Notes under the pieces: model-generated
What the model was told of the DNA's origin: nothing
Databases searched by the model: none
Seen by the model: the letters and a program-made list of their open reading frames with translations, nothing else
IMG/VR virus record: IMGVR_UViG_3300023170_002584
Span: 1 to 64,000 of that record
Reading direction: 5' to 3' (one strand)
Length of the DNA: 64,000 nt
Source of the DNA: a virus
In this document: piece by piece, positions 1 to 64,000 of the stretch
Layout: each line of letters starts with the position of its first letter
Numbering within the stretch: position 1 is the first letter of the stretch
Program-made: the position numbers and the translations under genes

Positions 1-397
1 TTGTGCTAAATGGTGTCCAAGTATTATTATCTGGATAAATTGACGCGACATTGCTGTTCTCTAAAACCGAAAAATCAATTTGGTCTATTGCATTATCTAG
101 TAATATATCATGCACTAATATTGAGACCACATCAAAGTGGCTATAACTTATTAGTTTTTGAACAATAATTTGATCTGATTTTTCAATATCTTCATAGTTT
201 TCATCAGAGATGTTAATCGCTTCTAAGTCAGAGAACTCAACATGTTCAATTTGAGATCTAATTTTTTTGGACAGCGTAAAATCATGGAAGTTAATTGTTA
301 CATTATGCTTCTTTGACTTACACCCATTTATTATTTTTTGTAAGTAATCTTGATTAAGATCTGAGAATATCTTATAGATTATTAGCACATGCTTCAT
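1..397 (-). CDS. Unknown protein, 3' end off the left edge
   Basis: An open frame of 132 codons starts at the ATG at 397 and runs off the window, so the C-terminus is missing. The start has GGAAAG just upstream and lies 26 bases inside the end of the next upstream gene, the overlap style used all along this operon. It begins MKHVLIIYKIF and is rich in Asp, Glu, Ile and Asn. I recognise no motif. Its place behind two glycosyltransferase-like genes suggests a glycan-related job, but nothing in the protein shows it. Confidence 0.7.
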   Translation of the reverse strand, partial: MKHVLIIYKIFSDLNQDYLQKIINGCKSKKHNVTINFHDFTLSKKIRSQIEHVEFSDLEAINISDENYEDIEKSDQIIVQKLISYSHFDVVSILVHDILLDNAIDQIDFSVLENSNVASIYPDNNTWTPFST

Positions 398-1115
398 TGA
401 TTTCTTTCCAATTGAATACTTGGGGGTCGCTAGATTCTTCACTGGCTATGTTTTTTAGCTTATTAGAAAACGATTCCATCATATCTCCATTAAGCCATTT
501 ATAAATATGTACCATACTGACGGACTGATGTAGCTTTTCATCAATCGGTTCGATATGTAATACACGGTGCATCAACTTGGTAGTAAATTTATGGACCTTT
601 TCAAAAATAGTATAGTCAATTTCTTTATCACAATTAAAAAGAAAGACATACCCGTTTTTCAGATGCTTTAAGCAATCAAAAACTCGTTTTTCGTCAGACA
701 CATCTTCATCAACGCTTCTAACAAATGAAGCATGAATATCTAATTCTTTAGAGATTTCTAATAATGGACTCAACTTGCATTCATGTGATATAATAAATTT
801 AAAACGATTATTTGTTACATCTTTTAATTTGGAGAGGATATCTTTGACGTTATCAATCTCTTGAACTAATAGAATTATTGAGCCGGAAAGAAATACCTCT
901 TCTTCACAAAGTTTTATTTTTTCTTCTAATGATAAGTCTTCATTCCAGTCATGAGTTCTTCTATATCTACAAACTCTATCTATTGATGGGCCGTCATCAT
1001 TCCATTCTATAGTCGCTCCCCGCTGCGTAAACATATCTATAAGGCCATGACTGCATTCTTTTTTATCTGGATTATAGAAACAGCATTCATTACAAAATGT
1101 TCCTAGTTTAGCCAT
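372..1115 (-). CDS. Unknown protein with N-terminal Cys cluster, possibly glycan-related
   Basis: A 247-residue protein. The first 25 residues hold a Cys cluster (CNECCFYNPDKKEC) followed by a conserved-looking RVCRYRR segment, which looks like a small metal-binding module. The remainder alternates beta and alpha segments and includes YVFLFNCDKEID, faintly like the core of a GT-A glycosyltransferase fold. No catalytic motif is convincing. It overlaps the GT4-type gene upstream by 13 bases, so the two are probably co-translated. Function unassigned. Confidence 0.75.
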   Translation of the reverse strand: MAKLGTFCNECCFYNPDKKECSHGLIDMFTQRGATIEWNDDGPSIDRVCRYRRTHDWNEDLSLEEKIKLCEEEVFLSGSIILLVQEIDNVKDILSKLKDVTNNRFKFIISHECKLSPLLEISKELDIHASFVRSVDEDVSDEKRVFDCLKHLKNGYVFLFNCDKEIDYTIFEKVHKFTTKLMHRVLHIEPIDEKLHQSVSMVHIYKWLNGDMMESFSNKLKNIASEESSDPQVFNWKEINEACANNL

Positions 1116-2743
1116 AATTCGTTCCCGTCTTTTAATTTAGATCTATTTATTCTCACATCTTCCCAGATATTATAATTCTCTAGTCTCCGACCAAATACAT
1201 TAATAATTGACTGCCTATCAACTGGTCTTTGTTTATTTGGATTTGATGGAGTAAATTCATTAGAGAAATGATCATCCCACGCAATCTTGCTAGATCCTTT
1301 TGTTAGATCAGACATTAAGTTCCTCGTAAAGTACGAGTTTTTGTGCCCCTCGTAGTAGCAAAATAGTTCGGTTAACTCCCGCACAAATCTTTCATTAGAC
1401 TTTTCTTCCATATTTATTTTTGAAGGTCTAATGATATTTGCAGGCTGTTTCCAGTCAGCATATTCACAGTCGTCAATGACTTCCATCCACTTTGCGGCAG
1501 TCTTGTCCCAGCTATAATGATCTTCAAATAGCTGACGAATATTACTCTTTTGAGTTTTGTCTGATAGAAAAGTTTTTATGATCTCTACTATGCTATTCTC
1601 ATCAACAACAGCACGATCACATCCAGTTTCTAATTCTTTATACTTTGTATAAGATATTGGATATGCATCTAGTTTATTAACAATGTCTTCCATAGCGGAA
1701 TAGTTAGTGCAGGCAATTGGTATTCCACATGCAGCAGCCTCAACTTGAGGAAGACCGAACCCTTCTGAATTTGCTGGCTGAAGGTAAAGATCAAAAATGT
1801 TATATATCTTTGCCAGTATTTCATCTGAAACGCCATTAGATACACTAGACGGCATTGAACTAAATTTATTACATTTAAGGCAGACTTTTCTGGCATCTGA
1901 AAAAAAACAGACTTCAACATTTTTGCAATCTGTGTTTCCGCATACGTATGTCATTAAAACTCTAGAAGAGATATCATTAGAGTGGATTAAGTTTGCTAAA
2001 TTCCATCCAGCGTCTGGATAGCTGGTATGCATATACAAATATGTTTTGGTGTCGCCAGTTTCTTTTAGATACTTACTAAATGCAGAAATCAACGCGGGAA
2101 ATAACTTCCGACGTTGATTCCTCATTACACTACCAATAATATTTATATCATCGCGGACGCCAAATTCATCTCTAACAGATTTTTGATTCATAGGAATGAA
2201 AGCATCGGATGCTGATGGAGGGGCAGAGCCAACTGTATTTATGTTCTTTCCAGCCTGTTCTTCTAGGACATTCTTAGCCCAATCAGAATAGGTTAGTACA
2301 TAATTTGCATCACAGAATAAATCAATCCATTCTGGATTCTGTGGCGATGCATCTACAGTTGGCATCCATGCCCATTTGAAAATTCTTCTATATGGAGAAT
2401 GATATACAAAGGCATCCATCCAATAATCACGAATTGTTAAAACAATATCTGGCTCGAAATCTAAACAAACTCTTTCAAATCTCCAGCTTCCAAATTGATT
2501 GCCCGGACTAGAATTATACGATTTCATTTGTTCTTCGTTATGCTCATCTGGAAGAACTGGATAATTTTTCCAAGGAATACTGGAGCGTCTTGGATCATTA
2601 GCGGCTCCATATACAGACATTTCCGCTACATCGTATTTACCGCTTCTATATAGACGCGATATTACTTCCTTACTGTATTTTGCATATCCCGTATTTAGAT
2701 ATGCGGCCTCGCTAATGAAGAGTACTCTTTTTTTTCTAGCCAT
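1103..2743 (-). CDS. GT4/GT-B family glycosyltransferase
   Basis: A 546-residue glycosyltransferase that would move a sugar from a nucleotide-sugar donor to a glycan or protein acceptor in the cytoplasm. The N-terminal Rossmann half opens with RVLFISEAAYLNTGYAKYS. The C-terminal half carries the donor-site signature of the family, SEGFGLPQVEAAACGIPIAC, with the two glutamates seven residues apart (E-x7-E). A Cys cluster (CGNTDCKNVEVCFFSDARKVC) sits mid-protein and looks like an inserted zinc-binding loop. About 120 extra C-terminal residues are unassigned. It overlaps the sigma-like gene upstream by 8 bases. Confidence 0.88.
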   Translation of the reverse strand: MARKKRVLFISEAAYLNTGYAKYSKEVISRLYRSGKYDVAEMSVYGAANDPRRSSIPWKNYPVLPDEHNEEQMKSYNSSPGNQFGSWRFERVCLDFEPDIVLTIRDYWMDAFVYHSPYRRIFKWAWMPTVDASPQNPEWIDLFCDANYVLTYSDWAKNVLEEQAGKNINTVGSAPPSASDAFIPMNQKSVRDEFGVRDDINIIGSVMRNQRRKLFPALISAFSKYLKETGDTKTYLYMHTSYPDAGWNLANLIHSNDISSRVLMTYVCGNTDCKNVEVCFFSDARKVCLKCNKFSSMPSSVSNGVSDEILAKIYNIFDLYLQPANSEGFGLPQVEAAACGIPIACTNYSAMEDIVNKLDAYPISYTKYKELETGCDRAVVDENSIVEIIKTFLSDKTQKSNIRQLFEDHYSWDKTAAKWMEVIDDCEYADWKQPANIIRPSKINMEEKSNERFVRELTELFCYYEGHKNSYFTRNLMSDLTKGSSKIAWDDHFSNEFTPSNPNKQRPVDRQSIINVFGRRLENYNIWEDVRINRSKLKDGNELWLN

Positions 2744-3212
2744 TATTTGTTGCTAGCCTTTCTTTGATTTCTGAAAGTATTGAAGACACTTTATTCGAGT
2801 TTAGATTTAGTTTTTTGCCAATAGCTCTATTGGATTCGCCATTTCTCTTTAGTGTCACAATCTTTTCTTCAATTGTATTTTTTAAATTATAATAATCCAA
2901 TACATCAGATTTGAGAATTTCTTCTGTTTCATCATAACTAAGGCTCTTTAATTCATTATAAATTAGTTCACGGCCAATCTTATTTTTTCTAATAAACTTT
3001 ATCATATCATTCTTAGCACAGTGCGTAATAAATGTTGAGACCCTTCCTCGTTCTGGATTGTATTTATTTGCACTTTTGCAAATTGCTAAAAATCCAACTT
3101 GGATTAGATCTTCTATGCTAAATGCCTTGTTTGGGATATAAAGAGAATTTGCAATACTGTAGATAAGGTTTTTGTTCTCTTCAATCATTTTTTCAACTTG
3201 AGAATCCATCAT
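2736..3212 (-). CDS. Sigma-70-like RNA polymerase sigma factor, small
   Basis: A 158-residue protein with a sigma region 2 signature at about residues 30-80 (EDLIQVGFLAICKSANKYNP, then STFITHCAKNDMIKFIRKN), the part that binds core polymerase and the -10 element. The C-terminal 40 residues (KRNGESNRAIGKKLNLNSNK) form a helix-turn-helix like region 4. Region 1 is absent, as in phage and ECF-type factors. The start follows GGAGG and overlaps the SSB-like stop as ATGA. It probably redirects host RNA polymerase to a class of phage promoters; which class cannot be seen. Confidence 0.85.
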   Translation of the reverse strand: MMDSQVEKMIEENKNLIYSIANSLYIPNKAFSIEDLIQVGFLAICKSANKYNPERGRVSTFITHCAKNDMIKFIRKNKIGRELIYNELKSLSYDETEEILKSDVLDYYNLKNTIEEKIVTLKRNGESNRAIGKKLNLNSNKVSSILSEIKERLATNNG

Positions 3213-3541
3213 CGTCCTCCGTACTTAATAATCTTAAACTCGTTAATTCTAAAACAAATTAGCTCACTTGTTGGTGAACCACTATTATCATGAGATATTG
3301 ATCTGGCCGTTGAATCTACTATCAAAATGTAATCGCCGGGATCGGCATTAGATTCGATGGTCAGTGCTGCACCACCCCATGCTTCAAAGTTCAAAAGTTC
3401 ATAATCAATTTTTTTGTTTTTAGACTTTGTACTTCTTCTATTTTCTATTTTAAGCTGTAATGTTATTTTACAAATACTGGAATCGACATCTGTCTCAAAA
3501 TTCTTGCTACGTATTTGCCCATAGAATATGCACTTATTCAT
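3209..3541 (-). CDS. SSB-like OB-fold protein
   Basis: A 110-residue protein starting MNKCIFYGQI. Its spacing of strands and the patch FEAWGGAALTIESNADPGDYILIVDST match the single-strand-binding OB fold, in which the chain enters a beta barrel and closes with a conserved Gly/Asp turn. It lacks the long acidic C-terminal tail of bacterial SSB. The start has GAGG upstream. Placed next to the polymerase genes it is likely a replication accessory protein. A clearer SSB homologue lies at 28925-29263. Confidence 0.68.
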   Translation of the reverse strand: MNKCIFYGQIRSKNFETDVDSSICKITLQLKIENRRSTKSKNKKIDYELLNFEAWGGAALTIESNADPGDYILIVDSTARSISHDNSGSPTSELICFRINEFKIIKYGGR

Positions 3542-3550
3542 TTAACTGCC

Positions 3551-5110
3551 TCAAATGCTAAAAACTTTATCAATAATAAATGAATTTCTGGTTTTATCTT
3601 TTATTTGACCAGATAATAATACTGTGGCTCTATCGTATATTATATCTTTGTTTTGCTCGTATACATCAGGAAAAATAACAATATTTTCTAATTCTCCAGA
3701 ATCATCTTCGGCAGATACAAAAGCCATGATGTCGCCGTTCTTAGTTTTATGCTCTCTAACAGTTTTAATAATTACAGCAATAACACAATTGTCTGCTCTG
3801 CCATCTGTCAATTGTTTACATGTGGCATTTGCGTGACATGCATCTGAACAGGCGTTGAGTTCCGAGTGATTAATCGCATATCCAAGCAGCTTTTCTTCTA
3901 TTCTAGCATATGTCATGGAGTTGTCAGCAAGATTCCTGCCGGGATTTTGAATTCTCATCAAGATATCCTCAATCTTCATGTATCGGCTCTGTGTAGATAT
4001 AAATCCTCCATCCTTTTTAACTCCATAGGATAGTAGATTTTTTACAATTTCTGCCGCTGTTAAATTATTAATATTGAGATGTTCTTGTATTGACTGCATT
4101 TCTTTCTTGGTAAAGTCAGAAAAGCAGTGAAACTCATGAATCATTTCCGTTCTTGATTTGCCAAGACCAGCAAACGCACCAACGCTAATTAAGTTTTCTA
4201 TAGCTCTCTTATTTACATTAGGTAGTACATGAACCAATAGGTTGGACCAGTTTATGCTTGAAATATTTGAGATACTATCCTTTAATTGTTGGAGATGAAT
4301 TGCACCAACATTCTTGACGTTGCAAATGCCGAAATGAATAGCTGGAAACATACCATCGCGTTTTCCGAAAGTGAAGTTTTCCTCAAGTACTGAAATGCTT
4401 GGACCTTTGATTTCAAGACCTTCCGCTCTTGCTGCCATAATAAGTTGACGCTTTTCCATATCGGGATCAATCTTATCATCGGCATCTCGTAGCCAGTTTT
4501 TCATAAACCTGTCAACATAGTAATTTTTTATATAAGCTGACCAATAGGCCATTTTAGCATATGCTACTGCATGAGATTTATTGAATGAATACCTAGCCGA
4601 CTTTTCGATCATGTCAAAGATCTCAGTAGCCTTGCTTTCTTCAATATTATTTTGTTTAGATCCATCAATAAACTTGACGCGAACCTGCTTCATCAGATCC
4701 GCCTTCTTTTTACCAATAGCCTTGCGTAAGTCGTCTGCCTCTTTCAAGTTGAATCCAGCCATCTTAACAGCGATTTCCATCGCCTGTTCTTGATATACAA
4801 TAACTCCGTAAGTTTCTTCAAGTAGCTTATCAATAGCTGGATGCAGGCTTGGAACTTTATCTTTACCATGCTTTCTATCTACATAATGCTGGGTCATAGA
4901 CTTTCCATCGACGAAAGCCTTTAAGGTTCCGGGTCTAATAATACTAATCAGTGCTGCTAATTCAAGAATATTATCAGGCTTCAGTGCCCTGCACCATGTC
5001 TTGCCAAGATGACTCTCAATTTGAAAGCATCCCTTGACACGGCCTTCGCCAATCATATCCCAAACGGCACGATCATTTTCATTCAATTTTGTGATATCAA
5101 TCTTCTGCAT
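3551..5110 (-). CDS. dnaE-C: DNA polymerase III alpha subunit, C-terminal part (split DnaE)
   Basis: A 519-residue protein equal to the second half of DnaE. It starts in the linker just after the palm (FQIESHLGK corresponds to E. coli FQLESRGMK), continues with the fingers (YGVIVYQEQAMEIA, RKAIGKKKADLM), the conserved NKSHAVAYA segment, a helix-hairpin-helix region and a C-terminal OB fold (SGELENIVIFPDVYEQ). It stops at the end of the OB fold, so the tau-binding tail of E. coli DnaE is missing. It has no catalytic aspartates of its own; these are on the other half (5815-7653). No intein splice motif is visible at its start. Confidence 0.92.
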   Translation of the reverse strand: MQKIDITKLNENDRAVWDMIGEGRVKGCFQIESHLGKTWCRALKPDNILELAALISIIRPGTLKAFVDGKSMTQHYVDRKHGKDKVPSLHPAIDKLLEETYGVIVYQEQAMEIAVKMAGFNLKEADDLRKAIGKKKADLMKQVRVKFIDGSKQNNIEESKATEIFDMIEKSARYSFNKSHAVAYAKMAYWSAYIKNYYVDRFMKNWLRDADDKIDPDMEKRQLIMAARAEGLEIKGPSISVLEENFTFGKRDGMFPAIHFGICNVKNVGAIHLQQLKDSISNISSINWSNLLVHVLPNVNKRAIENLISVGAFAGLGKSRTEMIHEFHCFSDFTKKEMQSIQEHLNINNLTAAEIVKNLLSYGVKKDGGFISTQSRYMKIEDILMRIQNPGRNLADNSMTYARIEEKLLGYAINHSELNACSDACHANATCKQLTDGRADNCVIAVIIKTVREHKTKNGDIMAFVSAEDDSGELENIVIFPDVYEQNKDIIYDRATVLLSGQIKDKTRNSFIIDKVFSI

Positions 5111-5147
5111 CTTTATTGACCTTGTTATTTTTTTTCTTTATGTTCAA

Positions 5148-5828
5148 TCATGCAAATGCACCCTTAAACGTTTTACGAGACGCTGTGCTTCTTAACATTC
5201 TCATAGTTCTACAGAATAATTCCGCTGTCATAATAACGTCGGACATTGCATCATGTGCCGTCCCTTTATCGTAACCCATATATCCACGGACAAGATTATC
5301 GGCAGAAAGTGAATTCACATCTTTATTGTTTTCAAACAATGCAAACATAAAGTCAAGCATGTCAATGCTATGAATTCGATTGAACAAATCCTGCTCGCCA
5401 CGCTTGTTATCTACAGGTCCAAAATTCCACGGATCTGTCGTACATAGGCGATTCACGATGATAGAGTCAAAACCCTTGATATTATATCCTACAGATACTG
5501 GTGCCGACCAATTACTTCCTTTGAAGTTGTACTGATTGACGTAATCTGTAAAGTTTTTCCAGACGGCTTTAATAGTTGGTGCCTTCTTTAGCATTTCTGC
5601 GGTCTTTCCGTGAACTGCAACGGCACCATCTTCAAGCGGGTCAACACCAAGTGTTTCACACTTTTTTATGTTTAGCTCTGGCTTCATTAAAGACTGAAAC
5701 TCGGAACCTTCTTTGATTTCAAGTTTACGACCATGAACAACAACAGCGGCAATCTGTACGGGTTGTGTTGTGTACGGATTAGCTGATGTAGTTTCAAAGT
5801 CATAAACAATGTAGTCACGATAATTCAT
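5148..5828 (-). CDS. DEDDh 3'-5' exonuclease (ExoI/DnaQ-like)
   Basis: A 226-residue exonuclease that should remove nucleotides from DNA 3' ends. Exo motifs are clear: YDFETTS near the start, VGYNIKGFD in the middle, and AHDAMSDVIMTAELF near the end with the His of the DEDDh class. YDFETTSANPYTTQPVQ and AHDAMSDV resemble E. coli exonuclease I more than the epsilon subunit, but the C-terminal ExoI domains are absent. I chose the ATG at 5828 (MNYRDYIV), preceded by GAGGAAA; a TTG 15 bases upstream is possible. It lies between the two DnaE halves and is the obvious proofreading partner. Confidence 0.9.
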   Translation of the reverse strand: MNYRDYIVYDFETTSANPYTTQPVQIAAVVVHGRKLEIKEGSEFQSLMKPELNIKKCETLGVDPLEDGAVAVHGKTAEMLKKAPTIKAVWKNFTDYVNQYNFKGSNWSAPVSVGYNIKGFDSIIVNRLCTTDPWNFGPVDNKRGEQDLFNRIHSIDMLDFMFALFENNKDVNSLSADNLVRGYMGYDKGTAHDAMSDVIMTAELFCRTMRMLRSTASRKTFKGAFA

Positions 5829-7653
5829 AATTAATTTCCTCAACAGTATTTGAAATTTTCTCCAGAAGAGAAACGCCTAAAATGTCAAATTTAACACATC
5901 CAATAGCTTCTAAGTCGCCCATTTCCATGCCCGCAATTTGCTCGGAACTACGAGATGATTTTACCATAGGGCAGATTTTTGTCAAGTCATCAGATGCAAT
6001 TACAACGCCAGCAGCATGTTTGCCTTGAGTTTTGAAGACGCCTTCCATACGCATTGCCTGCTCAAACACCTTAGCATACTCGCCTTGTAGAGTATCGTCA
6101 TCGTCAAGCCAGCAGTAATCAATTAGAGAATTCCTGTCATTTTCCAAAGCCCAGCGAATTACTGATGGATTATCCATTTCTTCCAGCAGGTCGGAAATGG
6201 CAGCTTCGTTTGGAATCCTCTCCGTAATCTTATTCATTTCGTCAAAACTGCACGACTCATTGACTCTTAACACTTCCTTCAAAATAGACCTTCCTGCAAG
6301 TCTACCAAATGTAAGCATCTGGCAAACTTGACTATCGCCATATTTATTCTTTAGATATTCGACAACCTTATCACGGTACGATGGCGGAAAGTCAATGTCG
6401 ATATCGGGAAGTGATACATGATCTTCAGTATTTCTACCTTCATTATAGAATCGTTCAAAAATCAAGCCATATTCAATTGGGTCGATTAGAGTAATTCCTG
6501 TGAGATAGCATACTAATGATCCACCACCAGAACCTCGACCGGGACCAACCAAGCATCCTTGATTTCTAAAATAGTTAACATAATCTTGAACGATTAAGAA
6601 GTATCCGGCAAGATTTGCCTTTTCGATAACCTCTAGCTCTTTAAGTACACGATCTTTATATATATCATATTTATATGGATCTACTCCAGTCATAATGAGA
6701 CGTTTCCATCCCTTACGACATAGCTCCTTTAGATATTCATCTTCAGTGCTTCCATCCGGAGTTTCAAAGTTTGGCAGCTTAGGTTTGGATAGGATATTAA
6801 TGTCGGCACACAATTCAGTAATCTTGTCAAGATTATCTACCTGTTCTGAACTGTATGCTGCTTCAATAGCTTCTCTAGTCTTGATATGGTATGAGCTACT
6901 CCTAATAAATTTAAGCAAGTCGATATCTTTAGCATTGCTAATCTTATCGGCAAGTTGACGCATAGTTGTCTTCAGCTTAGTACAGATTAATACGCGATGA
7001 TCAACAGCATCTTTTCTTTCGGGATAATAACTTGATGTATTCGGAATTACATTGTCATAGACGGATAGAATGTCAGACATTACCTTGGAGATCGGGAAAG
7101 TATCTGAGTCAAGATTGTTGACTTCTAGATAATAATGAGCAAATGTTTGATGCATCAACGCTATTTCATCATTGAGTATTTCTTTCCAGTTATTGTCAAT
7201 GCATGACTTAACCATTTCAATATCGGCAGCATCAAAGATGCAGTCTATATTTGGAAATAGTTTATTAAATAGCTTACTACCGACATAGCCATCAATGCAG
7301 ATAAAGTTGTCTGGATTAATGCTTTGTGTCAAATCGGCAAATGAAATTTTTGGAGTGCCATCATGGTTATCTTTAGAATTGGCCTGAGATATAACTCCAA
7401 GTAAATCATCCCATGCTTCAATATTTCTACATACAAGAGTTAGTCTTGAATTATCATCTAAGATAATCTCAGATCCAATGAGCGGGGTGATATCTTCCTT
7501 TTTACATGCTTGTATGAAATTAACGCAGCCGCTAATCGTGGCTACATCAGTAATTCCAGCATATCTATATCCAGCATCTTTGCAGGCTTTGGCAATCTGC
7601 TTAGATCGAGATGTAGACATAAGTAATGAATAATGGCTGTGATTTCTAATCAT
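5815..7653 (-). CDS. dnaE-N: DNA polymerase III alpha subunit, N-terminal part (split DnaE)
   Basis: A 612-residue protein equal to the first half of DnaE. Residues 1-65 are the PHP domain (HSHYSLLMS, AGITD). The palm has GPGRGSGGGS at 370-379, the metal-binding cluster PDIDIDF at 416-422 and the third catalytic Asp in VKFDILG at about 590. It ends about 20 residues later, before the fingers. All three polymerase aspartates are therefore here and the rest of the enzyme is at 3551-5110. Both parts look intact and full length, with good ribosome sites (AAGGAATT here), which argues for a working two-chain polymerase rather than a frameshift. Confidence 0.93.
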   Translation of the reverse strand: MIRNHSHYSLLMSTSRSKQIAKACKDAGYRYAGITDVATISGCVNFIQACKKEDITPLIGSEIILDDNSRLTLVCRNIEAWDDLLGVISQANSKDNHDGTPKISFADLTQSINPDNFICIDGYVGSKLFNKLFPNIDCIFDAADIEMVKSCIDNNWKEILNDEIALMHQTFAHYYLEVNNLDSDTFPISKVMSDILSVYDNVIPNTSSYYPERKDAVDHRVLICTKLKTTMRQLADKISNAKDIDLLKFIRSSSYHIKTREAIEAAYSSEQVDNLDKITELCADINILSKPKLPNFETPDGSTEDEYLKELCRKGWKRLIMTGVDPYKYDIYKDRVLKELEVIEKANLAGYFLIVQDYVNYFRNQGCLVGPGRGSGGGSLVCYLTGITLIDPIEYGLIFERFYNEGRNTEDHVSLPDIDIDFPPSYRDKVVEYLKNKYGDSQVCQMLTFGRLAGRSILKEVLRVNESCSFDEMNKITERIPNEAAISDLLEEMDNPSVIRWALENDRNSLIDYCWLDDDDTLQGEYAKVFEQAMRMEGVFKTQGKHAAGVVIASDDLTKICPMVKSSRSSEQIAGMEMGDLEAIGCVKFDILGVSLLEKISNTVEEINYELS

Positions 7654-7685
7654 ATATCAATTCCTTACACTTACAGCAAGTTTTA

Positions 7686-8702
7686 CTAATTACTTTCATT
7701 ATCTTCTCCAAGTCTACCTCCACCAGCACCATATTTTCCAAGTTTATTCAAATTAGCATGTTCGCATACAACAGTGTTCATACCCTTAGATCTTATCAAA
7801 TCATGGAAGTATTGGCAAGTAGTTTTTCCAGAATCTTGAAACTCTTCTGAAAATTTACACAATTTTGTACACTTCCAGTTTTGCTGATCTATAGAGAGTT
7901 GTCTCGGCAGGTCAACTGATCGGATGTATTCAAACTTTTCCCGAAGCATGTCTTCTGCTTTCTTGTAATCCTCTTCGCTAAAGACAATATCAAAAACCCC
8001 GCCATTATTAACATAATAAATGGATACATAGAAATTTCTTTCTGGGAAGAGATTCTTTAATGCGTAATAATAGAGTAGCAATTGTTTATCAGAGCAAAGA
8101 TCTTCGTAGGTCTTTTCTTTACCTGTTGCCCAATTCAATCGCTTGCCGGTTTTATAATCCAAGACTTGGAAGTACAGATCATCCTCTTTGATAATTACGT
8201 CGATTGTGCCCTTGATAGAAAGATATCCATCAAATACTTTGTCATTAATCTCATATCGGTACTTAGCCCAATCTTGCTTAATCTCAATATCAAAGAATTG
8301 CTCTGTGGCATTGATATTTTGATTTCTCGGGTCCATATAGCCATCATTGTAAGCTAATGCTTTGTATACCCATCCAATACATGTCTGTAGATCTTTTGGT
8401 CCTAAGCCAACATCTTCTTCATGATATTTGTAGTATTCAAAGCATAGCTCTGTAACGAATTCTATATCATCGCATTGAGCAAACGTTAAGTCCTGAATGT
8501 CATCATTCTTCAGTTTTCTTTTCTTCTCTTCTTGAGCCTTTTTCTTGTCAGCCAGTACCTGCATTACACGATGAAAGACCGTACCTAGTACGGCCTTTTT
8601 ATTCGTTTTATCTTTCATGCCTAATACGTACTGAAAGAAATATTTCATTTCGCACATCTCAAACGTGCCTAATGAACTGCTTCTATGGTAACATATAATC
8701 AT
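7686..8702 (-). CDS. RecB/Cas4-like PD-(D/E)XK nuclease with Fe-S cysteines
   Basis: A 338-residue nuclease. The N-terminus has FEMCEMKYFFQY with Cys17, then GTVFHRVMQ (motif His), a central IDVII, the catalytic core LDYKTGK, and QLLLYYYAL, the QxxxY-type motif of RecB-family nucleases. Near the end, CTKLC followed by a third Cys (TTCQYF) completes a four-Cys set like the 4Fe-4S cluster of AddB and Cas4. It likely trims or resects DNA ends for recombination or replication. It lies in the replication operon between polymerase and dNMP kinase; no cas genes or CRISPR repeats are nearby. Confidence 0.87.
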   Translation of the reverse strand: MIICYHRSSSLGTFEMCEMKYFFQYVLGMKDKTNKKAVLGTVFHRVMQVLADKKKAQEEKKRKLKNDDIQDLTFAQCDDIEFVTELCFEYYKYHEEDVGLGPKDLQTCIGWVYKALAYNDGYMDPRNQNINATEQFFDIEIKQDWAKYRYEINDKVFDGYLSIKGTIDVIIKEDDLYFQVLDYKTGKRLNWATGKEKTYEDLCSDKQLLLYYYALKNLFPERNFYVSIYYVNNGGVFDIVFSEEDYKKAEDMLREKFEYIRSVDLPRQLSIDQQNWKCTKLCKFSEEFQDSGKTTCQYFHDLIRSKGMNTVVCEHANLNKLGKYGAGGGRLGEDNESN

Positions 8703-8708
8703 ATTAAA

Positions 8709-9530
8709 TCACTTTATTGATGCGGTGTACTTGCCCATTTCTCTGATCTTTTTGGTGACACCAAGGTTAATTAGTTCATCCAAGAATGCCTTGCATGATT
8801 GATTAATATCTAAATTTGAATTATCAATGATTGCGTCAAACTTATTATAATTGTCTGCGTCAATTTCACTCTGATGAGTGCTTTCATAGAGTGAGCGAGT
8901 TAGTCTAATAACTTTTCCACCACGCTTTTGCACAGCCTCAATCTCATTTAAGAATCGACAGTCGCCAATAACAGCAATCTCTGGTTTATCAGCTTCAATT
9001 CTTCGAAAGCAATTTTCCAACCAGATTGGCTGGTACATTTTACGCATAACGTCTGTGCCAAAGAATTGCATGAACTCACGAGCGGTCATTGGTCCCTTAT
9101 GATGACATATCTTACCGTTGGGACCAATATCGCTAGTATCTCCCGGCATATTTTCCCATAATAGATGCTCCTGAATCTGATTCTTTTGTTCGTCTGTTCC
9201 ATAGACACATTCTGGTGGAATATTAAATAGCATAACACAGATTTCTTTTAATGAATCTGCGAAATTATAGCCGCGAATAAGAGGCCAAATTCTACGAGAG
9301 GCATATTGGAAAAATTCATCCGTATGCTGCTGTAGATCAAGAACTCCAAGTTCTTCAAACTCTTTTCCATTTTCATCATGAAAAGTACAGTTTACCACAA
9401 GCTCCCCTTCCGGGGAAATTAGAAACTTTTCAACAATATCATGGCGTTTCATCTCATGACCATGTAGATAGTTGGAAAGAGTAGTCTTTCCTGATTGCTT
9501 TTTACCGCATAATGCAATGATCTGTGTCAT
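8709..9530 (-). CDS. Deoxynucleoside monophosphate kinase
   Basis: A 273-residue P-loop kinase that phosphorylates dNMPs to dNDPs for DNA synthesis, as T4 gene 1 does. The Walker A motif is at the extreme N-terminus (ALCGKKQSGKTTLSNYL). The second half has the family pattern REFMQFFGTDVMR, then IAVIGDCRFLNEIEAV and VIRLTR, which form the nucleotide site. The ATG at 9530 follows AAGGAAAATTTTG and overlaps the primase stop by one base (TGATG). It works with MazG, ribonucleotide reductase, ThyX and dCMP deaminase found elsewhere in the window. Confidence 0.88.
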   Translation of the reverse strand: MTQIIALCGKKQSGKTTLSNYLHGHEMKRHDIVEKFLISPEGELVVNCTFHDENGKEFEELGVLDLQQHTDEFFQYASRRIWPLIRGYNFADSLKEICVMLFNIPPECVYGTDEQKNQIQEHLLWENMPGDTSDIGPNGKICHHKGPMTAREFMQFFGTDVMRKMYQPIWLENCFRRIEADKPEIAVIGDCRFLNEIEAVQKRGGKVIRLTRSLYESTHQSEIDADNYNKFDAIIDNSNLDINQSCKAFLDELINLGVTKKIREMGKYTASIK

Positions 9531-10534
9531 CAAAATTTTCCTTGAATTTGAGGCTTGATTAGTTCATTGACTTCATTGACTGTCATATCGCCAATGTCGT
9601 TTTTGGGAATTTCCACAGTATAAATATTAAATAAAAGTTTCAATCGCTCATATATGTCTCTTTTACAAGCGTCACCCGCTTTATCATTGTCAGACATAAT
9701 AATCACATTTGAAACGCCGGTCTTTTGAATCAGAAATTCTTGAGCATCGCTAATCTTTGAACCGAATATTCCAACGGCATTTCTAATACCAGATTCCCAA
9801 AGACGGATAACATCGCCTTGTCCCTCTGCTAGTATTATAGTCGCACTTCTACTAATATGCTCAATTGCTTTTCCGTAATTATACAAAAAGTTGGATTTAT
9901 TGAATCCCTTTTGGTTAATCCATTTTCTAGGGTCATTACCTATAGTTCTACCGACGCATCCAACCATGTACTCATCATTCTCATCGTACACTGGAAATAC
10001 AATACGCTTGTACATTTGACTATCGGGCCTAGTGCATAATCCTACATCAAAAAGATCTAGTGCTTCTTGAGAGAATCCTCTATTGATATAGTATTGTGCA
10101 GGAAAGGTAAGGTGTTTCCTTACCGTAGATCTTGTTATCTTATTTTGTAGTTTCTCAACTTTTCTTGTATTTTTCAGTAATTTATCTAGTGCTTCTGATG
10201 ACTTATAAGTAATTGAAATGTCTATTTTTACGCCAGAGCAAAAATCTTGACAGAACTTAATAACTTCTGGAAACTTATAAGGTTTTTTGAATTTATTCTC
10301 AAGGAGCATCCAGACTAAAGAAATAATATCATTAGTTGACTTCTCATTGTGACATCCCTGAGTATTACAAAACCATTTACCGCAGTGATCTTCATGATCT
10401 TCGTCAATATTGATATTGAATGCAGTAACATTGTCTCCTTCATGGACTGGACAAGAACTTATCAGTAGGTTATGTGACTCGTAATATTCATTAATTTCAA
10501 AAAAGGCAAAGAAATCAAAAATCTTCTTCACCAT
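9530..10534 (-). CDS. DnaG-type primase (zinc finger plus TOPRIM)
   Basis: A 334-residue primase that makes RNA primers for the phage fork. A zinc-binding site is near the N-terminus (CPVH at 28-31, then CGKWFCNTQGC). The TOPRIM domain follows, with the conserved glutamate in ILAEGQGDVI and the acidic pair in MSDNDKAG. I chose the ATG at 10534, which has AGAGGAAG in front and overlaps the helicase end by 20 bases; an upstream ATG at 10621 would overlap by 107 bases and lacks a ribosome site. It is shorter than bacterial DnaG, with no obvious helicase-binding C-terminal domain. Confidence 0.87.
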   Translation of the reverse strand: MVKKIFDFFAFFEINEYYESHNLLISSCPVHEGDNVTAFNINIDEDHEDHCGKWFCNTQGCHNEKSTNDIISLVWMLLENKFKKPYKFPEVIKFCQDFCSGVKIDISITYKSSEALDKLLKNTRKVEKLQNKITRSTVRKHLTFPAQYYINRGFSQEALDLFDVGLCTRPDSQMYKRIVFPVYDENDEYMVGCVGRTIGNDPRKWINQKGFNKSNFLYNYGKAIEHISRSATIILAEGQGDVIRLWESGIRNAVGIFGSKISDAQEFLIQKTGVSNVIIMSDNDKAGDACKRDIYERLKLLFNIYTVEIPKNDIGDMTVNEVNELIKPQIQGKF

Positions 10535-12026
10535 CTTCCTCTTCAAAATTCGCATTTTGCGAATTTGCAAATCCTTGTTGATTGTTGTTTGCATTACTCT
10601 TAATCTCTCTAATAGTGCCAACTTCTCTTACTTTTGCAAACTTGCCGTCCATTTGCAAGCATATATAACCTTCGTCTTCCATTCCGGGTCCATGTCTGGA
10701 AACAATTGGTATAAGTTTTTTATTTCCATTGTTTATTCCATCCGTAACTTTTTCTTCATCTGACTTATCCTTGAAGATTGAGAATGAAGTACAGAGCCAA
10801 ACTAAACGGTCAGATCCGGAAACTACATCTGTAGATTCCTTGGTAATACCATCTCTATTAAGCTGCACAAATGACAAACACGGGCAATCATTCTCTACAC
10901 AAAAATTATGCAGTGAAGTGATCTGAAAACCGAGAACTTGGAATTCTGCAAGATTGTTATTAATACTAGAAGATGTCATCAGTTTTAGATAGTCATAAAT
11001 AATCACGCAGTCATTTAGTCTTCCTGTTTCATCATAGCCAACTCTCTTTAATAGCCATCTTTTGATAATAGATAGTGTTTCATCAAATGGTCTACCAGCA
11101 ATGCTAATATAGTCATAAGGTATAGATTCAATAGTCTCTACAGATTTTGTCACAGAGTCTACTTTTTCAGGATCTGTAGCAAATTTACCGGATGCAACAT
11201 CATTAATTTCAACACCGCTTTTATTTGCAATGATTCTATTCCAGTGATCTTCTGTGCTCATTTCTGTATCAAGCATAAGTACTGGTATATCATACTCTCC
11301 AGCAATATGCAAGGCAATATTATCGGCAAGTACAGATTTTCCAGTTTTGGGACGAGCAGCAATCAGGTCTACGCATTTTCGACGCAAGCCGCCTCCAATA
11401 GCCTTATCGAATGCACTCATACCAGTTGGAATACCAATAGACTTGCCATCATTATTCTTGATATGTTCTAGATATGCATGGATGCCTTCGCCAATAGATT
11501 TTGGAGAAAGATCATCTTCCTTCATGAAGGATAGACATACATCTTGAATAGGGTTTTCTGCAATCGACAAAATGCTGGCGATGTCCTCATCTCCAGTAAC
11601 TTTGTTCAGGTTTAAATAAATGTCTCTGAGCTTACCCTGCATGATTCTGGCAAATTCAAGCCTCTTTAGTTTTTTGGCGTGCTCTGCGACATTATTAATA
11701 TTAACCGGAGTATTCATAACTCCAGTGATATGTTTTAGCATATCATTTTTTTCAACAAATTCGTCTAGGTTTAGACTCTTTGCTGATGACAGGATCTCTG
11801 TATAACCAACAACATCTCCACTTTCGAATGAATGCTTAATGCACTTATATAGGACTTTGTTATTTTCGATTGTGAAACTCTCTTCATTTACGAAGAGTTC
11901 AACTTCTAGTAAGCATTCCTTACCATGCTGTAAAAGTCCGGCAAGAACAGCACGTTCAGAAGCTACATTTTTCAAATCGGTTTCTTTAGACACTATCAAA
12001 TTCTCCGCGAAATACATTTGTCGCAA
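10515..12026 (-). CDS. Replicative DNA helicase, DnaB family
   Basis: A 503-residue hexameric helicase. The N-terminal 130 residues are the helical DnaB N-domain (AVLAGLLQHG, FTIENNKVLYKCI). The RecA-like motor follows, with IPTGMSAFDKAIGGGLRRK, Walker A ARPKTGKS, the acidic MLDTEM segment and Walker B CVIIYDYLKL. The last 25 residues are an Asn/Gln and Glu-rich tail (NNNQQGFANSQNANFEEED) that may be a partner-binding tip. It sits directly upstream of the primase gene, matching the usual primase-helicase pair. Start overlaps the upstream gene by 31 bases; the ATG nine bases in is an alternative. Confidence 0.9.
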   Translation of the reverse strand: MRQMYFAENLIVSKETDLKNVASERAVLAGLLQHGKECLLEVELFVNEESFTIENNKVLYKCIKHSFESGDVVGYTEILSSAKSLNLDEFVEKNDMLKHITGVMNTPVNINNVAEHAKKLKRLEFARIMQGKLRDIYLNLNKVTGDEDIASILSIAENPIQDVCLSFMKEDDLSPKSIGEGIHAYLEHIKNNDGKSIGIPTGMSAFDKAIGGGLRRKCVDLIAARPKTGKSVLADNIALHIAGEYDIPVLMLDTEMSTEDHWNRIIANKSGVEINDVASGKFATDPEKVDSVTKSVETIESIPYDYISIAGRPFDETLSIIKRWLLKRVGYDETGRLNDCVIIYDYLKLMTSSSINNNLAEFQVLGFQITSLHNFCVENDCPCLSFVQLNRDGITKESTDVVSGSDRLVWLCTSFSIFKDKSDEEKVTDGINNGNKKLIPIVSRHGPGMEDEGYICLQMDGKFAKVREVGTIREIKSNANNNQQGFANSQNANFEEEDGEEDF

Positions 12027-12535
12027 ATGTAATTTTCTCTAGCAAACATTGGATTGACATCAAAGGATTTATTGCATTGTGAGCATGTAACACTTTTAGT
12101 TTGATATTCTCTACGCTTTCTTTCTACTCTAGGAGAGTTAGAGTCATCAATACTGTTGAAGCCTCTTTCCTGCTCAGCCTCTTCTAAAACTCCAGCCATT
12201 GACTCAAACTTATTTTGACCAGAAGACTTTACCGACCGTTTTGGCTTGGATGATTTTATTGAGAAATTTTCATCTACTTTAGGTTCTGACTTTTTGGTTT
12301 TAGATCTACCGTTCCTTCTGTTCTTTTTGGGAGGATCTTGCTTCTCTAACTTTTCAAGTCTTTCCATCATATTTTTAAGACTGGCGGATAATTCATCCAC
12401 AGGTTCTGGCTCTGGAATATCTACTTTTTCTCCGGAAATCATTTGATATGCTTCTGATATACATTCCCAATTACTGTCAATGATGCCATCATAGAGCAAT
12501 TCCCGCACTTTATCAACTAAATCTGTTAACGTCAT
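11996..12535 (-). CDS. Zinc-ribbon protein of unknown function in replication operon
   Basis: A 179-residue protein. Residues 1-60 look helical, 65-115 are a basic low-complexity linker (KKNRRNGRSKTKK), and the C-terminus carries two CxxC pairs (CSQCNKSFDVN, then CDKC) that should bind zinc. Length and position between RecA partners and the helicase suggest a DNA-binding accessory factor, such as a helicase loader, but I see no family signature for that. The start has GGAG and overlaps the previous stop as ATGA. Confidence 0.78.
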   Translation of the reverse strand: MTLTDLVDKVRELLYDGIIDSNWECISEAYQMISGEKVDIPEPEPVDELSASLKNMMERLEKLEKQDPPKKNRRNGRSKTKKSEPKVDENFSIKSSKPKRSVKSSGQNKFESMAGVLEEAEQERGFNSIDDSNSPRVERKRREYQTKSVTCSQCNKSFDVNPMFARENYICDKCISRRI

Positions 12536-13020
12536 TTAAAACTCCTAGCTTTTCCTAAATCTTGAAAAAGTGAAACCCTCTTCTTTATATCACGACAGGT
12601 TTCTGACAACATCTGAATACCAGCATACAGTCTTAAACGCGACTTTTCAATAGATTGTGCGTAAGTATTCTCAGAAATTATAGATTGCTTTTTTATTTCT
12701 GCTGGTAGAAATTTGTCATAGTTTGACCATTGTTTAGCAAACAAATAGTTCAATGCTTCAACACACCAAGTATACTGACTACTTATTAAATCTAGCTTCT
12801 TTTGAAGAAGACCGCCATAATTCATCAGGGTAATTGCATTTGTAAAACATTCATCAGATGTTAAACTGATTATTTCTTCTGGCGGAAGATGTAATATGTG
12901 CGAATATTCATCACTATCTTTGTACTCTACAATATTATTAGCCGCACAAAAGTTATCAATCCATTCTGTAAATTTGTCCAGTCCATCTATTCCAGAGACT
13001 GTTGAATCAAGTTCTTCCAT
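12532..13020 (-). CDS. Helical protein, possible UvsY-like recombination mediator
   Basis: A 162-residue protein predicted mainly helical. Its C-terminal half has long heptad-like helices (KKLDLISSQYTWCVEALNYL, then EKSRLRLYAGIQMLSETCRD). Its size, helical make-up and place two genes from RecA/UvsX resemble phage UvsY mediators, which load UvsX onto SSB-coated DNA. That is inference from context; I cannot align it. The start is preceded by GAGGTCAGA. Confidence 0.7.
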   Translation of the reverse strand: MEELDSTVSGIDGLDKFTEWIDNFCAANNIVEYKDSDEYSHILHLPPEEIISLTSDECFTNAITLMNYGGLLQKKLDLISSQYTWCVEALNYLFAKQWSNYDKFLPAEIKKQSIISENTYAQSIEKSRLRLYAGIQMLSETCRDIKKRVSLFQDLGKARSFK

Positions 13021-13412
13021 TCTGACCTCTCATTGTATGGCAATGTGACAATTTTGATTTCGTTCAACCGACACCACTCTATTTTATCGGAATCTCTCTG
13101 TTTTGCAAGCACAAAATCCATTTTATTTTTGTGAAAAAACGGAGAATATTCATAGTGCTGCTGACCATGAACTTCGATCACAAGCATTAATTCAGGCAAG
13201 AAAAAGTCGGCATATAATAAAGAGCCTCTGCCAAGACGTTTAGATCCGGGCAGAGTGACTTCTTCATATAAAGAGTAGGTAGGCCAATTCTCTTTAATTA
13301 ACTCTCTAGCTTGTTTATGGTATGATGATTTTTTGGATCTGAAGTTCCTAGACTTATTTTTAGCATAATTAAACTTATGTTCTTTTCCATCTAATCCAGT
13401 AACTCTAAACAT
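12987..13412 (-). CDS. PD-(D/E)XK endonuclease, Vsr/DUF559-like
   Basis: A 141-residue nuclease. The active site reads LLYADFFLPELMLVIEVHGQQHY: an Asp, then about ten residues on E-V-H with the Q-Q-H patch seen in Vsr- and DUF559-like endonucleases. A later DSDKIEWCRLNEIKIVTLPYNE block is also typical of that group. It starts inside the end of the recA-like gene and overlaps the helical gene downstream by 34 bases. A role in recombination or repair (nicking or junction cutting) fits its place beside RecA. Confidence 0.78.
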   Translation of the reverse strand: MFRVTGLDGKEHKFNYAKNKSRNFRSKKSSYHKQARELIKENWPTYSLYEEVTLPGSKRLGRGSLLYADFFLPELMLVIEVHGQQHYEYSPFFHKNKMDFVLAKQRDSDKIEWCRLNEIKIVTLPYNERSEWKNLIQQSLE

Positions 13413-14448
13413 CCTTTAGCATACCATTAACCTGTGCCTTTACTTGATCAAAAATATCCTGTCGCTCTACAAGGAATTCATAAATCTTTGCCTGTCCTTG
13501 AAACTTAGGAGGCTCTTTAAATTCTTCGCTGCCCTCCAAGAATGGAATTGAATACCAAGCCCCGGCCTTGTCTATGATGCCAAATGATTCTGCTAGATCT
13601 ATCATTTCTTTTTCTTTGTCAATACCTTTGCCATATCTAATATGGCTAACACATTCTGTTCCAGATGCACCCATAGAAGAACATGCTACTTTCCAATGAA
13701 CAAGCTGTCCAATCTTTTTACCATTTTCTTCCCATGGTTCTATCTTTGCAATATCAATTCTAGTATCAGCCTGATACTGAATCATTACACCGCAGTCTGG
13801 AATTTTGACTTTACCGTATCCAGATGTGTTTGTAATATAATGCGTAATAATCAATACGATAATTTTGTTTTTTACTACTGTTTGCGAAGTCTTTTTTACC
13901 CAATGCGACAATAGTTTTGGAAGGGTTGCACGAAGTGAACCAGATGCACTCTCTTCAAGTTCTGACCTTGGCACTAAAGAAGAACATGAGTCAATCACGC
14001 ATACAGCACCTTTATTTTCAGGACGCTTTATTAGTTCTTCAGCAATATTTAAGAAGTCTTCAGCGGATAGAGACTCTCCATCTTCTGGACTATGAACAAT
14101 TTGTATTTTGTTTAAATCTAAACCTTCTGTACCAGAGAGATTATAAGCCTTTAATCGACTTTCGCCATCAACATAGATTACTGGACGATTATCATCTTGA
14201 GCATTTTTACAAATCTGCAAACATGTTGTGCTCTTTCCAGTTTTGGGATCTCCAGAAATAATATTCCAAGACGCCTCTCTAATTCCTCCATTAAGAGCTA
14301 GATCAAGTTTTGGACTTACGGTGATGCACTTTAGATCTGCCATGCTTTGAATTAGCTCTGATCCTTTAGATACGACTTTACCGAAGGCTCTTTGAATAGC
14401 CTTGTCGTTGCTCAAATCCACTTTCTTTTTTTTCTTATCGTCTGCCAT
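13405..14448 (-). CDS. RecA/UvsX-like recombinase
   Basis: A 347-residue strand-exchange ATPase. Walker A is SGDPKTGKSTTCLQI, the Walker B region is GAVCVIDSCSSLVP, and the DNA-binding loop region follows SELEESASGSLRATLPKLLS. The C-terminal part (HWKVACSSMGASGTECVSHI) is the conserved RecA core end. Length is close to RecA, but the sequence is closer in style to phage UvsX/RecA hybrids. It heads a recombination group with the Vsr-like nuclease and the UvsY-like protein, and starts four bases after the gene upstream. Confidence 0.88.
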   Translation of the reverse strand: MADDKKKKKVDLSNDKAIQRAFGKVVSKGSELIQSMADLKCITVSPKLDLALNGGIREASWNIISGDPKTGKSTTCLQICKNAQDDNRPVIYVDGESRLKAYNLSGTEGLDLNKIQIVHSPEDGESLSAEDFLNIAEELIKRPENKGAVCVIDSCSSLVPRSELEESASGSLRATLPKLLSHWVKKTSQTVVKNKIIVLIITHYITNTSGYGKVKIPDCGVMIQYQADTRIDIAKIEPWEENGKKIGQLVHWKVACSSMGASGTECVSHIRYGKGIDKEKEMIDLAESFGIIDKAGAWYSIPFLEGSEEFKEPPKFQGQAKIYEFLVERQDIFDQVKAQVNGMLKDV

Positions 14449-14451
14449 TTA

Positions 14452-14952
14452 TTACAAGCCTTTCAATATATTTCTGCCATACCCAAACGGTTTCGATACT
14501 TCAGTCTTATTATTTTCAGAAATTACTATCTCTGTTTCTTTACGCTCTTTCTCAAACTTTTCGATTATAGGAATTAGCTTATCCCTATTTTCTTTTTTGG
14601 ATAACTTCAATATAAACTTAGCCTGTGGTGATTTTATTGCTTTTATTACTGAGTCGGCGTGATAGTCTTTCAGTAGTTTGTTTGCCGCAATAACTTCGCC
14701 CTTATAAGCACCATGCAACTTATTTCCTTGCAGCCAGAAACTCTCTGCGTTTTTGCCAGAATTGAAATACTCATTTCTTTTCTGGAATATCAACTCCGCA
14801 ATGTAATTTCCGGGCGTTACATAGCCAGCCTTATGCATAGATTTATAAGGAGTCTTTTCCGTGCATTGAGCAACTCGCTGCTTACTTATCTGCTCGGATT
14901 TTGTGGATGTGATTTGTGTCTTTTTTTGCTGCTCGTTTTTTTGATGCATCAC
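14452..14952 (-). CDS. Unknown basic protein
   Basis: A 166-residue, Lys-rich protein. The first 40 residues are polar and low in complexity; the core (GNYIAELIFQKRNEYFNSGK, SFWLQGNKLHGAYKGEVIAA) is well ordered in composition, and the end is Lys/Glu-rich helix. No motif recognised. A strong GGAGAAAG site supports a start at the GTG (14952) or the adjacent ATG (14949), even though this overlaps the upstream gene by 71 bases. Confidence 0.72.
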   Translation of the reverse strand: MMHQKNEQQKKTQITSTKSEQISKQRVAQCTEKTPYKSMHKAGYVTPGNYIAELIFQKRNEYFNSGKNAESFWLQGNKLHGAYKGEVIAANKLLKDYHADSVIKAIKSPQAKFILKLSKKENRDKLIPIIEKFEKERKETEIVISENNKTEVSKPFGYGRNILKGL

Positions 14953-15250
14953 CTTTCTCCGAAGCCTCTTTACTCATTACTGCGTATCCACGCTTAGAAT
15001 TGATATTCATAAGTTTATCAACTGTGAAATCATTAGTAGCTTTGTTTTTGCATTCATCATAGTACGATGAAACTACAGATTTGTCAAGTCCTAAATCAGA
15101 AGAAACATCAGATAAAGTCATACTGGAGCATTTGCTTTCAATGTAAAATTTTTGAACTTTAGAAAGTTCGTCAGTAGTTGCTTTGGCTTCGACATTTTCT
15201 TGTGCTTTAGGTTGTCTATTCGTTCTTCTTTTGGTTTTTTTGGTCGGCAT
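14882..15250 (-). CDS. Small basic helix-turn-helix protein
   Basis: A 122-residue protein with a basic N-terminus (MPTKKTKRRTNRQPK), a central helix-turn-helix-like block (MTLSDVSSDLGLDKSVVSSY) and a basic tail. This pattern suggests a DNA-binding regulator or a terminase-small-subunit-like protein; the sequence does not decide. It overlaps both neighbours in the operon (35 and 71 bases). Confidence 0.72.
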   Translation of the reverse strand: MPTKKTKRRTNRQPKAQENVEAKATTDELSKVQKFYIESKCSSMTLSDVSSDLGLDKSVVSSYYDECKNKATNDFTVDKLMNINSKRGYAVMSKEASEKGDASKKRAAKKDTNHIHKIRADK

Positions 15251-15479
15251 TTATATCCTCCATTAATAAATCGGTTTTTAAAATAAGTTCTAATCGTTCT
15301 TTAAGAGATTTTATGCAATCAATGTATGACTCATGTTTTTCTTCAATTTGAAATTTACGACATAAATCATAGCCGATAAAATCTACTTCTTCTTTACCCA
15401 AAGGCTGTAGCAAGGTATTTCCATTAGTGACGGTTCCAATGTATGGAACTATCATAATTACACTTTTGTATTCTTCCAT
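15216..15479 (-). CDS. Unknown small acidic protein
   Basis: An 87-residue protein starting MEEYKSVIMIVPYIGTV, mixed alpha/beta in composition with a Lys/Asn-rich end. No recognised motif. The start has GAGGGCGG upstream and shares a base with the previous stop, so it is translated with the FmdB-like gene. Confidence 0.7.
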   Translation of the reverse strand: MEEYKSVIMIVPYIGTVTNGNTLLQPLGKEEVDFIGYDLCRKFQIEEKHESYIDCIKSLKERLELILKTDLLMEDINADQKNQKKNE

Positions 15480-15820
15480 TATCCGCCCTCTATGAAACGA
15501 CGTTTTTGCTCCGAATTCATTTTATTGATTTGAGAGTTTATTTCTTTCTTTGCTTCTTTTAGTGCAGATTTTTTAGAATCTTTATCTTGCAGTGTTCGCT
15601 CTTGAACTTCTGACTGTCCAAGCCTTTTAGCGTTACGCTCAGATAGCTGACCAATCGTAGTTGCCTCTTGACGAACAAATACCATTGGGGGATGAATCAC
15701 TCTTTCAAGCGTATCATTTCCGCAACTGATACAATATATTATAGCCTTTTCGGTTATGCTTTGGTATACATCTTTTAGCTCGGTTTCACAATTTGAGCAT
15801 AAATAGTCATATGTTGGCAT
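15479..15820 (-). CDS. FmdB-type zinc-ribbon protein
   Basis: A 113-residue protein. The N-terminal 45 residues are an FmdB-like zinc ribbon: MPTYDYLCSNCE, then CISCGND. This short ribbon is common in phages and is usually of unknown function. The second half is a charged helix rich in Lys and Glu. The start is set by GGAGGAATA. It sits next to phoH. Confidence 0.85.
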   Translation of the reverse strand: MPTYDYLCSNCETELKDVYQSITEKAIIYCISCGNDTLERVIHPPMVFVRQEATTIGQLSERNAKRLGQSEVQERTLQDKDSKKSALKEAKKEINSQINKMNSEQKRRFIEGG

Positions 15821-16527
15821 TATTCCTCCAATGCTCTCAGGATTTCCCCAATAATTCCATTTCTTTGAATGTCATCATAGGTTAGATAACAAACTCCAAC
15901 CCCTTCAATATTTCCAACTTTTCTTATTAAAGTTTCAAGCCCGCTACGAGATCTTAAATCGGTTTGATTGATATCCCCATTGATAATAACCTTGGAATTC
16001 TTGCCCATGCGAGTGATAAACATTTTTAATTGATCCAAGGTGCAGTTTTGTGCTTCGTCCAAAATCATGCAACAATAATCAAAGGTTGCACCTCTCATGA
16101 CTTCAAGCGGTTCATAACGAATCTTGCCGTCATTATAGTGGAGGCCATAGTTAGCCTGACCAAGAAAATTCTTAATATTTTCCTCAATAGGCTTTAGGTA
16201 AGGTGCAATCTTTTCATTCATCTCTCCGGGAAGTGATCCTAATTCTTTTCCGGAGCATACTAATGGACGAGTTGCAATAATTTTGTCGTAACTTCCTTCA
16301 TGCAAAAAATTGGCAAACATCCCAGCACTAATATAAGATTTCCCAGAACCAGCAGGTCCAACACAAATTGTGATTGGATTATTAATAATCGACATAATAT
16401 AATTATGATGATTGTCTGTTTTAGCAGTAACGGATTTAACCGCCGTTCTTGACTGTTTATCTTTCCTTTTATTTACTGGTCTAAAATCTGGTTTATTGAC
16501 TGGTCTTCTTGTTCTTTTTTTTCTCAT
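15820..16527 (-). CDS. phoH: PhoH-like ATPase
   Basis: A 235-residue P-loop ATPase of the PhoH family, often carried by phages and thought to be an RNA helicase or RNase partner. Walker A is GPAGSGKSYISAG; Walker B is CCMILDEAQNCTLDQ, followed by FITRMGKNSKVIINGD and DLRSRSGLE, all standard PhoH blocks. The first 40 residues are basic and disordered. It overlaps the FmdB-like start by one base. Confidence 0.93.
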   Translation of the reverse strand: MRKKRTRRPVNKPDFRPVNKRKDKQSRTAVKSVTAKTDNHHNYIMSIINNPITICVGPAGSGKSYISAGMFANFLHEGSYDKIIATRPLVCSGKELGSLPGEMNEKIAPYLKPIEENIKNFLGQANYGLHYNDGKIRYEPLEVMRGATFDYCCMILDEAQNCTLDQLKMFITRMGKNSKVIINGDINQTDLRSRSGLETLIRKVGNIEGVGVCYLTYDDIQRNGIIGEILRALEE

Positions 16528-16538
16528 GTATTAGCTTC

Positions 16539-17738
16539 TTATGTTAAATCTGTAACACTTTTCTTAGCTTCCCAGAATCTACAACTCCAATATCTTGCCT
16601 TCCATTTAGGACCGGGATTAGTATCGCATTGATGACGGGCACGGAAATTCTTACGCCTCTGAGGATCATCGCGTTTAATATCCATGTTTGGATCGCCAAA
16701 ATTCACCTTTACGATATTACCCTTATCATTTTTAACATAAACGCTAAACTTCTTTGGACCCTTTGGAGTTCTAAAGGGCTTATTGAGTTTAACATTCTTC
16801 TTCTTTTTTTCCGCCATTAATGATTCAACATCGTCTTCTTCTTCATCATTATCGTTATCTTCATCCAAAGAAGCATACATAACTGAATCAAAAATAGCCT
16901 CAATAAAATGCTCAGCTTTAGAGATCTTATCCTTAGTCCATTCTTCAAATGCCACAGGCTTAGTTTCTAGCATTTCTACTAATTCCATAAGCTGCATGTG
17001 CATTTTCATAATTTGTGCAACTTGCATTGACCCTTCTTCATATTCAGCCTTGGTGCTTTTTGGATGCGACTTTGGCAAAAGATCATTGTCTTGTTTGTAA
17101 TTAGGATTACTTGGTCTACCATTTCTCATTAAATAAAGAAAGGCATTAACTCTTGCCATAGCCCATCCATCCCTTGACATATTTGGGTGATGACTTGTGG
17201 AGAAAGCACCGGCACCACGACGATACACAGCTTTAAGCTGACCAAGGGTTGCTTTGCTGCCCTTTCCTTTTTCAGAAACTTTGGCATTATGTTCAGAAAC
17301 TTTGCTCTGTAGTTTAGATATTGTTTCTTTGCTTAGTGTAATTTTACCCTTATCATCTTTAGCACTATCTGGCTTATTCTTTTTGGAACCCTTCTTTCGA
17401 TCTTTTTTAGGTGCTGGAGTTTTTCTTGGATCATTCTTTGGAGGTTTGCCATACTGTACAGCAATCGAATAATCTTCAGACTCTTCTCCAAAGTCTAAAT
17501 ATTCGTCTTCCGCTGGAATATACATCTTTGATTCATCAGTGATGATTTCTGTTGAACCAAATGTTTGATCGTAATAGTTATCTTTTACTTGATCAGCAGT
17601 AGACGCCTTAGATGACTGTTGACAAACGGCATACCTTTGTGAAGCGTCTGGATATTCTTCGTTCATTTTTGGATTAGACATACATCTGGACAAAAAATCA
17701 GTTCTGTCTTCATCAGGTTTTCTTTGTGGAATTGGCAT
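16539..17738 (-). CDS. Phage virion-type protein with two conserved modules
   Basis: A 399-residue protein made of modules often seen in phage structural or prohead proteins. The N-terminus (MPIPQRKPDEDRTDFLSRCM, then SQRYAVC) is one. A basic linker follows, then SRDGWAMARVNAFLYLMRNG. The last 70 residues (KFSVYVKNDKGNIVKVNFGD, RRKNFRARHQCDTNPGPK, YWSCRFW) are the other, a Cys-rich C-terminal module that I associate with phage head or portal-related proteins. Exact role unknown. It is the only clearly virion-associated type of sequence in the left block, flanked by phoH and mazG. The start follows GAGG. Confidence 0.78.
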   Translation of the reverse strand: MPIPQRKPDEDRTDFLSRCMSNPKMNEEYPDASQRYAVCQQSSKASTADQVKDNYYDQTFGSTEIITDESKMYIPAEDEYLDFGEESEDYSIAVQYGKPPKNDPRKTPAPKKDRKKGSKKNKPDSAKDDKGKITLSKETISKLQSKVSEHNAKVSEKGKGSKATLGQLKAVYRRGAGAFSTSHHPNMSRDGWAMARVNAFLYLMRNGRPSNPNYKQDNDLLPKSHPKSTKAEYEEGSMQVAQIMKMHMQLMELVEMLETKPVAFEEWTKDKISKAEHFIEAIFDSVMYASLDEDNDNDEEEDDVESLMAEKKKKNVKLNKPFRTPKGPKKFSVYVKNDKGNIVKVNFGDPNMDIKRDDPQRRKNFRARHQCDTNPGPKWKARYWSCRFWEAKKSVTDLT

Positions 17739-17747
17739 AGTTTAACC

Positions 17748-18161
17748 TCATAAATCTTGTTCTTTAACAAAAACACCATCTACCATCCTACCCTTACGGT
17801 CCTTTATATCATTATATGCTGTTTCTAAACATTGTGCGAGAGTAATTTTGTTACGCTCCATAATATTTAGCATAACAACCATCATATCACCTAAATCATC
17901 ACGGACATCTTTACCCTTACATACACTATCAGAAAGTTCGCCAAGTTCTTGTAGCAGCTTTAGTGTTTGATCTTTATCAGAACTTCCATCAATTAAGTTT
18001 CTATCATAATGCCATTGAACAATATCGTCTACCAAATCGCATACTGTATTATACAACAATTCTTTCTCGCTGGCTTGTCTCATTTTAAGTCCTTCTGTTT
18101 TTGAAAACTCAATAGGTGAATCATCAACATATCCTGTTACATGAATATACTCGTCTGTCAT
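17748..18161 (-). CDS. MazG-like nucleotide pyrophosphohydrolase
   Basis: A 137-residue protein of the MazG/all-alpha NTP pyrophosphohydrolase group, which hydrolyses (d)NTPs or alarmones to monophosphates. The metal site is visible as LLQELGELSDSV followed by VRDDLGDMMVVM (ExxE...D...D). The tail NDIKDRKGRMVDGVFVKE is the usual MazG ending. It overlaps nrdB by four bases and belongs to the nucleotide metabolism group. Confidence 0.85.
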   Translation of the reverse strand: MTDEYIHVTGYVDDSPIEFSKTEGLKMRQASEKELLYNTVCDLVDDIVQWHYDRNLIDGSSDKDQTLKLLQELGELSDSVCKGKDVRDDLGDMMVVMLNIMERNKITLAQCLETAYNDIKDRKGRMVDGVFVKEQDL

Positions 18162-19237
18162 AGTCCCAAATCTCCAAAATCCATATCGTCTAAATCATTC
18201 TTACTTGCACCAATCTTGTAGGATGTAATCTCATGCTCTTGTGGTGCGACCTGAACAGCCTCACTGTTAAGCCAAGGCTCTGTCCATCCAGAAATAGGAT
18301 TCTTTAATCCAGTCTCATATGGTAGCCCAATTACCTTGCGTCGAGATTGACATAGCCAGTCGATATACTGATGCATAACGGTTTCGTTAAGCCCAATAAT
18401 AGATCCATCTTTAAATAGATAAGAGGCCCATTCTTTTTCTTCTCGTGCGGCAGAGTCAAACATCCCGCAGGCCAATTCTTCACATTCCTTAGCAGTTTTA
18501 ATAAACCCTTCATCTTCCACGCTATGTAGAATTTTTAGGATCTCTTGAGTATTGTAAAGATGCAATGCCTCGTCTCTTTTAATCAATTTAACAATATCAG
18601 CATTGCCAATCATCTTCTTATTTTCAGCAAATGCAAATGCACAGATAAAGCTAACATAAAATCTTACAGCTTCAAGAATATTGATACTAACAAGTGTAAG
18701 ATAAATCTGTTTCTTTAGATCTTTAGTAGATCCTTTCTTTGTGAGATTGCTCAATGCGTCATATTCTTTAATAGCAACGTCTGCTCTTTTAAGGATTTCC
18801 TTATCAGTTAGACAGCTATCAAGAACTTCAGACGGATCGTTATAAACATTCTTAATAATGTAAGTATAGCTATAACTATGGATTTGCTCAAAGAATTCCC
18901 AAGTCTTCATACATGCTTCAAGTTCTGGACTTGATACATATTCAAGAAGTGTAGGAACCCCTCGACAAATAACACTATCCATCATAGTCTGATATTTAAG
19001 ATTGCTTGTAAAGATAAACCGCTCATTCTCGGACATGATATTATCATCCTTGAAATCGTTGCGATCTTTCTTTAATTCAATTTCTTCTGGTCTCCAAAAG
19101 AACTCCATCTGCTTTTTAAAGAGATCAAAGAATACAGGATATTTAAATTTATCGTATCTCTGTAGAGCTAGATCTTCGCCAAGAAACAAAGGCTGGTTAC
19201 TGTAATCGACATTCTTCTTGTTTAAAATCGTTTTCAT
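18158..19237 (-). CDS. nrdB: Ribonucleotide reductase class Ia, small subunit
   Basis: A 359-residue beta subunit that houses the di-iron tyrosyl radical for dNDP synthesis. The block FFEQIHSYSYTYI supplies Glu and His ligands and the radical Tyr four residues on (E. coli ETIHSRSYTHI). A second ligand block is KRDEALHLYN (Glu, His). The C-terminus (LDDMDFGDLGL) is the acidic peptide that docks on NrdA. I start it at the ATG at 19237, which overlaps the nrdA stop as ATGA; a GTG nine bases upstream is also open. Confidence 0.93.
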   Translation of the reverse strand: MKTILNKKNVDYSNQPLFLGEDLALQRYDKFKYPVFFDLFKKQMEFFWRPEEIELKKDRNDFKDDNIMSENERFIFTSNLKYQTMMDSVICRGVPTLLEYVSSPELEACMKTWEFFEQIHSYSYTYIIKNVYNDPSEVLDSCLTDKEILKRADVAIKEYDALSNLTKKGSTKDLKKQIYLTLVSINILEAVRFYVSFICAFAFAENKKMIGNADIVKLIKRDEALHLYNTQEILKILHSVEDEGFIKTAKECEELACGMFDSAAREEKEWASYLFKDGSIIGLNETVMHQYIDWLCQSRRKVIGLPYETGLKNPISGWTEPWLNSEAVQVAPQEHEITSYKIGASKNDLDDMDFGDLGL

Positions 19238-21459
19238 ATCGCACACGCTCCTGATTCACAATTTGTTTCTTTTTCTGTTTCACCATCTCCATCAGGTGTA
19301 TTGCAATAATACAGGTTTTTAATTCCCATCTTATAAGAATAAACTTGATCTTTGATCAACACGCTTAAAGGAATATTACCTTCTGGGTAATTCGCATAAT
19401 TATAGTATAGGTTAAGACTAATACTCATGTCAACAAATTTCTGAATAACTGCGGCAATATTAATCATGCCTTGATTATCTGGCATAGACCAAGCACGACT
19501 GTAATAGTTCTTACGATGTGCGTAGTTTGGAACAACCTGTTTTAAAACACCATTCTTTGCTTTTTTATATGATAATAGACTTCTTACTGGCTCAATTCCG
19601 TTTGTACTGTTCTGGATAACACTGCTAGATTCACAAGGCATAACAGCAGAGACAGTAGAATGCCTAAGACCATGTTTCTTGATCTGGTCACGTAAATACT
19701 CCCAATCCATATTGTAAGTAGGGTTTACAAGTTTGTCAACAGTTTTTTTATACCAATCAATTGGAAGAAATCCTTGAGCATATTTTGTTTCACCAAACTT
19801 TGGACATGTACCCTTTTCTTCGGCAAGTTTACAAGATTCGTTTAGTAAATGCCACTGGATTTTCTCCATTATCTCATGAACAAGATGAAGTGCCGCATTA
19901 TCATGGTAGAATACTTTGTGCTTAGCCAAAAATCCGGCAAGATTTGTAATTCCAATTCCTAAAGATCTTCTATTTTTAGTGAAGTTTTCACCAGCAGCAA
20001 CTGGATAGTCTTGATAGTCAATGACCGAATCAAGAGATCTAATCGCTACTGCACAGGCTGTTTGAATATCTTCATCAGTATTTACCTCTAAAAGATTAAT
20101 GGCAGATAGCATACAAATACCAATCTCAGCCTCTGAGTCTTCAATATCGCTAACCGGCTTAGTAGGATGGATGATTTCCTGACATAGATTAGACATATAC
20201 ACAGGAACATCCCATGAGCCATGTGTATTCGCATTATCAATATTCATGCTATAGATACGTCCTGTTTCCAGACGTTCGCGAGCATAAATCTCTGCTAACT
20301 TTTTTGCAGGAATTTTCTTTTTGAAGGTAATACTGCGTGACCGCTCATATTTTGCATAAAGTTCTTCAAACTTTTCATTATCCGCAAAAGCGTCGTATAG
20401 ACCCCTAGCTTCGTTTGGACTAAACAGCGTAATATCTTCACCATTAATTAGTCGTTCATAGAAAAGTTTATTAAACTGAACAGAATAGTCCAGCTTTCTA
20501 ACCCGATTATCGTCAGTGCCAGCATTATTCTTGAGAACAAGAATGTCTTCAATTTCATAATGCCAGAACGGAATATGAACTGTAGCACTTCCTCCGCGAA
20601 TACCATTTTGCGAAGTAGACTTAACGGTAGACTCAAAAGTTTTCAGATAAGGGATTAGGCCCGTGTGAATCACTTCTCCACCACGAATTGGTGAGTTGAT
20701 TGGACGTAGACGACCAAAGTTAAGGCCAATACCAGCCCTACGTGCGGTATAGCGTCCAACTGCGTGGACGGAGGCAAAGATGCTATCAAGATCATCACCA
20801 ACATCTACAAGCACGCAGGAAGCGAACTGGCGAATCGTAGTGCGTACTCCTGCCATAATAGGAGTTGGCAAGTTTACCTTAAAAGTAGAGTAAGCATCAT
20901 ATGCTTCTTTAACATCTTTTAAGTTGTCAAATAGGCACATGGCAATCAGCATATATGCAAATTGTGGCGTCTCATGAATCTCACCAGTTGCACGATTCTT
21001 AACAAGGTACTTATCCACCATCTGCTGTAGGCCAGAATAAGTATACAGATCATCGCGTTTATGATTGATGTAGGAAGAGATCTTATTTACATCATCTTCT
21101 GACCATTTATCTAAGATATCTGGATCATAAATAGCGTTATCGACTCTTACCTGAATAAAATGCAGAAAGTTGGGAGGATTGTTAGAACCCCAAACTTCTT
21201 TTCTCAGGTTCATATTAAGTAGTCTTGATGCGACATACTGATAGTTTGGAGATTGTTCTGATATTAAATCATTTGCTGATTTGATCAGAGTTTGATGAAT
21301 TTCCTGTGTAGTAATTCCATCATAAATTGAGAGACCCGCATTCATTTCAATGTCAGAAAACGATACACCGTTAATTCCCTCAGTTGCCCATTCTAACACT
21401 TGGTGAATTTTTTCAACGTTATAATCCTCAGATTCACCATTTCTTTTAACTACTTGCAT
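19234..21459 (-). CDS. nrdA: Ribonucleotide reductase class Ia, large subunit
   Basis: A 741-residue alpha subunit. The N-terminus is an ATP-cone (VVKRNGESEDYNVEKIHQVL). The catalytic barrel has FASCVLVDVGDDLDSI, RRAGIGLNFG, NLCQEIIHP and the radical-transfer end. The C-terminal Cys pair (CESGACAI) is the swinging thioredoxin or glutaredoxin target. It is a full-length enzyme with no intein. The ATG at 21459 follows GAAGGACG. A thioredoxin-like gene lies just upstream but looks exported, so it is probably not the reductant. Confidence 0.94.
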   Translation of the reverse strand: MQVVKRNGESEDYNVEKIHQVLEWATEGINGVSFSDIEMNAGLSIYDGITTQEIHQTLIKSANDLISEQSPNYQYVASRLLNMNLRKEVWGSNNPPNFLHFIQVRVDNAIYDPDILDKWSEDDVNKISSYINHKRDDLYTYSGLQQMVDKYLVKNRATGEIHETPQFAYMLIAMCLFDNLKDVKEAYDAYSTFKVNLPTPIMAGVRTTIRQFASCVLVDVGDDLDSIFASVHAVGRYTARRAGIGLNFGRLRPINSPIRGGEVIHTGLIPYLKTFESTVKSTSQNGIRGGSATVHIPFWHYEIEDILVLKNNAGTDDNRVRKLDYSVQFNKLFYERLINGEDITLFSPNEARGLYDAFADNEKFEELYAKYERSRSITFKKKIPAKKLAEIYARERLETGRIYSMNIDNANTHGSWDVPVYMSNLCQEIIHPTKPVSDIEDSEAEIGICMLSAINLLEVNTDEDIQTACAVAIRSLDSVIDYQDYPVAAGENFTKNRRSLGIGITNLAGFLAKHKVFYHDNAALHLVHEIMEKIQWHLLNESCKLAEEKGTCPKFGETKYAQGFLPIDWYKKTVDKLVNPTYNMDWEYLRDQIKKHGLRHSTVSAVMPCESSSVIQNSTNGIEPVRSLLSYKKAKNGVLKQVVPNYAHRKNYYSRAWSMPDNQGMINIAAVIQKFVDMSISLNLYYNYANYPEGNIPLSVLIKDQVYSYKMGIKNLYYCNTPDGDGETEKETNCESGACAI

Positions 21460-21479
21460 ATTCAACGTCCTTCAAAGTG

Positions 21480-21513
21480 GAAAAAAATACCAGCAGTTTT
21501 TTATTGCTGCTGG
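21480..21513 (-). terminator. Intrinsic terminator between the 95-residue gene and nrdA
   Basis: On the minus strand CCAGCAG pairs with CTGCTGG across a ten-base AT loop and is followed by TATTTTTTT. It would end leftward transcripts from the exported-protein group before nrdA. Confidence 0.75.
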
Positions 21514-21525
21514 CATATATGTCAA
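21498..21525 (-). promoter_or_regulatory. Possible nrdA promoter overlapping the terminator
   Basis: Minus strand TTGACA at 21520-21525, a 16-base spacer, then TAAAAA at 21498-21503. The -35 is perfect, the -10 is weak. The 16-base spacing matches the stronger promoters in the right block. The -10 falls in the terminator loop. Confidence 0.35.
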
Positions 21526-21531
21526 TTGTAT

Positions 21532-21819
21532 TTATTTTAATATTTGATTATACGAGAAAGGTAGGTCCGGAAAATGATCTAGTTCTAAAACGCCGCCATT
21601 TTGAGAAAAATGGATGCCATTTACAGACACTGAAAATGTTATAATTTTTTGCAGTGTTACTTTTGGCTTGTGACCAGAAAAAATAATTTTGATTCCGGAC
21701 TGCACGCTTTCAATTTGTACCGATAAGGCTCCAGAACATTGTATCCTTAAAGGCCCGATTGTCAACCCATCTTGTGAAAAGATTTGTTGAACAATTTCAA
21801 AATATTCAGTTGGCTGCAT
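21532..21819 (-). CDS. Unknown small protein
   Basis: A 95-residue protein, mostly short alternating hydrophobic stretches (IKIIFSGHKPKVTLQKIITF) that suggest a beta-rich fold. No recognised motif. It overlaps the end of the thioredoxin-like gene by 14 bases, without a strong ribosome site, so it is probably coupled to it. Confidence 0.65.
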   Translation of the reverse strand: MQPTEYFEIVQQIFSQDGLTIGPLRIQCSGALSVQIESVQSGIKIIFSGHKPKVTLQKIITFSVSVNGIHFSQNGGVLELDHFPDLPFSYNQILK

Positions 21820-22486
21820 TGAAGGCTCTTAGCAGGGTTTGATGCATTCCAGAAACGTATCCGCTAGTACGGAATGTTTCTTTTCTTTGCGAGTCTAGAA
21901 CAATAAAACATGGAATACCAGCAGAATTCTTTTTGTGGGCCTTCCAGAGATCGGGATGCTTGTCTACATCGACAATTTCCATATCGTCCTGTACTCCATT
22001 TCTAGCTTCGCCAACTGATAGACCGGCCTTTTGTAGCTTTGGTAATTCCGTCGCTTTAAATCTTTGACAGGGGCCGCACCAAGAGGCGGTAAAGTATAGG
22101 ATTGTTTTTTTTAATTCTATCGCTAAGGCTTGGTCTGTAGCATCTGGTTGTTGTTCCACTTTTTTTTTAACCTCCTCTGGATAAGTAGATTTATCTGGCT
22201 CCCATGATTTGCCGGTAGCTTCGCAACGACATACCCCGTCACCAGAATTGATACATTGACATGGTGTTTTGTGACCATCTCCATGAACGATCACTTTTTC
22301 ACCATTGCATTCACATGTTGTAGCAGTATCTGTTTCATTGTCAATAGGCTCTTGGTCTCCATTTACAATAAATGCTACATATCCCTCACTTCTTGAAGTA
22401 TCAATAGCAAATGTTTTTTCATTACTTGGAATTGGAATAAAAAATACAGCAAGTAGTAATAGTAATAGAATCGTGCTCTTTTTCAT
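21806..22486 (-). CDS. Exported thioredoxin-like protein with Cys-rich domain
   Basis: A 226-residue protein. Residues 1-25 are a signal peptide or anchor (KKSTILLLLLLAVFFIPI). Residues 55-95 form a Cys-rich module (CECNGEKVIVHGDGHKTPCQ, then CRCEATG) that may bind metal. The thioredoxin fold follows with the active site ASWCGPCQRF at about 140 and the cis-Pro segment SAGIPCFIVLD. It would act on disulfides outside the cytoplasm. GAGGATC precedes the start. It is next to the papain-like peptidase gene, another Cys enzyme. Confidence 0.88.
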   Translation of the reverse strand: MKKSTILLLLLLAVFFIPIPSNEKTFAIDTSRSEGYVAFIVNGDQEPIDNETDTATTCECNGEKVIVHGDGHKTPCQCINSGDGVCRCEATGKSWEPDKSTYPEEVKKKVEQQPDATDQALAIELKKTILYFTASWCGPCQRFKATELPKLQKAGLSVGEARNGVQDDMEIVDVDKHPDLWKAHKKNSAGIPCFIVLDSQRKETFRTSGYVSGMHQTLLRAFNAAN

Positions 22487-23391
22487 CAGATGATCCTCGT
22501 ATTAAGTTTCTGTGGCTTAAAGCCAGTATACCCGCTAAATGCCCAGCAATCGCCAGTTTTTAGCACGCGACGTTCAATCTCGTCAGCATCGACCCAAAAA
22601 GATCCATCCGGTTGGTCGTGACGTTTTGGACCTCCATTCCATTTACCCCAGCTATTTTGAACGCAAACTCCGGGACGTTTATATTCATCATCAACAGCAC
22701 AGATCCACATTTGATGTGCCCATCTACCTGATGGTCTTGCAAACCCTTCACTATCTCGCGTTGAAGAAAATCCTTGATTACTAGCAATGGTTACAGAATA
22801 TCCATTAACAATTAGATCTCTCACTTCTTCATATGAATTGACTTGAGAAATAGTAACGACTGGATGTTCTTTTACAATATCTACAAACGCTTGAGATAAT
22901 TTATATCCAGCGTTGCCCCAAGTCTTTGCTTTACTGCCACTATACGTGGTTAGGTCAATATCGGCATACTTGCCTCTTGGAATTGAGCCATATTCATTAA
23001 TATATTTTGCCGCCCATACGCCGAGAGATCCATCATCGTTACCTAATCGACCTTTACCGATAACGTTTCTGCTACCCCAATAAATATCTTCTGTGGCAGT
23101 TTCTGCTACCCATAGTTCTGGTTCTTTTTTAAGGTAGATGTCTACACATTTAATAGCATCGACAGCACCAGCAGCACCAAAAGCTACACAGTCTCCAATT
23201 TTCTGTGTACGCACAGGAAACGTTCCGGCAACCCTTCTAATGATGTCATATAGTAACATCTTCTTTCCAGCACCAGTATCTTTTATTGCTTGATGCTGCA
23301 TAGAAAATACTGGAAAAGGTAAGCCTTGCATTGCTAGATCTACACCTTTTGGATCATTTATCCATCCTCCTAAATGGGATAGGTCACTCAT
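22486..23391 (-). CDS. Papain-like (C1 family) cysteine peptidase
   Basis: A 301-residue protein with the papain catalytic triad. The Cys is in QKIGDCVAFGAAGAVDAIKC, the His in GRWAHQMWICAVDDE, and the Asn in VQNSWGKWNGG. No clear signal peptide or propeptide is seen, so it may act inside the cell, in the virion, or be released by lysis. It could be a virion or lysis protease or cut host surface proteins. GAGGCAAC sets the start. Confidence 0.88.
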   Translation of the reverse strand: MSDLSHLGGWINDPKGVDLAMQGLPFPVFSMQHQAIKDTGAGKKMLLYDIIRRVAGTFPVRTQKIGDCVAFGAAGAVDAIKCVDIYLKKEPELWVAETATEDIYWGSRNVIGKGRLGNDDGSLGVWAAKYINEYGSIPRGKYADIDLTTYSGSKAKTWGNAGYKLSQAFVDIVKEHPVVTISQVNSYEEVRDLIVNGYSVTIASNQGFSSTRDSEGFARPSGRWAHQMWICAVDDEYKRPGVCVQNSWGKWNGGPKRHDQPDGSFWVDADEIERRVLKTGDCWAFSGYTGFKPQKLNTRII

Positions 23392-23839
23392 ATTTAGTTG
23401 CCTCTGCTAAACCTTGAAAGATTTTTGCGAAATCCTTACGTTGATCTATAGTTTCCAATTTCTTAGGAGTGTCATAATCTACGCTAACAAGATAGTTAGA
23501 AACCGCATCTGTAAACGCTGAGTATCTTTCGCGATCCCATCCATAGGAAGTTTGCACTTTTCCTAGAAGTGGATCAAACTGTGCTGTTTCAGTCATTGTC
23601 TGGCAGTTACTGAGATACTCTGCCGCACCAGCAAACAGTTTATAGATAAGCACTCTATCGTCTCTTGATTCGATTTTATTAAACTCTTCTGTAACTTTTT
23701 TCAACTCTTGAGTTTCAGTAACTACAATTTGTTGAGGTGCTGATTCGGGAGTTAGCTTACCTGAAAGAGCAAAGGATGACATGAAATATAATAGTAATAA
23801 TCCTAGAAGGACATTTGCAAATGACTGATATTTTCCCAT
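23384..23839 (-). CDS. Membrane-anchored or exported small protein
   Basis: A 151-residue protein. Residues 8-27 are a hydrophobic segment (ANVLLGLLLLYFMSSFALSG), either a signal peptide or an anchor. The rest is soluble and mainly helical, with no recognised family. AAAGGAAAAACG precedes the ATG. It overlaps the peptidase start by eight bases, which suggests a joint role. Confidence 0.75.
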   Translation of the reverse strand: MGKYQSFANVLLGLLLLYFMSSFALSGKLTPESAPQQIVVTETQELKKVTEEFNKIESRDDRVLIYKLFAGAAEYLSNCQTMTETAQFDPLLGKVQTSYGWDRERYSAFTDAVSNYLVSVDYDTPKKLETIDQRKDFAKIFQGLAEATKYE

Positions 23840-23850
23840 CGTTTTTCCTT

Positions 23851-24186
23851 TTATGGTAAAGTCTTTTTAAATAAAATCGTGTTTAGTTGAATGACTAAAT
23901 CTAATCCCTCTTTACTTCCATTTTCGACACATCTATCTCTTAGATAAGAAAGACATTCAAAATCCTTCTGGTATTTGTCGGAATAGTCTGGCAGTGATGG
24001 ACTATCACTGCCAAGACTAGACAGAATACTCTTAATATTTGGAATCATAATATAAAGTCCTCCAAGACCGCTAATGATTGTTTGAGCATACCATCGTATA
24101 GTAAAATCAAATCCATCTACAGTTGATGCCTGAAAACCATTCCAAGCACAAAATAATAACATTCCTAATCCTATTAGTGATTCCAT
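23851..24186 (-). CDS. Small membrane protein, two N-terminal transmembrane segments
   Basis: A 111-residue protein. Hydrophobic stretches at about 3-20 (LIGLGMLLFCAWNG) and 33-52 (AQTIISGLGGLYIMIPN) look like two membrane segments, followed by a soluble helical tail with Cys. Holin-like topology is possible, but the tail is long for a holin. GAGGTAC precedes the start. Confidence 0.72.
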   Translation of the reverse strand: MESLIGLGMLLFCAWNGFQASTVDGFDFTIRWYAQTIISGLGGLYIMIPNIKSILSSLGSDSPSLPDYSDKYQKDFECLSYLRDRCVENGSKEGLDLVIQLNTILFKKTLP

Positions 24187-24196
24187 ATTTTGTACC

Positions 24197-24403
24197 TCAT
24201 TTTGTGTTGTCTTTTAACCACTTAATTACAGTATCAAGACCTACTACTATGATTGGAACCACAAGTGGACCGGCGGCTCCAAGGTCTACAGTACCAATAT
24301 TCTGTACAACATAAGTTAGTCCTGCTGCAACGCCAACAAGTCCTGCATTCTTACTGAGTGCAACTAGGTCGGCTACGTTTAATGTAAACGCTTTTGAATT
24401 CAT
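24197..24403 (-). CDS. Small holin-like membrane protein
   Basis: A 68-residue protein with two hydrophobic stretches (GLVGVAAGLTYVVQNIG; GPLVVPIIVVGLDTVIKWL) and a charged C-terminal tail (KDNTK). Size, two membrane segments and tail fit holins, which open the inner membrane at lysis. This is a topology argument only. A good GGAG site precedes the start. Confidence 0.72.
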   Translation of the reverse strand: MNSKAFTLNVADLVALSKNAGLVGVAAGLTYVVQNIGTVDLGAAGPLVVPIIVVGLDTVIKWLKDNTK

Positions 24404-24413
24404 GTTAAAACTC

Positions 24414-24920
24414 CTAATCTAAACCAATAACAATTAATCTGTAAGTAACACCAGATCCCTGATCAGCTAATTGAACATATCTCTGACTGGAGCCTACACT
24501 AACTCCAGTGAATGGATCATTGTATGTAAATGCCGAGTAGGGTTTTACTAAAAGGTTGCCACTTCCTCCATTGAATAAATTTGTACATGCATTTGTTCCA
24601 GTGGCCTGAACTGCAAAGTCGTATCCCTCTGTGGTAGACTCATTATATACTGTGAAATTTTTTACGCCAGTGAAAACTACGCTGGTTGTTGCATCAAAAG
24701 AAGTTTGATTAATTGAGTATAGATCAATTTGCGTAGACTCTCCAGACGTTAAAACGCCTGTTATAGTTACAGCGTTGGTGACTTGCTTATCACCAGACCC
24801 ATACGTATAAACAACACTCATGTTTTTACTGTCTGATAATGAGACGGTCTGATTACCATTAGTTGACGCAAGAGTATATGAAATTTTGTTTACTGGAGTT
24901 GCTGTTATTGATAGACTCAT
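24414..24920 (-). CDS. Beta-rich Ser/Thr protein, possible virion protein
   Basis: A 168-residue protein, rich in Ser, Thr, Gly, Val and Tyr with an alternating pattern (SGESTQIDLYSINQTSFDAT), typical of beta-sandwich virion or fibre decorations. No signal peptide and no catalytic motif. It lies in the small membrane and structural-type group. Confidence 0.7.
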   Translation of the reverse strand: MSLSITATPVNKISYTLASTNGNQTVSLSDSKNMSVVYTYGSGDKQVTNAVTITGVLTSGESTQIDLYSINQTSFDATTSVVFTGVKNFTVYNESTTEGYDFAVQATGTNACTNLFNGGSGNLLVKPYSAFTYNDPFTGVSVGSSQRYVQLADQGSGVTYRLIVIGLD

Positions 24921-24925
24921 AATTT

Positions 24926-25195
24926 TTACCTAGTCACTAAAACTTCATTGATTGCTTTTGTTAATTCGGACAATGCCTGATTAGTTTTATCCTGTCTAGC
25001 AGATGCGTCTTCTCTCCATTCTGAACGTTCATCTCGATGGAGTTCATTAATATCATTTATAGTTTTTTGAAACTGTGCATTTCTACGATCTTCTCTTTTG
25101 TTACTAGATATGATCACATAAAAGAGTAAGCTAACCAGCGAAGAAACAGTCAGTCCTACAATTCCTAGATCTGTAGTCCAAGGTAATGCGTTCAT
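24926..25195 (-). CDS. Small protein with one membrane segment and coiled coil
   Basis: An 89-residue protein. Residues about 9-27 are a membrane helix (GIVGLTVSSLVSLLFYVII), followed by a basic turn and a long charged coiled coil (KTINDINELHRDERSEWRED). The topology resembles spanin or holin-accessory proteins. The ATG at 25195 follows GGAGATTGAAT. Confidence 0.75.
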   Translation of the reverse strand: MNALPWTTDLGIVGLTVSSLVSLLFYVIISSNKREDRRNAQFQKTINDINELHRDERSEWREDASARQDKTNQALSELTKAINEVLVTR

Positions 25196-25210
25196 ATTCA
25201 ATCTCCAAAT

Positions 25211-25241
25211 ACCCCCCTCCCTTACGGGAGAGGGGTTTAAA
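25211..25241 (-). terminator. GC-rich hairpin, probable terminator
   Basis: Arms 25211-25220 and 25225-25235 form an almost perfect stem of about ten pairs (one C/A mismatch) around a TTAC loop. Read leftward it is followed by TATTT. It lies between the beta-rich gene at 25261 and the next gene and would end or attenuate that transcript. Confidence 0.6.
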
Positions 25242-25260
25242 AGAAAGTGTCAAGAATCAA

Positions 25261-25872
25261 TCACTTAGCTGGATAATCTTTCAATACAGCATCAATAGCA
25301 CCATACATATAAGCAAGTTCACCCGGAATACTTCTATATGTAACAAATTGACCTTGATCAACAGCATTAGAAGCATTGTTAGTTGGCAAGACATAGCTAA
25401 TATTATTAGTTGCAGGAGCACTGCTCCAATTTGTTCTTTGACCAGTAATACCAGTCGCACGCCAGTAACCACTTCTATGAGCAGTTGATGTCTTTGCACC
25501 CTTCGACTTATTGCTAACAAGAGTATGAGGGCGATTTTCTGGAGTGCCATTGACCTGAAGAACTGTGTTTGATTGATTATTAATCTTTGTTGCAACAGTT
25601 CTAATCATAAATTGAGACTGGTCATAAGCAAATGTTCCACCAGTATCTGCTTTTGTTGCACTTGACGCATGAGCGGCACCGGATAGTTCTTTTGGAACTG
25701 ATCTTCCGGGTTTAATTGTGATTGATGTTAATGGAAATGTCTGAGTAACAGGACCATTAGTAGTGTCACTAGCAGATGTGATACCAACTACAGTACCTCC
25801 ATCTCTTTTCTCAGTAGGAGATGAATCGCTTCCCGTCGTACCATAAATAATTGTATTTGGTAGTAAAGCCAT
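25261..25872 (-). CDS. Probable virion or surface protein
   Basis: A 203-residue protein starting MALLPNTIIYGTTGSD. It is low in charged residues and rich in Ser, Thr, Asn and Gly with repeated short polar strands, and lacks a signal peptide. It resembles small phage structural proteins in composition only. It is the first gene of this subgroup, with AAAGGTATAAC in front, and is followed by a strong hairpin, so it may be expressed highly. Confidence 0.72.
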   Translation of the reverse strand: MALLPNTIIYGTTGSDSSPTEKRDGGTVVGITSASDTTNGPVTQTFPLTSITIKPGRSVPKELSGAAHASSATKADTGGTFAYDQSQFMIRTVATKINNQSNTVLQVNGTPENRPHTLVSNKSKGAKTSTAHRSGYWRATGITGQRTNWSSAPATNNISYVLPTNNASNAVDQGQFVTYRSIPGELAYMYGAIDAVLKDYPAK

Positions 25873-25954
25873 TGTTATACCTTTCTATAGCTTTATAACC
25901 AGCTTCCTAATTATCCTGAAAATAAAAGTTCCTGATCCTTAGTTGTATACGCCA

Positions 25955-26605
25955 TTACAAACTGTCGTAAGTAATAATGTTACCGTTTTTATTCTTTTTC
26001 AATTTCGTTAAAGTTTCGATATATTCTAACTCTGATGGAAACTCACTACTCTTGATTGTTTCTATCGTCCCATCATTTCCAATAAATACCGCCCATTTCT
26101 CAGAATCTTGTATTGAAAATAACGACTCGTTAATTTTACTAAATGCTGTGTTGATTAATGAGTCTACAGAGTTATCATCTAGATGTTCTGGTGTTTTCAA
26201 ATTATTGCATAGTTCTTTTTGAATCTGCATTCTAGCCACAGGAAATGTAAATAATTTTTCTATACCTATAAAAAATCTGTATGGAGAAATCAGTGAAAGA
26301 CATCCAATGCCATCTATTTTTAGATCCAGCTTTTCAAAGTCTTCATCTGTAATTTTGAAATTAGTATGACCTATCCAGCATTCAAACATATTATATGGTG
26401 AAAAAGGGTCATCAATTTCGTAAATACCAAATGGAGTTCTCACTTTTCTAGAGAGTAAAAAATGCCCTAGATTTAACTCTCTGCCATCTTCCTCTTCTTC
26501 ATTTTCCATATCAAGATAAGACATTTCATCTGATTCATCTTCTTGATTAATTATATCTTCATGATTTGGGGTAAATTTTTCCCAAGCTATTTTTTTCTCT
26601 GTCAT
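25955..26605 (-). CDS. Unknown acidic protein
   Basis: A 216-residue protein. The first 45 residues are very acidic (QEDESDEMSYLDMENEEEED), then a mixed fold with VRTPFGIYEIDDPFSPYNMF. The acidic N-terminus suggests partner or DNA mimicry, but nothing specific is recognised. GGAGCC precedes the start. Confidence 0.75.
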   Translation of the reverse strand: MTEKKIAWEKFTPNHEDIINQEDESDEMSYLDMENEEEEDGRELNLGHFLLSRKVRTPFGIYEIDDPFSPYNMFECWIGHTNFKITDEDFEKLDLKIDGIGCLSLISPYRFFIGIEKLFTFPVARMQIQKELCNNLKTPEHLDDNSVDSLINTAFSKINESLFSIQDSEKWAVFIGNDGTIETIKSSEFPSELEYIETLTKLKKNKNGNIITYDSL

Positions 26606-26616
26606 AATAGGCTCCG

Positions 26617-26898
26617 TCAGCGAAAGGAACTTGGCCTCATTAGCGTTCTTGCTTTTTTTATTAATAATTTATCTTCGTTAAATCTTCCAGTAATTTTATA
26701 AAAGTTTTCCAGCCATGCAATATCTTCAGGATCTGCATCTTTTGTTATTAACATGTTGATTATTATATCATAGAATGCAGAATGTGAGGTTGGAGAAAAT
26801 AATGTTATCATTAATTCTCTGAACGCAGCGGAGTCATCATATACTAACCCCAAAGTTGGGGAACCGTCTTTGTATTCTAGCTTTACATAATTTGACAT
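26617..26898 (-). CDS. Unknown small protein
   Basis: A 93-residue protein with mixed alpha/beta composition (ELMITLFSPTSHSAFYDIII). No recognised motif. AGGTAATTTT precedes the start; part of the leftward operon of unknown genes at 25.9-27.4 kb. Confidence 0.7.
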   Translation of the reverse strand: MSNYVKLEYKDGSPTLGLVYDDSAAFRELMITLFSPTSHSAFYDIIINMLITKDADPEDIAWLENFYKITGRFNEDKLLIKKARTLMRPSSFR

Positions 26899-26902
26899 AA
26901 AA

Positions 26903-27253
26903 TTACCTCACACTATTTGCGAGTCTATACAGTTCAATACTATTTTTATCAAATTTAACAAATTTTCCAGATTTTGCAATTTTGTTATTTGATATTAAAT
27001 TGTAAGAGATATTCAGATTATCACCGTCGTTAATTATAGAAGATACAGTTTTTGTAGATAGTATAAAATGCAGGTAATTTTCATAAATAAATTTTGACAC
27101 AAACATCATGATTTGATTATCTAAATCTCCATCTTTTACTAGATTAAAATTTGGTATTTCACCGCTGTCATCTAATAAGATGCTAAAACCGTTTTTACTT
27201 TCTTCATCTAGACATATGATTCTAGTCAAAATATTTACAGAAAAGTTATCCAT
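26903..27253 (-). CDS. Unknown protein
   Basis: A 116-residue protein with alternating polar and hydrophobic strands (MDNFSVNILTRIICLDEES, KSGKFVKFDKNSIELYRLA). No recognised family. Its start overlaps the membrane protein gene upstream by eight bases. Confidence 0.7.
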   Translation of the reverse strand: MDNFSVNILTRIICLDEESKNGFSILLDDSGEIPNFNLVKDGDLDNQIMMFVSKFIYENYLHFILSTKTVSSIINDGDNLNISYNLISNNKIAKSGKFVKFDKNSIELYRLANSVR

Positions 27254-27425
27254 TTGATAGCATTTTGCCTATAGTGGCAAGTCCAGCACCGCATAGAACT
27301 ACAGCTAGTCCAGATTGCCAAGTCTCTAATGATGGTATTTCTACTATCTTGGTGAAAAATACTGGACTAAGAAATGCAACCATAACTACTCCAGTAATAT
27401 GTAATATTTTTGCGAATGCCTTCAT
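27246..27425 (-). CDS. Small two-segment membrane protein
   Basis: A 59-residue protein. Two hydrophobic segments (HITGVVMVAFLSPVFF; SGLAVVLCGAGLATIGKML) are separated by a short polar loop. I start at the ATG at 27425, which has GTGGAG in front; an in-frame GTG lies 12 bases upstream. Possibly a second holin-type or inner membrane protein. Confidence 0.7.
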   Translation of the reverse strand: MKAFAKILHITGVVMVAFLSPVFFTKIVEIPSLETWQSGLAVVLCGAGLATIGKMLSNG

Positions 27426-27426
27426 T

Positions 27427-28521
27427 TTAAACTCCACTCAATTTTAAAAGGTTATTGTGTATTGTATTTGCAGTTTCCCTCCATGTAAATTTTTGTGCAG
27501 ATTTAATTCCTGCTATATTTTCTCGTAAAGATCCATCTTTCCTTTTTTGATGAATATTACGCATATGTTCAACCATTTGGTCTACTTCACTACCGCCTAT
27601 CTTTCTCCATTGAAATTCACCATGAAACCATTTACCATCATTGGCAGGTTCATATCCAGAATCCATATGTATAAGTCGGCAGTTTTCTGTATTACAAAAT
27701 TCCGTATGTCCAGTAGCATGTGAAATAATAACGTGTCTGCCACATGCCAGCAATTCTAAAGCCTCTAAATTCCACCCCTCTGCTCTTGATGGAAATATAC
27801 CGCAATGTATCTGTGACATGATACTATACACCATGGCCTGAGTTTGCTGACGAGGCACGAATATGATCTTATCACCTAGTTTTGTGTTCTTAAAGCTATT
27901 TATCCATGCCTGAGTCTCTTCTGGTTTCAAGAATGGATTACTTGCCATCATTACAAGAAGAACATCATCATCTTTTTCAAATGCCTTATTGAATACTTCG
28001 GGAAGTATATCGTGTCCCTTACGTGCTTCAAACTTGCCAAAGTTTCCAAATATTGTTTTTCCATTATCTGGCAATGGACAAGGCTTAAAAATATTATCAT
28101 CATATCCTAAACGAACAACATGAGTATGTCCAACTTTTTTTGGAACATTGTCATGAATTACGTTCTTAGCCCAATCAGAGCAGACAAACAACTCATCTGG
28201 GTTGTTTAGGGAATGCAGTTCTCTATGATTAAATTCCTCCAATTCAAATATCGGCATTGCCACTCTAAGACCTTTACCATAAAATGATCTAAGATCAAAT
28301 TGATGCCATATTTTTAAACATGGAGCGTCGTAAAAAAAATCCCAACGACCTAATACATCCTGTATATGAGGACGTAATAGATCGTCAGGATTTGGTTGGT
28401 GATGATCTAATATTGGAATGTATCTTAAATCATAATTAAGATTAAGAAGTTCCTTTAGAATGTATGATGATACGTATCCATAAGAAGTAGTATTAATAGG
28501 AGCATTAAGATTCAGTTTCAT
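27427..28521 (-). CDS. GT4-type glycosyltransferase
   Basis: A 364-residue GT-B glycosyltransferase. The N-terminal half is unusual but has FVCSDWAKNVI, matching SDWAKNVLEE in the enzyme at 1103-2743. The C-terminal half has GNFGKFEARKGHDILPEVF and the donor-site patch SRAEGWNLEALELLACGRHV with E-x7-E. It should transfer a sugar onto a surface glycan or virion protein. It is away from the other glycosyltransferase groups. Confidence 0.88.
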   Translation of the reverse strand: MKLNLNAPINTTSYGYVSSYILKELLNLNYDLRYIPILDHHQPNPDDLLRPHIQDVLGRWDFFYDAPCLKIWHQFDLRSFYGKGLRVAMPIFELEEFNHRELHSLNNPDELFVCSDWAKNVIHDNVPKKVGHTHVVRLGYDDNIFKPCPLPDNGKTIFGNFGKFEARKGHDILPEVFNKAFEKDDDVLLVMMASNPFLKPEETQAWINSFKNTKLGDKIIFVPRQQTQAMVYSIMSQIHCGIFPSRAEGWNLEALELLACGRHVIISHATGHTEFCNTENCRLIHMDSGYEPANDGKWFHGEFQWRKIGGSEVDQMVEHMRNIHQKRKDGSLRENIAGIKSAQKFTWRETANTIHNNLLKLSGV

Positions 28522-28699
28522 TCAATTGGTCTTTTCTGAATGGTGCTAGTTTTGGTTCACTAGCTTTTTTAAGCTGTTCCAACTCTTTTTCAAGTTTTCT
28601 TTCTTCTCGCAGGAGTGTTCTCTTTTTGAGAAGTTTTCGCTTAACTCTTGTCTTACGAGCCTGCTCCTTCTGTACTCTTCTTTTTTCCTTACTCATCAT
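28505..28699 (-). CDS. Small highly basic helical protein
   Basis: A 64-residue protein made almost wholly of Lys, Arg, Glu and Leu (ARKTRVKRKLLKKRTLLREE), a likely single helix able to bind nucleic acid. No family assigned. GAGGAAG precedes a double ATG. It overlaps the glycosyltransferase start by 17 bases. Confidence 0.65.
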   Translation of the reverse strand: MMSKEKRRVQKEQARKTRVKRKLLKKRTLLREERKLEKELEQLKKASEPKLAPFRKDQLNETES

Positions 28700-28925
28700 C
28701 TTCCTCTTGGGTCTTAACGTATATTACTTCATCTGCTCTTAGAAGTATTACTTCCCGTCCAATATCAGTATCACTAATAACCTCTATACAATTATCACTA
28801 AGTTCACCAGAAAAAACATCGTAGATTTGATCTACTAGCAATGTTGAAGCGTCTTTTTTAAGGAAGACGGTTATATCCTGATTATTTCTTAGATGTATTG
28901 TAATCCTTCGTTTTTCACCTGACAT
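28689..28925 (-). CDS. Unknown small protein
   Basis: A 78-residue protein, beta-rich in pattern (RITIHLRNNQDITVFLKKD, EVILLRADEVIYVKTQ), which could be a small barrel. It starts at the ATG at 28925, sharing a base with the SSB stop (TGATG), so it is coupled to ssb. Confidence 0.68.
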   Translation of the reverse strand: MSGEKRRITIHLRNNQDITVFLKKDASTLLVDQIYDVFSGELSDNCIEVISDTDIGREVILLRADEVIYVKTQEEDDE

Positions 28926-29263
28926 CAAAAGCTACTTTCTTGAGAAGCCCTCTTTGCTATCTTGAATAAGTTGTTAGCATACACAACGGCCTCTCGACGT
29001 TCATTTCCATTCTTATCAGTAAATTCATCTACTGATAATCGACCAACAACTGCGATCTTGTCGCCCTTCTCTGGGGAGAAGTATTCAAAATCTCTGTATG
29101 CAAAGCCAAATAGTTTTACGTCAATAAACAACGTATCTTCTTTGTCTCCGCGTTTTGTATTAGCTGCCATTCTGATCTTAGCGTGTTTTCCATTTTCAGA
29201 TTCATAGATATCTGGATCACGCACTAAGTTACCTACAAGTTTGATTTCATTGTTTAGTGACAT
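28925..29263 (-). CDS. ssb: Single-stranded DNA-binding protein
   Basis: A 112-residue SSB. The fold signature is clear: NEIKLVGNLVRDPDIYESEN, KHAKIRMAANTKRGDKEDTL, FIDVKLFGF, then KGDKIAVVGRLSVDEFTDKN. It matches the bacterial OB fold (GNLxxDPE, FxxVxxFGK, G..v.v.G.L). The acidic DDDIPF-type tail is absent; it ends SQESSF, which keeps only the terminal Phe. I start at the ATG at 29263 after GAGGTG; another ATG lies 12 bases upstream. Confidence 0.88.
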   Translation of the reverse strand: MSLNNEIKLVGNLVRDPDIYESENGKHAKIRMAANTKRGDKEDTLFIDVKLFGFAYRDFEYFSPEKGDKIAVVGRLSVDEFTDKNGNERREAVVYANNLFKIAKRASQESSF

Positions 29264-29291
29264 AACACACCTCATTATAGTCTAAGTAATA

Positions 29292-29324
29292 GAAAAGATC
29301 CAGTTTTTTACTGTGAGAAACTGG
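29292..29324 (-). terminator. Weak terminator-like hairpin
   Basis: Minus strand CCAGTTT pairs with AAACTGG across an 11-base loop and is followed by ATCTTTTC. It lies after the gene at 29341-29661 and before ssb. Confidence 0.45.
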
Positions 29325-29340
29325 AAAAACTCACCATTCA

Positions 29341-29661
29341 TCAAAAGATTGTTTCTAGCATCTTGCCACGAACAATCTGAGCGTGACCTCGATTAGATCC
29401 AGAATACACAGCCATTGCTAGTTGAGGCGTAATGCCAATAGCTCTAGCTGCACGTTCTGTGCCACGCTTTGTATTCTCAAAATAGCCGCTGCCAAGACTG
29501 CCTGCTACGGCAGTAACTGGATTAAAGGTCTTGCCTTTGTGTTGGCCTCGTCTAGCAACTCCGACAATTTTGTTTTCAACATATTCCCAAGAATACGCAG
29601 ATGAAACACGAGTCAGAGTTTCTAAGAATACTGTCTGGGTCATAACTGTCTTGCTTGCCAT
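29341..29661 (-). CDS. Unknown small basic protein at the start of the left operon
   Basis: A 106-residue protein with a strong AAGGAG site seven bases before the ATG at 29661 (MASKTVMTQTVFLETLTRVS). It is rich in Gly, Ala, Arg and Thr (GVARRGQHKGKTFNPVTAVA), and no family is recognised. As first gene leftward of the divergent region, with an excellent ribosome site and possible terminator behind it, it may be an early, highly expressed gene. Confidence 0.78.
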   Translation of the reverse strand: MASKTVMTQTVFLETLTRVSSAYSWEYVENKIVGVARRGQHKGKTFNPVTAVAGSLGSGYFENTKRGTERAARAIGITPQLAMAVYSGSNRGHAQIVRGKMLETIF

Positions 29662-30092
29662 AGTAAGTCTCCTTGAAAAAAATCCTAACAAACAGTTTAC
29701 AGTATTATACCGAGTTCCGACCGAAAGCTCACCGATTTTTCTTGATTTTCCCTGAAGTTCAGAAAAGTATCGTCTTTTTCAATGTTGCTTGGCTATAATC
29801 TACTGGCTGGTTGTTGATTTCCAGCTTACAGTCCTGTTGACAAACAAAAATCATCAGCTTGTGAGGCGTAGGCGAAATAATATCAGCTAAAGAACCTCCA
29901 ACTGCACAGATATCCAATGGTTGCGAGCAGTCGCGTAATGATCTGTGTAACCCCCACAAGTTTATTTTTCAGAAGAAATTTTTATTTCTTTCTGAGCTTT
30001 ATTATTTTTACATATTTAGTTTTAAGTTTCAATTGTAGAGTTTACTACTTTACATGCTTATAGATAAGAAGTTCAGGTAAAAAGGAAAAAGT
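29662..30092. promoter_or_regulatory. Divergent intergenic control region
   Basis: About 430 bases separate the leftward and rightward blocks, the largest gap in the window. It holds a minus-strand TATAAT at 29704-29709, about 43 bases before the gene at 29661 but without a good -35; a hairpin at 29969-29995 (TCAGAAGAAAT with ATTTCTTTCTGA); an AT-rich stretch at 29960-30060; and a minus-strand open frame of 66 codons at 29759-29959 without ATG or ribosome site. It could hold promoters for both blocks, an operator, or a replication origin. I see no clear iteron repeats. Confidence 0.55.
30033..30065 (+). promoter_or_regulatory. Weak candidate promoter of the sugar operon
   Basis: TTGTAG at 30033 and TTATAGAT at 30058 lie in front of the first gene of the rightward operon. 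The 19-base spacing is long, so the match is poor; the -10-like element is the better part. Confidence 0.3.
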
Positions 30093-30446
30093 ATGAAGAT
30101 TTCACAAAGAGCATACGAAGTAGAAAAGCGTTGGGGTAAAGAAGTTTGGTTTGCCAACAACGAAGAAAAGGATTACTGTGGTAAAGTTCTCTATATTAAT
30201 CCCGGAGAAAAATTAAGTCTTCACTTTCATGTTATCAAGGAAGAACATCTCTTTCTTTTACATGGAGATTGTAGTGTGACTTACCTAACACAAAAAGGTA
30301 ATGAAGTAAGATTTGACATGAACGAAGGAGAAGCGTTACACATTAAGCCCGGATTTGTTCATAGATTTTCAACTGTTAATGGGTGTACATTGCTTGAAGC
30401 TAGTACTTTCCATCGGGATAGTGATAGCTACAGGGTGCAACGGTGA
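30093..30446 (+). CDS. Cupin protein, mannose-6-phosphate isomerase-like
   Basis: A 117-residue single-domain cupin. The pattern KRWGKEVWF, then YINPGEKLSLHFHVIKEEHL, LLHGDCSVTYL and KPGFVHRF matches the C-terminal cupin of type II phosphomannose isomerase/GDP-mannose pyrophosphorylase, with metal ligands in HFH, the following Glu and the late His. It may isomerise or epimerise a sugar phosphate. First gene of the rightward operon, with AAGGAAAAAGT before the start. Confidence 0.85.
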   Translation: MKISQRAYEVEKRWGKEVWFANNEEKDYCGKVLYINPGEKLSLHFHVIKEEHLFLLHGDCSVTYLTQKGNEVRFDMNEGEALHIKPGFVHRFSTVNGCTLLEASTFHRDSDSYRVQR

Positions 30447-31300
30447 AAGTCTTATTAATATCAGATTTTGGAGTCCATCACACATCCGGTGGGGCACAAA
30501 GAAGTAATCAGATAATTATTGACAAAGGTGCTTCAAGAGGTCATTATGTGAATTGTTTTCACTATGATTCACACGCCTCTGTTCTACAACAAGATTATGA
30601 CGTTGTAATTTCTTCTAATCTTGAGGCAATTTCATCTAGATATCCACAATTAGTTCAAAATATCCCAAATTTAGACAATCATGTTAGACTTGAACATGAC
30701 TCAAATTTGTACTGGCCAAATGACTTTAGGAAACATTTTTGGGGATCATGTAAGATATCCTTTTTCTTGACAGAGTTTCATCATCAATTTTTTGTAGATA
30801 TGTACGGAGATATATTTCCAAACGTCAAGATAGTTCCCGACCCGATTGATGCGTCATTTAAAGATTTGGGTAAAGAAAGAAAAGACAAAATTGGATATGT
30901 TGGATTTATGCACCCCCTAAAGGGAACTGATAATTTTATCAAGTACGCTGATGATAATAAGGACAAGAATTTTGTTGTCGCGGGTTGGGGTAGCGAAGAC
31001 TATCTTAACCAGATAAACCAACGTAAAAACATTGAATTCCTTGGAAAGTTAAGCCATAATGATATGCTGGAGTTCTATAATGGGATAGATTCTTTGTATT
31101 ATAACCCAATTTGCAATGAGCCTTTTTGTCGGGCTGTTGGTGAGGCACTAATGTGCGGCACTAAAATAATTGGAGGTTCCGATAGAATTGGTTCATTAAA
31201 GATGTATCAATCAGACCCTCTATTCAGAGAAAAATGTATTGATGCTGCCGATGACTTTTGGGGAATTATAGAAAATGATTTCAATACTTTGTCCAACTAG
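30443..31300 (+). CDS. GT4-type glycosyltransferase
   Basis: A 285-residue GT-B enzyme with GTG start, overlapping the cupin stop by four bases. The N-terminus has KVLLISDFGVHHTSGGAQR, the Gly-rich loop of the family. The donor half has KIGYVGFMHPLKGTDNFI, LEFYNGIDSLYYNP and CRAVGEALMCGTKIIGG, where E-x7-E is reduced to the second Glu region. It is short for GT4, so the acceptor domain is compact. Confidence 0.85.
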   Translation: MKVLLISDFGVHHTSGGAQRSNQIIIDKGASRGHYVNCFHYDSHASVLQQDYDVVISSNLEAISSRYPQLVQNIPNLDNHVRLEHDSNLYWPNDFRKHFWGSCKISFFLTEFHHQFFVDMYGDIFPNVKIVPDPIDASFKDLGKERKDKIGYVGFMHPLKGTDNFIKYADDNKDKNFVVAGWGSEDYLNQINQRKNIEFLGKLSHNDMLEFYNGIDSLYYNPICNEPFCRAVGEALMCGTKIIGGSDRIGSLKMYQSDPLFREKCIDAADDFWGIIENDFNTLSN

Positions 31301-31970
31301 AAACAGAACAGCCGGTCTAAGTCGAATGTGGCAGTCCGCCTTGGATACCGCAGACAATCCAGATTGTTTGGAGTTGGTTATATACGTCGATCATGATGAT
31401 GAGGCAACTCATAAGTTTCTTGAATCTAACCTGCCCGAAGCATTAGTTATTATATCAAATCCGGATAAACCTGAAATATATAGCAATTTACATAATATAT
31501 GTTGCAATGGATGTACTCATGACATATTGATGGGTTGTGCTGACGATGTTATTTTTAGAACGAATGGTTGGGATACAGCAGTTATTGAGGAGTTTAACAA
31601 GCTAGACGACAAAATAGGATTTGTTTATCCTAATGATGGACATCATGGTGAAAATCTAGGAACTCACGGCTTCTTTCATAAGAACTGGTTTAATACTCTA
31701 GGATATATTTCACCACCTATATTTAATGTTGATTATTCCGATAATTATGTAATGAATGTAGCTAAGGGTGTAGAAAGATGTATCTATCTTCCCAATATTC
31801 TAATCGAACATATGCATTGGACATTTGGTAAAAGTGATTTTGATGTAACGGCAAAAGAGGGTCATGCTAGAAGATTATCTACCAATAACGCTAATATATT
31901 CAGGCAGTCACATCAAATGCAGTTAGATGACATTCAAAAACTCAAGGACTTTATGAATGAAAAAATATAA
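31275..31970 (+). CDS. GT-A type glycosyltransferase-like protein
   Basis: A 231-residue protein. ISILCPTRNRTAGLSRMWQS is the GT2/GT-A opening, and GCADDVIFRTNGWD carries the DxD-like acidic pair at about 90. It ends in HMHWTFGKSDFD with a His that could hold metal. It would add one sugar to a growing glycan. It overlaps both neighbours by about 14-26 bases. Confidence 0.8.
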   Translation: MISILCPTRNRTAGLSRMWQSALDTADNPDCLELVIYVDHDDEATHKFLESNLPEALVIISNPDKPEIYSNLHNICCNGCTHDILMGCADDVIFRTNGWDTAVIEEFNKLDDKIGFVYPNDGHHGENLGTHGFFHKNWFNTLGYISPPIFNVDYSDNYVMNVAKGVERCIYLPNILIEHMHWTFGKSDFDVTAKEGHARRLSTNNANIFRQSHQMQLDDIQKLKDFMNEKI

Positions 31971-32871
31971 GATATTTATATATGACGATGCTAAGCCACA
32001 TGCTCATGATCAAGACCCAGTGTATGAAAACACTGTACCATTAAGCAATATAGGGATAAAAAAGCATTTTGATGTAACAACCTGTCCAGACAATGCAGAC
32101 ATATTTTATATGGGTCAATTTTCTGAAGGGCAAATTCCAAAATTTAATCAGTATAAATTTTTGCAAAAATATCCAAATAAACATGTTTGTGATATAGAAG
32201 GAGATTGGCTTAATAAAGACTTAGCTCCTGAAGATATTAAAAAAAGTATTTTTACGATCAATGGTCTAAAAGATGCTTACAAACCTCATTTAGATAGGAT
32301 GTTTATAAGACCAACCTTTTCTAAAAATCTCATGAATTTGTTAAAGAAAAAAACTACTAACGATGTAAATTATAACAAAAAATTCTCTTTCATAGGATTG
32401 AACGATCCATTCAATATAAGACTATCTTTAAAAAGTGTATTAGAAAAAAGATTTCCAAATCATACAAATATTACATTAAATAACAGATGGTTAGGATCAT
32501 CAAATGATAAAACACATCACAGAATATTTAACGAAACTATATTATCTGGAACATTTTCATTATGTCCTCGCGGTTCAGGTGTTGACTCAGTTAGATTTTT
32601 AGAATCTTGTTTTCATGGCAGGATACCAATAGTTGTGTCCGACAACGTCTGTTTTGGTTATGAGTTTCCTAAAAAGTTTTATTTTCAGTATGATTTTAAA
32701 CAAAACCATGAAATCTTTTTTGACTCTATAATGAATATGACTAATGATGAAATAAAAGAATACTCGAATAATGCTAGAGAATTTTTTAATACATATGTAA
32801 GAAATTACTTTTATGATCCGACTCAAATGTTTTTAGACTGGTTTAAAAGATATGAAAAAAATACTAGATAA
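31957..32871 (+). CDS. Exostosin-like (GT47) glycosyltransferase
   Basis: A 304-residue protein of the exostosin type. The key patch is SLCPRGSGVDSVRFLESCFH followed by GRIPIVVSD, the conserved donor-binding block of exostosin/GT47. Upstream is FSFIGLNDPFNIRLSL. Exostosin-like enzymes are known from eukaryotes and also from giant viruses and some bacteria. Strongly AT-rich coding, more than the enzymes at 35-40 kb. Confidence 0.83.
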   Translation: MKKYKIFIYDDAKPHAHDQDPVYENTVPLSNIGIKKHFDVTTCPDNADIFYMGQFSEGQIPKFNQYKFLQKYPNKHVCDIEGDWLNKDLAPEDIKKSIFTINGLKDAYKPHLDRMFIRPTFSKNLMNLLKKKTTNDVNYNKKFSFIGLNDPFNIRLSLKSVLEKRFPNHTNITLNNRWLGSSNDKTHHRIFNETILSGTFSLCPRGSGVDSVRFLESCFHGRIPIVVSDNVCFGYEFPKKFYFQYDFKQNHEIFFDSIMNMTNDEIKEYSNNAREFFNTYVRNYFYDPTQMFLDWFKRYEKNTR

Positions 32872-33466
32872 TGCGATTGTCGATCAGTCATCATCTAAAC
32901 TAATAGATGGAGGAAGGAAGAATAACGATGATTTGACTGGACATTATATTAGAAATATAGTAAATAATATATGTTCAAACAAAGGTATAAAGTATCTTGA
33001 GATAGGTTTATATCGTGGCGGGATTTTTTCATCAGCTTTATTTCAAAACAATATTCGTGCAGTGGGTATAGATGATTGGTCACAAAACTGGCATAATGGT
33101 GAATCTAAATTAGCATTTTGGTCTAGGATAGGACCGATTATTGAAACCAATGATGTAAAAATTATCGACAGTGACTGCTGGGTAGAAAACTTACTTGGTG
33201 ATGAAAAATTTAATGTATACACCTTTGATGGACCTCACGGTTGGCAGGATCAATACAATGCTCTAACAAAGTATATACATAACATGGAAGACCAGTTTAT
33301 ATACATAGTCGATGATTATGATAAAGAAAAGTCACCAGAAGTTATTGATGCTGTACAATCATCTATAGTAGACTTAAAATTAAACATCTTGTGTGAATAC
33401 ACCATGCCCGCAGGGGATGGATATCATGAAGGTATTTACTTTTCCTGTTTGGAGAAAACAAAGTGA
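32852..33466 (+). CDS. Class I methyltransferase-like protein
   Basis: A 204-residue protein with the SAM-binding motif YLEIGLYRGGIFSSAL (ExGxxxG) at about 50, an acidic loop GIDDW and a later TFDGPHGW. It looks like the class I fold of O-methyltransferases that act on sugars. Predicted to methylate a glycan; substrate unknown. It overlaps the exostosin gene by 20 bases. Confidence 0.72.
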   Translation: MKKILDNAIVDQSSSKLIDGGRKNNDDLTGHYIRNIVNNICSNKGIKYLEIGLYRGGIFSSALFQNNIRAVGIDDWSQNWHNGESKLAFWSRIGPIIETNDVKIIDSDCWVENLLGDEKFNVYTFDGPHGWQDQYNALTKYIHNMEDQFIYIVDDYDKEKSPEVIDAVQSSIVDLKLNILCEYTMPAGDGYHEGIYFSCLEKTK

Positions 33467-34383
33467 ATAAAATATTAACCGTATATAACACCTGTGGTAT
33501 AAATCAAGATCGTACAGAATGGTATTCCAGATGTATAGAAAGTATATTTAATCAAGATTATGAAACGGACATAGTAGTATCTTCATGTATGAATTCACGA
33601 CCATGTCTTGAAACATTAAAAAGTAGATTTGGAGAATCACTAGGAATAATACATTATCCAGAAAGATACATTGTAAATGTAACTTTTAATAAGACGGTAT
33701 TAATAAAAGATTTAGACAACAAATATGATGGATTTTTCTTTTTAGACTCCGGGGTGGAACTTACAGATAAAACATCTTTGAGTCAGATGCAAGAACGTAT
33801 GTCTACAAACTCAATGGTTTCTCTACAAGTAGATATAGATACTGGGTTTGAACCTCTTGGCTTTAAACAAAACTCTAGTACGGCTCAGATTGTAAATCAA
33901 GATTTTAAGATTCCTTTAGGTAAAGGAATAAATTTACATTCACAAATTTTTAGTCGTGATATACTTGATACCTTTGGCTTGATAATACCAGATGTTTTTG
34001 CTGCGTATTGTACAGAAAGTACATTTTCATTTTTAAATGCATGTGTCGAAAAAGAATGGGTAATTGTCAAGGATGTAATGGCACACCATAATAAAGCGGT
34101 TGATGGACCTTCATCTAGCCAACCTCATTTCTCACCTGTTTACAGAAACCCTTGGAATAATTTACTATATAATAGAAATGCCTTGGATTTTATAACAGAT
34201 GCAAATTGTATTTCTTGCGGTTTGGGTTATGAAGAATGTGGAAATATAATGGTGCATAATCAAGACGCTTACGATAAAGGTAAGCCAAAATACAAGCAGG
34301 AATTGATTGATAATATAAAGAAATATTTTTACTCAAATAAAACAGAGTTAGATTACAATGATATAAATTATGAGTCTATATAG
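33463..34383 (+). CDS. GT-A type glycosyltransferase-like protein
   Basis: A 306-residue protein with GTG start overlapping the previous stop by four bases. It opens with KILTVYNTCGINQDRTEWYS and IESIFNQDY, the GT2 style, and has FFFLDSGVELTD as the acidic donor site. The C-terminal part has a Cys pair (CISCGLGYEECG). A diverged glycosyltransferase; donor unknown. Confidence 0.7.
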   Translation: MNKILTVYNTCGINQDRTEWYSRCIESIFNQDYETDIVVSSCMNSRPCLETLKSRFGESLGIIHYPERYIVNVTFNKTVLIKDLDNKYDGFFFLDSGVELTDKTSLSQMQERMSTNSMVSLQVDIDTGFEPLGFKQNSSTAQIVNQDFKIPLGKGINLHSQIFSRDILDTFGLIIPDVFAAYCTESTFSFLNACVEKEWVIVKDVMAHHNKAVDGPSSSQPHFSPVYRNPWNNLLYNRNALDFITDANCISCGLGYEECGNIMVHNQDAYDKGKPKYKQELIDNIKKYFYSNKTELDYNDINYESI

Positions 34384-34415
34384 CACCAACTTCACGATTA
34401 AAAAAGAGATATAAT

Positions 34416-35069
34416 ATGTTATCTGTAATAATTGTTAGTAGAGATAGGCATGATAGCTTTGATAGATGCCTCACTTCTATAAAGGAATATTTGACAGATG
34501 TTGAAATTTGCGTAGGATATGATTCAGATGATGATAATACTAAAAAAATAGCACTATCTCATAATGCAAATATCTTTGAATTCTCAAGACAAAAGAATAG
34601 ACATTCAGGATACATAAATCCGATAGCAAAAGAATGTAATGGAGATTTTATACTATCATTAAATGATGATGTAGAAGTTGTAGATGCTGGTGATTATCAA
34701 AGTCTTTTACTCAAACATAAACACAAGTTATTTTATGGAATATGTAGTGAAAATTGGGCTATTGGAAATGCTAAAGCTGACTGGGAAGATCATTTAAAAC
34801 ATAGGTTTGCTTGTTACCCTTTAATAAGTAGAATTCTTTTTAATGCTTTAGGTTTTTATATGCCTTCGGAAGTATCTGGTCCGGGTGCTGATATAGCTTT
34901 TTCAAAAATCATATTCAACTCCAACCTAGCTGAGTATGAAGATGTTCCAATATCTATATTTGACTATGGAATGTCTTGTAGCCAAGTAGGCCATTATAAT
35001 AGATATGATAATAGATGTTTGAATCGTGATATAATGAAGATAAATGAATTTATTAATAATATATCTTAG
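34416..35069 (+). CDS. GT2-type glycosyltransferase
   Basis: A 217-residue protein. The GT2 start LSVIIVSRDRHDSFDRCLTS, the acidic segment GYDSDDDN and the metal-binding LSLNDDVEVV are clear. Small and single domain. 32 bases separate it from the previous gene, the largest gap so far in this operon. Confidence 0.85.
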   Translation: MLSVIIVSRDRHDSFDRCLTSIKEYLTDVEICVGYDSDDDNTKKIALSHNANIFEFSRQKNRHSGYINPIAKECNGDFILSLNDDVEVVDAGDYQSLLLKHKHKLFYGICSENWAIGNAKADWEDHLKHRFACYPLISRILFNALGFYMPSEVSGPGADIAFSKIIFNSNLAEYEDVPISIFDYGMSCSQVGHYNRYDNRCLNRDIMKINEFINNIS

Positions 35070-35095
35070 CTCTAATAACAAGCTTGGAGTTTACA

Positions 35096-35596
35096 ATGTC
35101 AACAAAAATAATAACAGAAATCAAACACATAGACAATAGAGGTTCTCTTTACACCACATTTGCAGATTACGATTATGATATTCAGTTTGTTCAAGATAAA
35201 ATATCTCAATCTAGATACGGAACAATTCGTGGATTTCATGGAGATGATAAAACCTATAAATTAGTTACCTGTATTTACGGAATAATGCAGTTTGTGACTT
35301 TTGATATAGAAACAGAAAAAACCACCCGGTATTTACTGGATGCCAATAATAAAGAAGTTGATTCTATTCTTGTTGAACCCGGACAGTTAAATGCTCATCA
35401 ATGTCTATCAGATCAATGTATAATGAGCTATAAATGGAGTGAGTATTATACTTCTCCAAAAGATCAATGGACTGTAAAATACGATGATCCAACTATAGAT
35501 GCTGAATGGTGTGATACTAACTATGTGATTTTGTCTCATAGAGATGCTACGGCACGAGACTTTTTGTCGCAAAAAGAAGAAGGTATATTCTCATGA
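35096..35596 (+). CDS. RmlC-like cupin, dTDP-sugar 3,5-epimerase family
   Basis: A 166-residue cupin. GTIRGFHGDDKTYKLVTCIY matches RGLHYQ...KLV of RmlC, with the catalytic His, and KDQWTVKYDDPTIDAEW matches the C-terminal nDP.i...W block. It should epimerise a nucleotide 4-keto sugar. I start at the ATG at 35096, placed after GGAG; a TTG 12 bases upstream is in frame. Confidence 0.83.
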   Translation: MSTKIITEIKHIDNRGSLYTTFADYDYDIQFVQDKISQSRYGTIRGFHGDDKTYKLVTCIYGIMQFVTFDIETEKTTRYLLDANNKEVDSILVEPGQLNAHQCLSDQCIMSYKWSEYYTSPKDQWTVKYDDPTIDAEWCDTNYVILSHRDATARDFLSQKEEGIFS

Positions 35597-37068
35597 ATTT
35601 ATTGATTGTATGTCCCAGCTCAGCCGGGTTGTATCAAGATCTTAAAACTGACTTTGCTGCTAGAGAACCAAATATTTGGGCGGGACTTTTAGCCAATGCT
35701 GTTAGAAAAGAACATAATGTTCTGATATATGACATGGAGATAACAAGACCTTCTGAGTCTAAATTCATTGATGATGTGGATCAAATTGATCCTGATCTTG
35801 TATTGTTTGTGGTGACGGGGCAAAACCCCAACGCATCCACTGCTGCTATGGAAGGTGCAACCTATGCCTCAAATATTATTGCCCACAGAAAGATTGCTTT
35901 TGTAGGACCGCACGTAAATTCTCTACCTCTAGAGACTCTTGAGAAGCACCCAGAAATAGACATTGCATTTACTAACGAAGGTGTTTATGCTCTTAAGAAT
36001 CTTTTAAAAACAGATCTGAAAGACATCAGCGGGGTTAATGGAATAGCCTATAGAGATAATGGAGAAATAAAACTCAATCCACCAGAAAGAATTGTTCCTC
36101 AAGATCTATTAGAGCAAGACCTTCCCGGCGTAGCTTATGACTTAATGCCATGTCTGGACAACTATAGAACTAGCACTTGGCATACTAACTTTAAAGGTAA
36201 TACATCTCCCTTTGCAAGTATTTATACAAGTTTGGGGTGTTTTGCTAAATGTTCGTTTTGTATGATTAACTCAATCAATCGAACTTCTAATGACTTTAAT
36301 TTAGCTTCTGATTCCTTCAATGTATTCAGATACTGGTCTCCAGAATTTACGATAAAGCAACTGGAGTATCTAGCGGATAAGGGTGTTAAGCATCTTAAGA
36401 TTGCCGACGAAATGTTTGTCTATCGTCCCAAGCATTTCATGACTTTATGTGAATTAATCATTGATCGTGGATTAGATTTTAATATTTGGGCATATAGTAG
36501 AGTAGACACAGCAAAACCTAAATATCTTGAGACCCTTAGAAAAGCAGGCGTTCGTCATTTAGCTTTAGGAATTGAATCTGCCAATCAAACCGTTCGACAA
36601 GAAATTGATAAGGGTAGATTCAAAGAGGTCAACATTAGAGAAGTTGTTGATGAAATTGTAAAACATGATATTGGTGTGGGAGGTAATTTCATTGTTGGAC
36701 TGCCAACAGATAATTATGAAACTATGCAACAAACTATGAATCTTGCGTTTGAACTTGATTTAGCTAATATGAACGTGTATTGTTCTACCGCATTACCCGG
36801 AAGTCCTCTTTATCTCAATGCTAAGAAAGAGGGTAGATATTTGCCAGAAAAGTATAGCGAGTTTGGATTTCTAAGCTATAATCATATACCAGATAGTACT
36901 GAATTTCTCACCTCGGCAGAAGTATTAGCGTTTCGAGATTATTTCTTTGACGCATATTTTACGAATCCGGGTGTGCTGAATAGAATGAGAAATAAATACG
37001 GTGAAGAAGCCTGTAAAAATATCCATAGAATGACCAGTATTAAATTACAAAGAAAGATCCTGCAATGA
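35593..37068 (+). CDS. B12-binding-type radical SAM enzyme
   Basis: A 491-residue protein. Residues 1-140 form a Rossmann domain like the cobalamin-binding domain of class B radical SAM enzymes (NLLIVCPSSAGLYQ, VTGQNPNAS, AFVGPHVNSLPLETLEKHPE), but I do not see the His of a DxHxxG motif, so B12 may not be held by it. The radical SAM core starts at about 210 with YTSLGCFAKCSFCMINS (CxxxCxxC). Possible reactions are C-methylation, ring or epimer change on a sugar or lipid. Confidence 0.87.
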   Translation: MNLLIVCPSSAGLYQDLKTDFAAREPNIWAGLLANAVRKEHNVLIYDMEITRPSESKFIDDVDQIDPDLVLFVVTGQNPNASTAAMEGATYASNIIAHRKIAFVGPHVNSLPLETLEKHPEIDIAFTNEGVYALKNLLKTDLKDISGVNGIAYRDNGEIKLNPPERIVPQDLLEQDLPGVAYDLMPCLDNYRTSTWHTNFKGNTSPFASIYTSLGCFAKCSFCMINSINRTSNDFNLASDSFNVFRYWSPEFTIKQLEYLADKGVKHLKIADEMFVYRPKHFMTLCELIIDRGLDFNIWAYSRVDTAKPKYLETLRKAGVRHLALGIESANQTVRQEIDKGRFKEVNIREVVDEIVKHDIGVGGNFIVGLPTDNYETMQQTMNLAFELDLANMNVYCSTALPGSPLYLNAKKEGRYLPEKYSEFGFLSYNHIPDSTEFLTSAEVLAFRDYFFDAYFTNPGVLNRMRNKYGEEACKNIHRMTSIKLQRKILQ

Positions 37069-37595
37069 GTAACACAACTAAAAAAGCATTAATTTTAACG
37101 TTTGAAAAATTTCAAGATCATGAAGTCATATATCCATTTTATGCTTTACAGGAGCATGGGTATCATGTAGAAGTTTGTGCTAATGGGACAAAGGAAAGAA
37201 TATTCGGTATTTTGGGTGCTCATGTAGTTTCAGACTATACTACAAGTGATTTGCTTGTTTCTGATGTAGAATCTTATGATTTGCTTTGTATTCCCGGAGG
37301 TGTCAAAGCACTTGAGAAGTTACGTCTTGAGCCTAATGCTGTAAATTTCGTTAAGAGGTGGTTTGAGCTTGACAAACCTACGATGTGTATTTGTAATGGA
37401 GGTCAGCTTTTAATAACAGCAGATGTTCTTCGTGATAGAAAATGCTCAGGATATTACTCAATTGAGCCAGACATTCGTAATGCTGGTGCTGAGTATTCAA
37501 GGGGTGTTGTTGAAGACGGTAATCTTGTGTCATGTGCCCACTATGATGATATGGGTGAATGGATGCGAGTAGCAATGGAAAAATTCAATGGTTGA
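37065..37595 (+). CDS. DJ-1/PfpI family protein
   Basis: A 176-residue protein of the DJ-1/PfpI superfamily. KALILTFEKFQDHEVIYPFY gives the early Glu, LLCIPGGVKALEKL the Gly-rich loop, and MCICNGGQLLITADVL the nucleophile Cys elbow. Members are glyoxalases, deglycases or hydrolases; which is not clear. It overlaps the radical SAM gene by four bases. Confidence 0.83.
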   Translation: MSNTTKKALILTFEKFQDHEVIYPFYALQEHGYHVEVCANGTKERIFGILGAHVVSDYTTSDLLVSDVESYDLLCIPGGVKALEKLRLEPNAVNFVKRWFELDKPTMCICNGGQLLITADVLRDRKCSGYYSIEPDIRNAGAEYSRGVVEDGNLVSCAHYDDMGEWMRVAMEKFNG

Positions 37596-38187
37596 ATCTG
37601 TAAAAAAACCTTGGGGTTATGAGTATCTTTTGTATAAGAATGACGATGTCGCTATATGGCACTTGTTTATTAATTCTTATCAAAACACATCTCTGCATAG
37701 CCATCCGAATAAGAAGACTGGTCTTGTTGTTTTAGACGGTGCTGCCAAGGTTTCTTTTCTTGGTAGTGATCACAAGTTGTTTCATGGTGAAAAAATCATG
37801 ATTCGTCATGGTGTGTTTCATCAGACAAAGTCAATGACCCCTCACTTACTACAACTTCTTGAAATAGAAACTCCAGTAGACAAAGAAGATATTGTGAGAC
37901 TAGAGGATTCTTATGGCAGGGCGGGATCTATTAAAATGGGAGAGGAAGGTGTGGATGTAACACCTCTGGATATGAAAGGTGATTTTGTAGGCGTGTCTTA
38001 TGTCTGGTTTGCGGAACTAAATAAAAAACTGGACTTTGATAACTTCATGATAACAAATGGATCTATCTCTTATGAAGGTAATAGTGTCGCTGGACCCGGA
38101 GATATTATTAGCTATGATAACATGAAGCGGTTGCTTGAAAAATTCGAAATCTCTGAGAAAATAGAGGGGTTGGCTATAACATGCTAA
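37588..38187 (+). CDS. Cupin domain protein, sugar-phosphate isomerase-like
   Basis: A 199-residue protein. KKPWGYEYLLYKNDD and NTSLHSHPNKKTGLVVLDGA are the PWG and HxH cupin motifs; the late ligand is in IRHGVFHQTKS. The C-terminal 70 residues are a second, degenerate half. Likely acts on a sugar phosphate or nucleotide sugar. Confidence 0.82.
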   Translation: MVESVKKPWGYEYLLYKNDDVAIWHLFINSYQNTSLHSHPNKKTGLVVLDGAAKVSFLGSDHKLFHGEKIMIRHGVFHQTKSMTPHLLQLLEIETPVDKEDIVRLEDSYGRAGSIKMGEEGVDVTPLDMKGDFVGVSYVWFAELNKKLDFDNFMITNGSISYEGNSVAGPGDIISYDNMKRLLEKFEISEKIEGLAITC

Positions 38188-38975
38188 ATGAAATCATGAA
38201 CAAGGCGAAAATGTGTAGAGCATTTGAGGTTGTCACATTTAGTCAAATACAAGCTGGCAATATTAAAATCCCTGTCTACTTATCCGCTGGTCAAGAAATG
38301 ATCCCGGCGACTATTAGTACATATTTTCAAGATCGAGGAATTACACCCGCTATCTTTGGTCAACATAGAGGTCATTCTACTTATTTGTCATTTGGTGGAG
38401 ATCCTACACAGCTTATTGATGAACTTCTTGGTTTGGAAACTGGATGTGCGAAAGGTATGGGAGGTTCCGCATCTATACATAGTCCAGAAATTAAGATGTT
38501 TGGTCACGATGGGTTGATGGGAAGCAATGTTCCTATTGGAGTTGGGTATTGTTATGCCACCAACGAACCCACAGTTGTATTCGTAGGGGATGCCGCAGGC
38601 GAGGAAGACTATGCTCTAGCCGCATACGGGTGGGCAGCAACAAAAAATCTTCCAATTCTGTTTGTGGTTGAGGACAACAACCTTTCCATTTTAACAGAAA
38701 AGAAAATCAGAAGATCTTGGGATATTTGTAATGTCTCTCAAGCAATGAACGTTGAATCTTATAATATAACTGACAATCCTACAGACATACTTAATTGCCT
38801 CGGTGGATGGGACTTTTCTGCTCCAAAATTACTTAATATCAATACCGTCAGAATGTTTTGGCACGCAGGTGCTGGAACAGATGGTGAAACAAGAGATTTA
38901 TTAAAGCATGAAGATTTATCGGAAGACATTGAAAGGTTTGAAAAACTATGGCAATCACGCTTAGAGACACTATAA
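38181..38975 (+). CDS. Thiamine-diphosphate enzyme, E1-alpha-like subunit
   Basis: A 264-residue protein like the alpha subunit of pyruvate/2-oxo acid dehydrogenase E1. Conserved blocks are YLSAGQEMIPATI, FGQHRGHSTYLSFGGDP, GCAKGMGGSASIHS and the ThDP motif GDAAGEEDYALAAYGWAATK ending VVEDNN (GDx...NN). It is about 60-100 residues shorter than true E1-alpha and there is no E2 or E3 gene nearby. With the next gene it should form an alpha2beta2 carboligase or decarboxylase. Confidence 0.87.
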   Translation: MLNEIMNKAKMCRAFEVVTFSQIQAGNIKIPVYLSAGQEMIPATISTYFQDRGITPAIFGQHRGHSTYLSFGGDPTQLIDELLGLETGCAKGMGGSASIHSPEIKMFGHDGLMGSNVPIGVGYCYATNEPTVVFVGDAAGEEDYALAAYGWAATKNLPILFVVEDNNLSILTEKKIRRSWDICNVSQAMNVESYNITDNPTDILNCLGGWDFSAPKLLNINTVRMFWHAGAGTDGETRDLLKHEDLSEDIERFEKLWQSRLETL

Positions 38976-39856
38976 AAAATACCGTAGCTAATCATCTAGA
39001 CGGTGGAGGTTTGGCTTTTGGTCAGTGTCTAACCGCCGTTGGGTGGGTTGGTGGAACCCTACCTGAAATGTATGAAGAAGATGGTATGGTTGAACTTTCT
39101 ATGGCTGATGTAGCAGGAGGTGCAATTGTTACAGGTGCTGGTCTATCAGGAAGAAGACCTATGTATATCATAAGATATCAAGGTTTTAACTGGTATAATT
39201 GCGTTAGTATATTAAACTATGCCTGTAAAAGTAAGGACATGTGGAATATTCCGTGCCCAATTTTTGTGAGGAGTATTGCTATGGAGGGGGCAATTGGTCC
39301 AGTAGCTGGTAGCTCCCATCATTCTCTTTATCATAGAATGCCCGGTGTTAAAATCTACTCGCCAATGACTCCCGGAGAATACGAGCAATGTTATCAGGAT
39401 TTCATGAAAGATGACGATGTTTTTTATGTTTCTGAACATCGAGGGGCATATAATAATACAGAGGAACTTGAAGATGTAGACTTTTATGAACCTGACTTTG
39501 TATTGTTTCCTATTTCTATTTGCCGATTTGCAGCAATGGAAGCTTCTAGGGAATTATTCAAAGAAGGTATTAAGGTTGCTGTTTATCATCAAAAAGTTTT
39601 AAAGCCATTTGATGTAAATAAGAATTGGGCGAGAGCACTTGATATTGCTGGTCGCGGACTTGTTCTCGATGATGATTTTCCAGATGGAATAGCTTCAACA
39701 CTTGCTCAAAAACTAATGCTAGAATCATCAGCTAAGGTATCAACTATGGGTCTGGAAGAAAGATCTTCAGGATTTGCAAAGCACTTAGACAATCTTCCTC
39801 CATCAAAAGAAAAAATTATAAGGTTTATTAAAAATGAAAAGAATAGAATTCGGTGA
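38948..39856 (+). CDS. Thiamine-diphosphate enzyme, E1-beta/transketolase-C-like subunit
   Basis: A 302-residue partner of the previous gene, which it overlaps by 28 bases. It has ELSMADVAGGAIVTGAGLSG, then GPVAGSSHHSLYHRMPGVKI and YSPMTPGEYEQCY, matching the E1-beta blocks (H-S, PG, PxTP) and the transketolase C-domain at the end. It completes the active site across the dimer interface. Sugar operon context points to two-carbon transfer onto a sugar rather than central metabolism. Confidence 0.87.
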   Translation: MAITLRDTIKNTVANHLDGGGLAFGQCLTAVGWVGGTLPEMYEEDGMVELSMADVAGGAIVTGAGLSGRRPMYIIRYQGFNWYNCVSILNYACKSKDMWNIPCPIFVRSIAMEGAIGPVAGSSHHSLYHRMPGVKIYSPMTPGEYEQCYQDFMKDDDVFYVSEHRGAYNNTEELEDVDFYEPDFVLFPISICRFAAMEASRELFKEGIKVAVYHQKVLKPFDVNKNWARALDIAGRGLVLDDDFPDGIASTLAQKLMLESSAKVSTMGLEERSSGFAKHLDNLPPSKEKIIRFIKNEKNRIR

Positions 39857-40967
39857 ATTGAGAATTAACAATTCGGCAAAAAAGCATGTTCAAGATTGTT
39901 TAGATACTAATTGGGCCTCGATGGGTCCAAAAACTAAACTACTTGAAGAAAAATTTGCTGAATTGATGGGAACAAAATACGCAGTAGCAACAAGTAGCGG
40001 CACTTCGTCAATAGCTGCAATGACTATGGCATTGCCCGAAATATGTAATCGTCCTGTTATTAGGAATAAAAGCAAAGTAATATGTCCAGCTTTAGCCTTT
40101 ATAGCCAATACTACAGGTATTGTGTCTGGTGGATTGATTCCTAAATGGGTGGACATCAAGCCGGAAACTTTAAATATAAATGAGGAATTAATTGAGGATG
40201 CTGTTGATGATGATGTCGTTGCGATCTATGCTGTAGGCACTATGGGTAGGCCATCTGAGATGGATGCGATTAGAACTATTGCTAAAAAATATGACTTAGT
40301 ATTGTTTGAAGACGCATGTGAGAACTATGGTAGTAAAATAAATGGAGAGTTTAGCCATAAGTATGCTATAGGAGGTTGTTCTTCATTTTTTCAGGCTCAT
40401 CTTGTTCAGGCCGGTGAAGGTTCTTGTATTTATACAGATGATGAAAATCTTCGTGATCTGCTCATTAGTATTAGATCTCACGGCAGACATCCTAATTCAG
40501 CGTATTTTGACCATATAAGATTTGGGAGTAATTTTAAAACAACTGACCTTTGTGCATCTTTAGCTCTTGGTGCTATTGAGGAATTTCAACAAAATATTTC
40601 CGAAAGAAAAGCGATATGGACTGAACTTGTAAAGTTTTCTGAACAATATGCAGATTTAGCTTGGTTTAGTAGTCAGCCTGATTATATGGAAGTTATGCCT
40701 CATGGTTTTAGCATTACAGTAAAGCCAGATTCTAAAAAATCATGTAGAGAACTAGAAAAACTGATGACCTCTAATAACATTCACTGGAAAAGAAATTTTG
40801 GTTTTTGTGGCAGTCATGCATCATTAAAAGACGTTTTATCCGAACCACAGGGATATAATAATGCTGTGTGGTGTGGGAACAATGGACTGCATATTGGTAC
40901 TCATAGATATATGAATGAAGAAAACATTCAAAGAATTTGTAGAGTTATGAAGGAATTTTTTGAATGA
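39834..40967 (+). CDS. DegT/DnrJ-fold PLP enzyme with His for catalytic Lys (ColD-like)
   Basis: A 377-residue protein of the nucleotide-sugar aminotransferase fold. TSSGTSSIAAM binds PLP phosphate, LFEDACENYGS holds the PLP-binding Asp, and TMGRPSEMDAI is conserved. At the Lys site it reads SFFQAHLVQAGEG, with His189 where aminotransferases have Lys. The same change defines GDP-4-keto-6-deoxymannose 3-dehydratase (ColD, 388 residues, His188) and RfbH. It therefore probably removes a 3-hydroxyl rather than adding an amine. Length fits ColD, not the Fe-S enzyme RfbH. Confidence 0.85.
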   Translation: MKRIEFGELRINNSAKKHVQDCLDTNWASMGPKTKLLEEKFAELMGTKYAVATSSGTSSIAAMTMALPEICNRPVIRNKSKVICPALAFIANTTGIVSGGLIPKWVDIKPETLNINEELIEDAVDDDVVAIYAVGTMGRPSEMDAIRTIAKKYDLVLFEDACENYGSKINGEFSHKYAIGGCSSFFQAHLVQAGEGSCIYTDDENLRDLLISIRSHGRHPNSAYFDHIRFGSNFKTTDLCASLALGAIEEFQQNISERKAIWTELVKFSEQYADLAWFSSQPDYMEVMPHGFSITVKPDSKKSCRELEKLMTSNNIHWKRNFGFCGSHASLKDVLSEPQGYNNAVWCGNNGLHIGTHRYMNEENIQRICRVMKEFFE

Positions 40968-41479
40968 AATTTTTTTTAATAGCGAGTGAACTTGAGCTAC
41001 CAAATTGTCCGTCTATAGTCGAAGACAGTGTTATTTTTACAGGAATTGGCAAAACGAACGCCGCTATGTGGGCTACTAAACTATGCACTCAATGGGGTAA
41101 TAATCTTGATTTGATTGTTAATGTAGGAACCGCTGGAAGTTTTAATGAGGCTTATTCTGGAATGCATAAGTGCGGTACTTTTGTAAATCTAGATGGAGAT
41201 GATTCATTTAATAATGAAAGATATGTCTTTAATAAAGATGGTTTAACTATTGGTTCATCTGATTCTTTTGTTGATAATGAAAATCTATATTTAGATAAAC
41301 CCGATCTCGTAGATATGGAGAGTTTTGCTATTGCTCATGTCTGTCATAATTTTGGTGTTAATTTTGTTTGTCATAAATATATTACAGATTATATTGGCTC
41401 CAATTCTGTCAATCAATGGCTTGAGTCTGTGAAAAAAGCAGAATGTGAAATATTTAAAATTATCTATTCTTATATCTAA
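40964..41479 (+). CDS. MTA/SAH nucleosidase-like protein
   Basis: A 171-residue protein of the nucleoside phosphorylase/nucleosidase superfamily. It has IFTGIGKTNAAMWATKL, VNVGTAGSF and LVDMESFAIAHVCHNF, the ribose-binding Met-Glu patch, plus the late Asp in HKYITDYIG. Shorter than E. coli MTAN (232). It could clear methylthioadenosine, SAH or 5'-deoxyadenosine made by the methyltransferase and radical SAM enzyme of this operon. Confidence 0.82.
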   Translation: MKFFLIASELELPNCPSIVEDSVIFTGIGKTNAAMWATKLCTQWGNNLDLIVNVGTAGSFNEAYSGMHKCGTFVNLDGDDSFNNERYVFNKDGLTIGSSDSFVDNENLYLDKPDLVDMESFAIAHVCHNFGVNFVCHKYITDYIGSNSVNQWLESVKKAECEIFKIIYSYI

Positions 41480-41509
41480 TTTTTTTACATGCAATAATAG
41501 AGAACTAAT

Positions 41510-42466
41510 ATGAAAATAGTTATTACTGGTGCCGCTGGATATATTGGAAGTAAATTATTCGATTTTTTAGTAAAACGCGGTCACAATGTTATAGGTTTTG
41601 ATAATCTTTTTTATGATCAGGGGACGCTTGTTAGTAAAGTGGCGTGCAATTCTATTGGTGTATCAAAATTTTTTGTTGAAGACGTTACCAGTTGGTCTGA
41701 AAATTTAAAAGATGCTATAAAAAATGCAGATATTATTATTCCACTTGCCGCACTGGTTGGTGCTCCGCTATGTGACAAATATCCAGAGCTAACATATAAA
41801 ATCAACTTTGAATGGTTTTCTAAACTATTGCCGTATCTTAAAGATCAACATATAATTTATCCAAATACAAACTCTGGTTATGGCTCAACCGGCGAAGAAA
41901 TTTGTACAGAAGAAACTCCATCTAATCCCTTATCACTTTACGCAAAAACAAAACAAGATTCTGAAAATTTATTGATGACTTATGAAAAGTCTACCTGTTT
42001 TCGTTTAGCTACAGTATTTGGATGGTCTTATCGCCCCAGAACGGATCTTCTTGTTAATAATTTAACTAAAACAGCATTAGAAACTGGAAGAATATTCTTG
42101 TTTGATGGTCACTTCAGGAGAAACTATATTCATGTAGATGACATAGTTTCAGCTTTTAACTTTATTATTGATAAAATAACATATAAAAAGAGTGAAGACA
42201 TACATGGAGTTTTTAATTTAGGAAATGATTCTTTAAATACAACTAAAGAAAATTTAGTTAAGGAAATATGTTCAATTGTTGGCTCAGATTTTGTAACTCA
42301 AGATAATCGTACCGATCCAGATAAAAGAGATTATTTAGTTAGTAGCCAAAAGCTGTACTCTTTAGGATGGAAACCATCAGTTAGTTTGAGGTTTGGCGTT
42401 AATCAAATGGTCAACTTTTATAGATTAATGTCAAAGTCTGACGAACTTCGTTGTAGAAATTATTGA
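41510..42466 (+). CDS. NAD-dependent epimerase/dehydratase (extended SDR)
   Basis: A 318-residue SDR. The NAD motif is VITGAAGYIGSKLFDFLVKR, the active site is SLYAKTKQDSE (YxxxK), and IHVDDIVSAFNFI is the sugar-enzyme mid block. It should act on a nucleotide sugar (4,6-dehydratase, C4 or heptose epimerase). It is preceded by 30 bases with AGAGAAC, a new ribosome site in the operon. Confidence 0.88.
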   Translation: MKIVITGAAGYIGSKLFDFLVKRGHNVIGFDNLFYDQGTLVSKVACNSIGVSKFFVEDVTSWSENLKDAIKNADIIIPLAALVGAPLCDKYPELTYKINFEWFSKLLPYLKDQHIIYPNTNSGYGSTGEEICTEETPSNPLSLYAKTKQDSENLLMTYEKSTCFRLATVFGWSYRPRTDLLVNNLTKTALETGRIFLFDGHFRRNYIHVDDIVSAFNFIIDKITYKKSEDIHGVFNLGNDSLNTTKENLVKEICSIVGSDFVTQDNRTDPDKRDYLVSSQKLYSLGWKPSVSLRFGVNQMVNFYRLMSKSDELRCRNY

Positions 42467-42468
42467 TT

Positions 42469-43437
42469 ATGATTATCAGTAGAACGCCTTTTAGAATATC
42501 TTTATTTGGAGGATCTACCGATTATGAATCGTATTTCTCTAAGCACGAATCCTTATTAATCGGATTCGCTATTAATAAATACTGCTACCTTTCTGTAAGA
42601 AAAACTCCATCCATATTTGATTACAAAAGTAAATTATCATATTCAAAAACTGAAATTGTAAATAATAATTCAAAAATCAACCATGACGGAGTTAGGGGCT
42701 GTCTAGACTTTTTATCTATCAGATATGGCATAGAGCTATCTCATAATGCGGATCTTCCGGCTCAAACTGGAACTGGATCTTCGTCTGCATTTGTTGTTGG
42801 CTTATTAAACTGCTTGCATAGACTGAGTAATAAATATGTCACTAAAAAAGAACTATCCCAACAAGCAATAAATGTTGAACGGAATATACTGATGGAGACT
42901 GGAGGTATTCAGGATCAAATTTGGTCTGCATATGGAGGTATTAACTCAATATCTATTGAAAAAAATGGCTTTTTTCATGTCAAGCCATTGCCTATCTGTG
43001 AGCATTTTTTGAAAAATTTCTTAGAAAGATCAATCCTAATTTATACGGGCAGCACAAGGCATTCTTTTAAAATTGCTAAATCTTACAATATTAATTCTTC
43101 CCAAGAGCATAAGCACAAGATTAAAGAATTATCACATTTGGCTTATGAACAATTTCAAGAGGCTAACATTGAAAATATTGCATCGCTCCTCGACAAATCT
43201 TGGAACTATAAAAAACAGATATCTAACTTAATAAGTAATGACCGCATAAACAATTTTTATTCACAGTTATCGGAAGATGGTATGATTGGCGGAAAATTAT
43301 TAGGATCTGGCGGTGCAGGTTTCATATTTGGCATATTATCTGATAAAGTGAATAAGAAAGAGTTTAGGAGAAAATATAAACAAAATTACGTGGATTTTAA
43401 CATTGACTTTGAAGGATCTAAAATTATAAATGAGTAA
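42469..43437 (+). CDS. GHMP kinase, heptose-7-phosphate kinase (HddA)-like
   Basis: A 322-residue GHMP kinase. IISRTPFRISLFGGSTDYES matches HddA/FKP-type kinases (RxPxRixfaGGgTD); the ATP loop is LPAQTGTGSSSAFVVG, and GGKLLGSGGAGFIFG is motif 3. It would phosphorylate C1 of a heptose 7-phosphate or a related sugar. The ATG at 42469 is two bases after the previous stop; an upstream TTG is unlikely. Confidence 0.86.
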   Translation: MIISRTPFRISLFGGSTDYESYFSKHESLLIGFAINKYCYLSVRKTPSIFDYKSKLSYSKTEIVNNNSKINHDGVRGCLDFLSIRYGIELSHNADLPAQTGTGSSSAFVVGLLNCLHRLSNKYVTKKELSQQAINVERNILMETGGIQDQIWSAYGGINSISIEKNGFFHVKPLPICEHFLKNFLERSILIYTGSTRHSFKIAKSYNINSSQEHKHKIKELSHLAYEQFQEANIENIASLLDKSWNYKKQISNLISNDRINNFYSQLSEDGMIGGKLLGSGGAGFIFGILSDKVNKKEFRRKYKQNYVDFNIDFEGSKIINE

Positions 43438-43807
43438 TACAGAAACACAAGAAAGAATTAGAAGAAAAACTATTTTTTTAGATATTGATGGAACTCTTGT
43501 CATTCATAAGAAAAATTTATGCAGAATGATAACTGAGCAACTAGAAGTTATTTATGGAGTGCATGAAAAATTTTTAGAATGGCGTGCTAAAGACTATTAT
43601 ATCGTACTTACTACCGCTAGACCTGAAGGTGTTAGAAGCTCGCTAGAGCGTCAGTTAAGCGAAGCCGGTATATTTTATGATCAGCTAGTCATGGGACTTC
43701 CTGTTGGTCCGAGAGTTCTTGTGAATGATAAAAAGCCTGACGGCACAATAACAGCATATGCTTATCCAATAGAAAGAGACTTGGGAATATCTGGAGTAGA
43801 AGTTTAA
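43430..43807 (+). CDS. HAD-family phosphatase
   Basis: A 125-residue HAD hydrolase. Motif I is KTIFLDIDGTLVIH with both Asp residues, motif II is YIVLTTARPEG and motif III/IV is in RVLVNDKKPDG. It lacks a cap domain. In the sugar operon, between kinase and nucleotidyltransferase, it is well placed to act as the sugar bisphosphate phosphatase (GmhB role). Confidence 0.83.
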   Translation: MSNTETQERIRRKTIFLDIDGTLVIHKKNLCRMITEQLEVIYGVHEKFLEWRAKDYYIVLTTARPEGVRSSLERQLSEAGIFYDQLVMGLPVGPRVLVNDKKPDGTITAYAYPIERDLGISGVEV

Positions 43808-44259
43808 TGTACAGAATTGGTATAGTTTCTGGATATTTTAATCCGCTACATCGTGGTCATTTAGAATATATTAATGCCGCCAAAAAACAGTGTGATTTTT
43901 TAAATTGTATTGTAAATAATGATCTTCAAGTGCAGATAAAAGGCTCTAATAAATTTATGGACGAGAATCATAGATATGATATTATGAAAAATATAAAATC
44001 TATTGATGCAGTATATGTGTCGATTGACAAGGATCGCTCCGTTTCGAATACTATTGCTAAAATAGTAGAAGAAACAATTTTTGAATACAACAAGAATTAT
44101 AAGTTTATGTTCTTTAATAGCGGAGATAGACCGCCAGACAATTACAATATCCAAGAAAAAACCGTCTGCGACAAATTAGATGTGCAGACGGTATTTATTC
44201 CATTGAAGAAAGTTCATTCTTCATCCAGTTTTTTAGCTACTCTCGGTCATGTTTCATGA
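43807..44259 (+). CDS. Nucleotidyltransferase, HldE-C/cytidylyltransferase family
   Basis: A 150-residue enzyme with the HxGH motif in GYFNPLHRGHLEYINAAKKQ, then CIVNNDLQVQIKG and ENHRYDIMKNIKSIDAVYVS, like the adenylyltransferase half of HldE and glycerol-3-phosphate cytidylyltransferase. It lacks the usual ISTT-type end; SSSSFLATL may replace it. It would activate a sugar phosphate as ADP- or CDP-sugar. Last gene of the operon; its end overlaps the convergent gene by 23 bases. Confidence 0.86.
   Translation: MYRIGIVSGYFNPLHRGHLEYINAAKKQCDFLNCIVNNDLQVQIKGSNKFMDENHRYDIMKNIKSIDAVYVSIDKDRSVSNTIAKIVEETIFEYNKNYKFMFFNSGDRPPDNYNIQEKTVCDKLDVQTVFIPLKKVHSSSSFLATLGHVS
44154..44192 (-). terminator. Intrinsic terminator of the leftward operon, inside the convergent gene
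   Basis: ACCGTCTGC at 44161-44169 pairs with GCAGACGGT at 44184-44192, a perfect nine-pair stem. Read leftward it is followed by TTTTTT (44161-44156). It ends the operon that comes from the right, although it lies within the coding sequence of the rightward nucleotidyltransferase gene. Confidence 0.8.
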
Positions 44260-44557
44260 TATGATCAATAATCCTGCTAATAATCCAGTTGATAATAGCC
44301 TTAGCGATCCACCACCAGATAACTGAAGGAATAAATCCGGCGGGACGATTAGTGAAATTTGCCTTAGTCTTAATATAACGATTGAACCTAAAGTAGAGTT
44401 CATTGTACGTCATAGTCTGGCAGTGATAAGATGTTAATCTGCCATAACATTCTCTTGCTGCCATAAAGGCGTCTTCAAAAATTACTTGCTTAACGTCATC
44501 ATTTGATGTTGCATCTGATTTTGATGCTACAATATAATCTATGTCTTCTGCTCTCAT
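44237..44557 (-). CDS. Unknown protein with Trp-rich membrane-like end
   Basis: A 106-residue protein. The end has a hydrophobic stretch (IPSVIWWWIAKAIINWIISR) that may be a membrane or amphipathic helix. The rest is soluble, with no known motif. The ATG at 44557 follows AAGGAAC and overlaps the phosphatase stop as ATGA. Convergent overlap with the nucleotidyltransferase gene. Confidence 0.75.
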   Translation of the reverse strand: MRAEDIDYIVASKSDATSNDDVKQVIFEDAFMAARECYGRLTSYHCQTMTYNELYFRFNRYIKTKANFTNRPAGFIPSVIWWWIAKAIINWIISRIIDHIMKHDRE

Positions 44558-45147
44558 GTGAGTTCCTTTTTTAGAGTGGGCCAAAGTTTATCTACTAATT
44601 TTTCACCTGCCGTGTTATCACTTGGATAATGAACTCCCATTAGCATCCTCGCCCTGCCAACATCTTTTAATGCAGATTTAAATTCAGCAGAATGTGACGG
44701 ATACTTCATTGATAGAATCTTTTCCGCCAATGCTGCAAAGGCTACATGTCCTGATGGATAAGCCATATACTTATGTGTTTTTGATGGTACATACTTGATT
44801 GATTTATCAAGAGCATATGGTCTTGGCCTTTTAAAATGACGTTTTAGCTTTAAAAGAATAGGCTGTAATACCTTATATGCCTTATCAAATTCAGCTTTTG
44901 GATATTCCAGTCCGTGCTTCTTAACAACATCTCGTAGAGTTGCCGCAGGATCATCATCAATCCTTTTAACTAACTCTAATTCTTCTGGAGATCTATTGTT
45001 CGCCATCTTCTTAACTTGACTTAGCTCACGTTTAGTTTGTTCGCTCGTATCAGACGGAGGACTAGGTAGTAATTTAGTCCAGTAATCAGTAACTTTTTGT
45101 GCAGCCCTCGCTTCTAGCAGTGCTAGATGTAACCGTTCGTATAGCAT
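44554..45147 (-). CDS. PAP2-type acid phosphatase
   Basis: A 197-residue phosphatase. The three PAP2 signature parts are present: KRHFKRPRPYAL (KxxxxxxRP), YPSGHVAFAAL (PSGH) and GRARMLMGVHYPSDN (SRxxxGxHxxxD, with Gly for Ser). It should remove phosphate from lipids or small molecules; there is no multi-span membrane part, so it resembles soluble class A acid phosphatases, though no signal peptide is seen. Adjacent to two DUF1501 genes. GGAG precedes the start. Confidence 0.87.
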   Translation of the reverse strand: MLYERLHLALLEARAAQKVTDYWTKLLPSPPSDTSEQTKRELSQVKKMANNRSPEELELVKRIDDDPAATLRDVVKKHGLEYPKAEFDKAYKVLQPILLKLKRHFKRPRPYALDKSIKYVPSKTHKYMAYPSGHVAFAALAEKILSMKYPSHSAEFKSALKDVGRARMLMGVHYPSDNTAGEKLVDKLWPTLKKELT

Positions 45148-45156
45148 TAAAAACTC

Positions 45157-46428
45157 CTAAGCAATAATGTCTTTAATAACTTCAGCAAAGTCAACAATCT
45201 CAATTGGTCTATCACCCGGAGCCATTAATTCCTTGTCTGGATTAATTCCCATTTGATGATAGATAGTGCCTGCCCAATGAGGAATTTCTACAGGATTTTG
45301 ATCTGGTTCAGATCCTGTAGCATCAGATGTTCCATAAGTAATTCCACCCTTGATTCCGCCACCAGCTAATACAGAGCTAAATACTCGCGGCCAATGGTCT
45401 CTTCCTGATGTATTGTTAATCTTAGGTGTTCTACCAAATTCAGAAACAACACAAACTAAAGTAGAGTCAAGCAATCCTCTTTCTGATAGATCAGAAATTA
45501 GGGCAGCAAAACCCTGATCGAACGCTGGCATTTGACTATTAATTCCATTGGCGATATTATCGTGCATATCCCATCCGCCATAAGTCATCGTGACAAATCT
45601 TGCTCCAGCTTCTACGAGTCTGCGTGATAGCAACATGCGTGCTCCAGCAGTGTTCTTACCATATCTCTCTCTGACTTCAGGAGATTCTTTTTCTAATTTA
45701 AAGGCTTCCTGTGCTTCTGTGCTAGAGATAAGATCATAGGCTTTATCATAAAATGTATTCATAGCCTTGACATTATCTGCATCTTTAGCTTTTTCTATGA
45801 AACTTTTATTTACAAGATCTAACGTGCTACGTCGTCTTGCAAATCTTGCCTGACCAATTTCGCTTGCCAAGTCTCTAACCTTAAAGTCATCTCTTGCTGG
45901 ATCAGAGCCTAAGCTAAATGGTCCATAAGAACTGCTAAGATATCCAGTTCCAGCAAATTCATTAGGCAGATTAGGAATGCAGATATAAGCCGGAAGGTTA
46001 TTTCTAGAACCAAACTCATGAGTCACCACAGCCCCTATAGACGGATAGTTTAGTGCTGGGCTTGGTCTATAACCAGTAAAGACATTATGCGTTCCTCGCT
46101 CGTGTGCGGCCTCTCCATGAGTCATACTACGTATGATTGTTAGCTTATCGGCAACGCCAGCGGTCTTAACTAACTTCTCATTAAGAAAAGTTCCAGCAAC
46201 ATTAGTTTGAATACTTGCCATTTGGCCTCTATATTCAACAGGTGCTAGTGGCTTAGGGTCAAAACTCTCCTGTGCAGCCATACCTCCGGGAAGGTAAATA
46301 AAGATTACGCTCTTAGCTGGACCTTCTACGCTTTCAAAGTTTTTAATATCCCCAAATAACTTTGGAGCCATAAAACTAAGTAATCCAGCCTTAAATAAAC
46401 TACGTCTTCCAATATGAGCATTAAACAT
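45157..46428 (-). CDS. DUF1501 family protein with Tat signal (copy 1)
   Basis: A 423-residue protein. The N-terminus has a twin-arginine signal, GRRSLFKAGLLSFMAP, so it should be exported folded. The DUF1501 core (alkaline-phosphatase/sulfatase-like superfamily) shows FIYLPGGMAAQESFDPKPLA, TYGGWDMHDN and SEFGRTPKINN followed by GRDHWP. DUF1501 proteins abound in Planctomycetes and have no established function. It ends nine bases before copy 2 begins its own gene in the same direction; good GGAG start. Confidence 0.92.
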   Translation of the reverse strand: MFNAHIGRRSLFKAGLLSFMAPKLFGDIKNFESVEGPAKSVIFIYLPGGMAAQESFDPKPLAPVEYRGQMASIQTNVAGTFLNEKLVKTAGVADKLTIIRSMTHGEAAHERGTHNVFTGYRPSPALNYPSIGAVVTHEFGSRNNLPAYICIPNLPNEFAGTGYLSSSYGPFSLGSDPARDDFKVRDLASEIGQARFARRRSTLDLVNKSFIEKAKDADNVKAMNTFYDKAYDLISSTEAQEAFKLEKESPEVRERYGKNTAGARMLLSRRLVEAGARFVTMTYGGWDMHDNIANGINSQMPAFDQGFAALISDLSERGLLDSTLVCVVSEFGRTPKINNTSGRDHWPRVFSSVLAGGGIKGGITYGTSDATGSEPDQNPVEIPHWAGTIYHQMGINPDKELMAPGDRPIEIVDFAEVIKDIIA

Positions 46429-46436
46429 AAAATCTC

Positions 46437-47690
46437 CTACGATAAAATGATTTTAGCTTCGCCATCAAGTAAATATCTTGGACGACCAGCCATATCAAAT
46501 CGCTGCTGCCTTCCATCAATTAACATGTGGTCAAAAATTGTAGCCTGTAAATCTAACGGTCCAAACTTATCACTCTTAGGTACATATGATCTATCGGCTT
46601 CGCCAATAGTTCTTCCTGATTGGTATTTGCCTCCAGCCATCATTAACGGAGTAATAGAAGGCCAATGGTCACGACCTGCTGTTGCATTGATCTTAGTTCT
46701 TCCAAATTCTCCAGTAACAACAACTAATACCTCTTCATTAATTCCACGATCCCACAAATCTTGTAAAAGACCAGAGATTGCTTTATCAATTGGAGGTACT
46801 CTCTTTTTAATGCCATCTGAGATATTGTTATGCATATCCCATCCGCCATAGTGTATTGTAACAAACTTGGTTCCATTTTCAACTAATCTTCTGGCTAAAA
46901 TCATTTGTTCGCCAATATCATTAGCTTTTTCTGAACCATAGATTTTCCTAGTGTCATCAGATTCTTGCTTGAGATCAAATGCATCTTTTGCAGATCCTAA
47001 TATAACATTATAGGCTTGATCTTTATAAAATCCAACAGATTTTGCTGATCTACTATTGATTTTTTGACCAAGACTGTCAATGCTATTTAGAAGTTCTCGT
47101 CTATTATTAAATCTCTCCATCTCAATTCTTGGAGAGAGATTATCCTTTGCTGATGGATCAAAAGGCTTATAAGCTCCACCAAGCCATGCTGGATCTTCAC
47201 CATCAATTTTGCCTTGTTTCACATAACATGGCATACCATTGGCGGGATGATTAGCTCCGTAAATAGCAGAAACTAATGATCCAAATGAAGGCATTTTAGA
47301 TATAGCGGTTTGTGTTCTTTCTTTATTATAATGTCCAGTCATCATAAAGTGAGTAGCCTGTAGATGAGCAGAGTCTCCATGACTAAATGAATTGACGACA
47401 TTCAACTTACTTGTATGTTTAGCAAGTTCTGTCCAGTTGGCACCAAGATTAATGTTAGTTGATGCACAATAATTAGATCCATCAACAGGTCGCCATTCGG
47501 CAGGAACTGTATCTGTTGGTGCATGGAATGTTTCAAATTGTGCTGGGCCTCCACCAAGCCATATCCAGATCACTGACTTACTATTTGTATCCTGATGAAA
47601 GGCTGCGTCTGTAAATCCAGCTATTGACATTGCTGTACTTATAGATCCAATCTTTAAGAAAGATCTTCTGCCAAAATCAAATGTTATCAT
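46437..47690 (-). CDS. DUF1501 family protein with Tat signal (copy 2)
   Basis: A 417-residue paralogue. The Tat motif is ideal (GRRSFLKIGSIST). Core motifs are WIWLGGGPAQFETFHAPTD, IHYGGWDMHNN and GEFGRTKINATAGRDHWPS. Compared with copies 1 and 3 it lacks the Pro in FGRTP. The two adjacent copies are diverged, so they are not a recent duplication. It overlaps the small lipoprotein-like gene upstream by 14 bases. Confidence 0.92.
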   Translation of the reverse strand: MITFDFGRRSFLKIGSISTAMSIAGFTDAAFHQDTNSKSVIWIWLGGGPAQFETFHAPTDTVPAEWRPVDGSNYCASTNINLGANWTELAKHTSKLNVVNSFSHGDSAHLQATHFMMTGHYNKERTQTAISKMPSFGSLVSAIYGANHPANGMPCYVKQGKIDGEDPAWLGGAYKPFDPSAKDNLSPRIEMERFNNRRELLNSIDSLGQKINSRSAKSVGFYKDQAYNVILGSAKDAFDLKQESDDTRKIYGSEKANDIGEQMILARRLVENGTKFVTIHYGGWDMHNNISDGIKKRVPPIDKAISGLLQDLWDRGINEEVLVVVTGEFGRTKINATAGRDHWPSITPLMMAGGKYQSGRTIGEADRSYVPKSDKFGPLDLQATIFDHMLIDGRQQRFDMAGRPRYLLDGEAKIILS

Positions 47691-47877
47691 TGTTTTTCTC
47701 CAGAATTAAGGCGAGGTTTGAGTTTGGTGGGAATGGTGAGGATTGTTGCAGTGGGACAGCAACTGGAACAGGAACCTGCTTAATAATTACAGGTACATGT
47801 CTATGATTTTCCCAGACAATATAGCTAATTAAACAAATGCATCCAGACAATAGAAATCCCAGTGTAAAATTTTTCAT
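47677..47877 (-). CDS. Small lipoprotein or membrane-anchored protein
   Basis: A 66-residue protein. The N-terminus KNFTLGFLLSGCICLIS is a signal peptide or membrane helix with a lipobox-like LSGC. The rest is Pro- and Val-rich (IIKQVPVPVAVPLQQSSPFP), a periplasmic spanin-like feature. GAGGGAG precedes the start. Being upstream of the exported DUF1501 genes suggests a shared envelope role. Confidence 0.75.
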   Translation of the reverse strand: MKNFTLGFLLSGCICLISYIVWENHRHVPVIIKQVPVPVAVPLQQSSPFPPNSNLALILEKNNDNI

Positions 47878-47952
47878 GGCAAGTCTCCCTCAACTTTTCT
47901 GTATAGGCAAAACACAAGATCAAAGCCTGTCTTATAGTATACGCCATGAAAT

Positions 47953-48447
47953 TCATTGTATGTACTTGGACCATTCATGCGGGACGGATTCGCATAAGAT
48001 CATTTTGCTAAATGGTTTTGGCTTGACTAGCAAAGTCATGCGTGCCTGCTCTAAGGTTTTATCGCCCTTAGATGTATTGCATTTTCTACAGCATGATACT
48101 TGATTTTCCCAAGTGTTTGCCGCTGCCTTATTTGGGAACTTGCTAACAGGAATAATATGATCTATCGTAAATGTTTCTGGAGATAAATTCACTCCACAAT
48201 AGCCGCACTTATTGTTGTCTCTAAGTCTAATAGATCTTTTGGTAGGAACTGTTTTTTTATTAATGACAATGTACTTAGAATATATCATCACCGCCGGAAT
48301 TGGCATTGAGCCATTAATCGTTGTAATACTGTTAATATAATAAGAAAGAGCCGTAACATTGGAATTATTAAGATCCAACATTACGGCCCTTCTGCCTGAT
48401 ACAACAGACAATGGCCGAGCATTGGCATTTAAAATTAGAGTTTTCAT
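47953..48447 (-). CDS. HNH endonuclease
   Basis: A 164-residue HNH nuclease. NNKCGYCGVNL gives the first zinc pair, FTIDHIIPVSKFP the catalytic His and Asp, NTWENQVSCCRKCNTSKGD the Asn and second Cys pair. The N-terminal 80 residues (LILNANARPLSVVSGRRAVM) match the HNH-associated domain of phage and bacterial homologues. It may be a free-standing homing nuclease or packaging-linked nuclease. GGAACT precedes the start. Confidence 0.9.
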   Translation of the reverse strand: MKTLILNANARPLSVVSGRRAVMLDLNNSNVTALSYYINSITTINGSMPIPAVMIYSKYIVINKKTVPTKRSIRLRDNNKCGYCGVNLSPETFTIDHIIPVSKFPNKAAANTWENQVSCCRKCNTSKGDKTLEQARMTLLVKPKPFSKMILCESVPHEWSKYIQ

Positions 48448-48629
48448 CTAAAAGTTCCCACGTTATTCCTTTGCATAAGCTCTGATATCTTCTCTAGATC
48501 CGCAGGACTTAGACCAGTCCTATAAAGCGGGTCGCATCCATATTGAATAAATCTTTCATTATTAATCCATCCAACAACTCTATTCTCATGATCAAGAACT
48601 TTTGTCTTATCTTTGCTGATCCTGAACAT
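48444..48629 (-). CDS. Unknown small protein
   Basis: A 61-residue protein starting MFRISKDKTKVLDHENRVVG, mixed charged and hydrophobic, no recognised motif. The ATG at 48629 has GGAG seven bases upstream; it lies 23 bases inside the dCMP deaminase end and overlaps the HNH gene as ATGA, so it is coupled to both. Confidence 0.72.
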   Translation of the reverse strand: MFRISKDKTKVLDHENRVVGWINNERFIQYGCDPLYRTGLSPADLEKISELMQRNNVGTFR

Positions 48630-49131
48630 CTTTATCTCCATCCATATCCCTAACGAATAAAACATACTTTTTAGGTATGTAGACTATAGATATTTTATCC
48701 TTGATTAGCCTTAAAATCTGCGAATAATTTTCAGAATAGATATCCATTTTAGGATTTGATGCATCTGTGAATTTGATTTCACTTATTCCGCATTGATATA
48801 TCATTTGCAGACAGTCAAGACATGGTATTGCTGTTATATATGCTGTAGCTCCTAGAGTACTTCTACCAAGTCTTGAACAATTGTAAATAGCATTAGCCTC
48901 TGCGTGAATCATGAAAGGATATTTTTGAGGTCTAACCCTTGGTAGTATAGTATCATCAATATCCCTGATGAATCCATTATATCCTGTAGATAATGAAGTT
49001 TTATCTTTTACAAGGACGCATCCACATTTAGTTTGACTATCATGACTGTTAAAACTCCAAAGAATTGCTTCTCTGAAGAAAATTTTATCCCACTTAGTTG
49101 CTTCCTTTTGGATTTTAATATATTCTTCCAT
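48607..49131 (-). CDS. dCMP deaminase family protein
   Basis: A 174-residue zinc deaminase that would convert dCMP to dUMP for ThyX. The zinc site is IHAEANAIYNCSR (HAE) and AIPCLDCLQMI (PCxxC). CGCVLVKD and STGYNGF are the usual N-terminal blocks. I start at the ATG at 49131 after GGAG; upstream codons to 49218 run into the tmRNA gene and are rejected. Confidence 0.88.
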   Translation of the reverse strand: MEEYIKIQKEATKWDKIFFREAILWSFNSHDSQTKCGCVLVKDKTSLSTGYNGFIRDIDDTILPRVRPQKYPFMIHAEANAIYNCSRLGRSTLGATAYITAIPCLDCLQMIYQCGISEIKFTDASNPKMDIYSENYSQILRLIKDKISIVYIPKKYVLFVRDMDGDKDVQDQQR

Positions 49132-49153
49132 AGCTATAATCTCCAGTGAAAGG

Positions 49154-49186
49154 AAAAAATGCCCGTTTGGATAGCAAGGGCGGGCA
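49154..49186 (-). terminator. Terminator after the tmRNA
   Basis: Minus strand TGCCCG (49186-49181) pairs with CGGGCA (49165-49160) and is followed by TTTTTT. It marks the 3' end of the permuted tmRNA transcript. Confidence 0.75.
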
Positions 49187-49201
49187 ACCCCCCGTGACTG
49201 C

Positions 49202-49231
49202 CTAAGCAGCCAACGCAAAACTAGGTTTTGC
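49202..49231 (-). other. tmRNA tag-peptide reading frame
   Basis: Resume codon GCA at 49231-49229 is followed by codons for KPSFALAA and a TAG stop at 49204-49202. The ALAA ending is the standard proteolysis signal. The first 17 bases form a self-complementary GCAAAA...TTTTGC hairpin. Confidence 0.88.
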
Positions 49232-49322
49232 AGTTATTGTCTGTCGATTTTTTAGCTGGCCCTTCGACAAACCAGCACATGCAGTCATCACCTACGCAAC
49301 CAGTCGATACCATTACGCCCCC

Positions 49323-49442
49323 GTCAGAAACACACTATCTTACCGTCATAAGTAGTCCGTCAACTAGATGCTTTGAGTACGTGGTTACATCTAGGAGGAT
49401 TTGAACCTCACATAGACCGTATTCAACATCCTAGTGTGCTTC
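49323..49442 (-). other. Spacer between the two tmRNA pieces
   Basis: 120 bases that must be cut out. The ends, 49432-49442 and 49327-49337, pair over 11 positions with one G-U, bringing the CCA end next to the 5' end. Inside are an eight-pair hairpin (49364-49394) and a T-arm-like GAGG-TTCAAAT-CCTC. Confidence 0.75.
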
Positions 49443-49524
49443 TGGTGGAGGCGGCGAGAATCGAACTCGCGTCCTGTGTTGTTTCACTAACAACGTCTAC
49501 ATGTTTATTCCGGCGAACCGGAAG

Positions 49525-49596
49525 CTCCGAAAATAGGACTCGAACCTATAACCCATCGGTTAACAGCCGATTGCTCTACCATTGAGCTATTTCGGA
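49525..49596 (-). tRNA. tRNA-Asn (GTT)
   Basis: A full cloverleaf: acceptor TCCGAAA/TTTCGGA, D-arm GCTC/GAGC, anticodon arm ATCGG-CTGTTAA-CCGAT and T-arm ATAGG/CCTAT. CCA is not encoded. It abuts the tmRNA acceptor piece with no spacer. Confidence 0.95.
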
Positions 49597-49597
49597 T

Positions 49598-49678
49598 TAC
49601 CGGAGACAGGACTTGAACCTGCACGCCTTGCGGCACTAGATCCTAAATCTAGCGTGTCTGCCATTTCACCACTCCGGC
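49598..49678 (-). tRNA. tRNA-Leu (TAG)
   Basis: Acceptor GCCGGAG/CTCCGGT, anticodon arm CTAGA-TTTAGGA-TCTAG, long variable arm (GCCGCAAGGC) of class II, T-loop TTCAAGT. CCA not encoded. Confidence 0.95.
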
Positions 49679-49684
49679 ATTACA

Positions 49685-49756
49685 TTACCTCGCAGGGACT
49701 TGAACCCCAACTAGCAGAACCAAAATCTGCTGTGCTACCGATTACACCACAAGGTA
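49685..49756 (-). tRNA. tRNA-Gln (TTG)
   Basis: Acceptor TACCTTG/CGAGGTA (one G-U), anticodon arm GCAGA-TTTTGGT-TCTGC, T-arm GGGG-TTCAAGT-CCC. CCA not encoded. First gene of the first tRNA cluster. Confidence 0.95.
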
Positions 49757-49760
49757 TTAA

Positions 49761-50099
49761 TTAATCCTCCGTATCTCTTTTTCCTCTAACAATTTCTTTT
49801 CCCTTATCTGTTAGATGAAAATAAAACTCACCGTCTTCACCAATAGTATAATCAATAATCTCTTTCTTCATTAGTTCTTGAAGATCATCTGATATATCTT
49901 GTTCTTCTTCTGGTTCTTGTAAAATATTCATCTGATATTCAAGTATCTCATAGAAAACGATATCTTCATCTTCATCATTTGTCAATTCTTCTCTATGCTG
50001 TTCTGCCAGTTCCTCATTATCAAAAACGCCAAGAAGGGCCACAGATCCATCCTTCTTAGCATCGGGCATCATATATTCAACTAAAACATAGACAACCAT
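49761..50099 (-). CDS. Unknown acidic protein
   Basis: A 112-residue protein starting MVVYVLVEYMMPDAKKDG; the middle is very acidic (TNDEDEDIVFYEILEY, EPEEEQDISDD), and the end (FHLTDKGKEIVRGK) looks like a winged-helix tip. No family assigned. GGTAAATTACT precedes the ATG. Confidence 0.75.
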   Translation of the reverse strand: MVVYVLVEYMMPDAKKDGSVALLGVFDNEELAEQHREELTNDEDEDIVFYEILEYQMNILQEPEEEQDISDDLQELMKKEIIDYTIGEDGEFYFHLTDKGKEIVRGKRDTED

Positions 50100-50112
50100 A
50101 GTAATTTACCCC

Positions 50113-50355
50113 TTAAAGAAATACGTAGCCAATCGCGAGTGATCCAAATGCTATTAAGGATAGAATTATCCAAGATCCTATCACTCTTATTTTCATAGCA
50201 TGAGAGTAGTACAAAGCGGCTTTTTCTACAATCTCGTCCATTTCATCTTCAGTTAATCCTTCCATTGTTAGAAGGAAATGTAGTTGAGTATAATTAATCT
50301 TTCCCATTAAATATTTATAAGTAACGATCCAAGATTTTTCACTGATAACTGTCAT
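50113..50355 (-). CDS. Small protein with C-terminal membrane anchor
   Basis: An 80-residue protein: a soluble helical part with an acidic stretch (TEDEMDEIVEKAALYY), then one membrane segment at the end (VIGSWIILSLIAFGSLAIGY). Tail-anchored topology. No known family. Confidence 0.75.
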   Translation of the reverse strand: MTVISEKSWIVTYKYLMGKINYTQLHFLLTMEGLTEDEMDEIVEKAALYYSHAMKIRVIGSWIILSLIAFGSLAIGYVFL

Positions 50356-50560
50356 ATATTTTATCCATAAATTTATCGTATTGATTTGCTGCTTTTAAGT
50401 TTGTCCTAATTTTATCATACAGCTTCTTTGGAAGTATGATCATACCACTTTCTAAGAACTTGTCAATAGGAATCTGTTTGCTTTTTCCACTTGGTCCTTG
50501 AACTGTTAATTTGTCATCAGAAGTTTTTAATATAAACTCATCAATTATTGTTTTGATCAT
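50339..50560 (-). CDS. Unknown small protein
   Basis: A 73-residue soluble protein (MIKTIIDEFILKTSDDKLTV) rich in Lys and Ile. No motif seen. Coupled to both membrane protein neighbours (ATGA with the upstream gene, 17-base overlap downstream). Confidence 0.7.
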   Translation of the reverse strand: MIKTIIDEFILKTSDDKLTVQGPSGKSKQIPIDKFLESGMIILPKKLYDKIRTNLKAANQYDKFMDKIYDSYQ

Positions 50561-50958
50561 TTTATTAAATCTTTCCAGAAATCAATAAACATTCTCCAAA
50601 CAACAGAATCAATTTCAAATAACTCTCCACCGCTCCAATTTAGATAATAGAACAGCCATGTCTGGAATATGAATATTATTATAATTATTATATCAATGTA
50701 GCTTAAAACCTTTTTAGGAAGCCAAGGCTTATTTTTTCTGGCAAGAGCCATGTAAAACAAAAGGCAGGCTACTAAGCATGTTAGTATCAATTTAATTGAC
50801 AGGAAAAAACTTAATCCAAATGTGGTAATGAGGAATAGTGATATTGGATTTTTTTCTAAAACTACAATTGTACTTCTTGTTAAGTACGTAATTACCGTAT
50901 CAAATATGCCAACAAAAGTAATCCACAAGATGAATCCCAAGTGCAGGAAAAACTTCAT
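50557..50958 (-). CDS. Integral membrane protein, about four segments
   Basis: A 133-residue protein with hydrophobic segments at about 3-26, 42-55, 57-70 and 88-108 (for example IDIIIIIIFIFQTWLFYYL). It has no recognised catalytic motif; the FDTVITY start resembles small DUF5658-like membrane proteins. First of a small membrane-protein group. Confidence 0.78.
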   Translation of the reverse strand: MKFFLHLGFILWITFVGIFDTVITYLTRSTIVVLEKNPISLFLITTFGLSFFLSIKLILTCLVACLLFYMALARKNKPWLPKKVLSYIDIIIIIIFIFQTWLFYYLNWSGGELFEIDSVVWRMFIDFWKDLIK

Positions 50959-51001
50959 GACTTGTGCTCCACTGAATGGTTAAAAGATGACCCTCCAGCA
51001 A

Positions 51002-51029
51002 AGTATACTCCATGAATTAGCTATGACCA
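51002..51029 (-). promoter_or_regulatory. Candidate promoter before the membrane-protein group
   Basis: Minus strand TGGTCA (51024-51029), 16-base spacer, TATACT (51002-51007), 45 bases before the ATG at 50958. Four of six -35 bases match; spacing equals that of the stronger promoters at 53.0, 54.5 and 56.8 kb. Confidence 0.42.
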
Positions 51030-51617
51030 CTTCTCCTCTGTGAACCAGTCAATAAACCTTTCTTGCTTCAGAATGATTCCGGGTTTATTTCCCATGTAAT
51101 ATATCGACTCAATCTTGTTGTTGTCTTCAGCATATTCCAAAAAATATCGTACTTGTCCGGGAGACATTAGGCTCCATCTTAGAATATCTGATATAGATTC
51201 TATCTTAGCAATATGTCTTGTCAAGTTATAATCTTTAGGCTTTTTCAAGTCCATCGTTTTTTCTGACGGATAGATAAATAAGATTCCGGCATTTTCCTTA
51301 ATATATGATTTTAGATCTGCAACCTTTAGGGTGAGTTTTCCAAATGTTGGAACCCATTTAATTTCTAAAGGCATGTCAGAAATATCCAATGAATGATAGG
51401 ACAGGTCAACCATGTAGTCAGCACCAGCAGTATTTCCTTTAGCAATAAACGCACCTTCATTATCTACTCCATTGTCTCTGGGATTAGTTACATTGATATA
51501 GTCAAGTGGTTGACATATATCCATCCACTTATTAAAGAAATACTTTTCTATCTGCGTGCTAAAGTAAATATCCTTCTTGAAAGTATTTACATCTCTATGG
51601 TCAAACCTGCGACTCAT
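51021..51617 (-). CDS. PD-(D/E)XK nuclease-like protein
   Basis: A 198-residue protein. GADYMVDLSYHS, about 12 residues on PLEIKWVPTFGKLTL, gives the D...ExK arrangement of restriction-enzyme-fold nucleases, and IKENAGILFIYP is the following strand. The C-terminus is an unassigned wing. A phage repair, resolvase or restriction-like nuclease are all possible. Overlaps the gene upstream as ATGA. Confidence 0.7.
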   Translation of the reverse strand: MSRRFDHRDVNTFKKDIYFSTQIEKYFFNKWMDICQPLDYINVTNPRDNGVDNEGAFIAKGNTAGADYMVDLSYHSLDISDMPLEIKWVPTFGKLTLKVADLKSYIKENAGILFIYPSEKTMDLKKPKDYNLTRHIAKIESISDILRWSLMSPGQVRYFLEYAEDNNKIESIYYMGNKPGIILKQERFIDWFTEEKWS

Positions 51618-51859
51618 GCTACCCTCCTTCTTTTACCTGATGACTCGATTTTTCCTATAAAACATAGGAAGCATAATGGTGGTGGAAAAATATCAAACAC
51701 TCTCTTAAAATGTCGAATCTTCCCATTCCTATCTCTTAGCATGTAATGCTTGATATCTTTGCCCTTTGGTCCAAGTTCACTACTGTAAACAAAGATCTTG
51801 CCTCCATAAAATAATCTAAGTATCAAGGCCCAGCAGTAACAATTTCCAATGCAGTACAT
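51614..51859 (-). CDS. Unknown small basic protein with Cys/Trp-rich N-terminus
   Basis: An 81-residue protein, MYCIGNCYCWALILRLFYGG at the start, then a charged middle (PKGKDIKHYMLRDRNGKIRH) and a hydrophobic DIFPPPLCFLCFIG. Two CxC/CxxC-like patches could bind metal. GGAG precedes the start. Confidence 0.72.
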   Translation of the reverse strand: MYCIGNCYCWALILRLFYGGKIFVYSSELGPKGKDIKHYMLRDRNGKIRHFKRVFDIFPPPLCFLCFIGKIESSGKRRRVA

Positions 51860-51862
51860 AAA

Positions 51863-52030
51863 TCACTCCATTCCTTTTTCAAGCAATTCTAAGATAAACT
51901 TACAATGCCATTGAACAGTTTCACCCTTAACAAGAGTGATCCAATCCTCGTGCTTACGAGAACTTTCGTTTTGTTCTTCAAGTGTTTCGATTTCAGAAAT
52001 CAAGTAATCTTTTAGTTCTTCAAGCGTCAT
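51863..52030 (-). CDS. Unknown small helical protein
   Basis: A 55-residue protein starting MTLEELKDYLISEIETLEEQ; mostly charged amphipathic helix ending LELLEKGME. No known family. It overlaps the gene upstream by 11 bases and fills an otherwise empty space. Confidence 0.72.
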   Translation of the reverse strand: MTLEELKDYLISEIETLEEQNESSRKHEDWITLVKGETVQWHCKFILELLEKGME

Positions 52031-52346
52031 TTAGAATCTCCTCAATTTGTTGTGCTAATGGCTCAGGAATAAACTGGCCTACTGTCCAAAGCTCCTTTAA
52101 TACTTTCTTAGTTCTTTGCAGGTCTCTAAAAGTTTTATTTACTGCTTCTTCAGTCCTTTCTTCAGCATAGTCATCCAGCTTAAATGTCCTGCAAAAACAA
52201 TCAAATATTGCCTCGTATTTTCTATCTAGCAAATTGGCAATAGCTATGATTAAATCAGGATCGGGATTTTTAGCAACAAGTCGTAGATCATCTATAGTTG
52301 CCAATATTCTATTTAGTTCCGTTTCCAGTTCAAATCTATCACTCAT
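52020..52346 (-). CDS. Unknown helical protein
   Basis: A 108-residue protein, all-helical in composition (ELETELNRILATIDDLRLVA, FRDLQRTKKVLKELWTVG). No recognised motif. Overlaps the next upstream gene as ATGA. Confidence 0.72.
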   Translation of the reverse strand: MSDRFELETELNRILATIDDLRLVAKNPDPDLIIAIANLLDRKYEAIFDCFCRTFKLDDYAEERTEEAVNKTFRDLQRTKKVLKELWTVGQFIPEPLAQQIEEILNDA

Positions 52347-52939
52347 ACCATCTCCTTAGAATATTTATAGTTGTTTAGATCATTTTTGTCCATGTTTAAT
52401 TGTTGTGCCTGCCTCACAAGCTCGTCCATAACTAACATTGAGTTCCACCAGTCTGGTGCAGGTCGTCTCTTGTTCCATTCGCATTGAATGTTTTCTCGTT
52501 TATCGTAAAAATAGTAGTCACGATATGCAACAACTGCTGAGGCGTTGCGATATTCATCTGGCATGGCTTGAGCAAAAGGAGTCATATTGCCTTCTGGAAT
52601 CATGTCGGACATCGTTGCCATCTGCCGTATACCGGCACTACAAGCATGTTCCTTGCCGTATCGCTCAGTATATTCTTCTGCTAAGGCAATGGCGTGACAC
52701 GCCGCCCATTCAAAATTGCTGCGTGAATCACCGCACCATTGAGTGCAAGGATGGTGATGATAGCCGCCGCGAAGTGGCTTGCCTGACTGAGTGAGTGGCA
52801 TTTGGCTGTCAGTCGCACCATGTCGCCGTAGAGCCGATCCAAGCTGCTGATATAGTTCTACCACCATCTTTACGCAGTGCTTGTCACAGTGCATCTCTGC
52901 CGCTTCTACGGGGTCATAAGAGAGTACAAAAATGTTCAT
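52343..52939 (-). CDS. Conserved phage protein, His/Cys-rich
   Basis: A 198-residue protein of a family I recognise as widespread in phages without known function. It starts MNIFVLSYDPVEAAEMHCDK followed by HCVKMVVELYQQL, and has HHHPCTQWCGDSRSNFEWAA and PDEYRNASAVVAYRDYY. Conserved His, Cys and Trp suggest a metal site or base handling. The start has a perfect GGAGGTG and a near-consensus promoter is 41 bases upstream, so expression is probably strong. Confidence 0.85.
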   Translation of the reverse strand: MNIFVLSYDPVEAAEMHCDKHCVKMVVELYQQLGSALRRHGATDSQMPLTQSGKPLRGGYHHHPCTQWCGDSRSNFEWAACHAIALAEEYTERYGKEHACSAGIRQMATMSDMIPEGNMTPFAQAMPDEYRNASAVVAYRDYYFYDKRENIQCEWNKRRPAPDWWNSMLVMDELVRQAQQLNMDKNDLNNYKYSKEMV

Positions 52940-52979
52940 AGTTCACCTCCAAAAAAAGAAAGCCAATGAGTATGTCTTG

Positions 52980-53007
52980 ATTATAACATACTATCGGCTT
53001 ATGTCAA
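52980..53007 (-). promoter_or_regulatory. Near-consensus sigma-70 promoter
   Basis: Minus strand TTGACA (53007-53002), 16-base spacer containing CGATA, TATAAT (52985-52980). Both hexamers are perfect. It drives the gene at 52939 and those after it. It begins right after the tRNA-Leu gene. Confidence 0.85.
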
Positions 53008-53025
53008 TAGGTTCTTGAAGAAAAA

Positions 53026-53110
53026 TCTCGACAGAGGGACTTGAACCCTCACTCCCACTACAGGAACCGGATTTTAAGTCCGGTGCGTCTGCCTATTCCG
53101 CCATGTCGAG
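53026..53110 (-). tRNA. tRNA-Leu (TAA)
   Basis: Acceptor CTCGACA/TGTCGAG, anticodon arm CCGGA-CTTAAAA-TCCGG, long variable arm, T-arm GAGGG-TTCAAGT-CCCTC. Class II, 85 nt, CCA not encoded. Confidence 0.95.
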
Positions 53111-53114
53111 TTAA

Positions 53115-53187
53115 TGCTCGCGGTAGGATTCGAACCCACAATCCGCAGGGTAGAAACCTGCTGCATTATCCGTTATGCTACACGAGC
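53115..53187 (-). tRNA. tRNA-Arg (TCT)
   Basis: Acceptor GCTCGTG/CGCGAGC, anticodon arm GCAGG-TTTCTAC-CCTGC, T-loop TTCGAAT. It reads AGA/AGG codons, the AT-rich Arg codons that dominate these genes. Confidence 0.94.
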
Positions 53188-53192
53188 GTAAG

Positions 53193-53265
53193 TAGGGATG
53201 GTGGGAATCGAACCCACGACCAATGCTTTATAAGAACACTACTCTTACCACTGAGCTACATCCCC
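53193..53265 (-). tRNA. tRNA-Ile (TAT)
   Basis: Acceptor GGGGATG/CATCCCT (first pair G-U), D-arm GCTC/GAGT, anticodon arm GTGTT-CTTATAA-AGCAT with two G-U pairs, T-arm GTGGG/CCCAC. TAT reads AUA directly without lysidine. Confidence 0.85.
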
Positions 53266-53360
53266 GTTGTAGTGGTTAGTGTCCTGATGATTCCTAGCCC
53301 ATCCGCTTTGAAGGATGCGAACTCTTAGTAGGAACAGCATGGCTTCCTTATTGTATATAG

Positions 53361-53528
53361 TCAGTTAAATACTTTTGCAGTTAGTTCGAGAAGTCTTTTC
53401 TTCAGATTGCCAATATTTTGAATGACTTCCTTTTTTTGAAAATGATCGCTGGTATTTCTTAATTGGTTTTCTAAAAAGTCAATTGCCTTAATTACCTGCT
53501 CTCGCTCCCAATCAATTTCTGTGCTCAT
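53361..53528 (-). CDS. Unknown small helical protein
   Basis: A 55-residue protein starting MSTEIDWEREQVIKAIDFLE, all helical with heptad-like Leu spacing (IGNLKKRLLELTAKVFN). AGGAG lies nine bases before the ATG at 53528. No known family. The 95 bases between its stop and tRNA-Ile hold only a small CATCC/GGATG hairpin. Confidence 0.7.
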   Translation of the reverse strand: MSTEIDWEREQVIKAIDFLENQLRNTSDHFQKKEVIQNIGNLKKRLLELTAKVFN

Positions 53529-53556
53529 TATAATTATCTCCTAAGAAAATAAGAAA

Positions 53557-53635
53557 GAGATCGAGCGGGATTTTCACCCGCGAGTCTAGTGTTGTCCATC
53601 TGTCTAATAGCTCAAGGCATCCGACTTTCGATCTC
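53557..53635 (-). other. tRNA-like structured element
   Basis: 79 bases whose ends pair over eight positions (GAGATCGA/TCGATCTC). Next to the 3' side is a T-arm-like GCGGG-TGAAAAT-CCCGC, but the loop reads TGAAAAT instead of TTCAAAT. I cannot build a normal D-arm or anticodon arm from the middle 46 bases. It may be a degenerate or highly unusual tRNA, or another structured RNA. Confidence 0.55.
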
Positions 53636-53651
53636 GTCTAACCAACCACGA

Positions 53652-54506
53652 TTAGAAGTTCACATCTTCTTCATAGTAATCTTCCTCTGTCTCTGCTGTA
53701 TCATCATAATCGTATGTTTCTCCATCGTCCTCATACTCGTATACGGCTTCTTGAAGCTGCTCACGAGCAATGGCGATAACTTCATACTCACTAACTCGCA
53801 TCTTCTGACATTCACAGTCAGATGGAACGCTTACAATATCCTTTGGATTAAATTTAACCAGAACAACTACACCAGTTGGACCAGCCCAATCTGATGCGTA
53901 CTCATAAGTACCAACGTGCAGACCAGAATCGCATCCCTTAGTATGATCGTCACAAACTTGGCGGCGTTTCATAACGCACTTATCTCCGACATTATTACGG
54001 AATGTCTTGCCAGTGTAGATGTCTACGAGATCACCTTCTTTAACTTCACCGTTCTTAACAGTGATGGGATCGCCAGCATGAGCACGTACACCCTTGTAGC
54101 CTACCATCATACCGTCGTCAGTAATTGGCAAACCCTTATGGCTCGACCAAGTATAAGATTCTTGAACAGCACGCTCACTAACATTATCATAAAGATTTGT
54201 TAGATAGTTAAGCATGGGCTGGTGGGGAAATCCTTGACGAATTAATTCTACGATACGATTAGTTGGCTGAGTAGCAATCTGCTCATCTTCAAAATACAAG
54301 AAGCCATTGCGAAACTCAAAGTCGCCCTCTGACCAATCCTCAATTTCATTGCCAGATTGGAGCAGTTCTACAAACTTATCTGAATCATCTGAATGAACGC
54401 ATGATACAAGATCTGTGTAGTGAGGATGTGTATGGTCAAACTGGTGTGGCTGACCATTTAAAACTACAGTCCAATGATTGTCATTACTCTTAATGTGCGT
54501 CAACAT
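53652..54506 (-). CDS. rIIB: rIIB-like protein
   Basis: A 284-residue homologue of phage rIIB. The conserved part is WSSHKGLPITDDGMMVGYKG, then the short-repeat region GKTFRNNVGDKCVMKRRQVC, CDSGLHVGTYEYAS and VVLVKFNPKDIVSVPSDCEC. The tail is very acidic (DDGETYDYDDTAETEEDYY). In T4, rIIA and rIIB counter prophage exclusion (Rex); the biochemical role is unknown. It has its own promoter at 54548-54575. Confidence 0.85.
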   Translation of the reverse strand: MLTHIKSNDNHWTVVLNGQPHQFDHTHPHYTDLVSCVHSDDSDKFVELLQSGNEIEDWSEGDFEFRNGFLYFEDEQIATQPTNRIVELIRQGFPHQPMLNYLTNLYDNVSERAVQESYTWSSHKGLPITDDGMMVGYKGVRAHAGDPITVKNGEVKEGDLVDIYTGKTFRNNVGDKCVMKRRQVCDDHTKGCDSGLHVGTYEYASDWAGPTGVVVLVKFNPKDIVSVPSDCECQKMRVSEYEVIAIAREQLQEAVYEYEDDGETYDYDDTAETEEDYYEEDVNF

Positions 54507-54547
54507 AATTCAAAACTCCTGTCAAAGTGAAAATAAGATACCAGTTC

Positions 54548-54575
54548 ATTATAACTTACTTATCGTCAATGTCAA
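54548..54575 (-). promoter_or_regulatory. Near-consensus sigma-70 promoter of rIIB
   Basis: Minus strand TTGACA (54575-54570), 16-base spacer with CGATA, TATAAT (54553-54548), 42 bases before the rIIB ATG. The -35 is inside the end of the gene upstream. Confidence 0.83.
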
Positions 54576-54861
54576 TACGCTTCTTGATAGTTTTGTCAAA
54601 AATTTTCCCATCTTCATATAAAAGATAGAAAGACTTGGCGATTCTATTTGTTGGGCAAAAACGACCTTCAGCCCATTCTTGCGTCCATACGTTAATTCGA
54701 TAGCGATTATTCCAGATATGATGCTGGTCAATTTTGAAAAGGTTCGGAATATTACCAACGAACTCCAATAGAAGTTCTTCTGGGATACTTGGAGATTTCT
54801 TTTGAGGCATAACTTCTTCCTTTACTGGAATAGGTCGTGGGGTTCTTACCATTGTTGTCAT
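54556..54861 (-). CDS. Unknown protein between rIIA and rIIB
   Basis: A 101-residue protein: Pro- and Lys-rich start (PRPIPVKEEVMPQKKSPSIP), then an ordered part with Trp (HHIWNNRYRINVWTQEWAEG). No known family. It starts as ATGA on the rIIA stop, so it is coupled to rIIA. Confidence 0.75.
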   Translation of the reverse strand: MTTMVRTPRPIPVKEEVMPQKKSPSIPEELLLEFVGNIPNLFKIDQHHIWNNRYRINVWTQEWAEGRFCPTNRIAKSFYLLYEDGKIFDKTIKKRIDIDDK

Positions 54862-56750
54862 CGTACAGTACCTCCAATATAGGGTGCGAATGCTTCCGGA
54901 TTCCTGCCAATCTTGTAGGAATCAACCAATTGAACCAGCGGATACTTCTTGAAAAAAGCATCCATCCATTCTTGGAAGATTGTATCTTCCTTAACTTCGA
55001 TACCAATTCTCTTAGCGATGGTGGCGATGTTCCTCTCAGGAATCATATTAACATACTCTTTCCACTCTGTCAACTCTGGACTCTCAATTTTATTGTGAAG
55101 TTCTTGCATCCTGTCAAAGTCAGTACTGCTGTAGATGTATACCCCATTAGGAGCATTTTTTGCTACTTCACGCTTAACGTAGTCGTCAATATGAATCCAG
55201 TTACTTGAAGAGAATGCCTTGCTTTTAATGTAAGCGGACTTCAATCCATGTACTGTTGGCACGTTGATTCCGTTCGCTTTCAATGTCTTGATAGAGTCAT
55301 TAAGCTGCCATGCATCTCTGCTAATGACGCTGTAGCTCTGAATTTCCCAACGATTGATCTCAACGTATACGAGTTCTTCAGATTCTGTATCAACATCAAT
55401 AGCATTCCAGTGATCAGACTTCTTACCATGACAACGTTCGCTATAGCTAAATGCAAATGTCTTAACTACAGGACCGCTGCTACGGACGTAGGAACGTTCA
55501 ATTTTTGGCAGGTCATCAAGATCCAGCAAAACATCAGTGTCAATCTTACACTCAGAAATCTGCTGCGGAGTCAGCAGAACTACTTTACATCCTGTATCCT
55601 TAACATAATTCCTCACACGCTGAGTCATACGAGGCTTATATTCATAGTATTCAACATTATTACCAAGAGGAAGATTTGTTGTTTCGATCTTCTCTGTAGT
55701 ACGACGATGATTAGTCGTGAATACTTCCATAGCTTCTGATGTAGGTGGCAGCGTATAATCCGCCATCCTAATCTTAGCATTGTTGCCAATACTCCCAGAG
55801 TTCAAACGTTGAGACATGATCGCTCGCTTGAATGGAGTAGGCTCAGCTTCAATCTTCTGCGTTACCAGATCATGAAGTTGTGCTCTAACAAGTTCAAATT
55901 TTGCCTTAACAGCAGCCCTGACCTTATCTGTCATTGACAGATTTTCACGAGCAGTATCAAAATCTAATTCGCCAAGTTCAAACTTTAAGTACCCACCAGC
56001 GTGGATGTCGCACAATTCATAAGGAATTCTGTAAGAAATATTACCCATAATTGCATACATATCGCCATAGCCGCCAGTCAGGCCAAAATCATCTGACTGG
56101 AAGATATAAGCATCACGTTGCTGCTTGCATCGTGAAACAACATGCACGTTATTAATATTTGGAATAGTTCCCTGCCAAAAGCGGAAGACGTTCTCTGCTT
56201 CAGCCTCGAACTGACAAACCCTGCCATTTACAGACAGACTAACTTCAAGACCATTAGCCTCGTCTGTTTCACATTCTGCTAACAGAGCAACGACCGGCTT
56301 GCGAGCCTCATCACGATAACAATTGTAGGTACGGCAAATGCCATCCTTGTAACTTTTAACGGTAAAACTATCAGTCATGCTGTATGGAGATAGAGATCCA
56401 ATACCAAAACATCCAATCACTTCATTAGAATCACGCTTTGTGGAGATTCCAATACCAGCAAAGATAGTGCGGACTTCACAATCATCAAGACCTGTTCCAT
56501 AATCGCGGATAGAAAAGAATGGCTCAAGTGATGTTGGCAGATGCACATCAAATGGAATGTCTGTAGTACCTGCCATAACATGTGAGTCATGAGCATTACA
56601 AGCCAGTTCGCGGATAACAGCACGTTCTTTGTGCGAATAAACCTTATCAGCAAACATGTCTACAATGAATGCGAGATCGCCAACTGCAAAGTCAGATGTG
56701 GCAAAGTCGCCGTGAACAGTAACGTCCTGTGGTGCATTTTCAATCTTCAT
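54858..56750 (-). CDS. rIIA: rIIA-like protein, GHKL ATPase domain
   Basis: A 630-residue homologue of rIIA. The N-terminal ATPase of the GHKL type is clear: VIRELACNAHDSHVMAG (N box), IRDYGTGLDDCEV (G1) and GCFGIGSLSPYSM (G2 lid). The rest is the long rII-specific part. It is predicted to be a membrane-associated host-takeover protein, as in T4. The ATG at 56750 follows GAAGGACG; promoter at 56795-56822. Confidence 0.87.
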   Translation of the reverse strand: MKIENAPQDVTVHGDFATSDFAVGDLAFIVDMFADKVYSHKERAVIRELACNAHDSHVMAGTTDIPFDVHLPTSLEPFFSIRDYGTGLDDCEVRTIFAGIGISTKRDSNEVIGCFGIGSLSPYSMTDSFTVKSYKDGICRTYNCYRDEARKPVVALLAECETDEANGLEVSLSVNGRVCQFEAEAENVFRFWQGTIPNINNVHVVSRCKQQRDAYIFQSDDFGLTGGYGDMYAIMGNISYRIPYELCDIHAGGYLKFELGELDFDTARENLSMTDKVRAAVKAKFELVRAQLHDLVTQKIEAEPTPFKRAIMSQRLNSGSIGNNAKIRMADYTLPPTSEAMEVFTTNHRRTTEKIETTNLPLGNNVEYYEYKPRMTQRVRNYVKDTGCKVVLLTPQQISECKIDTDVLLDLDDLPKIERSYVRSSGPVVKTFAFSYSERCHGKKSDHWNAIDVDTESEELVYVEINRWEIQSYSVISRDAWQLNDSIKTLKANGINVPTVHGLKSAYIKSKAFSSSNWIHIDDYVKREVAKNAPNGVYIYSSTDFDRMQELHNKIESPELTEWKEYVNMIPERNIATIAKRIGIEVKEDTIFQEWMDAFFKKYPLVQLVDSYKIGRNPEAFAPYIGGTVR

Positions 56751-56794
56751 GTCAATCGTCCTTCAAAAAAGTGGTTGGTTGTTTGTACGGCTTG

Positions 56795-56822
56795 ATTGTA
56801 CGATGATTATCGGCATTGTCAA
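56795..56822 (-). promoter_or_regulatory. Near-consensus sigma-70 promoter of rIIA
   Basis: Minus strand TTGACA (56822-56817), 16-base spacer with CGATA, TACAAT (56800-56795), 45 bases before the rIIA ATG. The -35 overlaps the stop codon of the gene upstream. Confidence 0.8.
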
Positions 56823-57013
56823 TAGATGTCTTGAAACTTTTCTTCAAGAAAATCAGAAATCAGTTTTTCTGCATCTTCAAGAGTCCATTCCATAGCATAC
56901 GCATGATATGCTTCTCTGCATCGAGTGCCAAGAGCGTTTTCGTTTTCAAATTCTTTCTTGGCAAGTTGAAAATTTTCTCTGTAAAGAATACTCAGATGAT
57001 CTTCTAAATTCAT
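56819..57013 (-). CDS. Unknown small acidic protein
   Basis: A 64-residue protein, MNLEDHLSILYRENFQLAKK, helical and acidic, ending EKLISDFLEEKFQDIY. No known family. GAGGAA sits upstream of the ATG. It lies between tRNA-Lys and the rIIA promoter. Confidence 0.72.
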   Translation of the reverse strand: MNLEDHLSILYRENFQLAKKEFENENALGTRCREAYHAYAMEWTLEDAEKLISDFLEEKFQDIY

Positions 57014-57047
57014 TTTAAATTCCTCAACAAGTAATAAAAAAAATTAG

Positions 57048-57119
<72 letters not shown>

Positions 57120-57120
<1 letters not shown>

Positions 57121-57166
57121 AAAAAACTCTCTGATAGACTAAGTTTAGCATAACCTACCAGAGAGT
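57120..57166 (-). terminator. Terminator after the exported 135-residue protein
   Basis: Minus strand ACTCTCTG (57166-57159) pairs with CAGAGAGT (57133-57126) and is followed by TTTTTTATT. The 25-base loop holds the -10 of a likely new promoter for tRNA-Lys. Confidence 0.75.
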
Positions 57167-57169
57167 CAA
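57142..57169 (-). promoter_or_regulatory. Probable promoter of tRNA-Lys, nested in the terminator
   Basis: Minus strand TTGACT (57169-57164), 16-base spacer, TAAACT (57147-57142). One mismatch in the -35 and one or two in the -10; same spacing as the other promoters of this block. Confidence 0.5.
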
Positions 57170-57197
57170 GGGGAATGATGGGAAAATTCTTACAGAA

Positions 57198-57605
57198 TCA
57201 GGACTTTAGCAAATATGCTGTTGGCGTCGAAATAGGATCTGGAGATGGAACTGGAACCGGATCGTATTCTGATGCTGGCGGGACAGGGGCTGGAAGAACT
57301 TGCTGTACCTCATACATTCTGCCCGGAATAAATCTTGGCGGAACATAACGATATGTTTTTCTGTATACTGGAACATTGTATGGCGTTGTAAATGGTGCGG
57401 CAATAACTGCACCAACTCCATGCAATACGCGATGTCCCACCCCTCCAATATAACACGCAGTTCCACGCAATACCTCACACGGGGTAACATAATGGAAATG
57501 CATTGTACGTCCGTGTACTACAGTTCTTGGAACGCAGCAGTCGTCTGCTGCAAGAAAACTACATGAACTAAACAGCAAAATCGTAGCAGTAATAAGTTTC
57601 TTCAT
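57198..57605 (-). CDS. Small exported Cys/Pro-rich protein
   Basis: A 135-residue protein. The signal peptide is KKLITATILLFSSCSFLAAD; LFSSC could also be a lipobox. The mature part has DDCCVPRTVVHGRTMHFHYV and several Cys, then a Pro-rich tail (APVPPASEYDPVPVPSPDP). Short secreted proteins of this style are common in planctomycetes. I start at the ATG at 57605 after GGAGGT. Confidence 0.78.
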   Translation of the reverse strand: MKKLITATILLFSSCSFLAADDCCVPRTVVHGRTMHFHYVTPCEVLRGTACYIGGVGHRVLHGVGAVIAAPFTTPYNVPVYRKTYRYVPPRFIPGRMYEVQQVLPAPVPPASEYDPVPVPSPDPISTPTAYLLKS

Positions 57606-57630
57606 AAAATACCTCCAAAGATTAATAAAA

Positions 57631-57912
57631 TCAAAATTCCTCACCACTTAACCATTCCCATTCAAAACCCTCTAAAACATCCTTGTCGTATTGAGAATAC
57701 TTTGCCTCAATTTCTTCCCACCATTCCACATCTGATAGCGTATAAGGATAGTAACTATAGCATTCATCTTCTTCAACCGCGTCCATAATACAGTCATGAC
57801 AAACATTTTTATATTCTTCCATACTGTTTCCCATTGCAAATAAAATTCGACGAAAAGTGCCGCAGTAATCACATGCATCTACTTGTGGCGGAATTGGATC
57901 AATGAATTTCAT
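57631..57912 (-). CDS. Small acidic protein with possible zinc site
   Basis: A 93-residue protein starting MKFIDPIPPQVDACDYCGTF; CDYC and CHDC are two Cys pairs that could hold one zinc. The end is acidic and Trp-rich (EGFEWEWLSGEEF). The ATG at 57912 follows AAGGAG; an in-frame ATG at 57963 has no ribosome site. Confidence 0.75.
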   Translation of the reverse strand: MKFIDPIPPQVDACDYCGTFRRILFAMGNSMEEYKNVCHDCIMDAVEEDECYSYYPYTLSDVEWWEEIEAKYSQYDKDVLEGFEWEWLSGEEF

Positions 57913-57934
57913 TGTACACTCCTTATCGTTATTT

Positions 57935-58177
57935 TCAAGTGTTGGCTGGAGGAAAATCTTCAAGTTCTGGAAAATATCTGTTTAATGCCTGCAATCTATC
58001 ATCTGCATCTGCTAGTTTAGACAATGCACTGTGTAAATTTTCATGAAGATCTTTTGTTGAATGATCTCCAATTCCAGCAGGATGGTCCAATAAAACAGCA
58101 AGGCTAGCTAACGCCTCAGCTTTATCTGTCTGTGCCTTCATTGCCATTGCAAACAGTGCTGATTTTCTATAGTTCAT
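57935..58177 (-). CDS. Unknown small helical protein
   Basis: An 80-residue protein, Ala- and Leu-rich helices (ALASLAVLLDHPAGIGDHST, SALSKLADADDRLQALNRYF). No known family. Weak ribosome site. Confidence 0.7.
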   Translation of the reverse strand: MNYRKSALFAMAMKAQTDKAEALASLAVLLDHPAGIGDHSTKDLHENLHSALSKLADADDRLQALNRYFPELEDFPPANT

Positions 58178-58186
58178 TTTTATTTC

Positions 58187-58519
58187 CTATCTATCATAAG
58201 GCCAAATTTCTGCGAGCTTATCGTTTACTCCAACAATATTAACCAACCATCGTCCATACTTTTCTGTCTTGGTAGTATTGATAGTAACCCACCATTCTTC
58301 ATTATCTAAATTAGATTCATTTATAATGTCGGCAACTGTCCTCACTAGCCTTCTACATTCATCTGTTGCTTTAGACCAGTCTGGATGTCCACGTTCAGGT
58401 GTATCAACATTGATTAACCTGCCACGCAACTTCATAGTGATTCCAAATCCTAGATCAACAGTAAAGTCGATTGTATCACCATCTACAAATTTATCAACTC
58501 TCGCTCTGTAGTTGTACAT
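58187..58519 (-). CDS. Micrococcal nuclease-like (SNase) protein
   Basis: A 110-residue protein with the SNase fold pattern: RVDKFVDGDTIDFTVDLGFG, KLRGRLINVDTPERGHPD and KYGRWLVNIVGVNDKLAE. The calcium and catalytic Asp/Arg/Glu positions (DGDT, RL.NVDTPE, then KYGR) are present in outline. No signal peptide, so intracellular. It would cut DNA or RNA, or bind it if inactive. Confidence 0.85.
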   Translation of the reverse strand: MYNYRARVDKFVDGDTIDFTVDLGFGITMKLRGRLINVDTPERGHPDWSKATDECRRLVRTVADIINESNLDNEEWWVTINTTKTEKYGRWLVNIVGVNDKLAEIWPYDR

Positions 58520-58757
58520 TTATTTCTACTTTCTTTCCTGAATAGCGACGGGGATCGGCAAGTCCATTATCGAGTCGGTCCCTTGTGGTTATGTAATGTC
58601 TATCGCCATCCTTGCATAATACCTGATTATCGTCCAATGTCAAGCCTAAACTTAAATGATCTACCACCATTTCTGCATGAGAACCAAAGGGTGATGGTCC
58701 TGCAATAGTTCGACCAACTTCATGACGTTTCTTTGATAAACTTCTCGATTTAGCCAT
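58494..58757 (-). CDS. Unknown small basic protein
   Basis: An 87-residue protein with a basic start (MAKSRSLSKKRHEVGRTIAG), then SHAEMVVDHLSLGLTLDDNQ. No known family. The ATG at 58757 follows AGGAAAAAG and overlaps the thyX end by eight bases. Confidence 0.72.
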   Translation of the reverse strand: MAKSRSLSKKRHEVGRTIAGPSPFGSHAEMVVDHLSLGLTLDDNQVLCKDGDRHYITTRDRLDNGLADPRRYSGKKVEINVQLQSES

Positions 58758-59451
58758 TATCTTTTTCCTTCCTGATTGATTCCAAAGTAAACTTAAACGG
58801 ATTTCCTTCAATGTTTTGTACCTGCTCCAACATCATAGCAGCAATTTCGCGGATTTCAAGTTGAGCATGTTCAGAATTACGAAGTTTCTGGAAGTTGGCA
58901 AAGGATCTCATGTTAAACATTACATCAGCTTGAATCTGACTATTGTAAGTCTTGAAGAATCGTGCTGACTCTTTTGCTCGCTTGCGTCCCAATACTGGTT
59001 CAGTTTGTTCCAAACACTGATGGTATAGCAAATTCCCCATATCGGTATAAAACTCTAGCAATTTAGCCCAAGTAAGACTACCAGTGCCGGGGTGTTTGCT
59101 GTTAATATTATTGGGGTCAAGTTGAGTTCCAGCCGCAACTTTAATATCTTTCCAATCTTCCGGCAGGTAATACTTATCTTCCTTCAATTCCTTATATCTA
59201 GCAGACTCGGCGTTAAGACTGCTAATACGATGTTTAAGAAGATGAATGTGACTAGCGATATCTGTATTAACCAAAAAATGAACAACTCCTTTTTCAAACG
59301 GGGTTTCATGACCGTTACTCCATAACATGTCTATAAGTTTACCAACTCGCTGACGCTTATCGTCCGTTAGTTCGCGGCTTGTAGATGTCCATGCTGAGCA
59401 GGCGATTACTTCGTCAGATCCATAATAACCAATAAGTTCCACAGTATTCAT
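58750..59451 (-). CDS. thyX: FAD-dependent thymidylate synthase ThyX
   Basis: A 233-residue ThyX that methylates dUMP to dTMP using FAD and methylene-tetrahydrofolate. The ThyX motif is KHRISSLNAESARYKE (RHRxxSxNxxSxRY with Lys for the first Arg); HETPFEKGVVHFLV and NFQKLRNSEHAQLEIRE are the flavin and C-terminal blocks. Works after the dCMP deaminase. Confidence 0.93.
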   Translation of the reverse strand: MNTVELIGYYGSDEVIACSAWTSTSRELTDDKRQRVGKLIDMLWSNGHETPFEKGVVHFLVNTDIASHIHLLKHRISSLNAESARYKELKEDKYYLPEDWKDIKVAAGTQLDPNNINSKHPGTGSLTWAKLLEFYTDMGNLLYHQCLEQTEPVLGRKRAKESARFFKTYNSQIQADVMFNMRSFANFQKLRNSEHAQLEIREIAAMMLEQVQNIEGNPFKFTLESIRKEKDNG

Positions 59452-59454
59452 ACA

Positions 59455-59610
59455 TCAAGATCCTTTGCTGATTTCATACCAAATGAAGCCAAAATTGGCA
59501 ACCGCATAAGACGAGAATATCAGTCCATGCGGATAGTCCTTTTTCATAAAGAAAGATATACCAGTTATCAGATAACATATAGTTGGAACAACTAAAGATA
59601 TTAGAGTCAT
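59455..59610 (-). CDS. Small membrane protein
   Basis: A 51-residue protein with two hydrophobic stretches (LISLVVPTICYLITGISFFM; GLIFSSYAVANFGFIWYEI) separated by KKDYPH. It starts as ATGA on the DUF1501 stop with GAGGG upstream, so it is coupled to that gene and may be its membrane partner. Confidence 0.72.
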   Translation of the reverse strand: MTLISLVVPTICYLITGISFFMKKDYPHGLIFSSYAVANFGFIWYEISKGS

Positions 59611-60833
59611 ACTAATCCCTCAATTATTTTTCCGCTATTTGCGATCTTCATAGGTCTTCCTCTTTTACTTGTATAGATAGTATTAACATCAATACCAAGT
59701 GCTGCAACTGTACTAGCCATGAGATCTTCTGCGGTATACGCTAGACCATCAATCATCTTTCCATCCTCAGTTGTTGCACCAATAGCTCGACCGCCTTTGA
59801 ATAGACCTCCAGATACGAATGCACTCCATGTCGCTGCCCAATGGTCACGACCAGCATTCTGATTAATTCGCGGAGTTCTACCAAACTCTCCCATCATTAC
59901 TATAGCAGTTGTATCCCACATGTCAAGCCTCTTTAGGTCAAGAATAAGGGTTGATACTACTTTATCTAATTCGGGAAGTTTAGTACTAAGGGTATCATGA
60001 GTTGTTTGATGAAGATCCCATCCTCCAAATCCAATCTCAACAAATGGAACTCCTTGCTGTAGAAGACGACGAGCGATCAATGCACTGTTGCCAAAACCAG
60101 TAGTTCCATATGCGTTTCTTACTTCTTGAGGCTCCATATTAACTTTCAACGCATTCATTTGCGGGGAAGTATTTAGTTTAATGGTTTTCTCGTAAAGTTT
60201 CTTATGGTCTGTAGGAAGTTCTCCACGATTAGAATCAATAAAATCTTTCTCTAAAGTAGAAAGGAACTCTAGACGACCTCTGCTTAGATTTCCTCCCAAA
60301 TTATTAATTTGACCATTAGCATTTACTACAAAAGGATTGTAAGCAGTTCCTAAGAATCCGCCTCCAACACTTCCTGTGCCTACAGAAAAGAATGCCGGAA
60401 TCTCAAGATCTTCCCTGTTTCTGCCAAGTTCATAAGATACTACAGATCCCAAAGATGGATGAGCAACTGTAGAACTAGGCTTAAATCCTGTATGCATATA
60501 GTATGTCCCTCGCATATGGTCAGCTTCACGAGTGGACATACTTCTTACAACAGAGAAATCTTTTCCAAGTTTTGCCAGTTCGGGCATGAGTTCACTAATC
60601 TGGAAATCCCCTGCTGTATTGATCGGCATATGAGGACCGCCTTCTTTAGTTCCGGGTTTCAAATCCCACATGTCAATAGTTGGTGGACCGCCTCCCAGCC
60701 AAATCAAAATCGCTCCCTTACGGTCATTACGAAGTTGAGATGAGTTTTGAATAATGGTTTGACCAAAGGAAAGCGATGTGGAAGCAAGAGAAGCAAGTCC
60801 ACCAACATGTTGTAAAAAGTGTCGTCTATTCAT
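59607..60833 (-). CDS. DUF1501 family protein with Tat signal (copy 3)
   Basis: A 408-residue paralogue of the pair at 45-47.7 kb. Tat signal MNRRHFLQHVGGLASLASTS ends in SFG-QT. Core motifs: LIWLGGGPPTIDMWDLKPGT, GFGGWDLHQT and GEFGRTPRIN with GRDHWA. Its start overlaps a 23-codon mini-gene as ATGA, and a 51-residue membrane gene is coupled at its end. It sits at the edge of the small-gene array, next to a 56-base duplication. Confidence 0.92.
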   Translation of the reverse strand: MNRRHFLQHVGGLASLASTSLSFGQTIIQNSSQLRNDRKGAILIWLGGGPPTIDMWDLKPGTKEGGPHMPINTAGDFQISELMPELAKLGKDFSVVRSMSTREADHMRGTYYMHTGFKPSSTVAHPSLGSVVSYELGRNREDLEIPAFFSVGTGSVGGGFLGTAYNPFVVNANGQINNLGGNLSRGRLEFLSTLEKDFIDSNRGELPTDHKKLYEKTIKLNTSPQMNALKVNMEPQEVRNAYGTTGFGNSALIARRLLQQGVPFVEIGFGGWDLHQTTHDTLSTKLPELDKVVSTLILDLKRLDMWDTTAIVMMGEFGRTPRINQNAGRDHWAATWSAFVSGGLFKGGRAIGATTEDGKMIDGLAYTAEDLMASTVAALGIDVNTIYTSKRGRPMKIANSGKIIEGLV

Positions 60834-60901
60834 GATTTTTCTTTCTTGTAGTTAAAAATGTCAATATATCCGTCTGGTTTTTTTTCTGACTTGTCACTCA
60901 T
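60830..60901 (-). CDS. 23-codon leader gene, truncated copy of the 65-residue gene
   Basis: It encodes MSDKSEKKPDGYIDI followed by FNYKKEKS and stops as ATGA on the DUF1501 start. The first 15 residues match the protein at 63349-63546 (Thr for Ser2). It has the standard cassette ribosome site. It may serve mainly to couple translation into the DUF1501 gene. Confidence 0.55.
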   Translation of the reverse strand: MSDKSEKKPDGYIDIFNYKKEKS

Positions 60902-60912
60902 TTATCAACTCC
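60857..60912. repeat. 56-base direct repeat, left copy
   Basis: Matches 63502-63557 at 53 of 56 bases. It covers a cassette ribosome site, start codon and the first 15 codons. Confidence 0.85.
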
Positions 60913-61371
60913 TTCAAAGATATTTCCTACTACTTCGTAGTATGGATCAAGCCCGTCGATTTCATTATTAGTTGGGCATTGACCGTAGTAGTATTCAGAT
61001 ACAGGATAATTTACTGTATTGCTATTTGAATATTCAACTTTCTCACACTCACTAAATATACCATCTTTGAAATAGCCATAATCAAGTAGATTCCATCCCA
61101 TTACATACCCATAGTTTTCATTATTAAAATCTACAAGGTAGATGGTTGTAAAACTTCGATGTGTTAGCAAATCGCCTTCATAAATATCCTTACCATTTTT
61201 ATCTTTGAGTCCGGTGTATTGTTGTGTCACAACATCATCGTTATTTAGGTGTGGTCTGTCGAATGTACTTGTGTCATACCAGTCTAAGATGCCATTATGA
61301 TTTAGCCACACTTCGTCGGAAATCCAACAGGCTTTTCTTTTGTGCCAAGCCCTAAATTTAAATTCTCTCAT
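60898..61371 (-). CDS. YopX family protein
   Basis: A 157-residue protein of the phage YopX family: MREFKFRAWHKRKACWISDE at the start, QYTGLKDKNGKDIYEGDLLT in the middle and YYEVVGNIFEG at the end. Function unknown. The ATG at 61371 overlaps the upstream stop as ATGA. Its last residues, GVDK, come from the cassette. Confidence 0.87.
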   Translation of the reverse strand: MREFKFRAWHKRKACWISDEVWLNHNGILDWYDTSTFDRPHLNNDDVVTQQYTGLKDKNGKDIYEGDLLTHRSFTTIYLVDFNNENYGYVMGWNLLDYGYFKDGIFSECEKVEYSNSNTVNYPVSEYYYGQCPTNNEIDGLDPYYEVVGNIFEGVDK

Positions 61372-61631
61372 ACAATAGTCACCCATCCTTCCCCTTCGAT
61401 ATATTTATACCCACAAAGTTCCATCATTTCATGTTCCCACTTCTTGTATCCACCCTTTTTTCTGCAACGATGAGGGTTTCTATTTTTGGTTTTCTCGATA
61501 AACAATTTAGCTATCTCATCCAGCTTCTCCTGTCTGAAATCAACCATAAGCTGTATTTCATCAGTACGGATTGAATAGCACTCGTTCATATATTCTTCTG
61601 CTTCTTGATATTCGCGTTCGCCTCTATCCAT
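61368..61631 (-). CDS. Unknown small charged protein
   Basis: An 87-residue protein with a helical acidic start (MDRGEREYQEAEEYMNECYS) and a basic patch (KTKNRNPHRCRKKGGYKKWE). It starts as TAATG on the previous stop, ten bases after a decayed cassette. No known family. Confidence 0.75.
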   Translation of the reverse strand: MDRGEREYQEAEEYMNECYSIRTDEIQLMVDFRQEKLDEIAKLFIEKTKNRNPHRCRKKGGYKKWEHEMMELCGYKYIEGEGWVTIV

Positions 61632-61864
61632 TACAGTTCCTCTTTATCAACTCCTTCACGATATTTTTGAAATTCTTGTGGACAGAACCTTGATTTACAA
61701 TCAGGGCAATGGTAGTGACCAACTAGAGAATACATACCCTGAAATTGAGCATCTTTATGTTCACAGTCAGTAACTTCTGATAGTGTCCGTATGGGATATG
61801 GAGGATACAAATATGGAATGGCTGCTGGTCGCCAGTTACTTCGATATTTTGTTTTATCACTCAT
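61631..61864 (-). CDS. Small putative zinc-binding protein
   Basis: A 77-residue protein, MSDKTKYRSNWRPAAIPYLY, then HYHCPDCKSRFCPQEFQKY, a His/Cys zinc-ribbon patch. The end GVDKEEL shows a cassette whose stop codon was lost, so the frame reads four codons further. Confidence 0.75.
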   Translation of the reverse strand: MSDKTKYRSNWRPAAIPYLYPPYPIRTLSEVTDCEHKDAQFQGMYSLVGHYHCPDCKSRFCPQEFQKYREGVDKEEL

Positions 61865-61874
61865 TTATCAACTC

Positions 61875-62180
61875 CTAATATCCCATATTTAATTCTTGTG
61901 CTTGTTCAGTAAGTTCATCAAGTGCCTTGTTTCTTTCTGCATCCACTTCTACCATATGAAAACAAATAAAGAGTCCGAGATCTCTAATTAGCTCGCCCCA
62001 AGTTGGTGGAACGTCACCTATATTTTGATCTTCACAATATTTATGGTGAGCCTGCATAATTTCTTCGAGTGTCATCCACCTGTCTGATTCTAGAGCATGG
62101 ATACCAATACACGCAGTTCCTTGTGGATGTGGATAATTTTGTCCGGGCTGTGGATCAACTCTGATTCTGCGAAATTTCAT
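61875..62180 (-). CDS. Unknown small protein
   Basis: A 101-residue protein starting MKFRRIRVDPQPGQNYPHPQ, soluble, with DRWMTLEEIMQAHHKYCEDQ and an acidic helical end. Its end (LNMGY, TAG) uses the cassette's TAG. The ATG at 62180 follows GGAAAAAG; one 12 bases upstream is possible. Confidence 0.72.
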   Translation of the reverse strand: MKFRRIRVDPQPGQNYPHPQGTACIGIHALESDRWMTLEEIMQAHHKYCEDQNIGDVPPTWGELIRDLGLFICFHMVEVDAERNKALDELTEQAQELNMGY

Positions 62181-62265
62181 ATCTTTTTCCATATAGTTTA
62201 TTAACTACAACCTTAACATAACCATCCTGATCCACTGATGATATAGCGGTACAATGGTCAGTCAT
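62155..62265 (-). CDS. 36-residue small gene following a cassette
   Basis: It reads MTDHCTAISSVDQDGYVKVV and ends SQNQS. It has the full cassette ribosome site but overlaps the next gene by 26 bases in another frame. VDQDGYVKV echoes NQDEDGFIKIKV of the gene at 62921-63352, so it may be a shortened relative. Confidence 0.5.
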   Translation of the reverse strand: MTDHCTAISSVDQDGYVKVVVNKLYGKRYEISQNQS

Positions 62266-62471
62266 TTATCAACTCCTAATTGTATCATCAACTTTTCTTT
62301 TTCTTTATCACTAATTGTTTTACAGATTGCACCCTCGTATGGATCTTCTGTTACAAGAATCGTCCTGCCTTTAAAACCACTTGGGATAAAGTAAAATGAT
62401 GTAGGATATTCTTCATCAAATGCTGTTTTTATTGTCATGTCTTTTAGTGCATATTCTGACTTGTCAGTCAT
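62262..62471 (-). CDS. Unknown small protein, MTDKSE family start
   Basis: A 69-residue protein, MTDKSEYALKDMTIKTAFDE, then a short beta-rich core (SFYFIPSGFKGRTILVTEDP). Ends LGVDK from the cassette. No known family. Confidence 0.75.
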   Translation of the reverse strand: MTDKSEYALKDMTIKTAFDEEYPTSFYFIPSGFKGRTILVTEDPYEGAICKTISDKEKEKLMIQLGVDK

Positions 62472-62481
62472 TTATCAACTC

Positions 62482-62673
62482 CTAATAATACGTGGGTTCG
62501 CCTTCTTCAAAATCTTTGCAATATTCTTTTGGTGCAAAATCGTTGATGTCTAATTCTATAACCTCATTACCCTTTGAGCAACTAGCAGACGGTGTGTAAT
62601 CATAGTTTCTATCTTCTACTACAACACAATGTTTACAATCTTGACAATCTTGTTTATGTTCGTCAGAACTCAT
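62482..62673 (-). CDS. Small Cys-rich acidic protein
   Basis: A 63-residue protein with CQDCKHCVVVED, a later Cys in SASCSKGN and another in KEYCKDFEE; likely binds one zinc. It stops at the TAG of the following cassette. Confidence 0.75.
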   Translation of the reverse strand: MSSDEHKQDCQDCKHCVVVEDRNYDYTPSASCSKGNEVIELDINDFAPKEYCKDFEEGEPTYY

Positions 62674-62676
62674 TTA

Positions 62677-62910
62677 TCAACCCCTCATTGATCCACGGTC
62701 ATTGACTTGACAGATTAACATAGCCTCTATTTCGGCAATAGAAAAAGACCCTTTTAGTTGAAAAGGATATTCTTCAACTTGCGGGTCAAATAAAACAACA
62801 CTTCTTTCTGGATCTTGCTTCAATAGGTACGATACCAAGTGAGGCGTAGACCAGAAAGTTAGATTATTTTCCTCACGCATTTTTTCAATTAATTTATGAC
62901 CATCTCTCAT
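62677..62910 (-). CDS. Unknown small protein
   Basis: A 77-residue protein with a helical start (MRDGHKLIEKMREENNLTFW) and the strand-like block ERSVVLFDPQVEEYPFQLKG. It ends through a TGA inside a variant cassette. No known family. Confidence 0.73.
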   Translation of the reverse strand: MRDGHKLIEKMREENNLTFWSTPHLVSYLLKQDPERSVVLFDPQVEEYPFQLKGSFSIAEIEAMLICQVNDRGSMRG

Positions 62911-62920
62911 TTATCAACTC

Positions 62921-63352
62921 CTATCGAATAAATACTTTAATTTTTATAAACCCATCTTCATCCTGATTAGAAGACGCCTCTCCAATACAAGGACCGTGTT
63001 TTCTCCAAGTAACTTTGCCCTTTTTAGAAACGTATAAAGGCTGACCTTTTGGTATTCTTTGTGGTTTAAGATACATCCTGATTTCTCCCTCCCACAGAAT
63101 ATTGATCTTCATCCCTGTTGATACTTGTGGAATATAGGTTTTAAGATGTTCTTTAGTCATGTCAATAACAACAACATCCACTAAAGAAATACCCAATAGC
63201 TCGTCAGTAACGCGACGATTCTTAAAACTACGGCAAGTGGCCGGATCTCGATCTGTGTGATTTCCATATACAAAATCACCAATAGAAAGTTCATCTTCGC
63301 AAAAGAAACAAATGTATTCTGACCCTCTTCGTATTGTTTTAAAGTCTTTCAT
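62921..63352 (-). CDS. Unknown protein with Cys pair
   Basis: A 143-residue protein, MKDFKTIRRGSEYICFFCED, with CFFC near the start and a beta-rich remainder (EIRMYLKPQRIPKGQPLYVS). It starts as ATGA on the gene upstream, with GGGGTGGAAA in front. No known family. Confidence 0.75.
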   Translation of the reverse strand: MKDFKTIRRGSEYICFFCEDELSIGDFVYGNHTDRDPATCRSFKNRRVTDELLGISLVDVVVIDMTKEHLKTYIPQVSTGMKINILWEGEIRMYLKPQRIPKGQPLYVSKKGKVTWRKHGPCIGEASSNQDEDGFIKIKVFIR

Positions 63353-63546
63353 TTTCCACCCCACTCATTCCAATGATCGTACATATCTGCCCTTGACTTT
63401 AATAGTTTTTCCCTATCTTCTTTTGAAATATAGATAGGATTTACATCCATTAGACTTACTGGCGGCACATTCCAGAATGGTATTTTAGCATTTAAATGGG
63501 GAATGTCAATATATCCGTCTGGTTTTTTTTCTGATTTATCAGTCAT
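63349..63546 (-). CDS. Unknown small protein, source-like copy of the leader gene
   Basis: A 65-residue protein, MTDKSEKKPDGYIDIPHLNA, then IPFWNVPPVSLMDVNPIYIS. Its first 15 codons are duplicated in the 23-codon gene at 60830-60901. No known family. Confidence 0.78.
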   Translation of the reverse strand: MTDKSEKKPDGYIDIPHLNAKIPFWNVPPVSLMDVNPIYISKEDREKLLKSRADMYDHWNEWGGK

Positions 63547-63557
63547 TTATCAACTCC
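63502..63557. repeat. 56-base direct repeat, right copy
   Basis: Matches 60857-60912 at 53 of 56 bases. Confidence 0.85.
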
Positions 63558-63734
63558 TAATGTAGTATTAAGCTCTGCCATTCGCAGCCTTGTTGTTTCA
63601 AATCTATCTTTCATTCTTGTGAAACAGTCTGAAATAACTTTCTGTTCTTCTGTGGTACAGCAATGACCCTTGAGAATTGCTTCCCATTTATTGCAGTCTC
63701 TATTAAATTCTACAATATCTCTCCAATCAGTCAT
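63543..63734 (-). CDS. Unknown small helical protein
   Basis: A 63-residue protein, MTDWRDIVEFNRDCNKWEAI, helical, ending NTTLGVDK from the cassette. The ATG at 63734 follows GGAGGAAG and overlaps the upstream stop; codons further upstream lie inside another gene. Confidence 0.75.
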   Translation of the reverse strand: MTDWRDIVEFNRDCNKWEAILKGHCCTTEEQKVISDCFTRMKDRFETTRLRMAELNTTLGVDK

Positions 63735-63873
63735 TAACTTCCTCCAGCCAATTAACAACAATCGAAACGATCTGTCTTGCGGACCAATCACTTAGGCTAA
63801 ATTTATCTTGTAGTTCTTCTAATAATTCGTTGTATGATATACCCGCTTTAATAAATTCTGATTTATCAGTCAT
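63727..63873 (-). CDS. Unknown 48-residue protein
   Basis: MTDKSEFIKAGISYNELLEE at the start, WSARQIVSIVVNWLEEVND at the end, helical. It starts from the cassette at 63870-63884. No known family. Confidence 0.72.
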   Translation of the reverse strand: MTDKSEFIKAGISYNELLEELQDKFSLSDWSARQIVSIVVNWLEEVND

Positions 63874-64000
63874 TTATCAACTCCTTCATCAGCTTCAACA
63901 ACTTGGTCAAGCATTTTTTTAGCAATCAAAAGATCATCAGATGAGATACATTCAATAACCTGCCTTAGAATTTCTCTTCTAAACTCTGGCTGAGTATTGA
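63870..64000 (-). CDS. Unknown protein, C-terminal part only
   Basis: The frame is open to the right edge; 42 residues are visible, helical and acidic (REILRQVIECISSDDLLIAK), ending EADEGVDK from the cassette. No known family. Confidence 0.7.
   Translation of the reverse strand, partial: NTQPEFRREILRQVIECISSDDLLIAKKMLDQVVEADEGVDK

Follow-up and report, generated by a model that had tools for sequence, protein, structure and literature searches.

The minus strand of the window, a 64,000-nucleotide stretch of phage DNA (the source virus record has 65,052 bases in total), carries at about 49154-49523 a circularly permuted, two-piece tmRNA gene. We propose, with a probability of roughly 70%, that a standard planctomycete-type tmRNA was permuted within this phage group and that the product works as a two-piece rescuer with a separate origin. 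An independent permutation inside viruses is suggested because sister phages keep the normal order and because the parts of the gene are planctomycete-like. It would then represent a fourth, independent origin of two-piece tmRNA in phages of planctomycete-like hosts, recent enough that sisters keep the unpermuted gene, which we consider probable, if slightly less so.

The Rfam tmRNA_permuted model (RF04321) aligns over its whole length (positions 1-213 of 213) with 49202-49504 on the minus strand, at 87.6 bits (cut-off 47, E 2e-15). The alpha_tmRNA model matches 49197-49523 with 60.9 bits (cut-off 50), and ARAGORN calls a permuted tmRNA at 49111-49535 with the tag AKPSFALAA. The initial annotation, made from the sequence alone, had described a permuted tmRNA with its acceptor half before its coding half and had proposed a check by Infernal with Rfam models; both models scored above cut-off, and the ARAGORN call agrees. 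Its placement at 49187-49524 found the right locus, but the strand is minus and the high end lies at about 49523, and its low end leaves out the T-run and the larger part of pseudoknot 2, the gene reaching down to about 49161-49154.

In the order of transcription, tRNA-Gln, tRNA-Leu and tRNA-Asn (49524-49756, minus strand, ARAGORN) are followed with no gap by the acceptor piece, CCA, an intervening sequence and the coding piece, and the tRNA cluster and the tmRNA probably form one transcript. All features below lie on the minus strand. The acceptor piece (49446-49523, from the RF04321 alignment and the sequence) would start at 49523, because tRNA-Asn ends at 49524/49525. It comprises a 5' hairpin (49523-49508) and the 3' strand of helix P2, ACATGTA (49504-49498), both read by eye, then the T arm, the acceptor 3' strand CGCCTCC and the discriminator A at 49446. 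An encoded CCA (49443-49445) and 120 nt of intervening sequence (49323-49442), presumably removed, separate it from the coding piece, which extends from G1 to the putative 3' end at the close of pseudoknot 2 (49161-49322). Pseudoknot 1 (49242-49276), based on covariation in 13 genes, pairs GCTGG (49276-49272) with CCAGC (49259-49255) in S1 and TGTCGA (49269-49264) with TCGACA (49247-49242) in S2. The tag frame, AKPSFALAA plus a TAG stop, occupies 49202-49231 (from ARAGORN and the coordinates), and its ending is, by sequence, of the degradation-signal type. In pseudoknot 2 (49161-49193), S2 pairs GCCCG (49185-49181) with CGGGC (49165-49161) and is supported by covariation in 16 genes; S1, read by eye and outside the counts, would pair a G run (49193-49188) with TCC. 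A possible terminator, ATTTTTT (49154-49160), follows on the 3' side; a terminator scan restricted to loops of at most 8 nucleotides did not find this T-run. As read from the sequence, the window gene has no pseudoknots beyond pseudoknot 2. The two pieces meet in an acceptor stem, GGGGGCG/CGCCTCC, with seven of seven pairs, G3:U70 and discriminator A. The hallmarks named in the initial annotation (acceptor pairing, G3:U70, CCA and the AKPSFALAA frame) are all present.

Scans of viral contigs and related records gave a sample of 13 distinct permuted genes from one phage group. Kept out of the alignments were L002, L003 and L005, which have the same RF04321 match as the window and look like its own virus, as well as L106 (identical to L118), the near-copies L113 and L119, and the fragment L121. 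We judge the window tmRNA to be more than a chance arrangement, since the same pieces recur, with compensatory changes, in distinct relatives. An assembly artefact was also considered and rejected, the permuted order recurring on many contigs of differing sequence. The acceptor stem has seven of seven standard pairs and G3:U70 in all 13 genes; nine share one and the same stem, and in L258-L261 the changes at positions 4-7 are compensated between the pieces. For pairs picked after viewing the alignments, leaving out the outer pairs of pseudoknot 1 stem 2 and all of pseudoknot 2 stem 1, 95.7% of cells are paired in pseudoknot 1 (nine pairs, 13 genes), with double changes in eight of the nine pairs and a covariation of 0.641, against 0.212 in shuffled alignments and at most 0.094 in slid controls; further pair types amount to 9, no more than in shuffles (9.3). 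For pseudoknot 2 S2, pairs chosen in the same way across 16 genes (the 13 plus three standard phage genes) give 96.7% paired cells, double changes in six of six pairs and a covariation of 0.681 versus 0.186 when shuffled. Helix P2 was assigned by eye and stands outside the covariation counts. The anatomy of the gene and the conservation and covariation of its acceptor stem and pseudoknots are thus direct observations of this analysis.

The tag is nine residues long in all 13 permuted genes: AKPSFALAA, GVENYAMAA (twice), AEPCLALAA, AEPCFALAA, ADESLALAA, VEKNFALAA (twice), ANESLALAA, ANRNVALAA, AERNFALAV, ATRNYALSA and ANRNVSLAA. The last four residues are ALAA in eight cases, AMAA in two, and ALAV, ALSA and SLAA in one each. 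Two of these genes (L260 and L261) had no ARAGORN call; Infernal scores them at 75.3 and 68.9, and their tags were located in frame by eye. A search of phage DNA with the window tmRNA matched 1328 records, in each case over less than 80% of the query; among the 20 matches listed, 19 fall only in the first 79 bases, at the tRNA-Asn end, and the remaining one consists of two pieces joined within bases 12-158. The tmRNA of L118 gave short matches in four phage records. A homologue of a deaminase-like neighbour gene is present on the same stretch in nine of nine relatives (L111-L117, L119 and L120) and in the contig VFHP01000007.1 (hereafter C7), and was not found within the stretch of L118. One of these stretches, L111, also has a manA RNA motif (RF01745, 59.5 bits) at 1452-1629.

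Counted from the discriminator, with CCA included, the intervening sequence of the window measures 123 nt. Nine of the 13 permuted genes have 12-16 nt at this place; the other long ones are those of L115 (70 nt), L261 (83 nt) and L260 (89 nt), and CCA is encoded in only two of the 13, the window and L260. The window's sequence folds at -47.3 kcal/mol (z -3.71), and a context fold gives a long helix, GAAGCACACTA/TAGTGTGTTTC, adjoining the acceptor stem. Within this helix, a T-arm-like hairpin and an acceptor-like pairing occur in swapped order (49323-49442). A tRNA inside the intervening sequence, for which the T-arm-like GAGGTTCAAATCCTC and the swapped CTAGATG/CATCTAG pairing could speak, was discarded, Rfam giving no match at E values up to 5; PMC11915505 describes one permuted tmRNA whose intervening sequence contains an intact tRNA-Ala. 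By BLAST against the compared loci, only copies of the same virus match the window's intervening sequence. This, together with its unusual length, could suggest a decaying remnant of a permuted tmRNA, a reading that we find hardly credible, given that the acceptor stem and both pseudoknots are intact, the tag frame is open, relatives show compensatory changes and the intervening sequence is unchanged in three further contigs (copies of the window's virus). A short intervening sequence was dropped as a hallmark of this phage group: the Synechococcus phage Sf-FS3 (PV340856.1, L177 1440-1767) has one of 5 nt, in a cyano-type permuted tmRNA (143.3 bits with cyano_tmRNA) that is absent from the record's annotation.

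Window proteins match rIIA, rIIB, UvsX-like recombinase, DnaB-like helicase, PhoH-like and DNA polymerase families, in keeping with the phage genome initially proposed. At 3551-7653, two ORFs on either side of an exonuclease-like one seem to be the parts of a split DNA polymerase III alpha-like protein (by eye; 5815-7653 scanned), and a block of plus-strand ORFs at 30093-44259 resembles, again by eye, sugar and surface-polysaccharide enzymes. Three window proteins match DUF1501 far above cut-off; DUF1501 proteins lie within 45157-47690 and 59607-60833, and two have 70% identical homologues in C7. When genome contigs were searched with one of these DUF1501 proteins (80 of 95 relatives kept), the top two were C7 and VFHP01000013.1 (C13), both from a SAR202 assembly, and the next came mostly from planctomycetes and Verrucomicrobiota. 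Of 87 ORFs of the window with 100 codons or more, some of them surely spurious, 36 are matched within the first 60 kb of C7 and 25 within the first 60 kb of C13; because they share so many window ORFs, we take both contigs as related phages binned with the SAR202 assembly.

The coding pieces of these genes resemble those of planctomycetes. A profile of the 13 coding pieces scores 30.0-69.8 bits on 11 of 12 planctomycete standard tmRNAs (the twelfth, G316, has 2.6), 42.7-64.1 bits on three standard phage tmRNAs, 17.4 on the SAR202 gene and 10.6 on the standard consensus. On 11 permuted references, which are phage-contig copies (alpha, beta, cyano and unassigned) and Rfam consensus lines rather than cellular genes, it reaches at most 11.8 bits, two of them giving no match. 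The coding piece is accordingly unlike the alpha type (the alpha consensus scores 6.9 bits, aL150 10.9), the cyano type (2.0 and 4.8 on two cyano references) and the beta type (4.1 and 11.8 on two beta references). For the alpha type, the scores of the alpha_tmRNA model itself speak against this: 60.9 bits on the window, and just above cut-off in four of the loci of 11 relatives. A covariance model of the same 13 coding pieces, R1, used with filters that varied among searches, detects 203 of 343 Planctomycetota genomes (E up to 0.001) with a best score of 87.2 bits, 24 of 245 SAR202-class genomes (best 49.6, excluding phage contigs C7 and C13) and 10 of 10 Verrucomicrobiota/Kiritimatiellia-type genomes (best 72.9). 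It scores 83.5, 81.2 and 57.5 bits on the standard phage genes and 22.5 bits at best on eight loci with other permuted tmRNAs. The 5' domain, pseudoknot 1 and tag are by R1 of planctomycete type, but R1 also rises to 72.9 bits in Verrucomicrobiota-type genomes; standard planctomycete tmRNA tags have nine residues in eight of nine loci. The planctomycete one-piece order, with pseudoknots after pseudoknot 2, is not found here, the pieces being permuted.

Above cut-off, we found a single permuted tmRNA in 392 Planctomycetota genomes, on contig L150, and a single one in 294 SAR202-class genomes, on phage contig C7. L150 (G502:C27) is probably misbinned in its planctomycete genome; its tmRNA reaches 78.0 bits with alpha_tmRNA, its tag reads ANESYALAA and its ORFs look T4-like, both by eye, and a search of phage DNA with L150 gave no match. 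SAR202 was examined as a host and set aside: R1 gives no more than 36.2 bits on the tmRNA that belongs to the assembly itself (C14, tag GENKLALAA), and binning alone is a weak argument. The three DUF1501 proteins and the planctomycete-type coding piece uphold the link to planctomycetes drawn in the initial annotation, and from these sequence likenesses the host is likely to be a planctomycete or a related bacterium.

Could the gene instead descend from a known permuted lineage, most plausibly the cyanobacterial one by way of cyanophages, with the planctomycete-type pseudoknot 1 and the tag gained by recombination? A comparison by segments of 11 of the 13 genes (L115, L120, hG309, hG316 and aL013 being left out) bears on this question. 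Pseudoknot 1 has a mean z of 7.0 towards planctomycetes and 4.5 towards standard phage genes, against at most 1.8 for the permuted reference groups, and the acceptor piece has 9.7 towards standard phage genes and 8.1 towards planctomycetes, against at most 5.1; aL007, one of the permuted references, scores 27.2 with the acceptor profile, above several planctomycetes (range 18.6-31.9). The 5' domain gives no clear separation of the groups (standard phage 6.1, cyano 5.3, planctomycetes 4.2). A cyanobacterial descent is favoured by pseudoknot 2, with 4.2 for standard phage genes, 3.7 for cyano and 0.3 for planctomycetes; it resembles the cyano consensus and that of Sf-FS3. However, standard phage genes carry the same kind of pseudoknot 2, so that no cyanobacterial donor is needed, and for both the acceptor piece and pseudoknot 1 the cyano genes are more distant than the standard phage and planctomycete ones. 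By eye, 12 of the 13 permuted acceptor pieces carry the P2-strand motif CATGTAG of the standard consensus, which all 11 permuted references lack. A union of these genes with the cyano type is not rejected by AU tests (p 0.411 and 0.335), and neither is one with the alpha (0.109) or beta (0.123) type. Taken together, a descent from a known permuted lineage seems unlikely to us.

Both gene forms occur in this phage group, which supports a permutation within it. A search with the DnaB-like helicase matched at least 599 stretches, of which 80 were kept; 35 lie on records of at least 15 kb, and 32 records were searched once three of the window's own virus had been removed. Four of these have an RF04321 match and two an RF00023 match above cut-off, none having both, and the other 26, many of them fragments, have neither form above cut-off. 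L184 has a DnaB identical to that of the window, yet its record shows neither form above cut-off. The two standard genes are those of L262, which has no ARAGORN call, and L263, for which ARAGORN reports a tag longer than the AEKQFALAA read by eye. A third standard phage gene, in C13, has the tag AEKNFALAA, close to the VEKNFALAA of the permuted gene in L116. By eye, the standard phage genes have the same parts as the permuted ones, arranged in normal order, and in the permuted L259, a TGACTC...GGATAG stretch after pseudoknot 2 resembles the standard phage genes and may be a remnant.

Two tmRNA trees were built from short alignments of 156 and 163 columns, the second without aL150, aL007, xL009, xL010, L115, hG309 and aL013. 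Both trees unite the permuted and the standard phage genes in one group, at 94/93 in the first, with the long branch aL007 inside, and at 94/98 (not starred) in the second. Within it, the permuted phage genes form a clade of their own in only 44% and 22% of bootstraps. Forcing all permuted genes into one clade is 22.8 and 11.2 log units worse, and is not rejected by the AU test (p 0.081 and 0.286); these short trees thus favour a separate origin, with a single origin of all permuted genes not rejected. In the DnaB tree (59 of the 80 loci; L201, with two stops, left out), a single clade of the permuted phages is rejected (p 0.0002), which places them in more than one lineage. Since the tmRNA trees do not separate the two forms, this suggests that the tmRNA was exchanged, replaced or permuted more than once.

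The direction from standard to permuted may be deduced from the standard form of planctomycetes and the missing later pseudoknots. The ancestor would have been a standard tmRNA of planctomycete type already present in these phages, and the simplest route to permutation would be a tandem duplication followed by loss of the outer parts, leaving a coding piece that stops after pseudoknot 2, with the later pseudoknots gone. The RNA would be transcribed behind the tRNA cluster and excised by tRNA-processing enzymes, with the acceptor stem and helix P2 joining its two pieces. Presumably charged with alanine, it may then use host SmpB and ribosomes, rescuing stalled ribosomes and adding AKPSFALAA. 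The initial annotation offered two candidate roles, a substitute for host trans-translation and an altered proteolysis of phage products. SmpB was not found in seven of seven virus records, which may be incomplete and four of which represent the window's virus; host SmpB is therefore probably needed. The same result would fit a decoy that titrates SmpB or blocks the host tmRNA, in the manner of the CDS-less RNA of phage DS6A, for which PMC11915505 and PMC4131195 report the form itself and describe that it, or a molecule like it, inhibits tmRNA. We regard a decoy as quite improbable, as all 13 genes of the sample keep an open tag frame, mostly with ALAA-type ends, which would be superfluous for this purpose. 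In L004 (7502-7617), RF00023 matches 116 nt over the whole model at 70.0 bits, with no tmRNA called there by ARAGORN; this may be a phage tmRNA of the CDS-less DS6A kind.

Two-piece tmRNAs are described in alpha- and betaproteobacteria, cyanobacteria and mitochondria (PMC3985003), and RF04321 is a merger of the alpha, beta and cyano families (PMC11915505). For phages, three papers give ssrA-bearing phages (PMC4131195), a list of 79 phage tmRNAs (PMC11915505), and 402 phages with tmRNA, of which 133 are distinct and 53 of these are called two-piece (PMC9004378). A permuted phage tmRNA is thus not new by itself, such genes being already in print, and the novelty claimed at first has to be narrowed. 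In a literature search covering few subscription papers, we found neither a permuted tmRNA of planctomycete phages nor a fourth origin; the supplement of PMC11915505 may list permuted genes in further phyla. A phage group with both forms of apparently one gene would make it possible to test in which order the steps of a gene permutation took place and, if our reading is right, to compare these steps directly between sister phages. It also points to phages as carriers of host-like ribosome-rescue RNAs that have their own tags.

How does this gene compare with known systems? With RF04321 two-piece tmRNAs, it shares the order of the pieces, the acceptor stem with G3:U70, the T arm, the tag frame and two pairable pieces, but the coding piece is here of planctomycete type, 12-16 nt separate the pieces in nine of 13 genes and CCA is not encoded in 11 of 13. 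Standard planctomycete tmRNAs (G642, G310, L154) have the same pseudoknot 1, nine-residue tags such as ADENLALAA and a similar acceptor region, but are in one piece and in normal order, with further pseudoknots and another pseudoknot 2. Cyanobacterial genes (RF01851, Sf-FS3) have a similar pseudoknot 2 and, in Sf-FS3, a short intervening sequence, and differ in lacking a planctomycete-type pseudoknot 1, in the longer tag of Sf-FS3 and in the P2 strand. The two-piece tmRNAs of Melnitz-type marine phages are likewise phage-encoded and permuted; they are reported, in PMC9004378, as kin of alphaproteobacterial genes, whereas the genes described here are of planctomycete type and belong to another phage group.
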